Shown: in pieces, positions 1-64,000 of the stretch
Numbering within the stretch: the first letter of the stretch is position 1
How the letters are laid out: the number at the start of each line of letters is the position of its first letter
DNA from: Prasinococcaceae sp. CCMP 1430
Lineage: Eukaryota; Prasinodermophyta; Palmophyllophyceae; Prasinococcales; Prasinococcaceae
DNA length: 64,000 nucleotides
Reading direction: 5' to 3'
Assembly (NCBI GenBank): GCA_013416795.1
Contig: RQSC01001262.1
Span: 1 to 64,000, forward strand
Made by a program: the position numbers and the translations under genes
The notes under the pieces: generated by a model
What the model saw: only the letters and a program-made list of their open reading frames with translations
Told to the model about the DNA's origin: nothing
The model's database searches: none

Positions 1-195
1 CCCCGCCGCGCGTGCCGCACGCACGCCCGCCGGGGCACCGCTCGGACCCGCATCGCCGAGGCGAGCACCCGGGCCTCAACAGCCCAACCGCAATGCCTTT
101 TGACCTGCGGACAGGCCAAAAAAAAAATCTGCGCGCAATGCGGATCGCCTCGGGCGCTCGCAGCCGAAATCACACGCGCGGGCACGAACAGGAAC

Positions 196-217
196 CAAAA
201 AAAAAAAAAAAAAAAGA

Positions 218-272
<55 letters not shown>
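196..272. repeat. Interrupted poly(A) tract
   Basis: Two A runs separated by a single GACT interruption. The second run is about 48 bases. It sits in otherwise GC-rich nuclear DNA. No coding region ends just upstream inside the window, so I cannot tell whether it is the tail of a retroposed transcript whose body lies before position 1 or a simple-sequence expansion. Confidence 0.8.
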
Positions 273-275
<3 letters not shown>

Positions 276-1101
276 CTCACCCGGAACACGTTCCGTTTTT
301 TTTGAATCGCACCCGAAAAAGCTCGCCGACCCGGGGCATTGCTGGTGCTCTGTTCGGCTTCTGTCGCCATCGAATCGCACTCGAGAGAGCCGCAGCCGGA
401 GCGAACCCGGTTTGCTGCTGTCGTCATCATCAAAGTGCGCGTAAGAGGCAATGGGGAGCGACGCACGAGGTCAAAATGCATCTTCGTACGTGCATGGGAG
501 CGCACATCAGGATCAGTCACGTCACGTTCCCGGGAAACAACCAAAAAAAAAAAAAAACGCGAACCCGAGCTGACCCCCGAGCGCACCCGCGGGCGCGGCG
601 CGGTGCGATGCTGGGTGGGGGGGGCAGACCGCGCCGCCATAGTAGTCAAGTATGAACGCAAGCATGCACGCACAAAAAGCATAAGTAAGGCTGCGCCCCC
701 TCCGCTCCCTCGTTCCGCGGCTCCGCCCGGGCTGTCCTCCCGCCCTCCCTCCCGCGGGGCGCCGCGGCACCCCGCGCGGGGGGAGCTCGAGACAAGTGAG
801 CGGGCGGCAAGCGGGACGGGGGGAGGGATGCGTGTGCCTGTACCGGGCGCATGCCGCCCACGCCGCGCACAGGCACCGCCCCCACCCACCCACCCACCCC
901 TTCTCCGCGCGCGCACTCGCGCTGACCTGGCGCGCTCGCTCGCGCGCGCGCCCGTTCTTCTTTTTCGGACCGTGTTCTTTCTGCGTGCGCGCCTCGCATG
1001 CCCCGGCGATGCCGCGCGGCGTCCCCGTGCGCCTGCGCGCCAATGCCCCCCGGACCCGCGCCGTTCCCCGCCTCGCCGCTCGCAGCTCGCACGCATTATA
1101 G

Positions 1102-1982
1102 CGCTGCTGTGCTGCGAGCCCTCGCACGACGACGACTATGACTACGACGACGACTTCGACCCGGCGCCGCTGCATCGCGACCACCATCGCGTGGCGGCAG
1201 GCGCGGGCGGCGGCAGCCCCATGGGCACCGCGCTCGCGACCTACGAGAGCCCGTCGCTGCCGCGCGCGCCAGGTTCGCCGGCCCGTCCACCGCTAGCCCA
1301 GCACCTCGGCGCGACTGGGAGCAGCGGCGACTTCGATGGGCAGCAGCTCCCAGTCGACCAAGAGCAGCCGCAGGAGTCGACGCACCTGCTCGACTCGAAC
1401 CTGGACTCGGCACTGGGGGTGTCTTCGCGCGTGCGAGCGGTCAGCGGGCTGCGGCCTGGGACGCGGCACGCGCGCAACCTGTCCGAGAGCTCGGCCTTGG
1501 CGCGGGACGTGCGCCTGGCCAGCGCGCACAGGCGTACGGGCTCGCACGGCGCGCCGTACAGCTCGGACACCGGCGCGCTGCTGCGCGGGGCGACCGGGGA
1601 TGGCATCAGGCGCGCGGGAAGCTCGAGCGGCGCGGAGCTCGGCAGTCTGCCGCTGTCGCTCCCGCCCGCGACGCGCGAGCAGCGCGAGGAGGCGCGGCTC
1701 AAACGCTCCGCCGGCGCAGCCTCCGGTGCGGCGTCCGCGCCTGTGGGGGCATCCGTCTCGGGGCCTGGCCGGGCGTTCCTCGAGCGCTACGGAAAGGGCG
1801 ACAGCGTCGACTTCGACGCCGACTGCTGCCCGACGTGCCTGGAGGAGTACACCGCCGAGAATCCGGCGATCGAGACGGCGTGCGGGCACAGGTTCCACTT
1901 GTCGTGCATATACGAATGGAGCAACAGGAGCGATGCCTGTCCCATCTGCGCGTCCGCCATCTCATTCTCGGAGAGCGCGTGA
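1102..1982 (+). CDS. RING-H2 finger protein, likely E3 ubiquitin ligase (5' end uncertain)
   Basis: The C-terminus holds a RING-H2 finger: C-x2-C at codons 1827 and 1836, then Cys-x-His-x2-His-x2-Cys and a final C-x2-C before the stop at 1980-1982. The segment CPTCLEEYTAENP with HFHLSC-type and CPIC motifs closely follows the plant family of Arabidopsis At3g02290, which are membrane-anchored RING-H2 E3 ligases starting MG..CC. Here the in-frame ALLCCEPSHDDD at about 1101-1136 resembles that start, and an AG at 1100-1101 could be an acceptor, so a short first exon upstream is likely. The first in-frame ATG inside this exon is 1221. The middle is low-complexity, rich in Ser, Ala and Arg. E3 activity is inferred from the finger; the first exon is not identified. 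Confidence 0.75.
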
Positions 1983-2374
1983 CCGCGCGGGGGCTCCCCT
2001 CCCCGCTCGCGCCGCTCGCGCAAACCGCGCGAGAAGCCCCCTTTTCCACTGCACGCGCACCGAGCGCTGCGGTGGGGGCGGCCCCGCGGCCTGTACCATA
2101 CATCTCAACTCGCGGCGGCACAACACGGCGTGACCTCATTGCATTTCTCATTTTGTCCGGATGTTACAGTATGTAAGTTCGAAGGTGGCTCAGAGGTGGC
2201 CTCATGCACACACACCTGAAATCCGCCCCCCCCCCCGCGCCTCTCTCGCTCGCTCGCTCGCGCGCGCGCGGGCCCTCGCCCTCGCTCCCCCGCGCTCTCG
2301 CGCCCGCCGCGCGGCGCGGGCACCAGTTGCACTACAAAAATATATATGTACATCTTACTCGACTCGAAGTGGGG

Positions 2375-3249
2375 TTACGCCGACGGGGACGGCGAGTGCC
2401 CTTCCCGGGGCGCGCGCTTACCCGCGTCGTATTTGACGGGCTTGAAGGGCGTGCCTGGTAGGGTTGCCGCGGCCCCGAGCGCCTCGACAACGCCCTGGTC
2501 GCCGTTTTCGCACCACCGCGCCCACAGCGGCGAGAGGGCCACCACGTTGCCCACCACCACCAGCGTGGGGCTTTGGAGCTCGGCACTCGCCACGCGCTCG
2601 GGCAGCTCGCCGAGTGTGGAGAACACCGTGCGCTGCTGCGGCGTCGTGCCGCGCTCGACGGCCACCGCCGGGGTGTCGGCGCCGAGGCCGCTGCCGACCA
2701 TCGCGGACACGACCTCTGGCAGCGTCTGCAGGCCCATGTACACGCACGTGGTGGTGTCCGGGTCGGCGTGGCGGGCGGCGAGCTCGGCGGGCGAGTCGCC
2801 GTCGGCGCGCGTGTGGCCCGTCAGGAAGCGAACCGAGGTGGCCACCCCGCGGTGCGTCTGCGGGATGCCCAGCGCCGCGCAGATGCCCGCAGCGGCCGTC
2901 ACTCCGGGCACGCAGTTGATCTCGAGGCCGCGCGCGGCGAGGTACTCCATCTCCTCGCCGCCGCGCCCGAAGACGAACGGATCGCCGCCCTTGAGCCGCA
3001 CGATGGTCTGGCCCGACGCGGCGAAGTGCCCCAGCAGTGTGTGGATCTCCTCCTGCGTGCGCGTGTGCTGGCCGCTGGCCTTGCCGACGTACACCATGCG
3101 CGCGCCCGCGTGGACCATTTGGAGGATCTCGGGCGAGACGAGGCGGTCGTACAGCACGATGTCCGCCGTTTGCATGAGGCGCAGCGCCTTGAGCGTCAGC
3201 AGCTCAGGGTCGCCCGGTCCCGTGCCGACGAGCCACACCGACGCGTCGA
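2375..3249 (-). CDS. Uroporphyrinogen-III C-methyltransferase (SUMT), last exon
   Basis: This enzyme transfers two methyl groups from SAM to uroporphyrinogen III to give precorrin-2, the entry to siroheme synthesis and so to sulfite and nitrite reductases. The protein shows the SUMT/CobA signatures in order: VWLVGTGPGDPELLTLKAL at the N-terminal edge, then VLYDRLV, IVRLKGGDPFVFGRGGEE (SAM-binding region), CVPGVTAAAG and a final VVGNVV strand. It is a single-domain type with no CysG oxidase/chelatase part. The recognised domain starts just inside a minus-strand AG at 3251-3250, so the upstream open frame (to 3466) is probably intron and the N-terminal, possibly organelle-targeting, exon lies further upstream. 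The C-terminal tail after the domain is not conserved as far as I can tell. Confidence 0.85.
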
Positions 3250-3552
3250 CTAGGCCGCCGCCCCCCCCGCGCGCGCGACCGACGTCGCCTTTCTCTTGTT
3301 TTCTCCCCCCAGCCCTTTTCAAACTCCGTTGGCGGCGGGAGCGCCCGCGAGCCCGCCGTGCCACATCCACATCCACAGACAGGGCTACGCGTGCGCCCCC
3401 CGGCCAACCAACCAACCCTCCGCACGCCCGTCCGGGTCGTTTCCCCGCACACCAGGGACCAGGCACGCGGACCCCGAACGGTCACCTCCGGCACACCATC
3501 GATCGATCCACGCCGCGCCACGACCCGACCGGCCGCGGGGTAACGGTTTGAG

Positions 3553-3588
3553 TTTAGGGTAAAACCTCTTTAGGGTTATTATTATGGG
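3553..3588 (+). repeat. Telomere-like degenerate motif, left flank
   Basis: Two TTTAGGG-like units separated by AAAACCTC and followed by an AT-rich stretch ending TTATGGG. A related motif occurs in opposite orientation at 47904-47948 in the other nuclear flank. Confidence 0.6.
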
Positions 3589-3664
3589 TGGCGGCGCCGC
3601 GCCGCGCCGCGCCGCGCGCCCGCGGCCGAGCCCCGGCTGGAGCCAGATCAAACCGAACGCATTC

Positions 3665-3716
3665 GCGTTGGTTGGTTGGTTGGTTGGTTGGTTGGTTGGT
3701 TGGTTTGGTTGGTTGG
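3665..3716 (+). repeat. (TTGG)n tetranucleotide microsatellite
   Basis: About twelve consecutive TTGG units with one TTTGG interruption. The whole interval from 3589 to about 4740 holds no gene I recognise. It contains GC-rich stretches, a CG dinucleotide run near 3885-3900 and an AT-rich patch near 4330-4380. Confidence 0.9.
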
Positions 3717-4743
3717 CGGCCTCGGCCGGGCTCGCGCGCGGCGGCGTGTGCCCGCGCTGAACACACAAACAGACAGACAATCCCGCGACGGGCAGTGCGC
3801 GCGCGGCGATCCTTTCGTCGCCGTCGCTTCCGTTTTCAATCCGCTGCCCCATGACTGAATGAGCTGAACTGACGGCCGACCGAGCGCGCGCGCGCGCGCG
3901 CGGCGCGGCGCCGCGCCGACGCGGCCGGCGCCCCATCGCGCGGAGGTGGGGCAGCGCGGCGCACCCCTACAGCGGCCGGCGGGCACGCACGCGCCGAAAT
4001 CGCCCTTCCGCGCTTTCGCGGGGCCCCCCGGCCACACAAAAAGATCTCCGGTCGCCGCAGAAGCAGCACACCGCGCGCTTTTTTCCAGTTGCATTTGATA
4101 CGACCCAACGCAATGAGGAATGACCTATCGAGGGCACTCCACATGCGCGCTAAAGGCAACCAGAAGTGACGTACCGTGGTCGAAGACCCTTGCTAACAAA
4201 AAAACAAAAAGAATTGAGAGGTCGGAATGCGTGTCGAAGGACCCTTCAAATGAGAATGTGTCGCGCCGTCGCTTTTCCGCCCCGCGGCGCGGAAGCGCGC
4301 GGAGCGTGGCGCGAATGATGGCGAATTCTAATGCGTCTCACACCAAATTAAAAATAAAAATAAAAAAATCAAAATCGCGTAGGGGGTCCGTTGATGTGAC
4401 GCCGCGCGTGCGGCGGCGACGGCGAGGCGTTTTTTTTGCGCGCGTCGCAGCGATTTCGAACGTGCTGTGATGGATGGCGTTTGATTTTCTTTTTTTTTTG
4501 GCGTGCGAACGTCGTCGCGAGCCGTGTGCCGTGGCCGTGCGTGCGACGCGTGCGTTCTGATGGCCATCACAGACAGCAGCCCTTCGCCCCCCCAAAAAAA
4601 AAACGTGAAAAGTCGGGCGGGTTTGGTATCGCGGCTGAGGGCGGGGCGCAAAGAGGGTTTGCGACGCGCCACAGCGCCGCGCGGCGCGCCGCCCCACCCC
4701 ACCCGCCCTCCCTCGCCCGTCCCCCGGCGCTCACACTCGATGG

Positions 4744-6537
4744 GTGGACACGGCGCGCTCGTCGCGGCGCTGCGCAACCCTGAGCGCTCGCGCGCGTGGC
4801 GGCGGGGGGGGGAGGCGCCGCGGCGGGGGAGGAGGCGAGGCCGACGCGGCGGGCTCCTCGCTCGAGGACCTGATGGCGCTGCGCGCGGCCAAGGCGGCGT
4901 CGCTGCGCGACGGAGGGCGCGAGCCGTACGCGTACACCTTCGACCGAAGCCACTCATGCGCCGCCGCGGCTGAAAAGGGCGCGTCCATCGCCGATGGCGA
5001 GGTTGCAGACGTCGCCGACTGCGTGGCCGTCGCCGGGCGCGTCGTGAGCAAGCGTGTGATGGGCAAGCTCTCGTTCATCGGCCTGCAGGACGAGACGGGC
5101 TCGCTGCAGCTGTACGTGGACAAGAAGCGCGTGGGCGCGGCCGAGGCGGCCGCAGCCGGCGGCGAGGACGACGTGGAGAGCGCCTTTGCACGCGTGAAGC
5201 GCACCGTCGACGTCGGCGACATCGTGGGCGCGCGTGGCTCGCTGCGCCGCACCAACAAGGGCGAGCTCAGCGTGGACTGCGACAGCCTCGAGGTGCTCAC
5301 CAAGGCCATCCGGCCGCTGCCCGACAAGTGGCACGGCCTCACCGACACGGAGACGCGGTACCGTAAGCGCTACGTGGACCTCATCGCCAACCGCGCCACC
5401 ATGGACACGCTGCGCAAGCGCGCGCAGTGCGTGTCGGCCATTCGCACCTTCCTGGAGGGGCGCGGCTTCATCGAGGTCGAGACGCCCGTGCTCGAGGCCT
5501 CGGCGGGAGGCGCCGACGCGCGCCCCTTCACCACGCACCACAACACGCTCGACGCCGATCTCACGCTTCGCATCGCCACCGAGCTGCACCTGAAGCGCAT
5601 GGTGGTGGGCGGCTTCGAGCGCGTCTTCGAGCTGGGCCGCGTGTTCCGCAACGAGGGCGTGAGCACGCGCCACAACCCCGAGTTCACTTCGATCGAGCTG
5701 TACCAGGCGTACGCCGACTACGACGACATGATGGAGATCACGGAGGAGATGGTTGCAAACTGCGCGCGCGGCGTCTGCGGCTCGACCTCCATCGAGTACC
5801 AGGGCACTGCCATTGATCTGTCGCCCCCCTTCAGGCGCGCCCCCATGCACGAGCTCGTGCATGAGGCGTGCGGTGTGGACTTTCGCGCGCCCGAGCTGCT
5901 GGGCGATCGCGACGCGTCGGCCGCCGCCGCGGCGGCGGCGCTCGAGGCGGCGGGGTGCGCCGCGCGCGACGTGCGCGCTGCGGCCAGTGCTCCAACAGCC
6001 GGCCACGCGCTCAACGAGGTGTTCGAGGCGCTCGTGGAGCCCACGCTCGTCCAGCCGACCTTCGTCACGTGCCATCCGGTGGAGATCTCCCCGCTGGCCA
6101 AGCCGCACCGCTCGCTCCCGGGTGCCACTGAGAGGTTTGAGCTCTTCGTTGTGGGGCGCGAGCTTGCCAACGCGTTTTCGGAGCTCACCGACCCTGCCGA
6201 GCAGCGCCGGCGCCTCGAGGCACAGGTGGCCTCGCACGCGCAGAAGCGCGAGGCCGCCAAGGGCGATGCGGAGCTGGCGTACGACGTCGAGGTGGACGAG
6301 GACTTCCTCGAGGCGCTCGAGTACGGCATGCCGCCGACTGGTGGCATGGGGCTTGGCGTTGACCGCCTGGTGATGCTTCTCACAGACTCGGCGAGCATCC
6401 GCGATGTTATCGCCTTCCCACTGCTCAAGAAGCCCAAGGGCAATGAGGAGGCGCAGGCGGACGGCCAAGCTGGGAGCGCGGGGGAGGCGGATGGCTCGCA
6501 GAAGGACGACGACGAGGCTGGGGCGGCTACCGCCTGA
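4744..6537 (+). CDS. Lysyl-tRNA synthetase, class II (5' end uncertain)
   Basis: This enzyme charges tRNA-Lys with lysine using ATP. An N-terminal OB-fold anticodon-binding domain ([13 protein letters not shown], about residues 105-117 of the open frame) is followed by the class II catalytic core: motif 1 ([13 protein letters not shown]), motif 2 ([15 protein letters not shown], codons from about 5611, then [10 protein letters not shown]) and motif 3 ([13 protein letters not shown], near 6340-6378). [20 protein letters not shown] is the diagnostic LysRS linker, and it looks bacterial/organellar in style. A charged, low-complexity tail follows the core. The open frame begins at a GTG at 4744; the first in-frame ATG is 4873 and lies close to the OB fold. 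The G-rich stretch 4800-4850 may hide an intron or a homopolymer length error, so a targeting peptide cannot be read. Confidence 0.9.
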
Positions 6538-6893
6538 GTGAGAGGGGCGGGCGCGCAGTCGCCGCGTATTGTGGCGCTGCGTGCATGTGCTGCGATAAAG
6601 ATATGCGGTGCCGACTTCTTGCCTCTTGCGCAGGCCGCGCAGCTCTTTAGCATCGCGCCGCGACTCAGGGCCGTCAGCCGCAGCCGAGTCCGAAACCCCG
6701 CGATGCGCCGGCGTGTAGATCGAGGTGCACTGGTGGATATGAGTGAGGGATCATATAGAATGCGCGGGAAAAATCGTAGCCGCGACGACGCTACGCACAC
6801 CAAATCATGCTGGTATAATTTATCATGTGCCCCAGTTCCTCGGGCACAGCACGTCCGATCGGCGTGCGCGGCCGAGGGATGCCCACTCTACGC

Positions 6894-8266
6894 TCATCCC
6901 GTGCGCGGCGGCGGCACTGCCTGGGCAGGCGCGCGTGCGGGCAGGGCGGGCTCAGAGTCGGCAGCGCCCTTCCTCTGCGCCAGGACCTGGCGGAGCCTAT
7001 CAGCTGCGACTGCGTCCTCCTCCACGGTGGCGGGAATGCGAGTGAAGAAAAGCGCGAGCCGGCTGCTGCCGAGGCGCTCGGCGAGCTTGCGCAGGCGCCC
7101 TTGCAGAGGCGGCGGGGCGCCGCCGACGCCCTCGAGGTGCGGGTACGTGTCGAACAGCCTAAGCGTGGTGAGCACCGAGTCTGTGACGTAGGCGACGGCA
7201 CCACTGGCGAGCGCCAAACCGCCATGTCCACAGACGCCACGAAAGTTCACGCCATGCAAAAAAGACACTGTGCTATCGTTCTCCTCGACCCTGTGCGCGG
7301 GCGCGAATTGCAGAGAGGGTCAGCGATGCATTGGGGTATGCGTAGTCTCGAGGAATGAGGCGAGGGGGCGGGGGGGCTGCCTCTGGCAGTGCGAACGCAC
7401 TTCGGCAGCATGTGTGGAAAGAGCACTATGATCACCGCGACGATAATGGAAATGAACGCCATGTGGTGCAGGCCGCCCCAGCAGCGCCGCTGGGTGGCAC
7501 AGCCGATACAGCACGCGGGTAGGCCGTCGAAGGCGTAGTTGCCTATCAGGTCGATGGAATTGCTGACGTCCTGGGACACGTGCAGGGGCCAAGTCTCCTC
7601 CTTCCCGAGCACGCCAGCGGTGAGTGGCTGTCGCAGCTCGGGCGCACTGACTGCTTGGCGAAGCTTGTGTGCCATTGGCTCAAACGAACCCAGCGGGAGG
7701 CGCGTGCTGCTGTCTTTCTCGTGCCTGGGGGATTGAGGGTGGTGTTTTGGGGGGTAAAGGTGTCAACGAGGACATCGGCTCGTCATGCAAGCGACGATCG
7801 CTGCCCGCGTACCCATGCATCTCGCTCGGTGGGGCGCGCGCGCCGGGCCAAACTCAGTGTTTTTGGGGGGCGGGCTCGTGGATCTTTTTGCGCGTACGCA
7901 CCACGCGGCTTCGCTCACGAGGCTCCCGCAATCGGGGCACCTGTGGCTTGGAGGCTTGGCGTCGCGTGCGAATGGGCAGCGCGCTTCGCCTCCATCGCTC
8001 CCTGCAAGCTGCCAGCGCGCCCAGGGCTTGCACGACAGTGATGCTTCCACGGTGTAGCCGACGAGCGAGTACACGTGCGCGCAGGCGGCGACCGCTGCGA
8101 TGAAGATCGTGACCAGTGCGACGGGATCTTTCTCAAGCACCGAAACTGGCGCGTACATCGCCGACAGCCACACCAGCGGCGCTTGCGCGAGAAACAGGAG
8201 CATGACGCGCTTGCTTCCGAAGTATTTCAGCAAGCCCGAGAGGGACATCATCACTTGAAGAAGCAT
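6894..8266 (-). CDS. Unrecognised multi-exon membrane protein (tentative)
   Basis: Three minus-strand coding-like segments follow each other. The first begins with ATG at 8266 and has two hydrophobic stretches (VMLLFLAQAPLVWLSAMYA and VALVTIFIAAVAACAHV). The second begins near 7710, after a plausible acceptor (GACAGCAG), and ends in a membrane segment (MAFISIIVAVIIVLF) near 7420. The third runs about 7260-6894 and is Arg/Leu-rich. The exon borders are not settled and I recognise no family, although hydrophobic segments around a short SNSIDLIGNYAF-like loop could suggest a small organelle membrane protein. The nuclear/mitochondrial junction at 8429 lies only about 160 bp upstream of its putative start. 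Confidence 0.35.
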
Positions 8267-8479
8267 GACGAGGCGTGCGCGTCGGCCGGTGCGCGACGCA
8301 GTGCCAGTCCCCCCGTCCTGTGCTACCGCGCGGAGATCGATACGCGCACGCGCACGTGCCGAGCCGCTGGCGCGGGGTCCCGGCGGTCAGTCGCCGCGTG
8401 CGTGTCGCGCAGTTGAGGGGGGCGGCGCGGGCAACCTTCATAGATAGGGTTAACCGGGTTTATAGAGGAAGTCTCCTGT

Positions 8480-8552
8480 GGTGGGTATAGCTCAGTGGTT
8501 AGAGCGTCTGTTTGTGGTATAGAAAGCGCGGGTTCGATTCCCGCTATCCGCC
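8480..8552 (+). tRNA. trnH: tRNA-His (GUG)
   Basis: Full cloverleaf. The anticodon loop TTGTGGT gives GUG. The extra G at -1 opposite C73, typical of tRNA-His, is present at 8480. A second copy lies in repeat A at 27398-27470. Confidence 0.9.
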
Positions 8553-8565
8553 CTTCCTTCAAGGT

Positions 8566-8636
8566 GGTCGTGTGGTCCAGGGGTAAGACAGGAGCCTGCA
8601 AAGCTCTTAACGGCGGTTCGACTCCGCCCACGGCCT
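8566..8636 (+). tRNA. trnC: tRNA-Cys (GCA)
   Basis: The acceptor GGTCGTG pairs with CACGGCC and the discriminator is T. The anticodon loop CTGCAAA gives GCA. Thirteen bases separate it from trnH. The second copy is at 27314-27384. Confidence 0.9.
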
Positions 8637-8839
8637 TTCTTTCGATCACCCAAACCCTCTTTCAGAAAATCCTGGTGGTCGAGAGAAAGGGTCTTCTAAA
8701 AAAAAAACATACTTGACCGCCTTTTCGGAAGCCCTTTTTTCTTGGAAAAGGTTTTTGTTTTTTCTTTCTGACAAGGAAACCCTTCGTCTGACCAACAAAG
8801 AAAATCCTTCATCTTTGTTTTTCCTTTGTTTTTTTGTTT

Positions 8840-9469
8840 ATGCCATCTACTCTTCCAATCGCTGGATTCGACCGACTTCTTTCAAAACTTTCTCCTAAGG
8901 CAGCCCAAGAACTTGCGGGTGGACCTGGTCTTACCCTTGCCTATGCTCTTCCAACCTCAGTGGACGGAATCCTTCTTCAGGATACCCACCTTCAGATTCA
9001 CCTTCGACCAAGTCAGTTGAAGGTTGTTCTTCGGTACCTTCGAGATGAGGAAAGTCTTCAGTACACAACGTTGACTGCGATAAACGTGGTTGATCGACCA
9101 ACTGCAGCCCTCCGGTTTGGTGTGGTCTACCAACTCCTTTCCTATACCTTGGAACACCGCCTTCAAGTGATCTGTCTTGTGAATGACCATGAGTCTCTTC
9201 CGAGTGTGGTTGATTTGTATCCGAGTGCCCAATGGTCCGAGTGTGAGAACTGGGATATGTTTGGAATCCATACCTTGGATCACCCAAACCTGTATCGCCT
9301 TCTCACAGACTATGGGTTTGAGGGCCATCCCTTGCGAAAGGATTACCCTCTCTCTGGGTTTACTGAGGTTCGATACGACGAAGACCTTCAACAAGTTGTG
9401 AGCACTCCTGTCGAACTCGCTCAGGAATATCGAGTCTTTGATTATGCTTCTCCTTGGAAAACCTTTTGA
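8840..9469 (+). CDS. nad9: NADH dehydrogenase subunit 9 (complex I, NuoC/30 kDa)
   Basis: A matrix-arm subunit of complex I. The protein of 209 residues contains the family signature WDMFGI followed by HPNLYRLLTDYGFEGHPLRKDYPLSG and ends in FDYASPW, as in plant NAD9. ATG at 8840 is preferred over the in-frame TTG at 8834. The TGA stop at this conserved end supports the standard code (TGA is not Trp). It is preceded by a T-rich leader as in most genes of this genome. An identical copy lies in the right arm of repeat A (27110-26481). Confidence 0.97.
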   Translation: MPSTLPIAGFDRLLSKLSPKAAQELAGGPGLTLAYALPTSVDGILLQDTHLQIHLRPSQLKVVLRYLRDEESLQYTTLTAINVVDRPTAALRFGVVYQLLSYTLEHRLQVICLVNDHESLPSVVDLYPSAQWSECENWDMFGIHTLDHPNLYRLLTDYGFEGHPLRKDYPLSGFTEVRYDEDLQQVVSTPVELAQEYRVFDYASPWKTF

Positions 9470-9622
9470 AAGAGAGAACCCTTCCTGAAAACAACCTTCT
9501 CAAAAAGAATTCTTGTATGGTTTTTTCCAAAAAAAAGACACATACTTGAAAATACGCGAAAGGATAGATATACTTGACTGTATGGGAAAGGATGAACATA
9601 CTTGAGAATAAGCGAAAGGGGT

Positions 9623-9711
9623 GGAAAAGTGGCTGAGTGGACGATAGCGCTGGTTTGCTAAATCAGTATACCGAGTCTTCGGTATCATGGGTTCGAATCC
9701 CATCTTTTCCG
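9623..9711 (+). tRNA. trnS: tRNA-Ser (GCU)
   Basis: Class II tRNA with a long variable arm (CCGAGTCTTCGG). The acceptor GGAAAAG pairs with CTTTTCC and the anticodon loop TTGCTAA gives GCU. The counterpart at 26239-26327 is present only as the reversed string and cannot form this tRNA. Confidence 0.9.
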
Positions 9712-9738
9712 GCACCCTTTCTCTTTGACAGAGAAGGC

Positions 9739-9811
9739 GGGGGTATAACTCAGTTGGTAGAGTGTTTGCTTTGCACGCAAGAAGCCATCGGTTCGAATCC
9801 GGTTATCTCCA
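9739..9811 (+). tRNA. trnA: tRNA-Ala (UGC)
   Basis: The anticodon loop TTTGCAC gives UGC. The acceptor GGGGGTA pairs with TATCTCC, including two G-U pairs, with discriminator A. No readable copy exists in the right repeat. Confidence 0.85.
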
Positions 9812-9909
9812 CTTTGGTTTCTCGGAACCGAAGGGTTTGTTTCTGAGAGACTTTTTTCAACCAAGACCTTCTTTCTCAGGGTGTACACAGGTGAGCGTCT
9901 GCGAAAAAG

Positions 9910-9981
9910 GCCCTTATGGCTCAGTGGTAGAGCGCACCCATGGTAAGGGTGAGGCCCCGAGTTCGATCCTCGGTAAGGGCT
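9910..9981 (+). tRNA. trnT: tRNA-Thr (GGU)
   Basis: The anticodon stem CACCC/GGGTG encloses ATGGTAA, giving GGU. The acceptor GCCCTTA pairs perfectly with TAAGGGC. No readable copy exists in the right repeat. Confidence 0.88.
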
Positions 9982-10141
9982 CCCCCTTCTTGAAATCTTT
10001 TCTTGGGTTCAAAGGTGGATCAAAAAAGTCTTTTCTTTTAAAGACAGGGTGACTGACCTTTTCTTTGGTTTCTAAGAACCGAAAAAGACACAGACTTGAG
10101 GGTCTGCGCGAAGGATGGACATACTTGAGCGTCTGCGAAAA

Positions 10142-10214
10142 GGGTGCTTAGCTCAGTTGGTAGAGTGTGTCCCTTACAAGGATACTGTCAGCGGTTCGAG
10201 TCCGTTAGCACCTA
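10142..10214 (+). tRNA. trnV: tRNA-Val (UAC)
   Basis: The anticodon loop CTTACAA gives UAC. The acceptor GGGTGCT pairs with AGCACCT and the T arm is GCGG/TTCGAGT/CCGT. No readable copy exists in the right repeat. Confidence 0.88.
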
Positions 10215-10394
10215 CAAAAAACCTTCTTTCTCGGGAAAAAAGAAAAAAGACAGATTTTTGACCCTCTGGGAAAGGATGGGTATACTTGAGGGTCTGCGAG
10301 AAGGGTATCCATCCTTGAGCGTTTGCGAGAAGGGAAGAAGGTGAAAGAGTCTTCCCTTTTGTTTTTTCCTCTCTCCTTTTTTTTCATCTTTTTT

Positions 10395-10745
10395 ATGGAT
10401 TTTGGTTCTGTTTTTGTTCTTCTCTTGATTGCCGCTGTTCTTGCCCTTGCTATTCTTGCTGCCTCCCTTCTTGTGGGTCAACCTCGACGAGCAGACATTG
10501 ATACCGAAGCTGCCTATGAGTGTGGGTTCGAGCCCTTTGATGATGCTCGAGGCCGGTTTGATATTAAGTTTTACTTGGTCGCCATTCTTTTCATTATCTT
10601 TGATTTGGAGGTTTCCTTCCTTTTCCCTTGGGCTCTTTCTCTCAGTCACACAGGAATCTTTGGGTTTTATGTGATGATGGTCTTTCTCGGTGTGCTGACC
10701 GTGGGATTCGTCTACGAGTGGACCAAAGGTGCCCTTGATTGGTGA
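10395..10745 (+). CDS. nad3: NADH dehydrogenase subunit 3 (complex I)
   Basis: A membrane-arm subunit of 116 residues with three hydrophobic segments. The matrix loop contains the conserved [20 protein letters not shown] motif, whose Cys becomes exposed in the deactive state of complex I, followed by the acidic helix start FDLE. ATG at 10395 follows a poly-pyrimidine leader; the stop is TGA. The copy in the right arm of repeat A (25555-25205) encodes the same protein, but its upstream leader there is the polarity-reversed block. Confidence 0.97.
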
Positions 10746-10774
10746 AGATTCTTTTTCCTTTCTTTTTTTGCTCG

Positions 10775-10846
10775 GGAGACGTACTTCAGTGGTAGAAGGC
10801 CCGCCTGTCACGCGGGAGGCCGCCGGTTCGAATCCGGTCGTTTCCG
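10775..10846 (+). tRNA. trnD: tRNA-Asp (GUC)
   Basis: The anticodon stem CCCGC/GCGGG encloses CTGTCAC, giving GUC. The acceptor is GGAGACG/CGTTTCC with discriminator G. Its first base is the last base of repeat A, so it is single-copy. Confidence 0.9.
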
Positions 10847-10878
10847 GATGCTATAAAAAATAGAATAAAATCAAAGAA

Positions 10879-11382
10879 TCACTTCTTTTTTCCTTTTGAT
10901 TTTTTGGACCCATTTGACTTTCCACTCAGGCTCTGGGCTGCGGTTTGAAAGTAAAGACTTTCAGGAAAGGTCTGTACCCCTGCGTCTGACCCGTAGGCCC
11001 CAGAAACTGCAATCGATGCTTGAAGAGGAGCTTGTCCTGCTTGTTCGAAAATTTCCTTTTGGAAAGCCTTTTTCCAAACCGCATCAATGTCAACAATTTG
11101 AAGCTGGAAGGTGTCAAAAGCGGTTGCCAAAGCATGAACAGACTTTTGTGCATGATCCGTATGGGCTTCAAGGCTTTGTGTAAAGGTATTCATGCTGGTA
11201 AGGTCTGAACCAAGGGATTCAACTTCCAAAAGAGAAGAATCAACCTCTTGGGCAGCTCGAGTTTTCAAAAGAGTTCCAGTTGTTGGAAGAAGAGAGTGGA
11301 CAGAAAATACGTAGTAGGTTCCTACCACAAGGGTAAGCCACATAAATTGGGCAGCGTACGACACAAGATCGAGTTGAGGCAT
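10879..11382 (-). CDS. atp8: ATP synthase subunit 8 (ymf19)
   Basis: The start MPQLDLVSYAAQFMWLTL matches the ATP8/YMF19 signature (MPQLD followed by a single membrane span). The protein is about 167 residues with a hydrophilic, Lys/Ser-rich C-terminal end (SGKSNGSKKSKGKKK). It is a peripheral-stalk component of the Fo sector. The open frame extends further upstream to 11628, but that part overlaps trnY and is not conserved, so ATG 11382 is chosen. Confidence 0.85.
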   Translation of the reverse strand: MPQLDLVSYAAQFMWLTLVVGTYYVFSVHSLLPTTGTLLKTRAAQEVDSSLLEVESLGSDLTSMNTFTQSLEAHTDHAQKSVHALATAFDTFQLQIVDIDAVWKKAFQKEIFEQAGQAPLQASIAVSGAYGSDAGVQTFPESLYFQTAAQSLSGKSNGSKKSKGKKK

Positions 11383-11518
11383 AAGAAAAACAAAGAAAAG
11401 GGAGAAAAAACACACAAGGGGTAAAACCAGGACCCTCTTGGTCTCTGCCTTCTCGAAAGGAAAGAAGGCGCCCTCCAACGAAGCCCATACACACGGTTTT
11501 CTTGGGCCGAAGGGTGTG

Positions 11519-11601
11519 TGAGAAGAGTAGGATTCGAACCTACGAAGACTTTCGTCCGCGGATTTACAATCAGCTCCAATTGACCACTCTGGCACCTTCT
11601 C
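11519..11601 (-). tRNA. trnY: tRNA-Tyr (GUA)
   Basis: Class II tRNA with a long variable arm. The anticodon loop TTGTAAA gives GUA. The acceptor GAGAAGG pairs with TCTTCTC and the discriminator is A. The anticodon stem has one T/C mismatch. Confidence 0.85.
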
Positions 11602-11624
11602 GGGTGGGAAAAAAGAAAACCTTC

Positions 11625-11930
11625 TCAATCTCGCAAAAGGTTCATGTACTCTCCTCCAATAGTTCCCATCAATCGATAGTACACCACAAGGATTGCAAGG
11701 CCAATCGCTGATTCTGCGGCAGCGACAGTCAAGACAAAGAAAGCAAAGACTTGACCTTCGACGTCATGAAGAAGGGAAGAAAGAGAAAGGAGTTGCAAAT
11801 TGACTGCAAGAAGGATCAATTCAAGACAGAGAAGAACCAAAAGAATGGACTTTCGATTGAAAACAACCCCCATAACACCGATAACAAAAAAACAAAGGGC
11901 AAGGTTCAATGCAAAAACCGGATGAAGCAT
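11625..11930 (-). CDS. nad4L: NADH dehydrogenase subunit 4L (complex I)
   Basis: A membrane-arm subunit of 101 residues with three membrane segments. The conserved helix LLVLLCLELILLAVNL carries the buried Glu, and LTVAAAESAIGLAILV is the third helix with the second Glu. ATG at 11930 lies 28 bases downstream of the sdh4 stop on the same strand. The upstream frame to 12023 overlaps sdh4 and is not part of the protein. Confidence 0.95.
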   Translation of the reverse strand: MLHPVFALNLALCFFVIGVMGVVFNRKSILLVLLCLELILLAVNLQLLSLSSLLHDVEGQVFAFFVLTVAAAESAIGLAILVVYYRLMGTIGGEYMNLLRD

Positions 11931-11958
11931 AGAAGAAAAAAATGGAAAAAGAAAGAAA

Positions 11959-12612
11959 TCAGACCAACGGAGAGGGTCCAGTGTACGCAGCCCAATCCAT
12001 ATACACACAAAGGCCCTCGACACTTGGGACGAGAAGGCCCAGCAAAAGAAGGCGAAAACACCAGGTCAATCCTTCTCGCAAAGGACGTTGTTGAATACTC
12101 ATATAATCCAAAGCGATTCCTGTGAAGGATTGTTCCAAATGAAGGGCCAAAAGAGGGTAGACCAAAAGAAAGAGCATTCCAACCAAAGGGCCAAACTTGA
12201 ATCCAACAAGCCAATACAGTCCAAAAAAGAGAACCATCAAGGTCCACCCAACAAGGCCTGTCTTCGCTTGGGTATGCATCCGATCAATTTGGCGGATTTC
12301 CCCTGGGTGGGTTGAGAGAGAAGAAGAAACCAACACAAGACCTTGGTGTGGAAGGGCCCACCAAAGAAGAAGGGCTTCAAGATAAGGAACAACCAGGGTT
12401 GGATCAAGGGTTTTGGGTTGGGCAAGAAAAAACATGTACAGGTTGACCAAGAAAATGGGAACGCTTGAGGCAACCACCGTTCGATGCGCAAGATTCCACC
12501 ACTGGCTCCGAAGGTAGGACCCATACATAAAGAGAGGACGCCAAACACTCAGTTGAGAAGATGCAACACTCTCTCGATAGGGAAGAAAAACTGGACGTAG
12601 AAAATGAGACAT
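11959..12612 (-). CDS. sdh4: Succinate dehydrogenase membrane subunit SDH4
   Basis: Recognised by the H-x(6)-G-x3-DY pattern of SDH4/SdhD near the C-terminal half (LHLEQSFTGIALDYM, then a last membrane helix RLLLLGLLVPSVEGL). The protein of 217 residues is roughly twice the usual 80-130. The first ~120 residues (MSHFLRPVF onward, including WNLAHRTVVASSVPIFLVNLY, which itself looks like a membrane helix) are extra. It anchors succinate dehydrogenase in the inner membrane and helps form the quinone site. ATG 12612 is 22 bases after the sdh3 stop; neighbour and motif together support the call. An open frame continues upstream to 13008 within sdh3 and was not used. Confidence 0.75.
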   Translation of the reverse strand: MSHFLRPVFLPYRESVASSQLSVWRPLFMYGSYLRSQWWNLAHRTVVASSVPIFLVNLYMFFLAQPKTLDPTLVVPYLEALLLWWALPHQGLVLVSSSLSTHPGEIRQIDRMHTQAKTGLVGWTLMVLFFGLYWLVGFKFGPLVGMLFLLVYPLLALHLEQSFTGIALDYMSIQQRPLREGLTWCFRLLLLGLLVPSVEGLCVYMDWAAYTGPSPLV

Positions 12613-12634
12613 AGAAAAAAGAAAGAAAAAACCT

Positions 12635-13207
12635 TCAGTGAGACTTTCGATCAAAGGCTGGGCCAAGGTCGTCCTGAACCATACATCCAGCATAGTCTGC
12701 ATAGGCGTCTGAAAGTTCAAGAAGAAAGTCCAACCAGGTTCCAATCCCCACACCAAGACCAAAAAGAAAAAGACCAACACAGAGAATATACTGGGTTTTC
12801 CAAAAGTCTGGACTAAACTGGTAGGGAGTATTGAGGTACCAGTCCTCCATAAGAGAGTCGACCAGTGGGTGAATACAATGGTAGACACAAAGGGTCCAGA
12901 GAAGGAAAACAAAGAAAGTCCCGCATACAAGACTCCCTTGGGTTGAAAGATCAAAGGAAGAAGAAAGGGTTTGAAGACTTGTACTCTCTCGAAGACTTTC
13001 CAACCCAAAAAGAAGAGGGTTCAAAGAGGATTGAAGAACATTCGGAAGGGTCGCCCATCCAGTACTGAGAAAAAGAGGTGCCAATCCACCGTAAAGAAAG
13101 GGAAGAAGAAGAATCACTCCCGAAATACGCATGGAAATTGAAAGAACAGACCCACGTTGGGGACTGTACACAGTAAGGTGAGGAGACAAAGGTCGTTGAA
13201 GCTTCAT
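12635..13207 (-). CDS. sdh3: Succinate dehydrogenase cytochrome b subunit SDH3
   Basis: The signature RPLSPHLTVYSPQ followed by SVLSISMRISG is the quinone-site start of SDH3/SdhC. A later helix with CVYHCIHPLVD supplies the haem-ligand His region. The protein of 190 residues is longer than usual (about 110-140) because of a linker of about 40 residues in the middle and a hydrophilic C-terminal tail. It forms a two-gene unit with sdh4. Confidence 0.85.
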   Translation of the reverse strand: MKLQRPLSPHLTVYSPQRGSVLSISMRISGVILLLPFLYGGLAPLFLSTGWATLPNVLQSSLNPLLFGLESLRESTSLQTLSSSFDLSTQGSLVCGTFFVFLLWTLCVYHCIHPLVDSLMEDWYLNTPYQFSPDFWKTQYILCVGLFLFGLGVGIGTWLDFLLELSDAYADYAGCMVQDDLGPAFDRKSH

Positions 13208-13265
13208 ACAAAGAAAAAACGAAAAAAGGCTGACCGCCTATAGGGAAAGAAAGGGTCTTCTGGGT

Positions 13266-13338
13266 TCAGAGTGACAGGACTCGAACCTGCGACCACTCGG
13301 TCCCAAACCGAGCACGCTACCAACTGCGCCACACTCTG
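13266..13338 (-). tRNA. trnP: tRNA-Pro (UGG)
   Basis: The anticodon stem CTCGG/CCGAG encloses TTTGGGA, giving UGG. The acceptor CAGAGTG pairs perfectly with CACTCTG and the discriminator is A. Confidence 0.92.
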
Positions 13339-13376
13339 AAAACACATTGGTTTCCCAAGAAGGAGGTAAGACATTC

Positions 13377-13448
13377 GCGGGCATAGATCAAGGGCTAGAT
13401 TATCAGCCTTCCAAGCTGAAGATATGGGTTCGAATCCCATTGCCCGTA
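13377..13448 (+). tRNA. trnG: tRNA-Gly (UCC)
   Basis: The anticodon stem TCAGC/GCTGA encloses CTTCCAA, giving UCC. The acceptor is GCGGGCA/TGCCCGT. It is the only tRNA-Gly I find. Confidence 0.88.
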
Positions 13449-13535
13449 GACTCCTTTCATTTTCACACCCACTCTTCTTTCTTTTTGAGTTTCTTTAAAC
13501 ACTCAAAAAAGGTCAAAAACTGAAGAAAAAACCTT

Positions 13536-13621
13536 GCTTTCCTGGTGGAATTGGTAGACACGGTAGATTCAAACTCTGCTCCCAAGTCTTTGGGGTATCG
13601 GTTCGACTCCGATGGGAAGCA
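13536..13621 (+). tRNA. trnL: tRNA-Leu (CAA)
   Basis: Class II tRNA. The anticodon stem GTAGA/TCTGC encloses TTCAAAC, giving CAA, which reads UUG only. The acceptor is GCTTTCC/GGGAAGC. No UAA-anticodon tRNA-Leu was found in the window. Confidence 0.88.
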
Positions 13622-13715
13622 CTTCTCTCTCAAAAATCCTTCGATTCTTTTTTCTTGAAACCGAGTCAAAAGACTCTTTTTTTCTTTCTTTGGATCTTTA
13701 CATTTTTTTTCTTCT

Positions 13716-14666
13716 ATGACTCTTCCTTACCCTCGTTTGCGAACCCTTCGATCTCGATCTGCTCCTGTCTTCCACACAAAAAAGCTTTCTGCAAAACTTG
13801 CACGGTTGGTTGAAAGTAAGCGTCTCGGTCGCCCACAACCATCCTTTCGAAAGCTCTCTTGGTATAAAGAGCGACTTCAAGCACGTCAAAATGTTCGAGC
13901 CTTTTACGGGTGGATGCCAGCAACCTCTCTTGGTCGATTGATGAAAAAGGCCCGAGCACATCGACCAACCGCAGGGCCTACCTTTCTTCAAAGTCTTGAA
14001 CGAATGGCCTTCATGGTTGTATATCGAGCTGGGTTTGCTCCAACACCTCGAAGTGCGCGCACCCAAGTTCGTCAGGGGTGGTATACTTTGAATGGAAAGG
14101 TATTGACCGCTGCGACCCGTATGCTTGATCTTGGGGATACCCTCCTTCTTCAGTCCTCCTATCATTCTGCAGCCCACGCCCACCTTCAGTGTACAAAGTA
14201 TACACATACGACACAGTGGAAGGAGACCGAAAAGTCCGGCTTTCATACTGGGCTTCAACTCAGTCTTCTTGGAAATGGAGACGGAATGGTGGACCCTTCC
14301 TCTTTGGTGTGGCGTCTTCGAATGCTCAGTCTTCAAAAAAGTACACACCTTTCTTCCGGAAAGAAAGAAGGGTTTTCTCGTCTCCATACTGAAATTGGTC
14401 TTCATCAGACCTTTGTTTTGAAAGGAGATACAAGTCTTCTTCATGACAGCTGGGCTTCTCTCAAAAATCAGTCAAGCTTTTCTCCTCTTTGGTCAAAAAA
14501 AGATCGATCAACTGTTGAAAAAATCCTTCCAGGCCGATACCTTTCAGGCCACTTGGAAACCAATCCTCGGATTTTTGGACTGACCTTGGTAAGTCCACCA
14601 TCTCATTTGGTCTACCCAATGAAAGTAAACGAACGAACATTGGATCGACTCTATCACAGAAAGTGA
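13716..14666 (+). CDS. rps4: Mitochondrial ribosomal protein S4
   Basis: A primary 16S-binding protein of the small subunit. The S4 RNA-binding domain is at about residues 97-130 (MAFMVVYRAGFAPTPRSARTQV, then NGKV). The family N-terminal part with basic helices precedes it. At 316 residues it is larger than the bacterial protein (about 205) because of a long, poorly conserved C-terminal region after residue 145, ending in a lysine/arginine-containing tail (PMKVNERTLDRLYHRK). ATG 13716 lies in a T-rich leader after trnL. Confidence 0.9.
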   Translation: MTLPYPRLRTLRSRSAPVFHTKKLSAKLARLVESKRLGRPQPSFRKLSWYKERLQARQNVRAFYGWMPATSLGRLMKKARAHRPTAGPTFLQSLERMAFMVVYRAGFAPTPRSARTQVRQGWYTLNGKVLTAATRMLDLGDTLLLQSSYHSAAHAHLQCTKYTHTTQWKETEKSGFHTGLQLSLLGNGDGMVDPSSLVWRLRMLSLQKSTHLSSGKKEGFSRLHTEIGLHQTFVLKGDTSLLHDSWASLKNQSSFSPLWSKKDRSTVEKILPGRYLSGHLETNPRIFGLTLVSPPSHLVYPMKVNERTLDRLYHRK

Positions 14667-14730
14667 AAGATTCTTCAGTTTTCTTTTTTCACACTTTCAA
14701 AACCATTCTTTGTCTATAAAAAAATCTTTT

Positions 14731-15543
14731 ATGTCTTTGTCTCTTCTTCATGCGAAAGAGAGTTTTTCACGATTGGGATGGGCAGGGTGCACCTTTGGAA
14801 CAAGTCTTTGGTGTGGAACCTTCTATGTGCATGACTTTGTTGACAGTCTTTTGCTCTTTCCTTCTTTGAGCGGGACTTCTTTTGGGTTTACTGCCCACGC
14901 ACCAACTGACCTTTTTGAAGTTCTTTTCCGAGTCCTTTTTTTCTCAACTTTGTGCACCTGCCTTCCAACTCTGATCTGCTTTTTTCTTGAAGCCGCTCAC
15001 CCTGGGTTGGATCAAAGTGAAACTTGGACTCTTCATTCCTTTCTTTTTTTCTTTGTTTTTGGGTTTCTTTTTCTTCTTTGGGTGGGAAAAATCCTTCTTT
15101 TGAGTACAATCTCTGGATTGGTTTTTTTGTATGGAGTGGACCAGAACCATCAAGACATACATACAGGTCTCCTTCCCCTTCTTCGAGGACTTGGGTGGAT
15201 CCGTTTTCTCACGCACACCCTTTCTTTGGGCTTTTTCATCTTTCTTCTTTGTGTGTGTCTTCCCTTTCTTTTGAAAAAAACAGGATACACAGTGATTGAT
15301 GGAAAGAGTCTTCGAAAACTTTGGGCACTTGGAACCCTTGGATGTTTGAGTTTGGCTCTCCCAACCCCAGACGTTTTTCTCGGTCTTTTGGGAATCTGGA
15401 TAGGCTTTCTCTTTCTCTTTGAAATCAGTCTGGGTTTTCTTTTGTACACACAGATCCGTCAGACTGTCCGAAAGACTTTCTCTTTCCAAGAAAGTAGTTT
15501 ATTTATATATTTTTTATATAAGTGGGTTTCTTCTTTCGGATGA
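14731..15543 (+). CDS. tatC: Twin-arginine translocase subunit TatC (ymf16/mttB)
   Basis: An inner-membrane protein with about six hydrophobic segments. Two TatC hallmarks are visible: APTDLFEVLFRVLFF (the YT.PTE-F-like loop before helix 2) and LPTPDVF (TPPD.F-like, before helix 5). The role is Sec-independent protein translocation, in mitochondria probably for the Rieske protein or a related substrate. The length is 270 residues from ATG 14731; the open frame starts at TTG 14710. The last ten codons fall in an AT-rich motif and contain two TTA codons, a codon I did not meet in the other genes I read. The stop overlaps the converging trnS by 7 bases. Confidence 0.82.
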   Translation: MSLSLLHAKESFSRLGWAGCTFGTSLWCGTFYVHDFVDSLLLFPSLSGTSFGFTAHAPTDLFEVLFRVLFFSTLCTCLPTLICFFLEAAHPGLDQSETWTLHSFLFFFVFGFLFLLWVGKILLLSTISGLVFLYGVDQNHQDIHTGLLPLLRGLGWIRFLTHTLSLGFFIFLLCVCLPFLLKKTGYTVIDGKSLRKLWALGTLGCLSLALPTPDVFLGLLGIWIGFLFLFEISLGFLLYTQIRQTVRKTFSFQESSLFIYFLYKWVSSFG

Positions 15544-15619
15544 AGAGGGATTCGAACCCCCGATACTTCCGTATGTCAGTTTTCAAAACTGATGCCTTCG
15601 ACCACTCGGCCATTCATCC
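15537..15619 (-). tRNA. trnS: tRNA-Ser (UGA)
   Basis: Class II tRNA. The anticodon stem TCAGT/ACTGA encloses TTTGAAA, giving UGA. The acceptor is GGATGAA/TTCATCC with discriminator G. Its 3' end overlaps the tatC stop on the opposite strand. Confidence 0.9.
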
Positions 15620-15628
15620 AAATCAAGG

Positions 15629-15700
15629 TGGGTTCAGTAGGACTCGAACCTACGGCCTGTCGGTTAAAAGCCGATTGCTCTCCCACTGAGCTATGAACCC
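15629..15700 (-). tRNA. trnK: tRNA-Lys (UUU)
   Basis: The anticodon loop CTTTTAA gives UUU. The acceptor GGGTTCA pairs with TGAACCC and the discriminator is A. It lies 9 bases from trnS on the same strand. Confidence 0.88.
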
Positions 15701-15775
15701 TCAATAAGAGTACAATCTTTCTTTGAAGAAAGGATGGTTTTGCTTGTATGTGTACAAAAAAGAAGGAAGAAAAAC

Positions 15776-15857
15776 TACGAATAGAGGGACTCGAACCCCC
15801 AAGGCGCAAGCCACTGGTTCCTAAAACCAGCGTGTCTACCGATTTCACCATATTCGC
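15776..15857 (-). tRNA. trnL: tRNA-Leu (UAG)
   Basis: Class II tRNA. The anticodon stem CTGGT/ACCAG encloses TTTAGGA, giving UAG for CUN codons. The acceptor is GCGAATA/TATTCGT. Confidence 0.88.
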
Positions 15858-15909
15858 ATCCGGAAACTCCGGTGTCTTTGTACAAAGACAGATCCATCTT
15901 CTGAAGAAA

Positions 15910-16140
<231 letters not shown>

Positions 16141-16327
16141 TCAAAAAAAAGGTCAAGAAAGTCTCCTTCCTTAGGAAACGCCGTACAGAAAGGGTAGAGG
16201 GTTTCTTTTCACACGAATACAAAAAAAAAGAAGAAAGACTTCTTTTCAAAAAATCATTTTTTCTCTATTAGGCGGTTACAAAAGAAAAAACCTTCTTTTC
16301 AAATCTTTCTGTTTTTTACCTTGGTTT

Positions 16328-17227
16328 TCACATTCCAAGTCGAAGAGGTCGAACCTTGGTTTTTCGCCGCTTTCGTCGTTGAGCGGGAAGACGACATCCA
16401 TTATGGGGTGTTTTCTTGACAAAAAGGGTTCCAACCTTTTTAAAAGTCGGATGACTTCCTTCCTTTCGGGAAGCCTTCCAATGACGTTGAACAACCTTCA
16501 TAATCCCTGCTTGGGCTGCAGACCCAGATCGACCCGAACCAGAGAGAACCAAAAGGAAGGATTTCATTCCACCTTGAAAGGCTTCCTTGGCCATTTTCAT
16601 TCCAAGAGCAAAGGCTGGGTGTGTCAGTCGTTGTTTTTGGATGAACCCAAGACTTCCAGTTGATGCATGGGAAAAGGATCGCCCCCAAATGTCGGTAATT
16701 CCAAGAAAACAGTTATTATAGACGGTTGTCACATGGAGACACCCATACGCAGGAAACCGGGTTTTTTGGTCCGGATAAAAGCGAGCGTGAAACCGGGCTT
16801 GTTCTTTATGCAAAAGATAGGTTTTTTTTCCTTCCTGTCCTTCCAAAGTAGGAAGGTTTTCTGAAAACTGAGGGTTTTGAACTCGAGCTTGTGCACTCAG
16901 AAGGATTGGAAAAACATCCTTCTTTCCCTCTGCCAAACTTTGGTTTTTCTCCGAAACAGAACCAAGAAGATTCACAGACTCTGTGTACAAGGTTTGAAGA
17001 TTGGTTTGGTAGGAAGTATATGGTTTCTGGAAAGAAACCCCATACCAAGAATTCAAACGAGAGGAAGAAAGACTTCCTGAGGGTGACCATCGACGACGAA
17101 GCAAAAATCGGCGAGCCTTTTTCGCTCGGAGCCGGAGACTTTGAAAAGCAAAGAATCGAAGGTTTGCATGGTTCGAACCCTGGGCTTGGAATTTTTTTTG
17201 AAAGGATAGGTCTGAAGAAAAAGACAT
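16328..17227 (-). CDS. rps11: Mitochondrial ribosomal protein S11, N-terminally extended
   Basis: The C-terminal ~135 residues are S11: GCLHVTTVYNNCFLGITDI, ASTGSLGF, a central FALGMKMAKEAF helix, GSGRSGSAAQAG and the closing PHNGCRLPAQRRKRRK. The N-terminal ~160 residues are basic, Ser/Gln-rich and not recognised. Total 299 residues against about 130 in bacteria. It lies last in the ribosomal cluster, after rps13, as in bacterial alpha operons. ATG 17227 is used; because rps13 ends at 17263, the extension cannot start further upstream. Confidence 0.88.
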   Translation of the reverse strand: MSFSSDLSFQKKFQAQGSNHANLRFFAFQSLRLRAKKARRFLLRRRWSPSGSLSSSRLNSWYGVSFQKPYTSYQTNLQTLYTESVNLLGSVSEKNQSLAEGKKDVFPILLSAQARVQNPQFSENLPTLEGQEGKKTYLLHKEQARFHARFYPDQKTRFPAYGCLHVTTVYNNCFLGITDIWGRSFSHASTGSLGFIQKQRLTHPAFALGMKMAKEAFQGGMKSFLLVLSGSGRSGSAAQAGIMKVVQRHWKASRKEGSHPTFKKVGTLFVKKTPHNGCRLPAQRRKRRKTKVRPLRLGM

Positions 17228-17262
17228 GAAAGAAAAAAATCAAAAACAAAGAGAAAAAACCT

Positions 17263-17643
17263 TTATTTACTCACTTTTTTTCGAAAAAGATTTGTTTTCC
17301 GAAAGGTTCGAGCATTTGATCGTGTTCGTTGACCACGACAGGGAAGCCCACTTCGGTGTCGAAATCCTCGATATGAGGAGGTTTCCACAAGAGTTTGAAG
17401 GTTTTTAAAATGGGCCCGCTTCAAAGCATAGGCCCCCGGATAGAGTGCTTCTCCAAGGGCTGTCAATTGCATGGAATGTTCTTTGGAAAGTGCAGACAAA
17501 GGGAGGGTTGGAAGAACACCGAGAACTGCACAATATTTTTGTACACTTTGATGGCCGATCCCATAAAGAGATCGAAGGGCATGGTCAAGAGAGGTTGAAG
17601 AGGGAAAAGACTGGCCCAAAAGATTTGTTGTAGGTGTTGGCAT
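17263..17643 (-). CDS. rps13: Mitochondrial ribosomal protein S13
   Basis: A small-subunit head protein of 126 residues. The helix-two-turn-helix part shows ALRSLYGIGHQSVQKYC, and the C-terminal tail has the S13 signature YRGFRHRSGLPCRGQRTRSNART. ATG 17643 gives the family start and length; the frame upstream to 17940 overlaps rpl6 and is not used. It sits between rpl6 and rps11. Confidence 0.93.
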   Translation of the reverse strand: MPTPTTNLLGQSFPSSTSLDHALRSLYGIGHQSVQKYCAVLGVLPTLPLSALSKEHSMQLTALGEALYPGAYALKRAHFKNLQTLVETSSYRGFRHRSGLPCRGQRTRSNARTFRKTNLFRKKVSK

Positions 17644-17725
17644 ACAGCGAAAAAAGAAAGACTCACCTTTCCATAAAAGGAAAGAATTTTTTTGAAAGTT
17701 TTTTAAAGTGTAGAAAGAAAGAGAA

Positions 17726-18214
17726 TTATTTCTTTTTCCCTTCACGAAGGGTATACAAAACGCCTTCAACACGAACACCCTTTGCTTTATAAGGATCGGG
17801 TCGACGAAGGTCCCGAAGGTGAGCGCCCACAGATCCAACAATACCTGGGTGAAGACCATACAAAACAAGGGTTGTTGGACTTTCAATATGAAGCATCCAA
17901 TCTTCTCCATGGGGAAGAAGAGTATCGTGAGAGTATCCAACCTTTACCCGAGTCGAACAAGGGGTTTGATCAGCTTTAAACCCAGTTCCAACAAGGTCAA
18001 AGGCTTTTCGACTTCCAACCTGAAGATGGTGAATGCTTGTTTCAAGAACACGAAGGCTTCGTGGATTGGTACACAAAAGGTTTCGCCCAGAAAGTGTAAT
18101 CTCTCCTTCACAATCGACAAGAAGGGACCCGAGAGGTCCAGTGAGAAGACCATGGTGAGATCCAAACATATGAAGGCTTACATCAGGCGGAAGACTAAAC
18201 ACAAAGGGAGGCAT
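17726..18214 (-). CDS. rpl6: Mitochondrial ribosomal protein L6
   Basis: The protein of 162 residues has the two L6 half-domains. The C-terminal signature LRRPDPYKAKGVRVEG matches the L6 consensus (RKPDPYKGKG). Earlier stretches GPLGSLLVDCEG and VGTGFKA also fit. ATG 18214 is chosen rather than the in-frame TTG at 18250. In the cluster it lies between rps8 and rps13. Confidence 0.9.
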   Translation of the reverse strand: MPPFVFSLPPDVSLHMFGSHHGLLTGPLGSLLVDCEGEITLSGRNLLCTNPRSLRVLETSIHHLQVGSRKAFDLVGTGFKADQTPCSTRVKVGYSHDTLLPHGEDWMLHIESPTTLVLYGLHPGIVGSVGAHLRDLRRPDPYKAKGVRVEGVLYTLREGKKK

Positions 18215-18368
18215 ACGAAAGACGAAGGGTTCTCTTTGTCGGTCAGACAAAGGAGGAAAAAGAGGTCTACAAAGAATGTGTAAAAGAAAGAAAGGTTTTT
18301 TCTCTCATGCAAAAAAACAAAAATATATGAAGGTCAGAATCAAAGACCTTTCAAAGAAGAAAAGAATC

Positions 18369-18764
18369 TTATGATCCATTCACTTCAAGAAGGTGCTCCC
18401 CTCCTAGGTTCAAGATCCAAGCTTCTGTATGTGAAAGAATCCCCTGGTCAGTCGAAAGAACCTTCAGATTCCAATAGGGTGTTCCCTGATCGAGTTGGCG
18501 TGCTCGAAGGTACACTCGTTTTTGGGATTTAGAGATCCGACGAATAGTACGCAGAGCAGGTTTCCCATCCACATATCGAAGGGTTGCCACACAAAGGTTT
18601 TTTTCAAGGATCCACCCATGAAGAAGACCATGAGAGGAAAGAAGACTGAGGATTGCAGAATTTTGAGCAGTGTGCGGAAGAGAGACCTTTGTTTGTTTCA
18701 AGGTTGCTCCTGTGCTCAGTGCGGTGACAAGAGCATCCAAAGGTTGGTGTCCAAAGTACTTCAT
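18369..18764 (-). CDS. rps8: Mitochondrial ribosomal protein S8
   Basis: The protein of 131 residues has an N-terminal domain (DALVTALSTGATLKQTKVSLP), a middle KPALRTIRRISKSQKRVYL and the C-terminal S8 signature VLSTDQGILSHTEAWILNLGGEHLLEV. ATG 18764 matches the family start; the frame upstream contains a long Phe-rich stretch that is leader, not protein. Order rps14-rps8-rpl6 is that of the bacterial spc operon. Confidence 0.92.
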   Translation of the reverse strand: MKYFGHQPLDALVTALSTGATLKQTKVSLPHTAQNSAILSLLSSHGLLHGWILEKNLCVATLRYVDGKPALRTIRRISKSQKRVYLRARQLDQGTPYWNLKVLSTDQGILSHTEAWILNLGGEHLLEVNGS

Positions 18765-18863
18765 AAAGAGAAAAGAGAGTCTGCTTCTTTGAGGGTTCAG
18801 ACGAAAAAAAAAGAAAAATATGAAAAAGAAGAAAGAAAGATCAACCCAAGAAAAAGGTCTCAC

Positions 18864-19205
18864 TCAGTTTCGCTTCAAGAACCCTGGAATCTGGCCACGA
18901 TTGGCAAGGCGACGAAGGCTGTGTCGACTCAACCGAGTTTTTGAAAAAACTCCACGTCCTCGACCCGTGAGTGTACATCGGTTTCGCACACGGGTTGCTG
19001 AAGTGTTGCGATCCAGAGAAGCAAGGTAAAGGCCAACCCCGTATCGATAGTCCGCTGGAAGACGAAGGTTCTTCATCAAAGACCGGAGAAGTCGACGGAA
19101 GAACCCCTGTGTACGAACCTTTTCTCGACGAAGACGGTCAGTGGTGACCTTTCCTTTTCCCGGAAGTCGAGCAATTTCATAGAGATGAAAGCCTTTGAGT
19201 GCCAT
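18864..19205 (-). CDS. rps14: Mitochondrial ribosomal protein S14
   Basis: The protein of 113 residues ends in the S14 signature [38 protein letters not shown]. There is no CxxC zinc pair, as expected for the long, zinc-free form. Its first 130 bases overlap the 3' part of the rpl5 open frame in another register. Confidence 0.93.
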
Positions 19206-19843
19206 AGTAGAAAAAATAAAGCCGGAGATTCTTTGAAGATTTTTGAAGGCTTTCTTTGAATGTACCTTTGAACAGCCTTCTCAGGAAGGAGAGGAAATTG
19301 ACGTTCCGTCAAATATCGATACCCCTCTTCCTTTGTTGTTGTTGGTGTGTGAATACACACTTGAAGGTAAAACCCTTCTTCCAAAAGAGGTTTCAAAGGC
19401 TCGAGTTCTGGACAAGAGTCCAAAGAATTCAAAGTAAAAGAAAGGTCGCCCTGAAGGTTCAATCCCGAAAGAGGAATTCCCTGAAAGGTTGGGTCCAAAG
19501 GGAAAAAAGTGTGGATGCATCGGGAAAGAAAGCTTTCAGCATACTCCCCCTTCAAAGAAAGTGTAAATCCAAGAAGGTCGTTTTTTCGAAGATGGAAAGA
19601 AGCATGATGATTTTCTGCTTGCGCACTTTCAGGGTAGATTCCTGTAAGAAAACTCATGAGTTTCAAAAAACGAATCCCTTTTTTTGGATCAGATGCCAAG
19701 GTTTTTTCTGTACAATGAAGAGAAACCTGGAGAGGGCCGGTCACCTTTCCAGTATTCAAAAGACTGTCGTACACGCACACAGTTTTTCCATGTGCATGAA
19801 GGCGAGACATCAAGGGGTAGGGTGTGTAGGCGTAGGGTGTCAT
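19076..19843 (-). CDS. rpl5: Mitochondrial ribosomal protein L5
   Basis: Fits L5 in the body: [14 protein letters not shown], then [35 protein letters not shown] (the L5 LRKGevlG..VTLRG..M..FL block), the [23 protein letters not shown] block (GN.s.gi.E...FPEI) and the [27 protein letters not shown] end. Residues after that (about 70) are extra and overlap rps14 by 130 bases, so the true stop is as read unless a frameshift was missed. ATG 19843 is preferred to GTG 19879. Large-subunit central protuberance, 5S-binding site in bacteria. Position between rpl14 and rps14 supports the call. Confidence 0.82.
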
Positions 19844-19875
19844 AAAAAGCACAAAAAAAGAGAAGGTCAAATCTT

Positions 19876-20250
19876 TCACAAAATTCGGGGTGAAAGACTG
19901 AGAATTTTCGTATGTTCACGCCGAAGTTCAACTCCTGCTTGTGTATGAACTCGGGTGCCCAAAGGCCCGCCTTGAGCATTCAACAACACACAGGCGTTAT
20001 ACCCCTGGGTCACAGAACTTCCATCTGAACGTTGGGATGGTTTCAAAGTATTGACAATAACTGCCTTGTACATTGAACCAAGACGAACTTTAGGGTTCTG
20101 AATCTTTGGACTCAAAGACCGAACACTCACAAGAATGGTGGCACCCACGCTTCCATATCCCTTTGGTTGGACTCCATAGACTTTGAGACACCGAACCTTT
20201 CGGGCTCCAGAGTTATCAACAACGTGTAGTCGACTGCCTGTAATGATCAT
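19876..20250 (-). CDS. rpl14: Mitochondrial ribosomal protein L14
   Basis: The protein of 124 residues starts MIITGSRLHVVDNSGARKVRC, the L14 beginning, and has the basic strand YKAVIVNTLKPSQRSDGS and the closing RVHTQAGVELR. It is a large-subunit protein near the GTPase-side bridge. ATG 20250 gives the standard start. Confidence 0.95.
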   Translation of the reverse strand: MIITGSRLHVVDNSGARKVRCLKVYGVQPKGYGSVGATILVSVRSLSPKIQNPKVRLGSMYKAVIVNTLKPSQRSDGSSVTQGYNACVLLNAQGGPLGTRVHTQAGVELRREHTKILSLSPRIL

Positions 20251-20291
20251 AAAGAGAAAAAAGAAAGGAAAAAAAGAAGGAAAAACCCAGG

Positions 20292-20732
20292 TCAGTTTTC
20301 CGTTCCCCACTCGGCTTTTTTCTGAGAACGATCAATAAACCGAAGAGGGACTTTAAACTTTTCTGACAAAAGAGCACAGGCCTCCTGAGCTGCGGTCTTG
20401 GAAACCCGGCTCATTTCGAAAAGAACTTCTCCTTTTCGAACACGAGCAATCCAATGATGAGGGTTCCCTTTTCCCTTTCCCATTCGTACTTCTTGGGGCT
20501 TTCGTGTGACAAGGACGTCTGGAAAGACTCGAATATAGAGTTTTCCTTGACGCTTCAAAGTTCGGGTAATCACACGACGGGCAGCTTCAAGGGAACGAGC
20601 TGGAAGTTTACAAGGGTGGAGTGCTTGAATCCCATAAATCCCAAACATCAAATCTCCTGTGGTTGCAGTTTTCTGAAAGCTTCCCTTCATTTTCTGATAT
20701 TTTCGAAAGGGTGTTCGTTTTGGTTGAAGCAT
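20292..20732 (-). CDS. rpl16: Mitochondrial ribosomal protein L16
   Basis: The protein of 146 residues starts MLQPKRTPFRKYQKMKG, the universal L16/L10e start. GIQALHPCKLPARSLEAARRVITR and RVRKGEVLFEM follow in the family order, with the KPQEVRMGKGKGNPHHW loop. It is a peptidyl-transferase-side large-subunit protein, after rps3 as in bacteria. Confidence 0.97.
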   Translation of the reverse strand: MLQPKRTPFRKYQKMKGSFQKTATTGDLMFGIYGIQALHPCKLPARSLEAARRVITRTLKRQGKLYIRVFPDVLVTRKPQEVRMGKGKGNPHHWIARVRKGEVLFEMSRVSKTAAQEACALLSEKFKVPLRFIDRSQKKAEWGTEN

Positions 20733-20850
20733 ACAAAAGAAAGAAAGGAAAAAGGAGGCAAAAGAAACCACACATACTTTCCCTCCATACGGGGAAAGGG
20801 TGAGAAAGGAAAAACCTTACGTACTAGAATGTTTCAAAAAAACCTTTCTT

Positions 20851-22503
20851 TCAAGAAAAAAATCTACAAAAGATTCTTTGGTGAGAAACAAAGTGGGAGG
20901 AAGGAAAGGAAGTCCAAAGAGAAGAGTCTACCTTTGATTCAAGGCTTTTTAAAAAGGGGTTTTTCTCTGTTGTATCCTTGGTTGGAGCAGTATGAATCCA
21001 TACTTTTACCCCAATTGTTCCTCGTTTGGTATAGGCAAGAGACTGGCTATATCCAATCTGGGCAGACAAAGTACTCAAGGGTGTTGATCCAAACTTTTTG
21101 ACAATGGTTTGTTTTTTCCCTCCACCCTGTTTTCCGAGGGGACCAGACACTCGAAGGCGGAGGCCAAGAATACGGTTTGAAAGAAGACTATCAGACCCGA
21201 TCTGCCCTTTGAAACCTTCCTGAGAAAGGGAAGGTTGGGTTTTTGTGTACAAGGTCCCCAACCGACCTGTAATTGCACGAGGTGAAATTCGATGTTCAAA
21301 GGCAAGAGCGATTCCTTTCGAAAGAAGGTCAGGGTGGGCCAAAAGGTCTTTTGCTTTATGAAATCGAAGGTCCACACGTTGGCCACTATAGGCTTCCAAC
21401 CCTTGAAGGAAGACCCGAAGAGAGGGACCCCCAGAAAGACGACCAAAAGGTCGTCCAAGAACCCCACTTCCCTTTGTTTTTCGGACGGGGTTTTGAGAAC
21501 TCTCCTTCTGAGGCGGGAAAAAAAAGGAAGTATGTTGAAGAAGGGTGGTTTTTTCAGAAAGGGAAGGGTTCAACCCTTTCCAAGTCGATCCAGAGAGAGT
21601 TTCAAGACCAGTGTTTTCCAAAGGTTTCAGACCATGGAAAACCAAAGGTTTTTGAAGACTGGTTCGCATATGTTTCTGAATCCACTGGGATCGATTTTTC
21701 AAAGATTGAAGGTAGGGTGTGTGAAGATTCTTTCCCAAGGTCAAAAGGCCCTGAAGATGAAAGCTTTCTGTTGAAAGAGAAAGGTTCGCCGTTTTTTGGA
21801 CCTTTCCATACCCAAAGAGGTGGGTCGCACTCAAGGTTGAGGAAGGTGTGACAATCCGACGCAACTTACTTTCCTTTCGGTCAGCAAGGGCCGGATGAAG
21901 GGCTGTTTGGGTTGCTCGATATCCAAGACTCATTCGACCTTGTTCAGCGTCTGCAAGACAACTCAAGGCACTCAAAACACGAACCCGGGAAACCAAAGAG
22001 CTTGAAGACTGAAGACTCTGAAGAGAACGATGGTCTTGGACACTTCCCTGTCCAAAAAGAAGAAGGGTTGCAAGTTCTCGATGATTTCGTCCAACGTGGG
22101 CCAAAAGAGAACCTTCCTGACTTCGACGGAAAAGTGTGTGGGCCCAAAAGGTTTTGATTCGCTGGGCAGAAAAAGAGAATCCTTGGGAGTGGATTTGGTT
22201 GGAAGCCTTATTTTGCCGAGGCAACCGCCCTCGCTCTCGATTCTTTCGTCGATTCTTTGGTCGAGTGTCTTCAAAAAGAGTGTTTTTTGTATACAAAGTA
22301 TCAATTCGCACACCGTTTGACCCGCGTCGAATAATCGAAGGTCCCGGAATACATTGAAGAGCCTTCAGATAGGCTTCAATCTGAAAACGAAGGCCTCGAT
22401 CTTGAGCAAGAAGGGACCCAAAACCTTCTTTTCCTGTCCAAAGGGACTCGTGTTTTTGATGCAACCCAAGACGAAGAGAAAGTGGGTGGGTTTTTGATGC
22501 CAT
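20851..22503 (-). CDS. rps3: Mitochondrial ribosomal protein S3 with large insertion
   Basis: The N-terminus (THPLSLRLGLHQKHESLW) and the C-terminal S3 domain (RILGLRLRVSGPLGKQGGGK, then TPLSTLSAQIGYSQSLAYTKRGTIGVKVWI) are clear. Between them are several hundred residues, rich in Ser, Leu and Gln, with no bacterial counterpart, followed by a family-like block at about residues 360-415. Total 550 residues compared with about 230 in bacteria. Enlarged S3 is also common in plant mitochondria. The mRNA-entry-side small-subunit role is inferred from the family. Confidence 0.92.
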   Translation of the reverse strand: MASKTHPLSLRLGLHQKHESLWTGKEGFGSLLAQDRGLRFQIEAYLKALQCIPGPSIIRRGSNGVRIDTLYTKNTLFEDTRPKNRRKNRERGRLPRQNKASNQIHSQGFSFSAQRIKTFWAHTLFRRSQEGSLLAHVGRNHRELATLLLFGQGSVQDHRSLQSLQSSSSLVSRVRVLSALSCLADAEQGRMSLGYRATQTALHPALADRKESKLRRIVTPSSTLSATHLFGYGKVQKTANLSLSTESFHLQGLLTLGKNLHTPYLQSLKNRSQWIQKHMRTSLQKPLVFHGLKPLENTGLETLSGSTWKGLNPSLSEKTTLLQHTSFFFPPQKESSQNPVRKTKGSGVLGRPFGRLSGGPSLRVFLQGLEAYSGQRVDLRFHKAKDLLAHPDLLSKGIALAFEHRISPRAITGRLGTLYTKTQPSLSQEGFKGQIGSDSLLSNRILGLRLRVSGPLGKQGGGKKQTIVKKFGSTPLSTLSAQIGYSQSLAYTKRGTIGVKVWIHTAPTKDTTEKNPFLKSLESKVDSSLWTSFPSSHFVSHQRIFCRFFS

Positions 22504-22554
22504 AGAAGGAAGGAAAAATGGAAAAAAGATGGTTTTTGAAAAAGAAAAGAAGAC

Positions 22555-22848
22555 TCACTTCTTTTTCGACTGCTTTGGATGTGTTCCGGGTTTCCGAGTG
22601 TTTGCATACTCACCAAGGGTATGACCAACCATATTTTCAGTAATCTTTACTTGGAGAAAGGTTCGTCCAGTATACACCTGAAAAAGAGATCCAACAAAGG
22701 ATGGAAGGATGGTTGATTTTCGACTCTGGGTTCGAATACTTTCCTGTTTTGCTTTTTGATCACCGAGACGGATTTTCTCTTCTCGAAGATTGATTGCTTC
22801 GAGAAGGTGAGGGTCCACATAGGGACCTTTCCAGCTTGAGCGTGCCAT
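22555..22848 (-). CDS. rps19: Mitochondrial ribosomal protein S19
   Basis: The protein of 97 residues starts MARSSWKGPYVDPHLL and has SRKSTILPSFVGSLFQVYTGR and VKITENMVGHTLGEYANTRK, all hallmark S19 blocks. Located directly upstream of rps3, as in the bacterial S10 operon (with rpl22 and rps3). Confidence 0.97.
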   Translation of the reverse strand: MARSSWKGPYVDPHLLEAINLREEKIRLGDQKAKQESIRTQSRKSTILPSFVGSLFQVYTGRTFLQVKITENMVGHTLGEYANTRKPGTHPKQSKKK

Positions 22849-22856
22849 AGAATGAA

Positions 22857-23270
22857 TTAGACTGTATACAGGGGGGTTGGACTCACAATGGAAAAGGAAA
22901 GTTCAACTCCATTTCCAGGAATATCCAAAGAACCCATCAAAACTTCCTGAAAAGCTTGAACATTGGTTCCAACTGGAAGAGTAAAACTGAGTGTTTGTGT
23001 ATAGGTATGATCCTGCCATTTTTCTTGGGACTTTTTATGAACAAAGGGTCCTCGAAGAAGAGCGTGGGTGTGGAGAGAGTGTGAAGAAAAGCTTTCACAA
23101 AGAGAAAGGCCCAAGACTCCCCCTTGGTGTTCAAGACTTCGAACACAGTATGTGAGAGAAGACCGTGTTTTTGCATGCACGCGGATTGTGCATTGGAAAA
23201 AGCAAGGTTCTTTTGTAGATGGAAGAAGGTCTTGAACCTGACGTTGATACGCTTGAAGACGAAAACTCAT
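22857..23270 (-). CDS. rps10: Mitochondrial ribosomal protein S10 (probable)
   Basis: The protein of 137 residues. The best evidence is the block LLRGPFVHKKSQEKWQDHTY, which follows the S10 consensus (rSPFVhKKSrEqFe.rTH), preceded by a strand with CTIRVHAKTRSSL. The C-terminal GSLDIPGNGVELSFSI matches the S10 closing strand (lp.GV.v.i). First gene of the ribosomal cluster, where S10 belongs in bacteria. ATG 23270 is used; an in-frame frame continues to 23327. Divergence leaves some doubt. Confidence 0.7.
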   Translation of the reverse strand: MSFRLQAYQRQVQDLLPSTKEPCFFQCTIRVHAKTRSSLTYCVRSLEHQGGVLGLSLCESFSSHSLHTHALLRGPFVHKKSQEKWQDHTYTQTLSFTLPVGTNVQAFQEVLMGSLDIPGNGVELSFSIVSPTPLYTV

Positions 23271-23422
23271 AAAAAAACAAAGAAAAAACCCAGATTCAGT
23301 GATCAGGTGTTTGAGAAAAAAAATCAAGAATCAAAAGGTTGATTTTTCTTTTTTCAGCAGAAAAAAAGAAAGACCAAAAAAGACTTATCACGAATACTTG
23401 GAAAAACCAAAGAAAGAAAAAA

Positions 23423-25090
<1,668 letters not shown>

Positions 25091-25204
25091 TCAAAAAGAT
25101 TGCAAACGCAAAAAAAAAGCTGGAAAACTCTCAAAGAAAGAGAAAAAAAATCTTACAGAAAAAAGAAGGAAAAACCGAGCAAAAAAAGAAAGGAAAAAGA
25201 ATCT

Positions 25205-25555
25205 TCACCAATCAAGGGCACCTTTGGTCCACTCGTAGACGAATCCCACGGTCAGCACACCGAGAAAGACCATCATCACATAAAACCCAAAGATTCCTGT
25301 GTGACTGAGAGAAAGAGCCCAAGGGAAAAGGAAGGAAACCTCCAAATCAAAGATAATGAAAAGAATGGCGACCAAGTAAAACTTAATATCAAACCGGCCT
25401 CGAGCATCATCAAAGGGCTCGAACCCACACTCATAGGCAGCTTCGGTATCAATGTCTGCTCGTCGAGGTTGACCCACAAGAAGGGAGGCAGCAAGAATAG
25501 CAAGGGCAAGAACAGCGGCAATCAAGAGAAGAACAAAAACAGAACCAAAATCCAT
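25205..25555 (-). CDS. nad3: NADH dehydrogenase subunit 3, repeat copy
   Basis: Identical in protein to the left copy at 10395-10745, including [10 protein letters not shown]. The ATG at 25555 lies 10 bases inside the intact repeat; upstream of that, the pyrimidine-rich leader of the left copy is replaced by its polarity-reversed version, so the leader on the coding strand reads as purine-rich. If this copy is real, its expression signals would differ. Confidence 0.95.
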
Positions 25556-25565
25556 AAAAAAGATG

Positions 25566-26465
25566 TTTTTTTTCCTCTCTCCTTTTTTGTTTTCCCTTCT
25601 GAGAAAGTGGAAGAAGGGAAGAGCGTTTGCGAGTTCCTACCTATGGGAAGAGCGTCTGGGAGTTCATATGGGTAGGAAAGGGTCTCCCAGTTTTTAGACA
25701 GAAAAAAGAAAAAAGGGCTCTTTCTTCCAAAAAACATCCACGATTGCCTGAGCTTGGCGACTGTCATAGGAACATTCCCTGTGTGAGATGGTTGACTCGA
25801 TTCGTGGGAAAAGCGTCTGCGAGTTCATACAGGTAGGAAGCGCGTCTGGGAGTTCAGACACAGAAAAAGCCAAGAATCTTTGGTTTCTTTTCCAGTCAGT
25901 GGGACAGAAATTTTCTTTTCTGAAAAAACTAGGTGGAAACTTGGGTTCTTTTCTAAAGTTCTTCCCCCTCGGGAATGGCTCCTAGCTTGAGCCCCGGAGT
26001 GGGAATGGTACCCACGCGAGATGGTGACTCGGTATTCCCGGAAAAAGCGTCTGCGAGTGGACACATGTGGGACTCTTTCTTCCAGAACCAACTTTTTTCA
26101 GAGAGTCTTTGTTTGGGAAGCCAAGGCTCTTTGGTTTCACCTCTATTGGCCTAAGCTTGGCTACCGAAGAACGCACGTTTCGTTTGTGAGATGGTTGACT
26201 CAATATGGGGGCGGAAGAGACAGTTTCTCTTTCCCACGGCCTTTTCTACCCTAAGCTTGGGTACTATGGCTTCTGAGCCATATGACTAAATCGTTTGGTC
26301 GCGATAGCAGGTGAGTCGGTGAAAAGGTGGGGAAAGCGAATAAGAGTTCATACAAGTAGGAAAGGGTATGTCAGTTCATATAGATAGGAAAGCGCATAAA
26401 AGTTCATACACAGAAAAAAAACCTTTTTTGGTATGTTCTTAAGAAAAACTCTTCCAACAAAAGTC
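25566..26465. other. 900-base mirror-image block (reversed, not complemented)
   Basis: Every base at position p equals (not pairs with) the base at 35950-p in 9485-10384, in all stretches I compared: both ends, several interior stretches and the tRNA regions. Just outside, at 25565 and 26466, the relation switches to normal complementarity with the same axis, so no bases were gained or lost. The four tRNA genes expected here (trnV, trnT, trnA, trnS) appear only as backward strings, and short open frames here are meaningless. Complementing this block in place, without reversing it, would restore a perfect inverted repeat. Confidence 0.97.
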
Positions 26466-26480
26466 GAAGGGTTCTCTCTT

Positions 26481-27110
26481 TCAAAAGGTTTTCCAAGGAG
26501 AAGCATAATCAAAGACTCGATATTCCTGAGCGAGTTCGACAGGAGTGCTCACAACTTGTTGAAGGTCTTCGTCGTATCGAACCTCAGTAAACCCAGAGAG
26601 AGGGTAATCCTTTCGCAAGGGATGGCCCTCAAACCCATAGTCTGTGAGAAGGCGATACAGGTTTGGGTGATCCAAGGTATGGATTCCAAACATATCCCAG
26701 TTCTCACACTCGGACCATTGGGCACTCGGATACAAATCAACCACACTCGGAAGAGACTCATGGTCATTCACAAGACAGATCACTTGAAGGCGGTGTTCCA
26801 AGGTATAGGAAAGGAGTTGGTAGACCACACCAAACCGGAGGGCTGCAGTTGGTCGATCAACCACGTTTATCGCAGTCAACGTTGTGTACTGAAGACTTTC
26901 CTCATCTCGAAGGTACCGAAGAACAACCTTCAACTGACTTGGTCGAAGGTGAATCTGAAGGTGGGTATCCTGAAGAAGGATTCCGTCCACTGAGGTTGGA
27001 AGAGCATAGGCAAGGGTAAGACCAGGTCCACCCGCAAGTTCTTGGGCTGCCTTAGGAGAAAGTTTTGAAAGAAGTCGGTCGAATCCAGCGATTGGAAGAG
27101 TAGATGGCAT
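26481..27110 (-). CDS. nad9: NADH dehydrogenase subunit 9, repeat copy
   Basis: Same protein as the left copy at 8840-9469, with WDMFGI and LTDYGFEGHPLRKDYPLSG. The stop lies 15 bases inside the intact part of the repeat before the mirror block begins at 26465. Confidence 0.97.
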   Translation of the reverse strand: MPSTLPIAGFDRLLSKLSPKAAQELAGGPGLTLAYALPTSVDGILLQDTHLQIHLRPSQLKVVLRYLRDEESLQYTTLTAINVVDRPTAALRFGVVYQLLSYTLEHRLQVICLVNDHESLPSVVDLYPSAQWSECENWDMFGIHTLDHPNLYRLLTDYGFEGHPLRKDYPLSGFTEVRYDEDLQQVVSTPVELAQEYRVFDYASPWKTF

Positions 27111-27313
27111 AAACAAAAAAACAAAGGAAAAACAAAGATGAAGGATTTTCTTTGTTGGTCAGACGAAGGGTTTCCTTGTCAGAAAGAAAAAACAAAAACC
27201 TTTTCCAAGAAAAAAGGGCTTCCGAAAAGGCGGTCAAGTATGTTTTTTTTTTAGAAGACCCTTTCTCTCGACCACCAGGATTTTCTGAAAGAGGGTTTGG
27301 GTGATCGAAAGAA

Positions 27314-27384
27314 AGGCCGTGGGCGGAGTCGAACCGCCGTTAAGAGCTTTGCAGGCTCCTGTCTTACCCCTGGACCACACGACC
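27314..27384 (-). tRNA. trnC: tRNA-Cys (GCA), repeat copy
   Basis: Reverse-complement copy of 8566-8636 in repeat A, with the same GCA anticodon. Confidence 0.9.
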
Positions 27385-27397
27385 ACCTTGAAGGAAG

Positions 27398-27470
27398 GGC
27401 GGATAGCGGGAATCGAACCCGCGCTTTCTATACCACAAACAGACGCTCTAACCACTGAGCTATACCCACC
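27398..27470 (-). tRNA. trnH: tRNA-His (GUG), repeat copy
   Basis: Reverse-complement copy of 8480-8552 in repeat A, including the -1 G. Confidence 0.9.
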
Positions 27471-27616
27471 ACAGGAGACTTCCTCTATAAACCCGGTTAA
27501 CCCTATCTATGAAGGTTGCCCAGCGACCGCCCTTTGGGAAAGGATACACATACTTGAGTATACAGGAAACCCTTTCTTTGATTTTTTTCCATTTGAAGCA
27601 GAAGAAAATCAAAGAC

Positions 27617-27688
27617 TGGAGTATAGCCAAGTGGTAAGGCATCGGTTTTTGGTACCGACATGCGAAGGTTCGATCCCTTCTACTCCAG
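27617..27688 (+). tRNA. trnQ: tRNA-Gln (UUG)
   Basis: The anticodon stem TCGGT/ACCGA encloses TTTTGGT, giving UUG. The acceptor is TGGAGTA/TACTCCA with discriminator G; the T1-A72 pair is typical for tRNA-Gln. Confidence 0.9.
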
Positions 27689-27731
27689 TTTCTTTCCAGA
27701 AAGGATACTTCAGATATCTTCTCTTCGATCT

Positions 27732-28118
27732 ATGCCCTCTCTTCGTCAACTTTTGAAGACTGCTCCTCGAATGAAAGCCGAGAAAAAGTCTACCGTTCCA
27801 GCCTTTGAAGGGTCTCCCTTTCGGAAAGGAATCTGTCTGAAGGTGTACGTGATCAAACCAAAGAAACCAAACTCGGCCCAACGAAAGATCACCAAGGTAA
27901 AACTTTCCACAGGAAAGACTGTGTTGGCCTATATTCCAGGGATCTTTCATACCCTTCAGGAACACTCCCACGTTCTTCTTCGAGGGGGTCGAGTCAAGGA
28001 CCTTCCAGGAGTGAAATACCATTGCGTCCGAGCAAAGGAAGACTTTCTTCCTGTCTTTGAACGGCGGAAAGGACGGTCGAAGTATGGGTGTCCCCACCCA
28101 AAGAATTATCGGAAATGA
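27732..28118 (+). CDS. rps12: Mitochondrial ribosomal protein S12
   Basis: The decoding-centre protein, 128 residues. The central S12 block is clear: [19 protein letters not shown], then AYIPG and [23 protein letters not shown]. The usual PxxNPALR-type N-terminal region is shortened and modified ([21 protein letters not shown]). The C-terminus [13 protein letters not shown] matches the family ending. ATG 27732 is chosen; an open frame runs back into trnQ. Confidence 0.95.
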
Positions 28119-28240
28119 GGGTCCTTCTTTATCTGAAAGATGGAGGGCTTTCTTTGTCTGTCATAGGCAAAGGGTTTTCTTTCTTTGTCATAAAGGAAGG
28201 GTTTCTCGCAAGGTTCAGTCTTTCTCTTGCACACACACGC

Positions 28241-28655
28241 GATGTCGTCTCCCTGTGTCCTCGTGCTGCAGAAGGTGCGAAGGGTTCGGCTGTTCGCCGA
28301 TTAATACAGGACGCGGATGGGTTTAGAACGTCGTAAGACAGTTTGGTTTCTACCTACCGTGAGGGTACACCCTGGACTCAGACTGAGTCCAGACGTATAT
28401 GTGAGAAGCTTTCACTCTAGTACGAGAGGACCGAGTGGAACGGACCTCTGGGGTGTCTGTTGTAGTCCCACTGCAAGGCAGAGAATCTACGTCCGGAAAG
28501 GAGAAGGGCTGAGTGCGTCTGAAGCCCGAAACCAGCTTTGACACGACATATCAGCGCTGGCGGAAGACCACCGCAGAATAGGCAAACCGTGTGTCTCGGG
28601 TACACCGAAAAGCGAGTTTGTACTAAGAAGGCTCTCTACGAGTTTTTAACCCTAA
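28241..28655 (+). rRNA. rnl: LSU rRNA fragment c (end of domain V and domain VI)
   Basis: Begins GATGTCGTCTC, the strand that carries PTC nucleotides around E. coli A2503, and continues through GGCTGTTCGCC, GGGTTTAGAACGTCGT, the sarcin-ricin loop AGTACGAGAGGACC and the terminal GTACTAAG region. It is on the plus strand, opposite to the other LSU pieces, between rps12 and cob. The ends are estimated from conserved sequence. Confidence 0.88.
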
Positions 28656-28791
28656 GCAAAAATGTATCTTTTCTTTTTCTTTCTTCCTTTCTCACTCTCT
28701 TTTCCCAGGAAAAAAAAAGTCTCTCTATCTTTCAAAAAAAGAAGAAAAAAAGAGATCTCTTGGGATGATCTTTCCATTCTTTTCATGATTT

Positions 28792-30120
28792 ATGTCAACC
28801 TTTGTGAAACTTTCAGGAACACGGAACAAAACAACCCTTCTTCCTGCGTCTACCGCACCCCTTTCAATGGCCCCTTTGTGGGATGCACCCATCCAAGACA
28901 CAGAAGCCTTTGGAAAAGGAGCCTTCGGACCGATGACTGAAAACCACCGACCGACTCCTTTCATGCGTCGATCAGCCTTGATCACTCAACCAGTCTTGAG
29001 TGTGGTGAATGATCACGTGAGTGATTACCCGACCCCTTCGAATTTGACCTATATGTGGGGATTCGGATCTCTTGCAGGAATCTGCCTTGGGATCCAAATT
29101 GCAAGTGGAATCTTCCTTGCAATGCATTATACTCCCCACGTGGACCTTGCCTTTTCGAGCGTTGAGCATATTATGCGAGATGTTGAAGGAGGGTGGTTCC
29201 TCCGGTATCTTCACGCAAATGGAGCCGGAATGTTTTTCATCGTCGTCTATATTCATATTCTTCGAGGACTCTATTATGGGTCTTACACAAGTCCACGAGA
29301 ACTCGTGTGGGTTCTTGGGGTTGTCCTCCTTCTTTTGATGATTTTGACAGCCTTTATTGGGTATGTCTTGCCTTGGGGGCAGATGTCTCTGTGGGGAGCA
29401 ACGGTGATTACCAGCCTTGCATCCGTTATTCCAATTGTAGGAAATGACGTTGTTGTCTGGCTGTGGGGAGGGTTTTCCGTGGATAACGCAACCTTGAACC
29501 GATTCTTTAGCCTTCACTACCTTCTTCCCTTTGTGATTGCTGGACTTTCTATCCTTCACATTGCAGCCCTTCACCAGTATGGGTCAAACAACCCTGTGGG
29601 AGTTCCCTCACACACAGACAAGCATCCTTTGTACCCTCTTTTCTATGTGAAAGACCTTGTGGCCTGGTTGGTCTTTGCAATTATTTTCTCTTGCTTTGTC
29701 CATTATGCACCCAACTATTTGGGGCATGCGGATAACTACATTCCAGCAAACCCTTTGAGTACCCCTGCACACATTGTTCCAGAGTTCTACGTCCTTCCTT
29801 TTTACGCTGTTCTTCGGTCTATTCCAGACAAACTTCTTGGGGTTGTGGCAATGATTGCAACCTTTGTCTGCCTCGGACTCATGCCTTGGCTTCATACAGC
29901 ATCTGTTCGATCAAACGCCTTCCGACCATTGGCAGCAATGGCGTACTGGTCCTTTGTGGCCACCGCCCTTCTTCTTGGATGGATTGGTGCGATGCCTGTC
30001 GAGTCCCCCTACCTTGAAATCGGTCAAATTTTGACCTTTTACTTCTTTTTCTACTTCCTTGTGCTGACCCCGGTCCTTGGACGCCTTGAAAACCTCCTTC
30101 TTCGATGGAAGGTTCAATGA
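28792..30120 (+). CDS. cob: Cytochrome b (complex III)
   Basis: The quinol-oxidising subunit with two b haems. [64 protein letters not shown] and the C-terminal helices are all present. The Qo-site ef-loop motif, normally PEWY, reads PEFY here ([15 protein letters not shown], near 29778-29820). From ATG 28792 the protein has 442 residues, about 57 more than usual; [10 protein letters not shown] at ATG 28963 gives the standard 385-residue length and may be the true start. The extra N-terminal part is not recognised. Confidence 0.96.
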
Positions 30121-30418
30121 AAAAGAAAGGTAGTAGATATATTTTTTATTTATCCTTCAAAGGAAAAGACAGGGAAAAAAGTCTTTTTTTTGAAAGGATG
30201 TTTTTTCTGTGTGCGTTCGTCTTTGGGTCGACGACCGTTTTTCTTTTTCAAGAAAAGAAAGACTCTCTCTTCTCTCTTTGTGTGTGGGTCACCCCACTTC
30301 AAAGAAAGGAAGGCGTTGAGTCGTTGAGGAAAGACCACTCTTTCCTGCGGATTGTTCGTTCTGAAGGTTCCCGCATTCTGCCTTCATCAAAGAAGGTTTC
30401 TTCTTTGCCCCGATGTGT

Positions 30419-30641
30419 GAGGTGCCAAACACTTCCGTCGATTCGAGCTCTCGGGAAGTATAAGCCTGTTATCCCCGGGGTACCTTTGATCCGTTGAGCG
30501 AAGCCCCTTCCACAAGGAAACTCCGGTTCAGTATGATCGACTTTCGTCTCTGCTCGATGTGCCCATCTTACAGTCAAGCAGGCATAGGGCATTCTCCCCA
30601 CTCGCCCGGTTGCCGTCCGGGGTGAGCCTACCTTGCATACA

Positions 30642-30681
<40 letters not shown>

Positions 30682-31020
30682 CTCCACCATGCACTGTCCA
30701 CAGGGTGAGAGCGCCGGTGTGTGTGGGTAGTCTCTCACTGATGCGTGTCCTCTAGGCCGCAACCTATGGATACCGCTCCTACCTAGTCTGCGCACACAGG
30801 TCCCGACACTCAATGCAGGGCTTGAGTAAAGGTCCACGGGGTCTTCTCGCCTTACCGTGAGTACCCCGCATCTTCACGGGGACTTCAATTTCACCGAGTC
30901 CATGGTTGAGACAGCTGGCCGGTGGTGACGTGATTCATGCGGGTCGCTACTTATGCGACAAGGAATTTCGCTCGTTGAATGGACGCGCTTTTCCATCTGA
31001 AATCTCGACAGTTTTTCCAC
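30419..31020 (-). rRNA. rnl: LSU rRNA fragment b (end of domain IV and most of domain V)
   Basis: Read on the minus strand it starts at GCGAAATTCCTTGTCGCATAAG (E. coli about 1934) and runs through GGTACCCCGGGGATAACAGGCTTATAC (about 2445) to GTTTGGCACCTC (about 2500), where recognisable LSU sequence ends. Flanks on both sides (to about 30330 and 31085) could belong to the transcript. It lies downstream of the SSU gene, not next to fragment a. Confidence 0.88.
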
Positions 31021-31129
31021 CGAAAGACTGTCCTCCTTCATTTTCTAAAGGGGCCAATTCCATAAAGGCGGTCTCAAAAAAAAACCGCCCTTGAAAACGG
31101 ATTTTTCTTGAGAAATCCTTGAGCACACA

Positions 31130-31245
31130 CCCTTTCGCTGAAGCTCAGGTATATTCATCCTTTCCCGTACGGTCAACCATGTCTATCCTTTCCCATAGGG
31201 TCAAGTCTATGTCTTTTTTTCCATATGCTCAAGTATGGACCTCCT
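31130..31245. repeat. Dispersed short mitochondrial spacer repeat
   Basis: Three to four imperfect units of about 28-30 bases, in the form CATCCTTTCCCGTACGGTCAA on the plus strand. Related units, in either orientation, occur at 9535-9615, 10085-10140, 10255-10335, 27535-27565 and 37795-37850. The interval from here to the SSU (31245-31690) shows no gene I recognise. Confidence 0.65.
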
Positions 31246-31689
31246 TTCTTAAATAAAAAATTTTATCTCTAAGGGGTCAGAAAAGTCTGACCAAAGACTT
31301 GAGTCTCTTTTTTCTGTGGTGTGTATGATTCAAAAAAAAAAACCTTTCCTTTATGACAAACACATGTTTTCTCGCTCGCAAACAAGGGAAACCAGACCGG
31401 AGAACCCAAAGAAGGAAAGAAGCATCCGCCCCCTCCAAGAAAGCGGTCACTCAAAAGAAGAAAAAACCTCCTGAACCCTCTTCTTCTTTGGTTTTAATAA
31501 GAGTACTATAAAAAACCTGCTGTCTTTCGTTAGCATGTATGATGGAAGACTGAAGGTTTAAGGTTTTCAGTCTTTTTTTTCTTTCAAAGACTCTTGTGTT
31601 TTTTTTACGAATCCTTGAAGATTCAAACAAAACCATTTTGCTTTCTCATTCCGAGTGGAGGGTGGTTTTTTCCCTCTCTTTCTGGTCAT

Positions 31690-33125
31690 CTTCCAAGGGC
31701 AGGTTCCCCTACCCTTACCTTGTTACGACTTCACTTCAGTTACTTTTGACAGGGTGGGACAGAGTTCTTTTCTTCCTCGAAAAGAGAAAAAGAAGGATGT
31801 CTGTACTTCACCTGAGAAAAATTTCCAAAGTGTGACGGGCGGTGTGTACAAGGTCCAGGTACGTGTTCACCGCGGCATTCTGATCCGCGATTACTCGCAA
31901 TTCCTCCTTCACGAGGGCGAGTTGCAGCCCCCGATCCGAACTAAGGAAGCCTTTGAGGGTTCTCTCAAGGTTTCCCTTTCGATCACCTATTGAAGCTTCC
32001 ATTGTAGCACAGGTGCAGCCCAACCCATAACGACCATAAGGACTTGACGTCATCCGCGCCTTCCTCCCCCTTCTCGAGGGCAGTCTTTTCAGTCAGAAAG
32101 AATCTGAAAAGGCGGGTTTCGCTCGTTTCTGAAATGAATCATAGGACACAAATCACGAACTGACGACAGCCATGCAGTACGCCTCATCACCAGAACTGGT
32201 GTGATGGAAGGGTTGGTAAGGTTTTGCGCGTATCATCGCATTAAGCCCCATGCTCCACTGCTTGTGTGGACCCCCGTCAATTCCTTTGAGTTTCAGCGCT
32301 GCCGCCGTACTCCCCAGGCGGTGCTCTCCGGCGTACACCTTGATCCCTAAGAATTTTTCAACCCTTAGATGGAGCACAACGTTTTCAGCTGTGGACTACG
32401 AGGGTCTCTAATCCTCTTCGCTCCCCACGCTTTCGTGCGTCAGCGTCGGTGCTGGGCCAGAAAACAGCCTTCGCCCATTGGCCTTCGACTCGAGATCACT
32501 GCATTGCACCGCTTCCTCGAGCCTTCCGTTTTCCTCTCCCAGACCCATGAGTGTGCCTTTCACCGAGCCTTTCCTCGATTCTTCCAGGGCTTTAACCCGA
32601 TGAGTGCACCTCCGCCTAGACACCCTTCACGCCCAGTCATTCCGATGAACACTCGCCCCCTTCGTATTACCGCGGCTGCTGGCACGAAGTTTGCCGGGGC
32701 TTCTCTTTTTTTCCTTCATCATAGGAGAAAGTCTTGAAGTTTACAACAGTGCGCTGTCAACCTCCTTCACGCGGTGTCGCTGCATCAGGGTTTCCCCCAG
32801 TGTGCAAGATTCTTCACTGCTGCCCTGATTTCAGGTCTGAGCCCTTTTCAGTTCCAGTGTGGCTGATCATACTCTCATACCAGCGACGGATCATCGGCTA
32901 GGATGGGCACAAACCACCTACGACCTAATCCGAAACAGGACCCTCCAAAGGCGGATGCTTCCTTTCCAAACATTCGGGGGACTCTCTCCCTTGGTTTTTC
33001 CTTTGGGTAGTCTTCCTGTCTATTACTCACCCGGACGCCCTGAGCATTGCCCAGTCGACTTGCATGTGTTAGACGCACCGCCAGCGTTCCATCTGGGCCA
33101 GGATCAAACCCGTCCTTTCACGAAT
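31690..33125 (-). rRNA. rns: Small subunit (16S-like) rRNA
   Basis: On the minus strand it begins GGGTTTGATCCTGGCCCAGA and holds ACACATGCAAGTCG, the 530 loop GTGCCAGCAGCCGCGGTAATACG, the 790/900 region and the decoding-site CGTAACAAGGTA near the 3' end. The 3' end reads GGTAGGGGAACCTGCCCTTGG, and no CCTCC anti-Shine-Dalgarno is seen after it. It lies between LSU fragments a and b on the same strand. Confidence 0.93.
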
Positions 33126-33289
33126 AGTTCTTTTTTCTGGTTTTTTCTCTTTTCTCCTGTGGTCGGAGAAGAAAGAAAGATTCAGAGTGGACCACATAGA
33201 GTCTCTGAGGATCCTACTAGACCTTAAAGGGTCGTTGGTGTCCTGCGGGTGAAGATTCTTTCCCGCATAGAGTGGTCTGTTCGAAGGCA

Positions 33290-35150
33290 GCTTTGGTGTA
33301 CCTTAGTACTGTCAGTGATACAGCAGCCATTGGCCCGGTTTTCGATTTCCGGCAAACACCGGTCCTGTACAACGACGGGCATTGGGCACACGTCAGTCCC
33401 TATACGTCGTCTTTCGACTTTGCAGAGACCTGTGGTTTTAATAACCAGTCCCCGGCCACATTTTTCTGCGACTCCAGTCAGACTGGAGCCCTCCTTCTTG
33501 CGAACGTACGGAGTGAATTTGCCGAGTTCCTTAACCATGGGTCTCTCGACGCCTGAGTCTGTTCGACCCGCGCACCAGTGTCGGTTTAGGTACGGATACA
33601 GGGTTTTTGAACTTTTCCTGGACCTTCTTTTCTCAGACCTTTCTTCCCAAAGAAAAAACCTCAAAGAAAGAAAGCCGTCCTTCAAAAACATCCTCCATCA
33701 AAGTGAGACTTCTCTCATCTTCTTAGGATCCGTGTCTTCCACAGATGGTCAACAGTGCTGTGGAACCCGTGCGCATACGGCGACGGGGATTGGCTCCCCG
33801 AGCCTCGTTACTCATGTCAGCATGCTCACTCCCGAGTCCTCCAGAAAAAGTATCCTTTTTCCTTCAAAGGAACACAGGACGCTCCGCTACCAGAACGAAT
33901 CGTTCTCCGTCGTTTCGGTGGTGCCCTTCAGTCCCGAGTATGGTCGGCGCCAAAAAACTCATTCAGTGCGCTGGTACGCGATCATCATAGAACGGCTGCT
34001 TCCAAGCCCATCTCCTGAATGTCTCTGTTTTCTGACTTCCTTGCGCACTCAGGGCACACTTTGGGACCTTAACGGACGGTCTGGGCTCTTCCCCTCTCGA
34101 CCCTGGACCTTCGCGCCCAGAGTCTGTACAGATACCCACCCTTTGTCGGCCTTCGGAGTTTTCTTGGACTTCGTAAAGGTTTGGGCTCCCGTCATCCAAC
34201 AAGTGCTCTACCTCCGAAAAGGAGTCTGGGTCTAGTCTACCTACATAGATTTCGCGGAGAACCAGCTATCACCAGGCTTGGTAAGCCTTTCACTCCTTTC
34301 CACCCCTCATCCGAGAATTTTGCCACATTCACCGGTTCGGTCCTCCATCGAAAGACTTTCGACTTCAACCTGGAGATGGAAAGCTCGCCTGGCTTCGGGT
34401 CGTACACCCCCTATACACAGAAAAGAAAGAAAAAACCCTTATCGCATACGCTCAAGAGAAAATCCTTTCTTTGAAAACCAAGAAAGAAGCCTTTGTAAAC
34501 TCGGGTTTCCTCCTGCCTCCACCTTTGGGCTCAAGCCTTGGTTTTTTTTTGTACAGGTGAATCTACACTCGCTGACCCATTATGCAAAAGGTACGCCGTC
34601 ACCATGTCTGGCTCCGACCGTTTGATGTGCACCAGGATTCAGGTTCTTTTCAAGTCCTCATTCTTCGGAAGAAGTCTTCCGGATCGGTTCTTTTCACCCT
34701 TCCCTCACGGTACATCCTGCGCTATCGGTTCTTCTAGGTATCCAACCTTCAGAGGGTGGTCCCCCTGTCTTCCATCGGTGTGATCCGATGTACTCATTCT
34801 TTTCTCTGTCGACCCAGTCTTTCCTGTACAGGGCTTTCACCTTCTTTGGCCCGGGATTCCACCACGGTTCAAGAAAAGAAGAAGGTCGACCTTCTTTGGG
34901 GTTTTTCACCAAAAAAAGAGAGGTTTGGTCCGGGGTCGATCACATCTACTGCCGGAGTCTCGGTTGATCAGTCTTCCTCGGGGTACTGAGATGTTTCACT
35001 TCCCCCGGTGTTTGTTCTGTCTGAGCTTGTGCTCTTGGGAAATCAAAACTTTGTCGCGGTGTGCTAAAGTTTTGCCTTTCGTTTTGGTGTACGTCCCTTT
35101 CCTAGAAGACCAGGGCATCCCCCTGGTGCATCCTCTCTCTCTACGATTCC
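33290..35150 (-). rRNA. rnl: LSU rRNA fragment a (domains I-III and start of IV)
   Basis: On the minus strand the 5' end shows ATGCCCTGG, as in bacterial LSU (E. coli about 30). GTTCCTTAACC-type complement and TTATTAAAACCACAGG (about 1780) follow, and recognisable sequence ends at GTACTAAGGTA (about 1931). The expected continuation GCGAAATTCC is not here but in fragment b. The tail 33190-33290 can form a GCGGG/CCCGC stem. Confidence 0.88.
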
Positions 35151-35169
35151 ACGAATACTTTTTCAGCGG

Positions 35170-35242
35170 TAGCAGCGGTGGGGATCGAACCCACGGCCCT
35201 AGGAGTATGAATCCTATGCTCGTACCACTGAGCTACACTGCC
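35170..35242 (-). tRNA. trnM: tRNA with CAU anticodon (Met)
   Basis: The anticodon stem TAGGA/TCCTA encloses TTCATAC. The acceptor is GGCAGTG/CGCTGCT. One of two CAU tRNAs; I take this as elongator Met, but an Ile (lysidine) role cannot be excluded from sequence alone. Confidence 0.8.
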
Positions 35243-35478
35243 AAAGTGGAAAGCCCTCCATCGCGGTCCCAGTCTTCCGGTACAGCGAACCTTCAGAAAA
35301 AGACGGGTCGAAAAAGGATCGTGTAGGTTTTTCTGAATGCACTGACTTCCCTAGAGGCGGTCTATGAAGATCTTTCTTTTGTTTTTCTGTCTGCGACCGG
35401 TTTAATGGTGACACTTTGTCCGGTCTCTTGAAAGGATTCTTTCTCTTTCGCTTTTTTCTTTAAAAAAGTCCGGTTTTG

Positions 35479-36255
35479 ATGCTCATCCTGTACACACTTA
35501 TGGTTTTCAGTCCTTTGGAACAGTTCGCCATCATTCGACTTCTCACCCTTCGGGTTGGAGGGCTCGATCTTTCCATCACAAACTCCTTCCTCATGACCGT
35601 TTTGGGGTTGAGTCTGCTTTTGGGTGCCTATGTTTACACCCTTCAAGGAACAGGAGGAAAGCTTGTTCCGACCTACACCCAGGTCTGTGTGGAGTCTCAG
35701 TATACCTTTATCAAAGGGTTGGTTGGAGACCAACTTGGAAAGGAAGGGTATCCCTACCTTTCTCTTATCTATGTGGTCTTTACCTTGATTCTGGGATGTA
35801 ACCTTATCGGAATGGTTCCCTATTCCTTTACACCGACCTCCCACTTTATCTTTACCCTTGGATTGTCCCTTTCCCTCTTTATTGGGCTTGTGATTATTGG
35901 GTTCTCACGCCATGGGCTTCACTTCTTTAGCCTCCTTCTTCCTGCAGGAACCCCTCTTGGACTTGCACCCTTCCTTGTTCTTCTTGAACTGATTTCCTAT
36001 GTCTTTAAGGTGATCAGTCTTGGGGTTCGACTCGCAGCAAACATGCTTGCGGGACACTGTCTTTTGAAGATTCTTGCTGGGTTTGTATGGACTATGGTTC
36101 TGAGTGGGTCACCTTTGCTTATGCTTGCGGGAAGTCTTCCCTTTGGAGCCATTGTTATCTTGACCGGAGTGGAATTCGGAATTGCAGGGATTCAGGCATA
36201 CGTGTTTACTATGCTTTTCTGTATCTACCTTCAAGAGGCTTTGAACCTTCACTGA
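35479..36255 (+). CDS. atp6: ATP synthase subunit 6 (a subunit)
   Basis: The proton channel of Fo, 258 residues with about six helices. The essential Arg is in LGVRLAANMLAGHCLLKIL. EFGIAGIQAYVFTMLFCIYLQEALN ends the protein as in the family, and MVPYSFTPTSHFIF is the conserved second helix region. ATG 35479 is used; the TTG just before it is ignored. Confidence 0.97.
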   Translation: MLILYTLMVFSPLEQFAIIRLLTLRVGGLDLSITNSFLMTVLGLSLLLGAYVYTLQGTGGKLVPTYTQVCVESQYTFIKGLVGDQLGKEGYPYLSLIYVVFTLILGCNLIGMVPYSFTPTSHFIFTLGLSLSLFIGLVIIGFSRHGLHFFSLLLPAGTPLGLAPFLVLLELISYVFKVISLGVRLAANMLAGHCLLKILAGFVWTMVLSGSPLLMLAGSLPFGAIVILTGVEFGIAGIQAYVFTMLFCIYLQEALNLH

Positions 36256-36264
36256 GGATAGAAC

Positions 36265-36337
36265 GCGCCTATAGCTCAATGGATAGGGCGTCGCACTTCG
36301 GATGCGAAGATTGAGGGTTCGAGTCCTTCTAGGCGTA
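36265..36337 (+). tRNA. trnR: tRNA-Arg (UCG)
   Basis: The anticodon stem TCGCA/TGCGA encloses CTTCGGA, giving UCG. The acceptor is GCGCCTA/TAGGCGT. The only tRNA-Arg found. Confidence 0.9.
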
Positions 36338-36392
36338 GACTCCTTTCCTTTTCCCAGACCCTCAAGTGTGTGCACCCTTTTCCCAGCCTTTG

Positions 36393-36465
36393 GAGCCTGT
36401 AGCTCAGTCGGGAGAGCGCACCCTTGATAAGGGTGAGGTCCGTTGTTCGAACCAACGTAGGCTCA
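36393..36465 (+). tRNA. trnI: tRNA-Ile (GAU)
   Basis: The anticodon stem CACCC/GGGTG encloses TTGATAA, giving GAU. The acceptor is GAGCCTG/TAGGCTC. Confidence 0.9.
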
Positions 36466-36470
36466 GATTT

Positions 36471-36542
36471 GGAAGGATAGTTTCAATGGTAAAATGGCGG
36501 TCTCCAAAACCGGCGTTGGGGGTTCGAGCCCCTCTCCTTCTG
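36471..36542 (+). tRNA. trnW: tRNA-Trp (CCA)
   Basis: The anticodon loop CTCCAAA gives CCA, reading UGG only, which agrees with TGA as stop. The acceptor is GGAAGGA/TCCTTCT with discriminator G. Confidence 0.88.
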
Positions 36543-36587
36543 AAGAAGGTTCTCAGAAAGAAACCCGTCATCTGACCGAGAAAGAAG

Positions 36588-36659
36588 GCTCCCTTCGTCT
36601 AGGGGTAAGGACATAACCTTTTCGAGGTTGAAACACGGGTTCGAATCCCGTAGGGAGCA
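36588..36659 (+). tRNA. trnE: tRNA-Glu (UUC)
   Basis: The anticodon stem TAACC/GGTTG encloses TTTTCGA, giving UUC. The acceptor is GCTCCCT/AGGGAGC. Repeat B begins inside it at 36645, so the right copy keeps only its last 15 bases. Confidence 0.88.
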
Positions 36660-36793
36660 GGAAAGAAAGGAAGTCTTTCTTTTTTCAGACTCTTTTTTCT
36701 GAAAAACTCAGTCTTTTTTCTTGTGTTTCCCTTTCTTTTTCTTTTGTACAGAAAGAAAGCTTCCACCAGTCTCCTTTTTCTTTCTTTGACTGA

Positions 36794-37786
36794 ATGACAC
36801 TTCTTACCTTTGTCTTCCAACTTACCCAGATTCTTGGTCTTCTTCTTCCTTTGTTGATTGCGGTTGCCTACCTTACCCTTGCAGAGCGAAAGATTATGGG
36901 GGCCATGCAACGACGAAAGGGGCCGGATGTGGTTGGTCTCTGGGGGCTTTTCCAGCCCCTTGCGGATGCTTTGAAGCTTCTTGTGAAAGAGGCTGCCCTT
37001 CCTACCCTTTCAGATATTCACCTTTTTGTTGCCGCCCCAGTCCTTACCTTTATTTTTGCAATGATGGGGTGGGCTGCTCTTCCTCTTTCAGAGGATGCTG
37101 TTCTTGTGGACCTTGATCTTGGAATTTTGTATATTTTTGCAACAGGGTCTTTGGGGGTGTATGGAATCATTATTGCAGGGTGGGCATCGAACTCAAAGTA
37201 TGCCTTTCTTGGAGCCCTCCGATCGACCGCACAGATGGTTTCCTATGAGGTTTCTATTGGACTTATTTTGATTTCCGTCCTTCTCTGTACAGGGTCTCTT
37301 CAAATTGCTTCTATTGTGAAAGCCCAGGAGGAAGTCTGGCTTGTCCTCCCTCTCTTCCCTATTGCTCTTCTTTTCTTCATTTCTTGTCTTGCGGAAACGA
37401 ATCGAGCACCCTTTGACCTTCCAGAAGCGGAGGCGGAGTTGGTTGCAGGGTACAACGTTGAATACGGGTCTATGGGGTTTGCCCTCTTCTTTCTTGGAGA
37501 GTATGCAAACATGATTCTCATGTCTGCCCTTCTTGTCCTTCTCTTCCTTGGTGGGTGGCACCCTCCTCTTATGGTCTTTCCTTTGACCATGATTCCTGGA
37601 GGGTTCTGGTATGCAGTCAAAACCCTCTTCCTTCTTCTTGGGTATATTTGGGTTCGAGCCAGTCTTCCTCGATACCGATATGACCAACTTATGGCCCTTG
37701 GGTGGAAGGTCTTCCTCCCTCTTTCCCTTGGATGGGTCTGTATGTTGAGTGGTCTTCTTCTTGGATTGAACGCTCTTCCAATGTAA
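36794..37786 (+). CDS. nad1: NADH dehydrogenase subunit 1 (complex I)
   Basis: A quinone-site membrane subunit, 330 residues with eight helices. [22 protein letters not shown], then [24 protein letters not shown], the acidic loop [24 protein letters not shown] and the final [13 protein letters not shown] are all family hallmarks. It is encoded in repeat B, so a second identical copy exists at 47496-46504. Confidence 0.98.
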
Positions 37787-37872
37787 ACCTTTCTTTTCCC
37801 ATATGGTCAAATATGTGTCTTTTTTCCCATACGGTCAAAGAAAGAGAGGGTTTCTTTCAAAGACTGAGACAC

Positions 37873-37945
37873 GGCAGCATGGGCCAATTGGAAGGCTGCG
37901 AGGCTCATGACCTCGAGTGTCCTGGTTCGAATCCAGGTGCTGCTC
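37873..37945 (+). tRNA. trnM: tRNA with CAU anticodon (initiator Met or Ile candidate)
   Basis: The anticodon stem CGAGG/CCTCG encloses CTCATGA. The acceptor is GGCAGCA/TGCTGCT. Together with the tRNA at 35170 it supplies two CAU tRNAs; which is the initiator is not certain. Confidence 0.75.
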
Positions 37946-37980
37946 TCACCTTCACCCTAGACCACCCACAGATTTTTTGT

Positions 37981-38619
37981 ATGACTACGGTACTCTTCTA
38001 TTTCCTTGGCCTTATCGGTCTTGTCTCAGCATTTTCAGTTGTCTGGGCACACAACCCTGTGCATTCCGTCCTTGCGCTGGTTGCTGCTTTCGCTGGAGGT
38101 GGATGTATCTGTCTTTTGATGGACCTTGACTTTTTTGGACTTACGCTTTTGGTTGTCTATGTAGGAGCAATTAGTGTTCTCTTTCTTTTTGTTATTATGA
38201 TGTTGAATTTGAAAGAAGAAAGCATCAGTTTGAAAACAGCACCCTCTCTTCTTCTCGGATTGACTTTTATTGCTTTGTTTTACTACATTCTTCACTCTGC
38301 CCTTATGCCAACCTTTCCAACTCCAGGAAGCCTTCCCCCTTTGGGCGGGCATATCGGGCCGGACCCACTCGGGTTGATTAACCTTCTTCCAGAAATTGAA
38401 GACCAAACAACCTTGGTCACTGTGGGAATTCAACTCTTCGGGGCAAAGATTGCGGAAGTTATGATTGCAAGTGGTATTCTTTTGGTAGCTATGGTAGGGG
38501 CTATTCACCTTACTCTTGAAAAGAATGCACACACAAAAACGCAAAACCCAGTCTCTCAGATGTTGCGAGATGCGAGTCGATCCACTGTCAAGTATGCATA
38601 TAAACCTTCTCAAGACTGA
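37981..38619 (+). CDS. nad6: NADH dehydrogenase subunit 6 (complex I)
   Basis: A membrane-arm subunit, 212 residues. The third helix LTLLVVYVGAISVLFLFVIMML carries the conserved YVGA pi-bulge motif, and the first two helices (SAFSVVWAHNPVHSVLALVAAF) agree with the family. The C-terminus is hydrophilic. ATG 37981 lies two bases outside repeat B, so the reading frame starts at the repeat edge. Confidence 0.96.
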   Translation: MTTVLFYFLGLIGLVSAFSVVWAHNPVHSVLALVAAFAGGGCICLLMDLDFFGLTLLVVYVGAISVLFLFVIMMLNLKEESISLKTAPSLLLGLTFIALFYYILHSALMPTFPTPGSLPPLGGHIGPDPLGLINLLPEIEDQTTLVTVGIQLFGAKIAEVMIASGILLVAMVGAIHLTLEKNAHTKTQNPVSQMLRDASRSTVKYAYKPSQD

Positions 38620-38761
38620 TCTCTCTTGAAAAGGAAATAATTAATTTTTTATTTATATTTCAGGGTCGGTTGGCTTTCCAAGAAAACCTTTTTTGTTGAC
38701 CCGAAAAAAGAGAGTGAAAAGAGAAAGTCTTTGGTTTTCTTTGAAAAAAAGACCAATCTTT

Positions 38762-39565
38762 TCAGAGTCCACCCCACCAGTAAATACTTACAAAAAGGAA
38801 GAGCCAGACAACATCGACGAAGTGCCAATACCATGCTGCGGCTTCAAACCCAAAGTGGTGTCGGGGAGTCATGTGGCCTTGAAGCTCTCGCCACATACAA
38901 ACCCCAAGGAAGATAGACCCAATACACACGTGAAATCCGTGGAACCCTGTTGCAAGGAAGAAGACAGACCCGTACACCGAATCAGACATTGAAAAGGTTG
39001 CTTCCATATACTCAAGAGACTGAAGCATAGTAAAGATTGCTCCGAGTGCAAGAGTGTAAGTCAGTCCGTCTTGGGTGTTTTCGTGATCGTTATTCACAAG
39101 GGCATGGTGTGCCCAAGTGACAGAAGCCCCAGAGGTCAAAAGAATCAAGGTGTTCAAAAAGGGAACACCCCAAGGATCCAAAACCTCGATTCCTTTTGGA
39201 GGCCACATAGCTCCAATTTCTACAGTGGGAGCAAGGCTTGAATGGAAGAAAGCCCAGAAAAAGGCCAAGAAAAACATAACCTCACTCACGATGAAAAGAA
39301 GCATTCCCCATCGAAGGCCGGCTTGGACAGTCATAGTATGGTGGCCTTCGTAGGTTGACTCACGAACAATATCTCGCCACCATACGTACATCACGTACAG
39401 AATGATTGCGAATCCGATGAAGAAAAGGTTTGATCCTCCCTCAAACCCGTGCATAGAAAGCACGGCTCCAATGGTGAGACACAAAGCTCCAAGAGAGGCA
39501 AAAAAGGGCCACGGACTTGGGTCCACCAGGTGGTAAGGGTGACGTTGCACTGAAGTTGATGCCAT
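38762..39565 (-). CDS. cox3: Cytochrome c oxidase subunit 3
   Basis: A complex IV subunit, 267 residues and seven helices. [14 protein letters not shown] is the standard start; [34 protein letters not shown] and the ending [23 protein letters not shown] are conserved. Start ATG 39565. A gap of 124 bases separates it from cox2 on the same strand. Confidence 0.98.
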
Positions 39566-39690
39566 TGTAAAAAGAGAAATACACTCACAGTGTGTGGAAA
39601 AAAAGGAAAGGAAGGTTTTTGAGAAAAGAAGGAAAAGACTTTCAAACTCTCGGTCTGACCGACAAAGAAAACCATCCAAAGAAAAAAAGA

Positions 39691-40434
39691 TCAGATATCT
39701 TCCATCTTTACTCGAAGCCAGTCAACGTACTGAGGCATGGTGACAGACTCCACAGCAATCGGCATAAACCCATGGTTCATTCCACAAATTTCACTACACT
39801 GTCCATAGAAAAGACCGACTCGATCCATGTACAGAGAAACTTGGTTCAGTCGTCCAGGAACAGCATCACACTTCAATGCAAGACTTGGAACAGCCCAGCA
39901 ATGAAGAACGTCTGCACTTGTAATAAGGACGCGAACGTGTGAGTGAACAGGAAGAACAACCCGGTTATCAACCTCAAGCAATCGAAGATCACCTGGAAGA
40001 AGGTCGTCCTCTGCAATCATATACGAATCATATACAATTGAAGTCTCGTTATCCTGAGCATAATCTGAATACTCATAGGTCCAATACCATTGGTGACCAA
40101 CAACTTTCAAAGTAATTGCCGGGTCAACCACCTCATCCATTGAGTAAAGCAATGCAAAAGAAGGCATTGCAATCAACATAAGAATAAGACTTGGGGTCAC
40201 GGTCCAAATAATTTCAAGTTCTGTTCCGTGGGTGGTTGAATCCGCACCGATACTTGTCCCTTTTACGAAGTGCATAAGACATCGAACCATAAGGAAACAA
40301 ACCATAACCACAATTGCGATCAAGAAAAACATAATATCGTGGTGAAGATCATAGATCCCAGCCATTGCTGGAGATGCAGGATCCTGAAACCCATATTGCC
40401 ATGGGATAGCGTGATCAGCGTACACAGTGAACAT
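39691..40434 (-). CDS. cox2: Cytochrome c oxidase subunit 2
   Basis: The electron-entry subunit of complex IV. Two membrane helices follow [15 protein letters not shown]. The C-terminal cupredoxin domain carries the CuA ligands in [13 protein letters not shown] and [15 protein letters not shown], and the aromatic stretch [11 protein letters not shown]. 247 residues from ATG 40434; the open frame further upstream overlaps trnF and is not used. Confidence 0.98.
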
Positions 40435-40646
40435 CAAAAATCGAAAGAAAAAAGAAAGGAAGGTTCCTTTCTGCAAGAAAGAAAAAGAAAAAAGGGTGAC
40501 GGAAGGAAAGATTTTTTGATCGAAGGCTTCCCTATGGAGGGACACACCCTTTAGTTTCAGAAAGAAAAAATCTACTTTTGTGGTCTCTTCCTTTGACACA
40601 AAGAAAGAATGTCCCTTCAAAAAGGAAAAACTCTCTCTCTTTCCTA

Positions 40647-40719
40647 TGATCGACACAGGATTCGAACCTGTGACACCAAGAGCTTCAATCTTGTGCTCTA
40701 CCAACTGAGCTAGTCGATC
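40647..40719 (-). tRNA. trnF: tRNA-Phe (GAA)
   Basis: The anticodon stem CAAGA/TCTTG encloses TTGAAGC, giving GAA. The acceptor is GATCGAC/GTCGATC. Confidence 0.92.
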
Positions 40720-40778
40720 CTAAAAAAGAAATCAAAGGGTTTTTGAAGGAAAAAAGGAGGGTTTTCTACGAAAAAACC

Positions 40779-40851
40779 CGACCAAACTGGGATTCGAACC
40801 CAGAACTCCCGCATTAACAGTGCGACGTTCTACCAAATGAACTTTTTGGTC
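40779..40851 (-). tRNA. trnN: tRNA-Asn (GUU)
   Basis: The anticodon loop CTGTTAA gives GUU. The acceptor is GACCAAA/TTTGGTC with discriminator G. Confidence 0.9.
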
Positions 40852-40960
40852 GTTCTCCAAAAGGGCGGTTAACCTTGAAAAGTCTTCACATACGAAAACT
40901 TTTTCGAAAGAAGAGGAAGAAAACCCTTCGTTTCTGGCAAACAAAGAAAACCAAACCTTC

Positions 40961-42589
40961 TCATCGAAGAACAAGGGAAAGGGCAACATATTTAGCCCCA
41001 GTCAAGAAAGCTTGTGGCCAAAGACCAAACCCAAGAATAAGAAGGGTCATTCCGCCAATCAACCCTGCTTGATAGTCATCAGGGGTTTCCCATTCATGAA
41101 CATCTGTGGGCTGGCCTTCAAAATACATAATACTTACAAGTCGAAGATAATAGAACGTTGAAACAACGGAAGTAAGAAGACCCAAAAGAGCAATCCCATA
41201 GGCGTGGGCTTCAACGGCTGCCATAAGAACAAGAGCCTTTGAAGCAAATCCAGCAAGTGGGGGAATCCCAGCCATGCTAAGAACGCCAACACTGAGGCAG
41301 AAGGCCATCATTGGGTGGGTGTGTCCTAGGCCTTGAAGCTCATGCAATCGAAGAATCCGTCGGCTTTCTCCTGCACTTCGAAGAGAAAGAAGGATTCCGA
41401 ACACCAAGAGAGACATACAAATATACAGACTCATGTACACAAGGGTTGCTGTATACCCGCTTTCTCCAACACAAGAAAGTGAGAGAAGAATCCATCCCAC
41501 ATGTCCAATTGAAGAATAGGCAAAAACCCGCTTCAACTTTGTTTGGGCAAGAGCTCCCCAGGCTCCCACAAGAAAGGAAAGACCAGCACATCCTCCGAAG
41601 AGAATACCCCAGGCTTCATACACGGAAGCTGGTGAAAGACTGAGGATTCGAAGAACCAAACTAAAGAGTGCCATCTTTGGTCCCACCGCAAAGAAGGCTG
41701 TCACTGGTGTTGGTGCACCTTCATACACATCAGGAACCCAAATATGGAAGGGAGCAGCTCCCACTTTAAACATAAGACCGACCCCAAGACAAAGAAGTCC
41801 CATAAGAAGAGGAGTATCAAGAGTGGTCGATTCTGACGCTTGAAGAAAAAGGGAAATATCATCCAATTTTGTAAACCCGGTCAATCCATACAGAAGACTT
41901 GCCCCAAAAAGGAAGATAGCAGATGCAAGGGCTCCAAGAACAAAGTATTTCAACCCAGCTTCAACAGAAAGCACACTCTGACGTTTTGAAGCTGCAAGAA
42001 CATAGAGACACATTGATTGAAACTCAATGCAAAGGTACACCATCAAAAGGTCATTTGCTTGGACAAGAAGAATCATACTCAGTCCCGCGTACAAAATAAG
42101 AGCGTTAATTTCGTACGGAGGAAGGCGATCCAAAAAATGTGTATGGTAGGATCCCGCAAGAAGGATGGTTGCAAGGGTCGCACAAAGCAAAAGAACACTG
42201 AGGTAGGAAGCCAAAGGATCCAAACAAAGCCCTTTATTAAAAATCTCTCGATCGATCCCATCCACTCCATTCATATAAAGAGTGGCAGTCAAAAGAAGAG
42301 TGAACCCTCCAAGCAATCCATAAGGACCGCTCAAAGCCGGATACTTGTAGGATTGCGTGGTTGCAATCCATACAGCCCACATGAGAAGGAAAAGCCCCAT
42401 AAGACTTAGATAGGTCTCTGGAAGGAAGTAGACCCAATCATAGTGAAAGAAAGATTCGGGATGGTCGTACCCGTGCAATCCTGGAAGACTGTGTGTTTCA
42501 GCTTGGGCGCGGGCAATTGCCAAATCTTCGGTCGGGCTCGGAAGAAAGGGGGAGAAAAATGCCAATGGTTGAGAAGAAGGGGAGTGCAT
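40961..42589 (-). CDS. nad2: NADH dehydrogenase subunit 2 (complex I)
   Basis: An antiporter-like membrane subunit, 542 residues with about 14 helices. LCIEFQSMCLYVLAA (helix with conserved Glu), GLMFKVGAAPFHIWVPDVYEGAPTPVTAF and KRVFAYSSIGHVGWILL are the core signatures. ATG 42589 follows the conserved start region; the frame upstream to 42691 begins with TTG and overlaps spacer. About 55 hydrophilic residues precede the first helix, which is longer than in plants. Confidence 0.97.
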   Translation of the reverse strand: MHSPSSQPLAFFSPFLPSPTEDLAIARAQAETHSLPGLHGYDHPESFFHYDWVYFLPETYLSLMGLFLLMWAVWIATTQSYKYPALSGPYGLLGGFTLLLTATLYMNGVDGIDREIFNKGLCLDPLASYLSVLLLCATLATILLAGSYHTHFLDRLPPYEINALILYAGLSMILLVQANDLLMVYLCIEFQSMCLYVLAASKRQSVLSVEAGLKYFVLGALASAIFLFGASLLYGLTGFTKLDDISLFLQASESTTLDTPLLMGLLCLGVGLMFKVGAAPFHIWVPDVYEGAPTPVTAFFAVGPKMALFSLVLRILSLSPASVYEAWGILFGGCAGLSFLVGAWGALAQTKLKRVFAYSSIGHVGWILLSLSCVGESGYTATLVYMSLYICMSLLVFGILLSLRSAGESRRILRLHELQGLGHTHPMMAFCLSVGVLSMAGIPPLAGFASKALVLMAAVEAHAYGIALLGLLTSVVSTFYYLRLVSIMYFEGQPTDVHEWETPDDYQAGLIGGMTLLILGFGLWPQAFLTGAKYVALSLVLR

Positions 42590-42698
42590 AATCAACAGAA
42601 AGGGTCCACGAAACCCAGGAAAAGAAAAAAAGCCAACAGACCCTGTGTGCCTGTTTTGAAAGTCATTCTTCGGAAGAGAGTTTTTCTTCAAAACTCTC

Positions 42699-44153
42699 TC
42701 AGAGAAGGTGAGCCATCAGATGGGCCAGACTTGCATGCATAGGATTCAAAAGTGCATCTGGATAAATTCCAAAGAAAACAGCCCCACTCAAAAGAGGAAG
42801 GAGAAGAGCAAGTTCCCGCCGATTGACATCCGCATGTGCTTTGAGTGCCCAAGGCTTTGGGAGTCCAAAAATAATTCGGTTACACACCCAGAGTTGGTAT
42901 GCACCACCAAGGATCATTCCAAGAGCACCTCCAAAGGCAAGAACCGAGCTTACACTGAAACACCCGCAGAGCACCAAAAACTCTCCGACAAAGGAAACTG
43001 TTCCTGGGAGACCAATGTTTGCCATAGAAAGAAAGACAAAGATTGCTCCAAAAAGAGGCATTGTAAGGACGAGACCTCCGTAGTAGTGTACCAATCGAGT
43101 CTTATATCGGTCATACAAGGCTCCAATCATCACAAAAAGGGCAGAACTGACAAATCCGTGTCCCAACATGAGGAAAAGAGCTCCTTCAACCCCTGTCTGA
43201 GTCAAACTAAAGATTCCAAGAGTGACAACCCCCATGTGTGCAACCGAGGAATAGGCAATGATTTTCTTCAAGTCAATTTGTCGGATGGTTGTCAAGGAAG
43301 TATACACAATAGCAGCCAAACTCAGGGTACAGACCAAGGGACTGAAGTACACACAGGCGTCTGGCAAAAGGGGAAGAGAGAGTCGAAGGAATCCGTACCC
43401 TCCGAGCTTCAGCATAATTCCAGCAAGAAAGACAGACCCTCCAGTCGGTGCCTCAACGTGGGCCTCGGGCAACCACACATGCATAGGGACCATAGGAATC
43501 TTGACTCCAAAGGCAACAAAAAAGGCCAACCATACAAGAAGCTGGCGTTCAAAGGAGAGTTCACAATTCGCAAGAACAGTAAGGTCGGTTGTTCCCGCCT
43601 CAGTTGCCAGAAGAACAAGGGCAAGAAGCATAAGGACAGACCCAGCCAAGGTGTACAGGAAAAACATGTAGGCTGCTTGAATCTTTCGAGATCGAGATCC
43701 CCAAACCCCGATAATCACATACATTGGAATAAGGACAGCCTCGAAAAAGATATAAAACATCAAAAGATCCAAACTCAGAAAGACTCCCAGAGTAAGGCTT
43801 TCCAAAACAAGGAAAGCAATGAAATAGTCTTTCACACCATAATTCAACGTCCATCCTGCAAGAAGGCAAAGAGGAACCAAAAGGGTGGTCAAAAGAACCA
43901 AAAAGATTGAGATTCCATCGATCCCAAGAATAAAGTTGATCCCGTATTCTTGGAGGTAAGGAAAGGTGGTCACCATTTGGTACTTCGGGGTCGCACTATT
44001 AAATTGGGTGTACACTCCAAGGGAAGCAACCAAGGTTGCACAGGACGCGCTAAGGCCAACAATTTTTTGGGTTTCCACACGGTCTGCGGGAAGAAGGAGG
44101 ATGAGTCCTACACCGAGAAGGGGAAGAAAAAGCAAGACTGGTAGAAGAAACAT
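42699..44153 (-). CDS. nad4: NADH dehydrogenase subunit 4 (complex I)
   Basis: An antiporter-like subunit, 484 residues. GIDGISIFLVLLTTLLVPLCLLAGW, FFEAVLIPMYVIIGVWGSR (conserved Glu), VKIPMVPMHVWLPEAHVEAPTGGSVFLAG and KKIIAYSSVAHMGVVTLGIF are diagnostic. ATG 44153 is chosen over TTG 44165. It precedes nad2 on the same strand in the order nad5-nad4-nad2. Confidence 0.98.
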   Translation of the reverse strand: MFLLPVLLFLPLLGVGLILLLPADRVETQKIVGLSASCATLVASLGVYTQFNSATPKYQMVTTFPYLQEYGINFILGIDGISIFLVLLTTLLVPLCLLAGWTLNYGVKDYFIAFLVLESLTLGVFLSLDLLMFYIFFEAVLIPMYVIIGVWGSRSRKIQAAYMFFLYTLAGSVLMLLALVLLATEAGTTDLTVLANCELSFERQLLVWLAFFVAFGVKIPMVPMHVWLPEAHVEAPTGGSVFLAGIMLKLGGYGFLRLSLPLLPDACVYFSPLVCTLSLAAIVYTSLTTIRQIDLKKIIAYSSVAHMGVVTLGIFSLTQTGVEGALFLMLGHGFVSSALFVMIGALYDRYKTRLVHYYGGLVLTMPLFGAIFVFLSMANIGLPGTVSFVGEFLVLCGCFSVSSVLAFGGALGMILGGAYQLWVCNRIIFGLPKPWALKAHADVNRRELALLLPLLSGAVFFGIYPDALLNPMHASLAHLMAHLL

Positions 44154-44233
44154 ACAAGAAAGCAAAAAGGAAAGGGTTTCTCAGTGCACCAAAAAAGGTT
44201 TGTTTTTCAAAGAAACCAAAAAAAAAAGAGAAC

Positions 44234-46255
44234 TCAGACTGCAAGTCCAAGAAGACTGATTCCTGCCAACAAAAGAGCAAAACCTTCGTCTGGACCGAAT
44301 CCAAGAGAAAGAACCCCTGAAGCTGGTCCAAGAAGACTCAGAAGAAGAAGAATCAGACAAAAGGCAAGAACAGATGCGTAATGTGGAAGACTTGTCCAGG
44401 ATCGAAGTCGAAGCACTGGAAGAAGAGACCCTGCACTAAACTTTGCACCCGTTGGACCAAAGACTTCAAGAAGACCTTTATCAATGGTCTTGAAGGTCAC
44501 GTGGTATCCGAAGAAAAGAGCAGTCCACCCGAAGACTTCAGCATAAATTTTATCAATAAACCATCGCTTGTTTGTGAAAATATAAAAAGTCCGAACACTC
44601 TGACTTCGAGTAAGGGCTGCCAGTGCCATCTTTCGAAGGGGACCAAGGTGTACAAGGTAGGCCAAGGTTGCGCCAAGGGTGGTTGCAATCAAAGGTGCAA
44701 CCTTCGCTGAAAGCGGAACAAGCTCAGCCTCGAACCCTTGGGTCAGCCCTCCAGCAGCAACCAGAGACCCTCCCCAAAAGGGAGTCCCCAACCCAGTGAA
44801 GGCTTCTTTCAATCCTTCTGCTCCAAAAATCGAACAGGTTGTAAGAACCAACAAAGGAATAAGAATAGTCCAGGATCCTTCATGGGCAAGAAGAATACCA
44901 GCCTTTGAAGTTCGACTCTCTCCCCAGAAAACCATAAAGAGAAGGCGAAAGGAATAGTACGAAGTACAGAAGGCTGCAAAAATTCCAAGAAGGTAGGCCA
45001 GAAGTCCGGTTGCCATCCCACGGGAATAGGCAGCTTCAAGAACAAGGTCCTTTGAATAAAAGGCTCCAAGGTAAGGAAATCCAACCAAAGCGAGACTTCC
45101 AACAACCATACATGCGTAGGTAAGAGGAAGGAGACGGGCGAGTCCTCCCATCTTTCGCATATCTTGTTCTCCTCCAATCGCATGAATCACAGATCCAGCA
45201 CAAAGGAAAAGAAGGGCTTTAAAGAAAGCGTGAATGATCATGTGATAGAGAGCAACCGCGTACGCACCAACTCCTGCTGCAAACACCATATATCCCAGCT
45301 GACTACAGGTTGAGTAGGCAATCACTCGCTTCATATCATTCTGGGTCAGCCCAGTCACGGCTCCAAGAAGGGCGGTGGTTGCCCCTACAACGGTGGCAAC
45401 CTGAAGGGCGATCGGTGCATACGCAAGAAGAGGGCTGACTCGTGCCAAAAGAAAGACCCCAGCAGTAACCATGGTCGCAGCGTGAATCAAGGCTGAAACA
45501 GGGGTCGGTCCTTCCATCGCATCAGGAAGCCAGGTGTGAAGGCCAACCTGTGCGGACTTTCCAATCGCACCAATAAAAAGAAGGCAGCCAATCGCTGTCA
45601 ACGCATGAACCTCGTACCCAAAAAAGATAAGAAGGTCTTCTGCATGAAGGTGTGCAGTGCTGAAAACAGTGGCATAGTCCAAAGACTTGAAAAGGGCATA
45701 AATCCCAAAAATTCCAAGGGCCAAACCAACGTCTCCAACTCGGTTCATAATCATTGCTTTAATCGAAGCCTTATTTGCTTGTGCCCGAGTAAACCAAAAG
45801 TTGATAAGAAGGTAGGATGCAAGACCAACACCTTCCCATCCAAGGAAAAGAATAAGAAAGTTATCCCCTGTGACCAAAAGCATCATAAAGATAGTAAAGG
45901 TCGACAAGTAGGTCATGAAACGTGGAAGGTGGGGATCCGCACTCATATACCCAATAGAATACAAATGAACCAAGCTTGAAACCCCAGTAATCATGCAAAG
46001 CATAACCATTGTAAGGGTGTCAAAAAGGAAGCCCCATTGTGCATCAAAGGCCTCGGAGTGGACCCATCGCCCAAGAGTCAGTGTACAAGGGGACCCACCA
46101 TATCCGACCTCGTACAAACCGATAAAACTGAGAAGAGCAGAAAGGGCGACCGCAGTCGTGGTGAGAAGAGCTGTTCCTCGACCTCCCATGGCTCGTCCAA
46201 AGAAGCAGCCAAAAAGAGTTCCAAGAGTGGGAAGCAAGAGAAGAACCAGATACAT
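44234..46255 (-). CDS. nad5: NADH dehydrogenase subunit 5 (complex I)
   Basis: The distal antiporter-like subunit, 673 residues. NFWFTRAQANKASIKAMIMNRVGDVGLALG, GKSAQVGLHTWLPDAMEGPTPVSALIHAATMVTAGVFL and KRVIAYSTCSQLGYM are the family core; the C-terminal lateral helix region follows. ATG 46255 is taken, since the open frame upstream runs through repeat B and a tRNA. A stretch of this gene (44552-44770) is found again at 47644-47862. Confidence 0.98.
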   Translation of the reverse strand: MYLVLLLLPTLGTLFGCFFGRAMGGRGTALLTTTAVALSALLSFIGLYEVGYGGSPCTLTLGRWVHSEAFDAQWGFLFDTLTMVMLCMITGVSSLVHLYSIGYMSADPHLPRFMTYLSTFTIFMMLLVTGDNFLILFLGWEGVGLASYLLINFWFTRAQANKASIKAMIMNRVGDVGLALGIFGIYALFKSLDYATVFSTAHLHAEDLLIFFGYEVHALTAIGCLLFIGAIGKSAQVGLHTWLPDAMEGPTPVSALIHAATMVTAGVFLLARVSPLLAYAPIALQVATVVGATTALLGAVTGLTQNDMKRVIAYSTCSQLGYMVFAAGVGAYAVALYHMIIHAFFKALLFLCAGSVIHAIGGEQDMRKMGGLARLLPLTYACMVVGSLALVGFPYLGAFYSKDLVLEAAYSRGMATGLLAYLLGIFAAFCTSYYSFRLLFMVFWGESRTSKAGILLAHEGSWTILIPLLVLTTCSIFGAEGLKEAFTGLGTPFWGGSLVAAGGLTQGFEAELVPLSAKVAPLIATTLGATLAYLVHLGPLRKMALAALTRSQSVRTFYIFTNKRWFIDKIYAEVFGWTALFFGYHVTFKTIDKGLLEVFGPTGAKFSAGSLLPVLRLRSWTSLPHYASVLAFCLILLLLSLLGPASGVLSLGFGPDEGFALLLAGISLLGLAV
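44552..44770 (-). repeat. Source of the 219-bp nad5 direct repeat
   Basis: Internal part of nad5, identical to 47644-47862 at an offset of 3092 in the portions compared. It encodes part of the C-terminal region. Confidence 0.93.
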
Positions 46256-46344
46256 AGTGAAAAAAAAAATGGTCTCCAAACCATGGTTGGTTTGATTGTG
46301 TGCCACCCTCCAAAAAATCTGTGGGTGGTCTAGGGTGAAGGTGA

Positions 46345-46417
46345 GAGCAGCACCTGGATTCGAACCAGGACACTCGAGGTCATGAGCCTCGCAGCCTTCC
46401 AATTGGCCCATGCTGCC
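46345..46417 (-). tRNA. trnM: tRNA with CAU anticodon, repeat copy
   Basis: Reverse-complement copy of 37873-37945 in repeat B. Confidence 0.75.
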
Positions 46418-46503
46418 GTGTCTCAGTCTTTGAAAGAAACCCTCTCTTTCTTTGACCGTATGGGAAAAAAGACACATATTTGACCATATGGGAAAAGAAA
46501 GGT

Positions 46504-47496
46504 TTACATTGGAAGAGCGTTCAATCCAAGAAGAAGACCACTCAACATACAGACCCATCCAAGGGAAAGAGGGAGGAAGACCTTCCACCCAAGGGCCATA
46601 AGTTGGTCATATCGGTATCGAGGAAGACTGGCTCGAACCCAAATATACCCAAGAAGAAGGAAGAGGGTTTTGACTGCATACCAGAACCCTCCAGGAATCA
46701 TGGTCAAAGGAAAGACCATAAGAGGAGGGTGCCACCCACCAAGGAAGAGAAGGACAAGAAGGGCAGACATGAGAATCATGTTTGCATACTCTCCAAGAAA
46801 GAAGAGGGCAAACCCCATAGACCCGTATTCAACGTTGTACCCTGCAACCAACTCCGCCTCCGCTTCTGGAAGGTCAAAGGGTGCTCGATTCGTTTCCGCA
46901 AGACAAGAAATGAAGAAAAGAAGAGCAATAGGGAAGAGAGGGAGGACAAGCCAGACTTCCTCCTGGGCTTTCACAATAGAAGCAATTTGAAGAGACCCTG
47001 TACAGAGAAGGACGGAAATCAAAATAAGTCCAATAGAAACCTCATAGGAAACCATCTGTGCGGTCGATCGGAGGGCTCCAAGAAAGGCATACTTTGAGTT
47101 CGATGCCCACCCTGCAATAATGATTCCATACACCCCCAAAGACCCTGTTGCAAAAATATACAAAATTCCAAGATCAAGGTCCACAAGAACAGCATCCTCT
47201 GAAAGAGGAAGAGCAGCCCACCCCATCATTGCAAAAATAAAGGTAAGGACTGGGGCGGCAACAAAAAGGTGAATATCTGAAAGGGTAGGAAGGGCAGCCT
47301 CTTTCACAAGAAGCTTCAAAGCATCCGCAAGGGGCTGGAAAAGCCCCCAGAGACCAACCACATCCGGCCCCTTTCGTCGTTGCATGGCCCCCATAATCTT
47401 TCGCTCTGCAAGGGTAAGGTAGGCAACCGCAATCAACAAAGGAAGAAGAAGACCAAGAATCTGGGTAAGTTGGAAGACAAAGGTAAGAAGTGTCAT
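46504..47496 (-). CDS. nad1: NADH dehydrogenase subunit 1, repeat copy
   Basis: Identical in protein to 36794-37786 in repeat B, including [15 protein letters not shown] and [11 protein letters not shown]. Identity of both copies points to recombination keeping the repeats alike, or to an assembly path through one repeat twice. Confidence 0.97.
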
Positions 47497-47643
47497 TCAG
47501 TCAAAGAAAGAAAAAGGAGACTGGTGGAAGCTTTCTTTCTGTACAAAAGAAAAAGAAAGGGAAACACAAGAAAAAAGACTGAGTTTTTCAGAAAAAAGAG
47601 TCTGAAAAAAGAAAGACTTCCTTTCTTTCCTGCTCCCTACGGG

Positions 47644-47862
47644 ATCAATAAACCATCGCTTGTTTGTGAAAATATAAAAAGTCCGAACACTCTGACTTCG
47701 AGTAAGGGCTGCCAGTGCCATCTTTCGAAGGGGACCAAGGTGTACAAGGTAGGCCAAGGTTGCGCCAAGGGTGGTTGCAATCAAAGGTGCAACCTTCGCT
47801 GAAAGCGGAACAAGCTCAGCCTCGAACCCTTGGGTCAGCCCTCCAGCAGCAACCAGAGACCC
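47644..47862 (-). pseudogene. nad5: Truncated nad5 fragment (219 bp) at insert end
   Basis: Same sequence as 44552-44770, joined at one side to the outer end of repeat B, with a two-base overlap (AT), and at the other to GC-rich nuclear DNA after GAGACCC. It lacks both ends of nad5 and cannot make the subunit. A chimeric open frame on the minus strand runs from it into the repeat. Confidence 0.9.
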
Positions 47863-47903
47863 CCCCCGCTGCTCTCAGGCCCGCCCCGCGCCACCCGCCA
47901 ACC

Positions 47904-47948
47904 GTTAGGGTCCAAAATAAAACCCTTAATGAGGTCTTAACCCTAACC
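47904..47948 (-). repeat. Telomere-like degenerate motif, right flank
   Basis: On the minus strand GGGTTAGGGTTAAGACCTC is followed by ATTAAGGGTTTTATTTTGG. It resembles 3553-3588 over about 36 bases. The interval 47863-48220 otherwise holds no gene I recognise. Confidence 0.6.
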
Positions 47949-48324
47949 CCAACGCCGGGCGGGACCCCCTGCGGCGGCCTTTTTTTTTGCGCGCGTTTTT
48001 CTTCGGTATTTTACGCGGCGAGATTTCGTGAGTTTGCATGTGAATTCGCGGCGTCGTTCCGGAAAAAGGCGGAAAATGCGCGAGGAAAAAACGAGCGGAT
48101 AAGACGGCGCTGCGGCGGGGGTGCCACAGGGGCACGCGCTGCGGGCGGGGTGTGTGGGGGGCGAGGGGGGGGGAGGGAGCGAGGGAGGTGTGAGGGGCGC
48201 CCGCCTTTCGCGCGGTGAGGATGGCCGCGCGCGCGGTGCGCGCCGCGGGCGCGGGCGCACGGGGGCGCCGGTCGGCGGCGGGGCGCGGGGACAGCAGGGG
48301 GTGCAGCGTCGCGCAGCGGGCGCG

Positions 48325-49055
48325 ATGGGCGCAGCGGGGGTTGCAATGCTCTCTGCCGCCGCGCCCGCGCGCGCCGACGCGCCCGCGCAAACGCCAGAGG
48401 AGATACGCAAACAGATTGAGGCGCTGCAGAGCCAGCTCGACAGCCTCAAGCAGCAGACGCCCCCTGCGCTCGAGATCGCCGCCGCCGACGCAACCGCGCC
48501 AGCCGTCGAGGTGGACGCGGCCGACGCGGCCGCGCCGGCTTCCGACTCTGTCGTCTACGAGCCGCCAGCGGAGGCGCCGTACGTCGATATGAAGACGTAC
48601 AAGCTCAGCGAGGACTCCGTGGAGATCATTGACGGCGTGCCCAACACCGCGGGTGGCCTCGCCGTGCAGGTGCGTGCGGCTGCGCGGCCTTGACTCGCTG
48701 GGCGTTCCGTGTGCTGCGCGGGGGCGTGCGAGGAGCGCCCGAAGAGAGAGCGCAGCGCACGTGCGCGAGGAATGGGGCTGACAGAGCGCACACCCACGTC
48801 ACCTCTTGCGAACGCGTGCGTGCGCTTCCGCAGGCGGGGCTCGTCCTGGGCTTCCTGCTGCTGATCGGCACCACCGCGGGCGTGGCATACCTAAACTTTC
48901 AGGGCTGGCAGGACGAGAGGGAGATCAAGAAGATGAACGAGCAGTTTCAGTTCGACAAGGCCATCGGCGACGCCGGGCTCAAGGCCGGCGAAGGCGACTC
49001 GCAGAAGAAGCAGCGTTCGATCTCGAAGAAGGGTAGGGGATTCGGTGGGAAGTAA
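48325..49055 (+). CDS. Putative thylakoid-targeted small membrane protein (two exons, N-terminus uncertain)
   Basis: Exon 1 ends at 48669 (CAG|GTGCGT) and exon 2 runs 48834-49055 (TTCCGCAG|GCG), phase 0. The start region MGAAGVAMLSAAAPARADA looks like a lumen-targeting signal with an AxA cleavage site. It is followed by a short Gln-rich coiled stretch (PEEIRKQIEALQSQLDSLKQQ), an acidic Ala-rich linker, then in exon 2 one membrane helix (AGLVLGFLLLIGTTAGVAYL) and a basic tail. An ATG at 48221 in another frame encodes a transit-like MAARAVRAAGAG start; a missing intron or length error between them would join the two into a bipartite plastid presequence. The family is not recognised. Confidence 0.55.
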
Positions 49056-49104
49056 GAGGGTTTTGGCATGTGAGCACACACACAGTTACATCGCGACGCC
49101 CTCC

Positions 49105-49112
49105 GTACATTA

Positions 49113-49146
<34 letters not shown>

Positions 49147-49149
49147 TGT
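49105..49149 (+). repeat. (TC)n-(TG)n microsatellite
   Basis: A CT run passing into a GT run, in the short spacer between the two convergent genes. Confidence 0.85.
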
Positions 49150-49227
49150 CTTCGTCTGTTTCTCCGTCCCTGTACCCCCCCGCCCCCCCCCGTCTCTTCC
49201 TCCTCGTCTTTTTGCGTCTACTCTCAC

Positions 49228-50154
49228 TCACTTGCCCCCCTCCGCTGCGAAGCCCCTGCCGGCCCCGAAGAGCCGCGCGTACGCCTCGCCGCTGACCAGG
49301 CTGTTGCCGTCCGGCGGCGCCAGCCGCGGCGCCGACGAGGCGCGCTCCTCGGCGAGGATCGCCGCGGCGTGTGCCTTGATGCGCTCCATCTTGCCGCCGT
49401 ACGCCCAGTCGTACTGGTAAGCCGTCACGAAGCTGGGCGTGCGTGTGTGTGCATGCGCGTGTCCAGGCGTGCCATGTGCGCGCCCAAGTGCATGCACGCG
49501 CAAGCGAGTAAGTGGGAGCGTGAGTGAGTGCGCGTGTGCATGCGTGCGTGTGCACACACGCGCGACACGCGCAAGTGGAGGGTCAGCCTGAGTGGGGGCC
49601 GGGAGACTGTGATGCACTCGCACGAGGTGAGGGCGGCCCAGGCTCGTCGGCCCGTTCTCGCGCAACAGGGCATGCATGGCGCCCCCGTGCCCGCCCGCGC
49701 GCCCTCTAGCACGCGCCCACCGACGCACCTGAGCGGCACGGCCGCCACTCCCCCGCCGGGCCCTTGGCCGCGCGCGATGCCGGCCGCGCCGATGAGCAGC
49801 GCCGTACACAGGCCGCAGCCCAGCCACGGCAGCAGCTCTCGCGCGCCGGCTATCTGCAGCGCCATCTGTTTGTTTTGGCGCGCGCGCGCACGCGTTCGCA
49901 GGTGTCCGCGGCGGCGACAAGCGGTATGTGCGCGTGCGCGCCAGTGTGTCAGTCCGTCACACGCACCGGCACGCGCTCGCGCGAGCTCGCGCGCGAGCAC
50001 GCGGGCGCCGAGGTCACCGGCGCTACGGCGCACGCCTCTCTCTCTCTCTCTTCCCCCCCCCGCGTGCACGCACCTGCGTCTCCCTGACTTTCAGCTGCAT
50101 CTCTCGCTGGCCCTCGATCATGCCCTTGGGGATGGCGCTCAGCGCGTTGCCCAT
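49228..50154 (-). CDS. PLGRKT-like (plasminogen receptor KT / C9orf46 family) membrane protein
   Basis: Three exons on the minus strand give 140 residues: 50154-50074, 49865-49729 and 49432-49228, with introns 50073-49866 and 49728-49433, all GT..AG. Exon 1 MGNALSAIPKGM ends in a Gln/Arg-rich helix. Exon 2 opens MALQIAGARELLPWLG and spans a membrane. Exon 3, after VAAVPL, gives SFVTAYQYDWAYGGKMERIKA. These match human PLGRKT block for block (MAMQIAWSREFLKYFG, VPLSFILTYQYDLGYG..LERMK), and the length is near its 147 residues. The N-terminal helix is shorter than in human, so a small extra exon cannot be excluded. The basic role in algae is unknown; in animals it is a two-pass membrane protein. 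Confidence 0.82.
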
Positions 50155-50718
50155 GGCTGGCGTGCGGCGCGGGGCCGCAGTCCACGTGCGCGTGTGCGCG
50201 CGCGCGCGCCTGCGCCGTGTTCAGAGTGTCCACCAGAGTGCCGCACAGCAGTCAATGTCAACGGGTCCTGCGGAGCCGGGCGCGTGCGCGCGCGCGTGAG
50301 AGCGCCAACGTGCGTGAGCGAGCCAAGCAGAGGCGCCAGGCGCGCGGCGCGCGCGCTTGCGCACCCCCGCGCGAGCGCGCTCGCTACGGGCATGCCCAAG
50401 CCGTCCAGCGGGAGGTGGATGGGGTTGGTGCCCAGCCAGCCAGGCCGCACTCGCGCACCCGATCCGAACGCGCGCGCTAAAACGAGTTCGCACCGCCGGC
50501 GCGACCACCCGCTCAGGCTCGAGGCTCGAGTCCCGAGGCTCCCGCCGCGTGCGGCGCGCCGCGCGTTTCCACGCCCACCCATCCGTCCGCCCGCCCTCGG
50601 CGCACGCCGCGCGCGCGCACACCTCTGTCCCTGTACCCAGACAGGACGGCCCGCCGCCGCGCGGTTCGCGTATGGCGCGCGCGCTGCTGGCTGGCGCTGC
50701 CGTCTCATTGAACACATT

Positions 50719-50945
50719 GGCGGTCTAACACGTGTGTGTGTATGTGCGTGTGTGTGTGTGTTTGTGCATGTGTGTGTGTGTGCATGTGTGTGTGCATGTG
50801 TGTGTGTGTGTATGCGTGTTTGTAGGCGCGCGCGCGTGGCCGACACACTCGAAAAGTGTGCGTGTTCTGTGCGTGCTGTCGTGAGCGTATCGAATTCACA
50901 GAAGCCGAACGTGCGGAACTCTGCGAGTAACGGCACACGCACGCA

Positions 50946-51007
<62 letters not shown>

Positions 51008-51022
51008 CACACACACACACAC
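50719..51022 (+). repeat. (TG)n and (CA)n microsatellites
   Basis: A long imperfect TG run (about 50732-50812) and a near-perfect CA run (about 50946-51005) bracket a short unique stretch. The interval 50155-51162 contains no gene I recognise; it is the upstream side of the PLGRKT-like gene and the downstream side of the dynein gene. Confidence 0.88.
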
Positions 51023-51162
51023 GCCGCCGCGCGGTGGGCTCCCACGATGCGGTGCGTTGATGGTTTTATTACACGTCGTTTTGCGGGTTGTATATACAGT
51101 ACATGTACAGATTTTGCGGGGAGGGCACGCGCGCTCTCGCGCAGCCCCCTGCCGACGCTCCG

Positions 51163-54100
51163 CTAGTCGCTGAGGTTGAGCAGCGCGGCGACCCCGCGCA
51201 GCGTCCAGTGGTCCTCGTCCTTGTCGCTGGGGACGCGCATGTCCATGACGAAGTTGGAGCTGTGGCCCGTGGTGGCGAGCACGCCCCGGCGCTCCACCGT
51301 GCGGTAGACGGGCATGGCGTAGTGCGGCGCCGGCTGGATGTCCGCGGCCCTCATGGGCACGAGGCGCACGACGGGCATGGCGGAGAAGAGCACCTTGGCC
51401 TCCGACTCGGCGAGCATCATCGTGGACTTGTCGAAGCGCGCGCCCTCCAGGAAGAGGCCGTTGACGTAGGCGCCGTCGTCGGGCTTCTCCGCGTACGAGT
51501 CCTCGGGCATCATCTCGAAGTCCCACGAGCACGTGTCGATGGGGATGGTGTACTTGCGCGCGTAGTTCTGCATGACGCCGGTGAGGAAGGCCTGCGTGAA
51601 GAAGAAGTTGCTCAGGTTGAACATGGGCGGCGCGCCGTTCTCCAGCCACGCGTCCAGCATCGCCAGGCGCTCCATGAGGTTGGCGAAGTAGGAGCTCAGC
51701 GGCTTGAGGCTCGGGTACGACTTCTTGAGCCACAGCTCGGGCGTCCTGTTGTTGTACATGGCGTTGTACACGCCCTCCATCTCGCTGCTCATCACGCTCA
51801 GCCCCTTGAGCGCCTTCTGAACCTCCCTGAGGCTCGAGCGGATGACGCTCGTCAGCCGGTTGAAGCGCACGAGCTCCTGCACCAGCACCGAGTTCATCGA
51901 CTCCTCGTACAGCACGGGAAACTTGAAGCGCGCGACCTCGAGGTCGAAGTCGGCCGGCAGGCGGCGCTCGAGGTCGGCCGCGAGCTCCCCCACGATCGAC
52001 TCGGGGCTCTGCCCCCCGCCGCCGCTGCTGCTGCCCAGCGTGTTCAGGATGGAGCCGAGCATGAGGTCGACCTCCTGCTGGTCCTTGGTGATGCTCGCGT
52101 TGGCGTGCAGCCCGAACACACCGGGCGTGGGGATCTGCGGCAGCCCGCGGATGAAGCCCAGCACCGACTCGTAGTCGTTCTCGGGCGGCGCGCGATAGAC
52201 GTCCGAGTCGGCCGTCAGCCGGTAGTCGGGGTCAGCGTAGATGCGCTCGGTGAAGAAGATGCGCATGATGGCCATGAGCGTGGTCCTGTCGTGGTCGTCC
52301 GTGACGCGCCCGCCGTAGTTGCACTCGCCCACGAGGTACGACAGCGCCTTCAGCGGCACCTCGTCCTGCTCGTTGATGAACATCTGCAGCTGGCGCATGG
52401 AGATCTTGAGGTCGGGGTCGTTGAAGCCATAGGGGATGTTCCAGCCGAGGGGGCCGTACTTCTTGCGCTCCTGCACGAAGGCGTGGAAGAAGCACAGCCC
52501 GAAGAGCAGCGCGCAGAAGGGGCGCACCTTGGTGCCCTCGCAGCCCAGGTAGAACTCGTCCGTCTTGACGGGGTCGGCGATGTACGACTGCATGATGTTG
52601 GCGCGGAGCCCTGTGGGGGGCTCGTTGGTCATCTTGACGCCGTTCTGCAGAATTGCCACAGGAAAGTGCTCAGACGGGTACGACGTGAGCCACAGCCGGA
52701 AGTCGGGGTTCGTGTTCTCCGCGGTGATGCCCTCGCAGATGCGCTCTAGCGTGGGCATCCACGACACGGCGAGGTGGCAGTTCTGCAGCACCACCCAGCC
52801 GCCGCTCTCCTGCGCCTCCGAAATGAGCTTGGCGGCGATTGGTCCCTGGCCCTGCCCCAGGCTGATGCTCTCCACCTTCTTCTTCTCCTGGTCGGCGAAG
52901 GCGAGCAGCGCGGTCATCGGGTCCGAGCCCGGCGACAGAACGAACACGAGTGGCGTTATGGCCGTCGAATCGCCGTATGACTGGGCGAGGTCGAAAGGCG
53001 GGGGCTCCACGTACTTTTGGCCGAGCTCCTCCTGCACGTAGGCGTGCACCGCGCTGGTGAGCTTGTCCGGCCGCACCGTGCGAAGCACCAGGGCGCGCTC
53101 GAACGCGTTAAGCGAGCTCTGGAGCGGCTCGGGCAGCGGCACCGTGTGCGGCGACGCGCTGTCGTAAATGCGGAAGAAGGCGTCGGGATGCTTCGCGAAC
53201 ACCGCGGGGTACTCGGCAAACGCCGGGAAGGCGGCGAGGCGGTTGATCTCACCCCACGCCTTGTCGGACAGCCACGCGGCGGGCTTGGGCGGCAGCTCCT
53301 TGTCGGTTGGGATGCCACCCGTCACGAAGAAGCGGAACAGGTCGGGTGACATCCTGCCCTTGTACACCTCAATGGTCTTGAGCAGCGTGAACGAGTACAG
53401 CAGCTTGTCCTTCTCGAAGAGCGACCTGCAGATCTGGCAGTACAACGAGTACTGGAAGAACGAGTTCAGCGATGCAATGCGCTCATTCAAGTCATCGCTC
53501 TTGTCGGAGTCCGCGATGGCGTTGACAAAGAGCGCCAGGTACCAAGCCAGCGAGTACTGGTACATTGGCTCGATGTTGGCGAGGTCGGAGATGTTGAAGA
53601 AAAGTTGCGCGCTGTGGAGCGCCACGGGCTCGTAGCGCGCGCGCGTTTCGTCGATGTTCTGCTCGGTCTTGCGCGCCTGCACCTGCTTGGTGGCGATGTC
53701 GTTGGAGAGCGCCTTGGAGCTCGAGATGACGTCAATTGCCGTCTCATCCTCGAGGATGTTACCCTCAGAGCTGGACAGCACGCTGATGATCTGATCCTCG
53801 ATCTCCTTGAGCTGTCGGTTGTTCTCGGCGCTCTGCACGACCAGCTCGCGCTTCTGCTCCTCGAGGTCGGGGCGCTCCTTGGCGACCACCACGCCGAGTA
53901 GCTGTTTGGGGTCGGGGGAAGGGGCGGGGGCCGGGGATGGGGTTGTGTGGGAGGCGTCGCGTCAGTCGCTCGTTCCAAGCCCGGGGCAGCTGTTTTGGCA
54001 CGCGGGCGCGCCGAGGAAGGGCCCTAAGGCCTAGCCCCGAATACGAAACCCTCACCTGATCCTGGAGCCCCTCTGGAGTAATCATGAAGCACAACAGGTT

Positions 54101-57100
54101 GACCTTCACCGACACCTCGGGCAGGTAGTGCGGGTTGCGCAGCTTGGTGGTGACGTAGAAGCGGAAGGACTCGTCGTACTCGATGGTTGAGTCGCCAAGG
54201 CGCATCGAGAGCGCGCCGCCGCTCTTGAAGGTCGCGCGCAGCAGCAGGTTGTCCAGGATCGGGTCGAGCTCCTCGCCGACATTCTCGAGCAGCACCGGGT
54301 AGCCGAAGCTGATCGAGTTCTCGAGGCGGCGCACGAAGTCCGAGTCGCTCAGTTTGATCACCTCCAAATTGTTCTCCTTCTCCATGTTTGTGATCCACTT
54401 GTTCGCCTGGCCCTGCGGGTCGATCATGAGCGGCCAGCGGCGCGAGTTCTGCATCGAGATGGCGTTGTCGATGGAGAACGAATCGTTGGGTAGGCCGAAT
54501 ATGACCCAGTCCTGGACGAGCACCTGGTCCCCCAGCACCTTCTGCAAGCGGAACTGGTCGGCGCAGGGCACCTTCTTCTCCCGGCAAACCCCGGTCCACT
54601 GCGAGAGCGCGTCGTCGCGATACGGCATGGTGAAGGCGCCAAGGTACGCCACGTAGCCCGAGGCCAGCAGCACGTCGCCCGTCAGGCCATTGTAGTCGGC
54701 GGCCAGCTCCTTGACGATCGAGCCCCAGCGCACCTTCTCCCCGCCGAGCCCGCCGATGAGCTTCTCGGCGCGCTGGAGCTTCTTGCCGCAGAGGTCGACG
54801 TCGTCCTCCAGCTTGGCCTTTTTATCCTGCATCTCCTTCAGCTGGTCGTTGAGCGCCTGCAGCTTGGCCTCCACCTCGGCGAGCTCGGCCTTCTTCCCCG
54901 CGAGGGCCGCCTGGAGCAGCGCAAACTCCTCGTTTGCCTGCTTGAGCTTTGCCTTCTTGGGCTGAACCACCTTGGCGACGCGGTCGTAGGCCTCCATGGC
55001 GCGCACCCAGCAGCACAGACCATAGCACGCCTTGGACGCCTTCTTGACGACGTCTGGATCGAAGAGCTCGTGATCGAGGAACGGGCGGACTTTGTCGATG
55101 ATCGCCGGCGGGATGTTGTCCTTGTCGTAGTCCTTGAGAGACTGCAGGAAGCCGGTGTCGCCGAGCAGCTTCTGGCTCGCCTCCCAGTAGTCATTTATCT
55201 TCTTGGAGGGGTTGGAGGGGTCGTTCTTGCGGACGGGCTTGATGCTCTGCATGATGCACACGGTCTCCATCACCACCTTTACGGCGGCTGGGGGATTCTT
55301 CATGGCCTTCACTTCGGTGATGTCCGACTTGGTCAGTGTGTTGAGCGCCTTGAGCGCCGACTCGAGCAGCGGCATGGCCACCGCCAGCTCGCTCTCGCAC
55401 TCGTCCTTGATGGCCTTGGCCTCGTCGGCCTTGACGTTGGCGACGGCCTCATCGGCCTGCACTACCTCCCGGGTCTTCTCGGCCTCCTTTGAGTCGCGCT
55501 CAATGACAACGAGCAGCTCGTCGGTCTCCTTGCCGGTCTGGATCAGCACGGGGCGCAGCTCCTCGAGCTCCTTCTTCATGGTGTTGACCTGCGACTCGGC
55601 GTCCAGGAGCTTTTCGAGGCCCACCTCGTAGCGCGTCTTGAGCGTCTGCACCTCTGTGCGCTTCTTTCCGAGCAGATTCTTGTACGTACCGATGAGCTCC
55701 AGGTAGCTCGTGGGCGTCACGTAGTAGTGCCGGCCTTGTTCAGACAGGAACCGCTTTGAGACGGTGGTTATGCTCTGGTGGAAGGTCATACACATGTCGA
55801 TGACGGATGCGCGGGTGTCTTCCGAGTCCATCTCAATCTCACCCAGGAACTGAGACGCGACGCTCAGCAGCGCGTCGGCGGGCCACTCAGAGAACCAGTC
55901 GATGGTGCAGCAATTCACCAGGCTCGGGAACATGCGCAGGCGCTCGCGGAACGAGCTGCCCACCGGCGACATGCACAACACGAGGTGCATGTTCTCCCGA
56001 CACTGATTGACGAAGAAGCGGTAGAGCTCGGACGTGGTTGGCTCGATGCCCGCACGCTTGGCCCTTGGCCTGATCATCTCGAGGATGGAGATGACCTCGT
56101 CCTTGGGGAACAGGTTAGGCACCTCGCCTGTGTTGAGGACGTTGTTGATGTCCTCGAGCATGCCGTCGTACTTAATCTGCGTGTCGGAGAAGAGGAAAAC
56201 CGTCGGCTGCGCCTCCACGCCCGCCTTGCGCAGGCAGAGCGCGAGGTCCTCGCGCCACTCGACCATGGTGTACGCCTTGGTGATCTCGATCTGGAAGAGC
56301 TCGTACTCAGCCATGAAGGTGGCGATGCGCGTGAGGCTCTGGCGGCCCGAGCCGCCAACGCCCACGAGCAACGCGTTGCCGAACGGCAGCTTGATAATGC
56401 GGCTAATGCGTGCGATGTGTTCACACGCGTACAGGAAGAGCACCAGGTTCATTGGGCTCTTTGACGTGGCGTTGTAGTCCTGCAGCCGCTCGGACAGCAC
56501 CGCCAGCATGTCCTCCTGGGAGGTGACCTCCTCGTACTTTTTGAGCTCTGCATCCGGGCTCATGAAGTCGGCGAACATGAGCCGCCGCAGCTCGTTGCCG
56601 TCCTCGGACTCGCCGAAGACCTCAGCAAAGCTCAGTTTGAAGTGACGCTCAATGGCGCCGCGGATGAAGCCGGCGAACCAGCCGCGGTCGTTGTCGTCGA
56701 CGAGGCGATCGGACATCACGCGCAGGCTCTCGTGCGACCACAGCCTGACGAGCGCGGGGACGCTTGGCACCGCGCCGTGAGCCATCGCGAGTCCCTGGAA
56801 GACCTTGGAGAGGTCGCGCAAGTTGAAGGTATAGTGGCTCTTCGAGGGCGTGGGCAGCAGCGCCTTCTGAATCTCTGTGTACGTCTCGACGGTGGCGTCG
56901 ACCAACGCGCCCGCCAAGTCGCGCACGCTGTCGGCGTTCCTCGAGCGGCGGTTCCACCAGTCGGTGACGTCGCTGAAGATGCGCTTGAGGGTGGCCTCCT
57001 CGAATTCGGTGATGCCCAGCGTGTGAAAGTGTCTGATCAGGCGCGGCGTGACGAAGTTGCGTCCGCCGCCCGGCGGGCCCATGGCCGCCACGAGCTGAAT

Positions 57101-60100
57101 GTCGACGAGGTTGCGGAAGGTGAGGTCCGCACGGTCGTACCAGCCGCCGTGGTCGCAGAACTGGCGCAGCAGCTCGACGGGCGGCGACGCGCCGTATGTC
57201 TCCAGCGCGGGCATGTTGAGGTCGTCGATGAAGAGGCAGCAGCGCGTGCCGAAGGCTGGGCCGAAAATACCCTTGCGGCGCTTGTCGAGCTTGGCGTCGA
57301 TGATGTCCTGGATCATGTTGGCGTTCGTTTGCGCAGAGAAAGTGGAGGAGATGCTCGTCCACTTTGACTTGTCGAGATCATTGTCCAGCTTGGACTTGAT
57401 ATACACCGTCTTGCCCGTGCCCGTGCCACCCGCGAGGAGCACGTGGCGGTGCGACTTGATGAGGACGTCCAGGACGTAGCTGTAGCGCACGGTGTCCACC
57501 GTCTGTATGATGAGCTCGTGGAAGGGCGTCTCGACCTTGGGTGGTTCGGCGACGATGGTGTCCATCCACGGCACCCACTTGTCCTGCAGCCGGTCGAACA
57601 CGTAGTCATAAACGGTGTTCTCCTCGGGAATGGGGAGCGACAGGTCGAAGCCCGGCTTGATCACGTTGACGCCCGGGCCTAGGTCGACGCTCAGCTTCTC
57701 CGGCTGGGCGCAGAGCTCGCGCAGGAACTTGTCGAAGCGCTCGCGGCCGGCGTTGTTGGTCGTGCCGCCGAGCGACCACACCAGCGAGAAGAGCATCATG
57801 CTGTCCACCTGCAGCGCGCTGAGCGCCTCCGGCTCAGCCCCATCCTTGTCGCCGCCGACGTCCTTGCCGTCCGCTCGGCGCTCGGCGAGCGCCACCAGCA
57901 TGTTCATGCAGCTCACGGGCAGGTTGATATCCGACGTCGGATTAATCTCCTTGCACTCGCGGCGCACGAAGCGTACGCAGGGCTCCACGAGCCACAGAAG
58001 CAGCGCGTCGATGCGCTCGCGGTGCTCGAGGAGGTTTGCTGGGAGCGTGTTGAGCCAGCTCTGCTTGAGCGGCACCCAGCCTATGTTCTGCGGCTCGACG
58101 TACACCATGCCGCAGCGGCTGACGGTGGCGGGCGAGGCCACCGCCAGGTCCTGCACCTCGAAGATCATGTTCATCGTGTCGCTCATCTGCACGATCTCGC
58201 CGGACATCAGGCAGAGCTTCTTGTTGTCGTCGAGCACCGTGTTCATGTTCTCGATCCAGATGGCATCCACGGGCCCGTCGAAGATGCACCACTTCCTGTC
58301 GGGCGACGTGTCCGTGGCGGCACCGCGGAAGGTCTTTGCGAGCACGCCGTCCTGCCACTCGTGTGACACCGGGTCGAACTCGCCGTACAGCTGGCCGATG
58401 TAGATGCTCTTTGGGTTCATGGTGAGCATGTGCGTCTTCTGCTCTCCCAGCTGGTCGCGATCGCAGAGCTTGCCGAGGGCGCCGGCGAGCATCTTCAGCA
58501 TGGACGTCTTGGCGCCGTACGAGAAGCCGACGATCATCAGGCCGTGGCGCACCAGGATCATCTCGTACAACTGGTGGATCTTTGTCATGAACACCTCGGT
58601 CGTTTGCAGGTTGAGCTCCTCGGCGGTGTCGCACAGCGCCCTGTCCATCAGCTCGTAATCCTGCGCGGGCAGTTCGACGCCAGGGAACAGGTCGCTCAGG
58701 ATGTTGTTGAACAGCGGAATGTCCTGCTGCAGGAACTTGGGCTCGTTGACGTCCTTGAGAGAGCGAAGCATGAGGATGTCCTCTTTCTCCTCGGGGAACT
58801 TCTGCTTGATCTCGCCGGCGGCGCGCAGCACGGAGATCACCGCGCGCATGCCGTAGTCATAGTGCGTCTGCGAGGACAGCTGCTCAGAGCAGAGGCGATA
58901 GGTCGCCACAAGCTTCCGGGCGAGCGCGCGCGCGTCAAGATAGCCGTTGCTGTACAGCAGGATCTCGGCAATCATCGCGTAGTCGGGCACCATCATCGCC
59001 ACGGTGCGGAAGAGCGCCTTCAGGTTGTCTGGCAGCTCCGACCGTCCGGCGTAGCCGGGGTTCATGGTGATGAACTGCGAGCGAGAGAGCGCAGGGTACG
59101 CAGCGGTCAGCAAGACGGCTTGGAGCGGGGTGGGGTGGGATGGGGGGCGATGCCAAAGGCGCAGGAGGAAGCGCGCTCATGCGCCGCAGGCAACAAGGGG
59201 GGGCGGAAGACAGTGGGGGGGGTGGGGGGCACGGCGCGCTCGCGTGGGCTCGCTGCTGCGTACCACAGAGCATGTGTGGCGGAGCCCGAGGCGCGTCCCC
59301 TCGAACTCGAACATGGAGACGCCCTCAGCTTTCGCGCGCTGGATGGTGAGGATCTGCTGGGCGATGACGCTGAGCACCTCCAAGTCGATGCGGTTGAACT
59401 CGTCGAAGCACGCCCACGCGCCGCTGGACGCCAGCCCCTTGAAGAACTTGCCCATCGCCAAGTAGTCGAGGCCGTCTGAGCAGTTGAAGACCACGCACTG
59501 CATGGCCATCGCCTTCGCGAGGTCCTTTGATGCAATGGTTTAGGGTTGGGGTTCATGGTCTGCGTCAGCAACTGAGTCATACATTTAAGCTTTGCTGACA
59601 CGCACCGCACGCACTCCAGCACACCGCACAACACATCACCGCACCACACCGCACCACACACCACCACCTTCGGACCTTGGTTGTCTCTGTCTTGCCCGTC
59701 CCGGCCGGCCCCTCCGGCGCGCCGCCCAGATTGAGATGCAGCGCGCCCATGAGCGTGCGATAGCAGCGGTCGGTGAGCGGCGTGATCACCAGGCGGCTGC
59801 TGTTGCCCAGGTACTCGTATCCGTATGCCATGCTGCTATTAATCATCTTCACGTTGACGACCTTGTCATCCTCCATGTAGTAGCGCAGCTGGGACTGCCA
59901 GGAGAAGTCGGTGTCGGCGGCGACGCCCTCGTCATGCATCTGCACGACGGTGTCCCTCGCATGCACATCAAGCACGACGAGTGCGCCGAGCGTCTTGCGC
60001 TCGAGCTTGGTGAGCTTGCCCCTCACACGATTCACAATGTCCATGAGATCGGCGTTGGACTTCTCGATGTACGTCTTCAGGGCGCCCTCGCGGATGGACT

Positions 60101-63100
60101 CAGTGACCTCGGCCGTCCAGTACATCTGCGTGCCGCACAGCACGATCTGGCCCGGCCACTGCAAAACCCACTCGATCCTCGGGTCCGTGGCGTATGCCTC
60201 GTAGGAGCGGTAGCACACGTCCTTGAGCGAGTCAGTCATCGCCTGCTCGCACTCGATGAGCCACTTCTCCACCTGACCGTTGGCGGCCGCCGGATTGAAG
60301 CTGCGGACGAAGTCGACCTTCTCCTTCTCCGCAGAGTACATGGCCGTGATGTCGAGGTTCTGCTGGAACTCGAGCTCGGCGATGCCTTCGAAGATCTTCT
60401 TGCAGAACGGCTGCACGCGCAGCGGGTCCTTGGTCTCCGAGAGAATCTCCAGCAGCTCGTCGTTGGACAGGAAGTAGAAGCGCGGGAAGGCGAGGCGCTT
60501 GGTCTCTAGATACTCGGAGAGGCCCTTCTGCACGACGTCGAGCAGCTTGTTGGCCTCGGTGAGGTTCTTGAGCGTCTCCTCCTCCGAGCAAGCAATGAGA
60601 ACCTCCGAGTTGCGCGCGAGCTTGTCCATCATGCGGCGCCAGGTGGCATCCACGGACCGGAACTTGCGGCCCTCGATGGGCATCTGCTGCATGATGTCCT
60701 CCGAGCCGAAGATGGGCTCGAGATAGAGCCACCCCTGCTGCACCTGCAGCCACGCGTCGATGATCTCCTGCATGAGATTGAGCTTCTTATCCCACATCTT
60801 GACGCGCTCCTCGAAGGGCCCGATGAAGGGCGAGGCGCGCATGGACTGCGTCTTGACGATCTGGTCGTCGAGCAGCAGCTGGATGTCGTCCAACCCGCGC
60901 AGAATCGACGTCCCAGTCTCGCGCCACGCCATGTACTCGAACTGCACGCCCGTCCACTCGACGAGCATCTTGTCGAGCGTCTTCTCCAGCGAATACTCCT
61001 TGGAGGCGTTCTCCGACACATCCTCGAGCACCTGCATGTGGTCCTCCAGACCCAGCTGCAGCGCGCGGGTCACGCTGAAGCTCTCGTCCGCTTTGACAGC
61101 AAAGCCCACGTTCTCGCTCATGCGCTTCCAGTGGCGGTCGCGCAGGCCCGGGTTGCGCAGCGCTGCGATCAGCGGCATGTGCGTGGCGAAGGCCGATATG
61201 CGCGTGCGCAGCTCCTCGGCGACTCTCAGAGGCTCCCCGCTGAGCGCCTTGGTGGCCTTGTACGTGACGCGCTGCCACTGCTCCAGCTCCTCGTTCATTT
61301 CCTCCGCGTTAAGGGCGGTGAAGGGCCCGTCCATCCACCCGGGCAACGCGCGGCTGAAGGCGGCGCACGTCTTCCACATGGACGCGTACGGCTCGAAGCT
61401 CTTCGACACTGCCGCGAGCTCGGGGTACTCGGTCAAGGGCATGTCAAAGATCTGCTCGCGCTGGTTGTAGAGCTCGGACAGCTCGCGCAGTTTGGTGAGG
61501 CGCGACTCGAGCTCCGACACGTAGATCATACGGTCCTCGACCTCATCTATGTCGCCCTGCGAGAAGAAGCTCTGGACCTCAGACTCAACCGAGGTGAGGT
61601 CGGACAGCAGCTCGCGTTGGTCCGAGACGAGCTCGTCCATGAAGTGCGTGCGCCCGTCGCGTATGCGCTGCTCGCACCCCGAAATGACCGCCACCACGCG
61701 CTTGGGCCAGTAGAGCGTCGACCAGTACAGGGAGCTGTCGTCGTCCGAGAGGGCGAACCGGTTGGCCTCGAGCATCTCGTAGACCTCGGTAGAGCTCACA
61801 ATCTTCTCCTCGAGCTCCCGCATTTCGACCTGGCACTTCTCTGAGTACTGCCGCAGCTCGTCGAGCTCCTCGGTCGTGGAGGGCACCTTGGATAGCGTCG
61901 CCTCGATGGTCGTGTAGCGCTCGCTGATGTACGCGTTAGACCTACTCGATGCGGCCGCAACCTGCTTGAGCAGCTGGTCGGCGAGCTCGAGCGATTTGCT
62001 GCGCACGAAGTTCTTGGCTGCCGTGCAGTCGACCAGGATCATGTTGAAAGTCACCTCTGAGTCGAAGAGCTCGACGACCTGGTCGGCAAGCGCAATGTGG
62101 CGCTTGATCTCCGCCTCGGTCTCCGCCAGCGCGTGCTCCGCGGCCTCCCACTCGGCGAGGTAGTCGTCGTTGTCGAGTGAGATGAGCTCGTTGAAGGTGG
62201 CGAAGCGCTCGACCAGCCCGCGCGGGCCGCTCATGGTGGAGATGAGGATGCTCACGATGCGCGCGCGCGCGACGACGAGCGCGGGCTCGGCCTTTGGGTC
62301 GGTGACCTTCATTGGCACCGTGGGCGACGAGAGGTCCATCACTGCAGATATATGGCCGTGGATGTCCTCCACACCATCGAGGCACGCGACGATGTTGTCA
62401 AAGCCCTCCAGCGCAGTCTCCTGCAGTTCCTCGAGCGTGGGAGAGAGCACAAGCGCGCCCTCGCGCACCTCGAGCGCGACCTCGAAGAGCGTACTCGCGC
62501 GCGTGACCTCCTCTGCCCCCGCATCATCGCCGCTGCCTGTCTGTTCCTCGGGTGCGCAATCGTACGCGCTCAAGAAATCGAGGTACGCGTGCGCAGACCT
62601 CAGCACGACCGTGTGCACCTGGTCTGCCATCATCAGGCTGACGCTTTTGATGAAGCGGACGAAGAGGGTGCGGTCGAACTCGGTGCGCCCGTCGCCGCCG
62701 GCGTCGTCGATGCCTCGGGGCTCGGCGTACTCCTTGCCGCCGATGTCATCGATGGACGTGGCTACCCTGAACACCCAGTCGTTGCGAAGTTGCTCGGCAA
62801 CGTCAGCGGCGTGGCGACGCTGCCGCGAGCCGAATTCGGCGACGGTGGTGGGCAACGGCACATCACGCAGCTCGGTGTCGACGAGGAGGTGATGGCGAAT
62901 GTCCAAGTTCTCGTAGTACGCCTGCATGTTCGCCAGGAACGAGTCCTCCGCGTAGCACAGGATTCGCTCTGCAACTTCGAGCGTGAAGGCGAACTCGTCC
63001 TCATCGAAGGAAGCCACCGACGGCGTTCCGCGCTCCTGGGGCGGCGAGCGCGGCGACGGCGGGTCGACGTGCGCTGCCAGCAGCCTCGCGCGCTGCATCG

Positions 63101-64000
63101 GGTCCCGAAACATGTGTTCCACGACCCCGCGCTTCACAGCGAGGTGGTAGTCGTCGCGCACCTGCTCCATGTATCGTTCGACCAGCGCGGGCCGCTTGTG
63201 AGAGGCCTGCCAGCCCGCCAGGTACTTGACGCGCTCCGCGAAATTGTCGTCGAGCACGTCCGGATTCGCTTGCGGCTGCGCGGCGACGAAGCGCTCGAAG
63301 CGCGCGGCAGACTCCGCGCGCGCGCGAAAGCGTCGCGCGGCGGCGAGCCGCGCGCGGAATGCCGCTTGCGACTCACAGTCGAGCAGGAGGTTCAGGCGCT
63401 TCACGCGCTTGCGGAGGCCACTGCTTGTCCACTCGATATCGTACAGCTCGGTCTTCGCGTCGAAGCCCACGACTTTGCACGGCGCCCAGGTGAAGTGGCC
63501 TTCGATCGTGTAGAAGCGCGAGCGTGCGGGCACGCCGGGAGCCACGCCGGCCTCCACCTGCTCTGCTACGAGCCGTGCGGGCGACACGAGCTCGTCCCCA
63601 GGGTCGTCGAACAGCTCGAGCGGGAGCAGTGACGCACCCGAGGCGGCGGCCGCGCCCCCCTTCACCGCGCCCTCGGTCGACACAGCGGCAATGGCAGGCC
63701 GCACGAAGCGCCCGCTGTCCTTCTCGCCGTCAGGGACCCAGCTGAGCGGCGAACTCGGCCGCCGCGCGTCATCGGCGGTGGCTTCGGCTCTTGGGTGCTC
63801 GAGGCGCTCCACCATCGCCGCCTCTGCACCGGCAGACCCCAGCGGCCGCGGAGGGAACACCCCACCGATCGTCCGCGGATCGAAGCGGGCGTCCGCGTCG
63901 GAGAGCCGTCCGGCCGCTGGCGCTGCGGTGCTGAAGCCACCGCCGATGCGCGCGCCCGGGGTGCTGCCTCGCCCGGGTGCGGCGTACGAGCCGGACGCGG
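51163..64000 (-). CDS. Axonemal dynein heavy chain, inner-arm DNAH3/7/12 type (5' end outside window)
   Basis: A flagellar motor ATPase. Four phase-0 exons: 64000 (open)-59676, 59524-59264, 59074-54056 and 53901-51163, about 4110 residues in the window. The stem precedes AAA1, whose Walker [13 protein letters not shown] is split at the K/D codon border by the first intron; CFDEFNRI is its Walker B. AAA2 has GFSYGAKTS, where the usual second Gly of the P-loop is Ala. AAA3 has [11 protein letters not shown]4 has GVGGSGRQS, the usual axonemal form. A coiled-coil stalk with the microtubule-binding region follows (about 55700-54800), then AAA5-6 and the C-terminal domain ending [12 protein letters not shown] and [37 protein letters not shown] and [31 protein letters not shown] match the single-headed inner-arm group. 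Confidence 0.95.

Follow-up and report, generated by a model that had tools for sequence, protein, structure and literature searches.

How could 900 bases in one copy of an inverted repeat come to mirror the other copy, when the sequence on either side is its ordinary reverse complement? The window (the whole stretch of 64,000 bases that was analysed) corresponds to positions 1-64000 of C41, a contig of 72,584 bases from a genome assembly of 24.5 Mb and 145 contigs. The initial annotation described bases 25566-26465 as 9485-10384 read backwards without complementation; base-by-base comparison gave 900/900 identical positions and no complementary ones. Along the axis x + x' = 35950, bases were complementary from 25175 to 25565 (391), mirrored from 25566 to 26465 (900) and complementary again from 26466 to 27521 (1056). 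The complementarity claimed for the surroundings was complete (391/391 and 1056/1056), and the switches were as abrupt as proposed, with no base gained or lost. The probability that all 900 bases would match position 35950-p by chance is ~0.25^900.

The 391-base inner arm of the right copy (25175-25565, minus strand) is fully complementary to 10385-10775, and the 1056-base outer arm (26466-27521, minus strand) to 8429-9484. The outer arm holds a nad9-like frame (26481-27116), trnC and trnH; Complex1_30kDa was found on the left-copy counterpart, at 8834-9466. Viewed locally, the block at 25566-26465, to which no strand is assigned, is the sequence expected in the right copy with its bases complemented in place and their order not reversed. 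When the block was complemented without being moved, 25175-27521 became the exact reverse complement of the left copy (8429-10775, plus strand), with all 2347 bases restored. A search with G000:C41:25400-26600 found the printed block in the assembly contig at 100% identity; the window is faithful to the analysed copy of the assembly, and the primary public record may differ. Across the genome, this search located the printed form nowhere but in C41 (3/3 candidates scored).

G+C content was 62-73% in the first 8 kb of the window and 56% in the kb after that; it was 41-54% between 9 and 48 kb and 61-72% in the remainder, up to 64 kb. The middle carries cox1, cob, nad1, cox2, cox3, nad9, ribosomal protein genes, rRNAs and genes for three subunits (nad2/4/5 type) of a proton-pumping NADH dehydrogenase. 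The 26 tRNA predictions in the window all fall within this middle part. The flanks encode a class II (D, K and N) tRNA synthetase, a RING protein and a dynein heavy chain, and were therefore taken as nuclear. The middle of C41 is mitochondrial DNA, probably of a Prasinoderma-like green alga. Approximately 39 kb of it (8429-47867) lie between high-GC flanks of nuclear type and end on the right in a patchwork, where 44552-44775 is repeated at 47644-47867 with 99.55% identity. Either this segment entered the nuclear genome very recently, or the contig was assembled as a chimera. Other contigs carry mitochondrial fragments of 55, 55, 252, 132, 92, 2211, 540, 480 and 103 bases at 100% identity, which likewise reflect either recent nuclear transfer or chimeric assembly. 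Contig C136 has stretches 64-89% identical to the mitochondrial rRNA/tRNA region near 250-254 kb, 388-396 kb and 473-475 kb; these are perhaps plastid or bacterial rRNA operons inside the contig or joined to it.

Because the relation between the two copies is symmetric, the match alone does not tell which of them was changed. ARAGORN predicted four tRNA genes (Ser-GCT, Ala-TGC, Thr-GGT and Val-TAC) in the left block (9485-10384, plus strand), where Rfam RF00005 also matched, and none in the printed right block, in agreement with the gene content noted earlier. The four genes were regained when the right block was complemented in place. The trnS-trnA-trnT cluster, which available text of PMC3873408 describes as conserved in prasinophyte mitochondrial DNAs except that of Pycnococcus, is present in the left form only. 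A Markov test of reading direction, trained on mitochondrial sequence outside both copies of the repeat, scored the left block above the right at orders 2, 3 and 4, with margins of 16.7, 25.6 and 42.1 log units, and at each of these orders 103/103 held-out 900-base blocks favoured the forward reading. The order-1 test did not separate left from right (-0.3), although 101 of the 103 held-out blocks (0.98) were read forward. A sliding order-4 scan placed 4 of 256 mitochondrial windows backward; all four overlapped the block, for which the scan is biased by the presence of the left copy in the training set. None of 271 high-GC windows (C41 flanks and C98:196001-206200) was backward in the same scan.

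Contig C98 provided a further copy of the region. It is identical to the window from 33722 down to 26466 (7,257 bases, part of the second repeat copy), passes from 26466 directly into a normal block of likewise 900 bases (C98:213477-214376, identical to 9485-10384) and continues without differences to window position 21656; C98:212421-225648 as a whole is identical to window 8429-21656, which includes the unaltered left copy. The outer flank of the right copy (26466-33722) thus adjoins, in C98, a normal block of equal length. Neither orientation of the printed form occurred in C98:196001-226532. C98 enters the left single-copy region and so bears on the outer border only, not on the cox1-side border; the junction 25565/25566 was found in C41 alone (3/3 candidates scored). 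C98 is high in GC and lacks mitochondrial matches in the 10 kb before 206 kb, then carries ~20 kb of mitochondrial DNA at 100% identity to its end, near which it jumps from window position 21656 to ~34550. The possibility that C98 represents a flip-flop isomer was set aside in favour of the simpler view that it holds the other copy of one large repeat.

These results bear out the proposal that the right copy is the altered one: tRNA content points this way, as do the k-mer direction (orders 2 to 4) and the unaltered block that C98 contains. The converse, that the left copy and C98 were altered and the right block is native, could draw on the symmetry of the relation and on the undecided order-1 statistics. 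However, it is the left form that has the four tRNA genes and whose k-mers read forward at orders 2 to 4; it occurs in two contigs (C41 and C98), and two 55-base pieces of it are found exactly in contigs C68 and C32. We regard an altered left copy as so improbable that it can be set aside.

One of these pieces, the exact copy of window 9485-9539 at C68:51239-51293, begins at the first base of the counterpart block. The coincidence of its start with the block border is probably just that, and we have no explanation for it. A natural breakpoint at this position was considered and rejected: the argument is post hoc, short exact stretches of mitochondrial DNA, differing in length, are present in several other contigs, and a breakpoint would not explain a change of polarity.

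The whole of C41 (72,584 bases) was searched for further stretches of this kind. An uncapped listing of reversed, non-complemented 24-mer pairs contained 3248 pairs, of which 1492 were removed as simple repeats and 1754 lay on the axis described above; the last 2 belonged to one 25-base self-mirror (68889-68913). With 20-mers, five further axes appeared, all of them short self-mirrors, two of which lie inside the block and its counterpart. Complementation without reversal was found for no 24-mers and for 80 20-mers in C41.

Mirror symmetry is known from H-DNA, whose mirror repeats are short purine or pyrimidine tracts with local symmetry. The block resembles them in being reversed and not complemented. 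It differs in that 52% of its bases are purines, the longest purine and pyrimidine runs over its 900 bases are 18 and 23, and its mirror partner lies ~15 kb away; it was rejected as an H-DNA mirror repeat on account of its purine content, short purine runs and distant partner.

A closer biological parallel is swinger DNA, a term of H. Seligmann for sequences with systematic base exchanges. Exchange of the type A<->T + C<->G has been reported, in available text of PMC4942731, in GenBank records from many laboratories, both mitochondrial and nuclear, and abrupt swinger switches have been described in chimeric RNAs (PMC7027195, available text), where it is further argued that random sequencing artefacts could not yield systematic exchanges. 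Applied here, this account would have a mitochondrial polymerase copy 900 bases under A<->T + C<->G exchange, that is, by replication on a parallel template, and the product become fixed in one repeat copy. The block shares with the published pattern the base exchange, the abrupt switch and its place in a mitochondrial sequence in a database record; all 900 bases follow one rule, and no other contig contradicts the cox1-side border. On the other hand, the block is known from an assembly sequence alone, is of exact round length with no exception among its 900 bases, and has a normal copy in the same assembly, which in C98 stands beside the same outer flank. The arms of the repeat copy are fully homogenised and the middle is not, and four tRNA genes are lost. 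The two papers share one author (PMC4942731, PMC7027195), who, according to available text of PMC4942731, is alone in describing such GenBank records in this way. A handling step differs from a random artefact in that it does yield a systematic exchange. We know of no polymerase that copies under A<->T + C<->G exchange or with parallel polarity, and we consider such replication extremely improbable as the source of the block. The same extremely low probability applies to a real block in the broader sense, in which a polymerase or a repair process copied 900 bases with parallel polarity and the mirror copy was fixed inside a functional repeat. Taken together, a biological origin is very improbable.

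Strand exchange, inversion, end joining and template switching all preserve antiparallel polarity, and none of them can therefore give a complemented, unreversed insert. Arms that match perfectly suggest that organelle repeats of this kind undergo copy correction, which would have erased the block; with arms 100% identical, as they would be under copy correction, an unmatched middle is without natural reason. The exact length of 900, the sharp borders free of insertions and deletions, the lost tRNA genes and the normal copy in C98 lead us to an in-silico change or a handling error. As would be found for an artefact, one string operation on a defined slice accounts for the block, and the normal form exists in another contig. 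The initial annotation had suggested a data-handling step or a deliberate in-silico edit, with which the same three lines of evidence (tRNA content, second- to fourth-order k-mer direction and the C98 copy of the block) are consistent. We conclude with great confidence that the block is an in-silico artefact and not a real biological feature. Points counted against this conclusion were the null result at order 1, the presence of the block in C41 itself, the silence of C98 on the junction 25565/25566, the C68 match at 9485 and the failure of narrow literature searches to find a tool that errs in exactly this way.

In the proposed sequence of events, an exact 900-base slice of the right copy would have been replaced, during text or sequence handling, by its complement without reversal; stated otherwise, the slice would have been swapped for the reverse of the left copy. 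Software or a manual edit may have been responsible, with or without intent, and the step may belong to the original assembly or to the later provision of the window. One version within this explanation is that, during the original public assembly, a faulty assembler, polisher or gap-filler inserted a minus-strand patch that it had complemented and failed to reverse. The analysed copy of the assembly does contain the block, and C41 is odd in other respects, with high-GC flanks on both sides of its ~39 kb of mitochondrial DNA and a patchwork right end. However, a patch would be expected to be ragged or to show consensus differences, and here the borders show zero offset and exactly 900 bases, a round number, are affected; moreover, C41 has no second block of the kind. 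We regard a bug in the public assembly as possible and rather doubtful. Narrow phrase searches found neither a published tool that produces exactly such an error nor sequences described as 'reversed but not complemented'. A scan of viral contigs for a piece of the normal block, which had little chance of any match, gave none.

The inverted repeat itself was also examined. The pair named inverted repeat A in the initial annotation, 8429-10775 and 25175-27521, was confirmed as two near-identical inverted copies. A second pair, 36645-37979 (plus strand) and 46311-47645, matches over 1335 bases at 100%, and 36645-37979 is probably the other end of the same large mitochondrial inverted repeat. Apart from the 900-base block, the arms of 391 and 1056 bases and the 1335-base end are all 100% complementary. 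Most simply, the two pairs would be the two ends of one mitochondrial repeat of ~12.8 kb, as estimated from the ends at 25175 and 37979, in a mitochondrial genome estimated at 48.3 kb.

Mitochondrial DNA of Prasinoderma coloniale (KF387569) offers the closest comparison. In available text of PMC3873408 it has a 14,364-base inverted repeat in a 54,546-base genome, larger than the sizes estimated here, and it resembles our sequence in that the large repeat carries both rRNAs, in the trnS-trnA-trnT cluster, in base composition and in a split rnl whose third piece, located between cob and rps12, is on the opposite strand. The nuclear genome of P. coloniale is 25.3 Mb with 69.8% G+C (PMC7455551, available text), near but not equal to the 24.5 Mb here. 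In our window, LSU rRNA matches lie at 33193-35145(-), 30386-30881(-), 28240-28344(+) and 28392-28633(+), so that rnl is in pieces on both strands, with the third piece between rps12 (27660-28118) and cob (28792-30120). A group I intron match at 30239-30472, within the split LSU region (28240-35145), resembles the trans-spliced introns of P. coloniale as given in the same available text (PMC3873408). A search with the cob protein gave one relative at 100% among the best 120 of 8000 candidates scored. P. coloniale did not occur among the named entries of this list or of a second protein search of equal size. The repeat in C41 differs from that of P. coloniale in being incomplete and placed between high-GC flanks. 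Since the sizes of mitochondrial repeat and genome differ from those of P. coloniale, we call the source Prasinoderma-like and name no species. The available part of the P. coloniale mitochondrial DNA description (PMC3873408) makes no mention of a mirrored block.

A block that is complemented without being reversed keeps its length and G+C content and would escape ordinary homology searches. This one was detectable because a second copy stood in the same window; of the 63101 possible placements of a 900-base block, 3768 (~6%) fit completely within one of the four copies of the repeat ends. If the block is also in the public record, that record needs correction, as four tRNA genes are hidden in it. 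Were the block real, it would run counter to antiparallel templating; almost certainly, no such block exists in nature. In the organism itself, the right copy most likely matches the left exactly as its reverse complement and contains four further tRNA genes.
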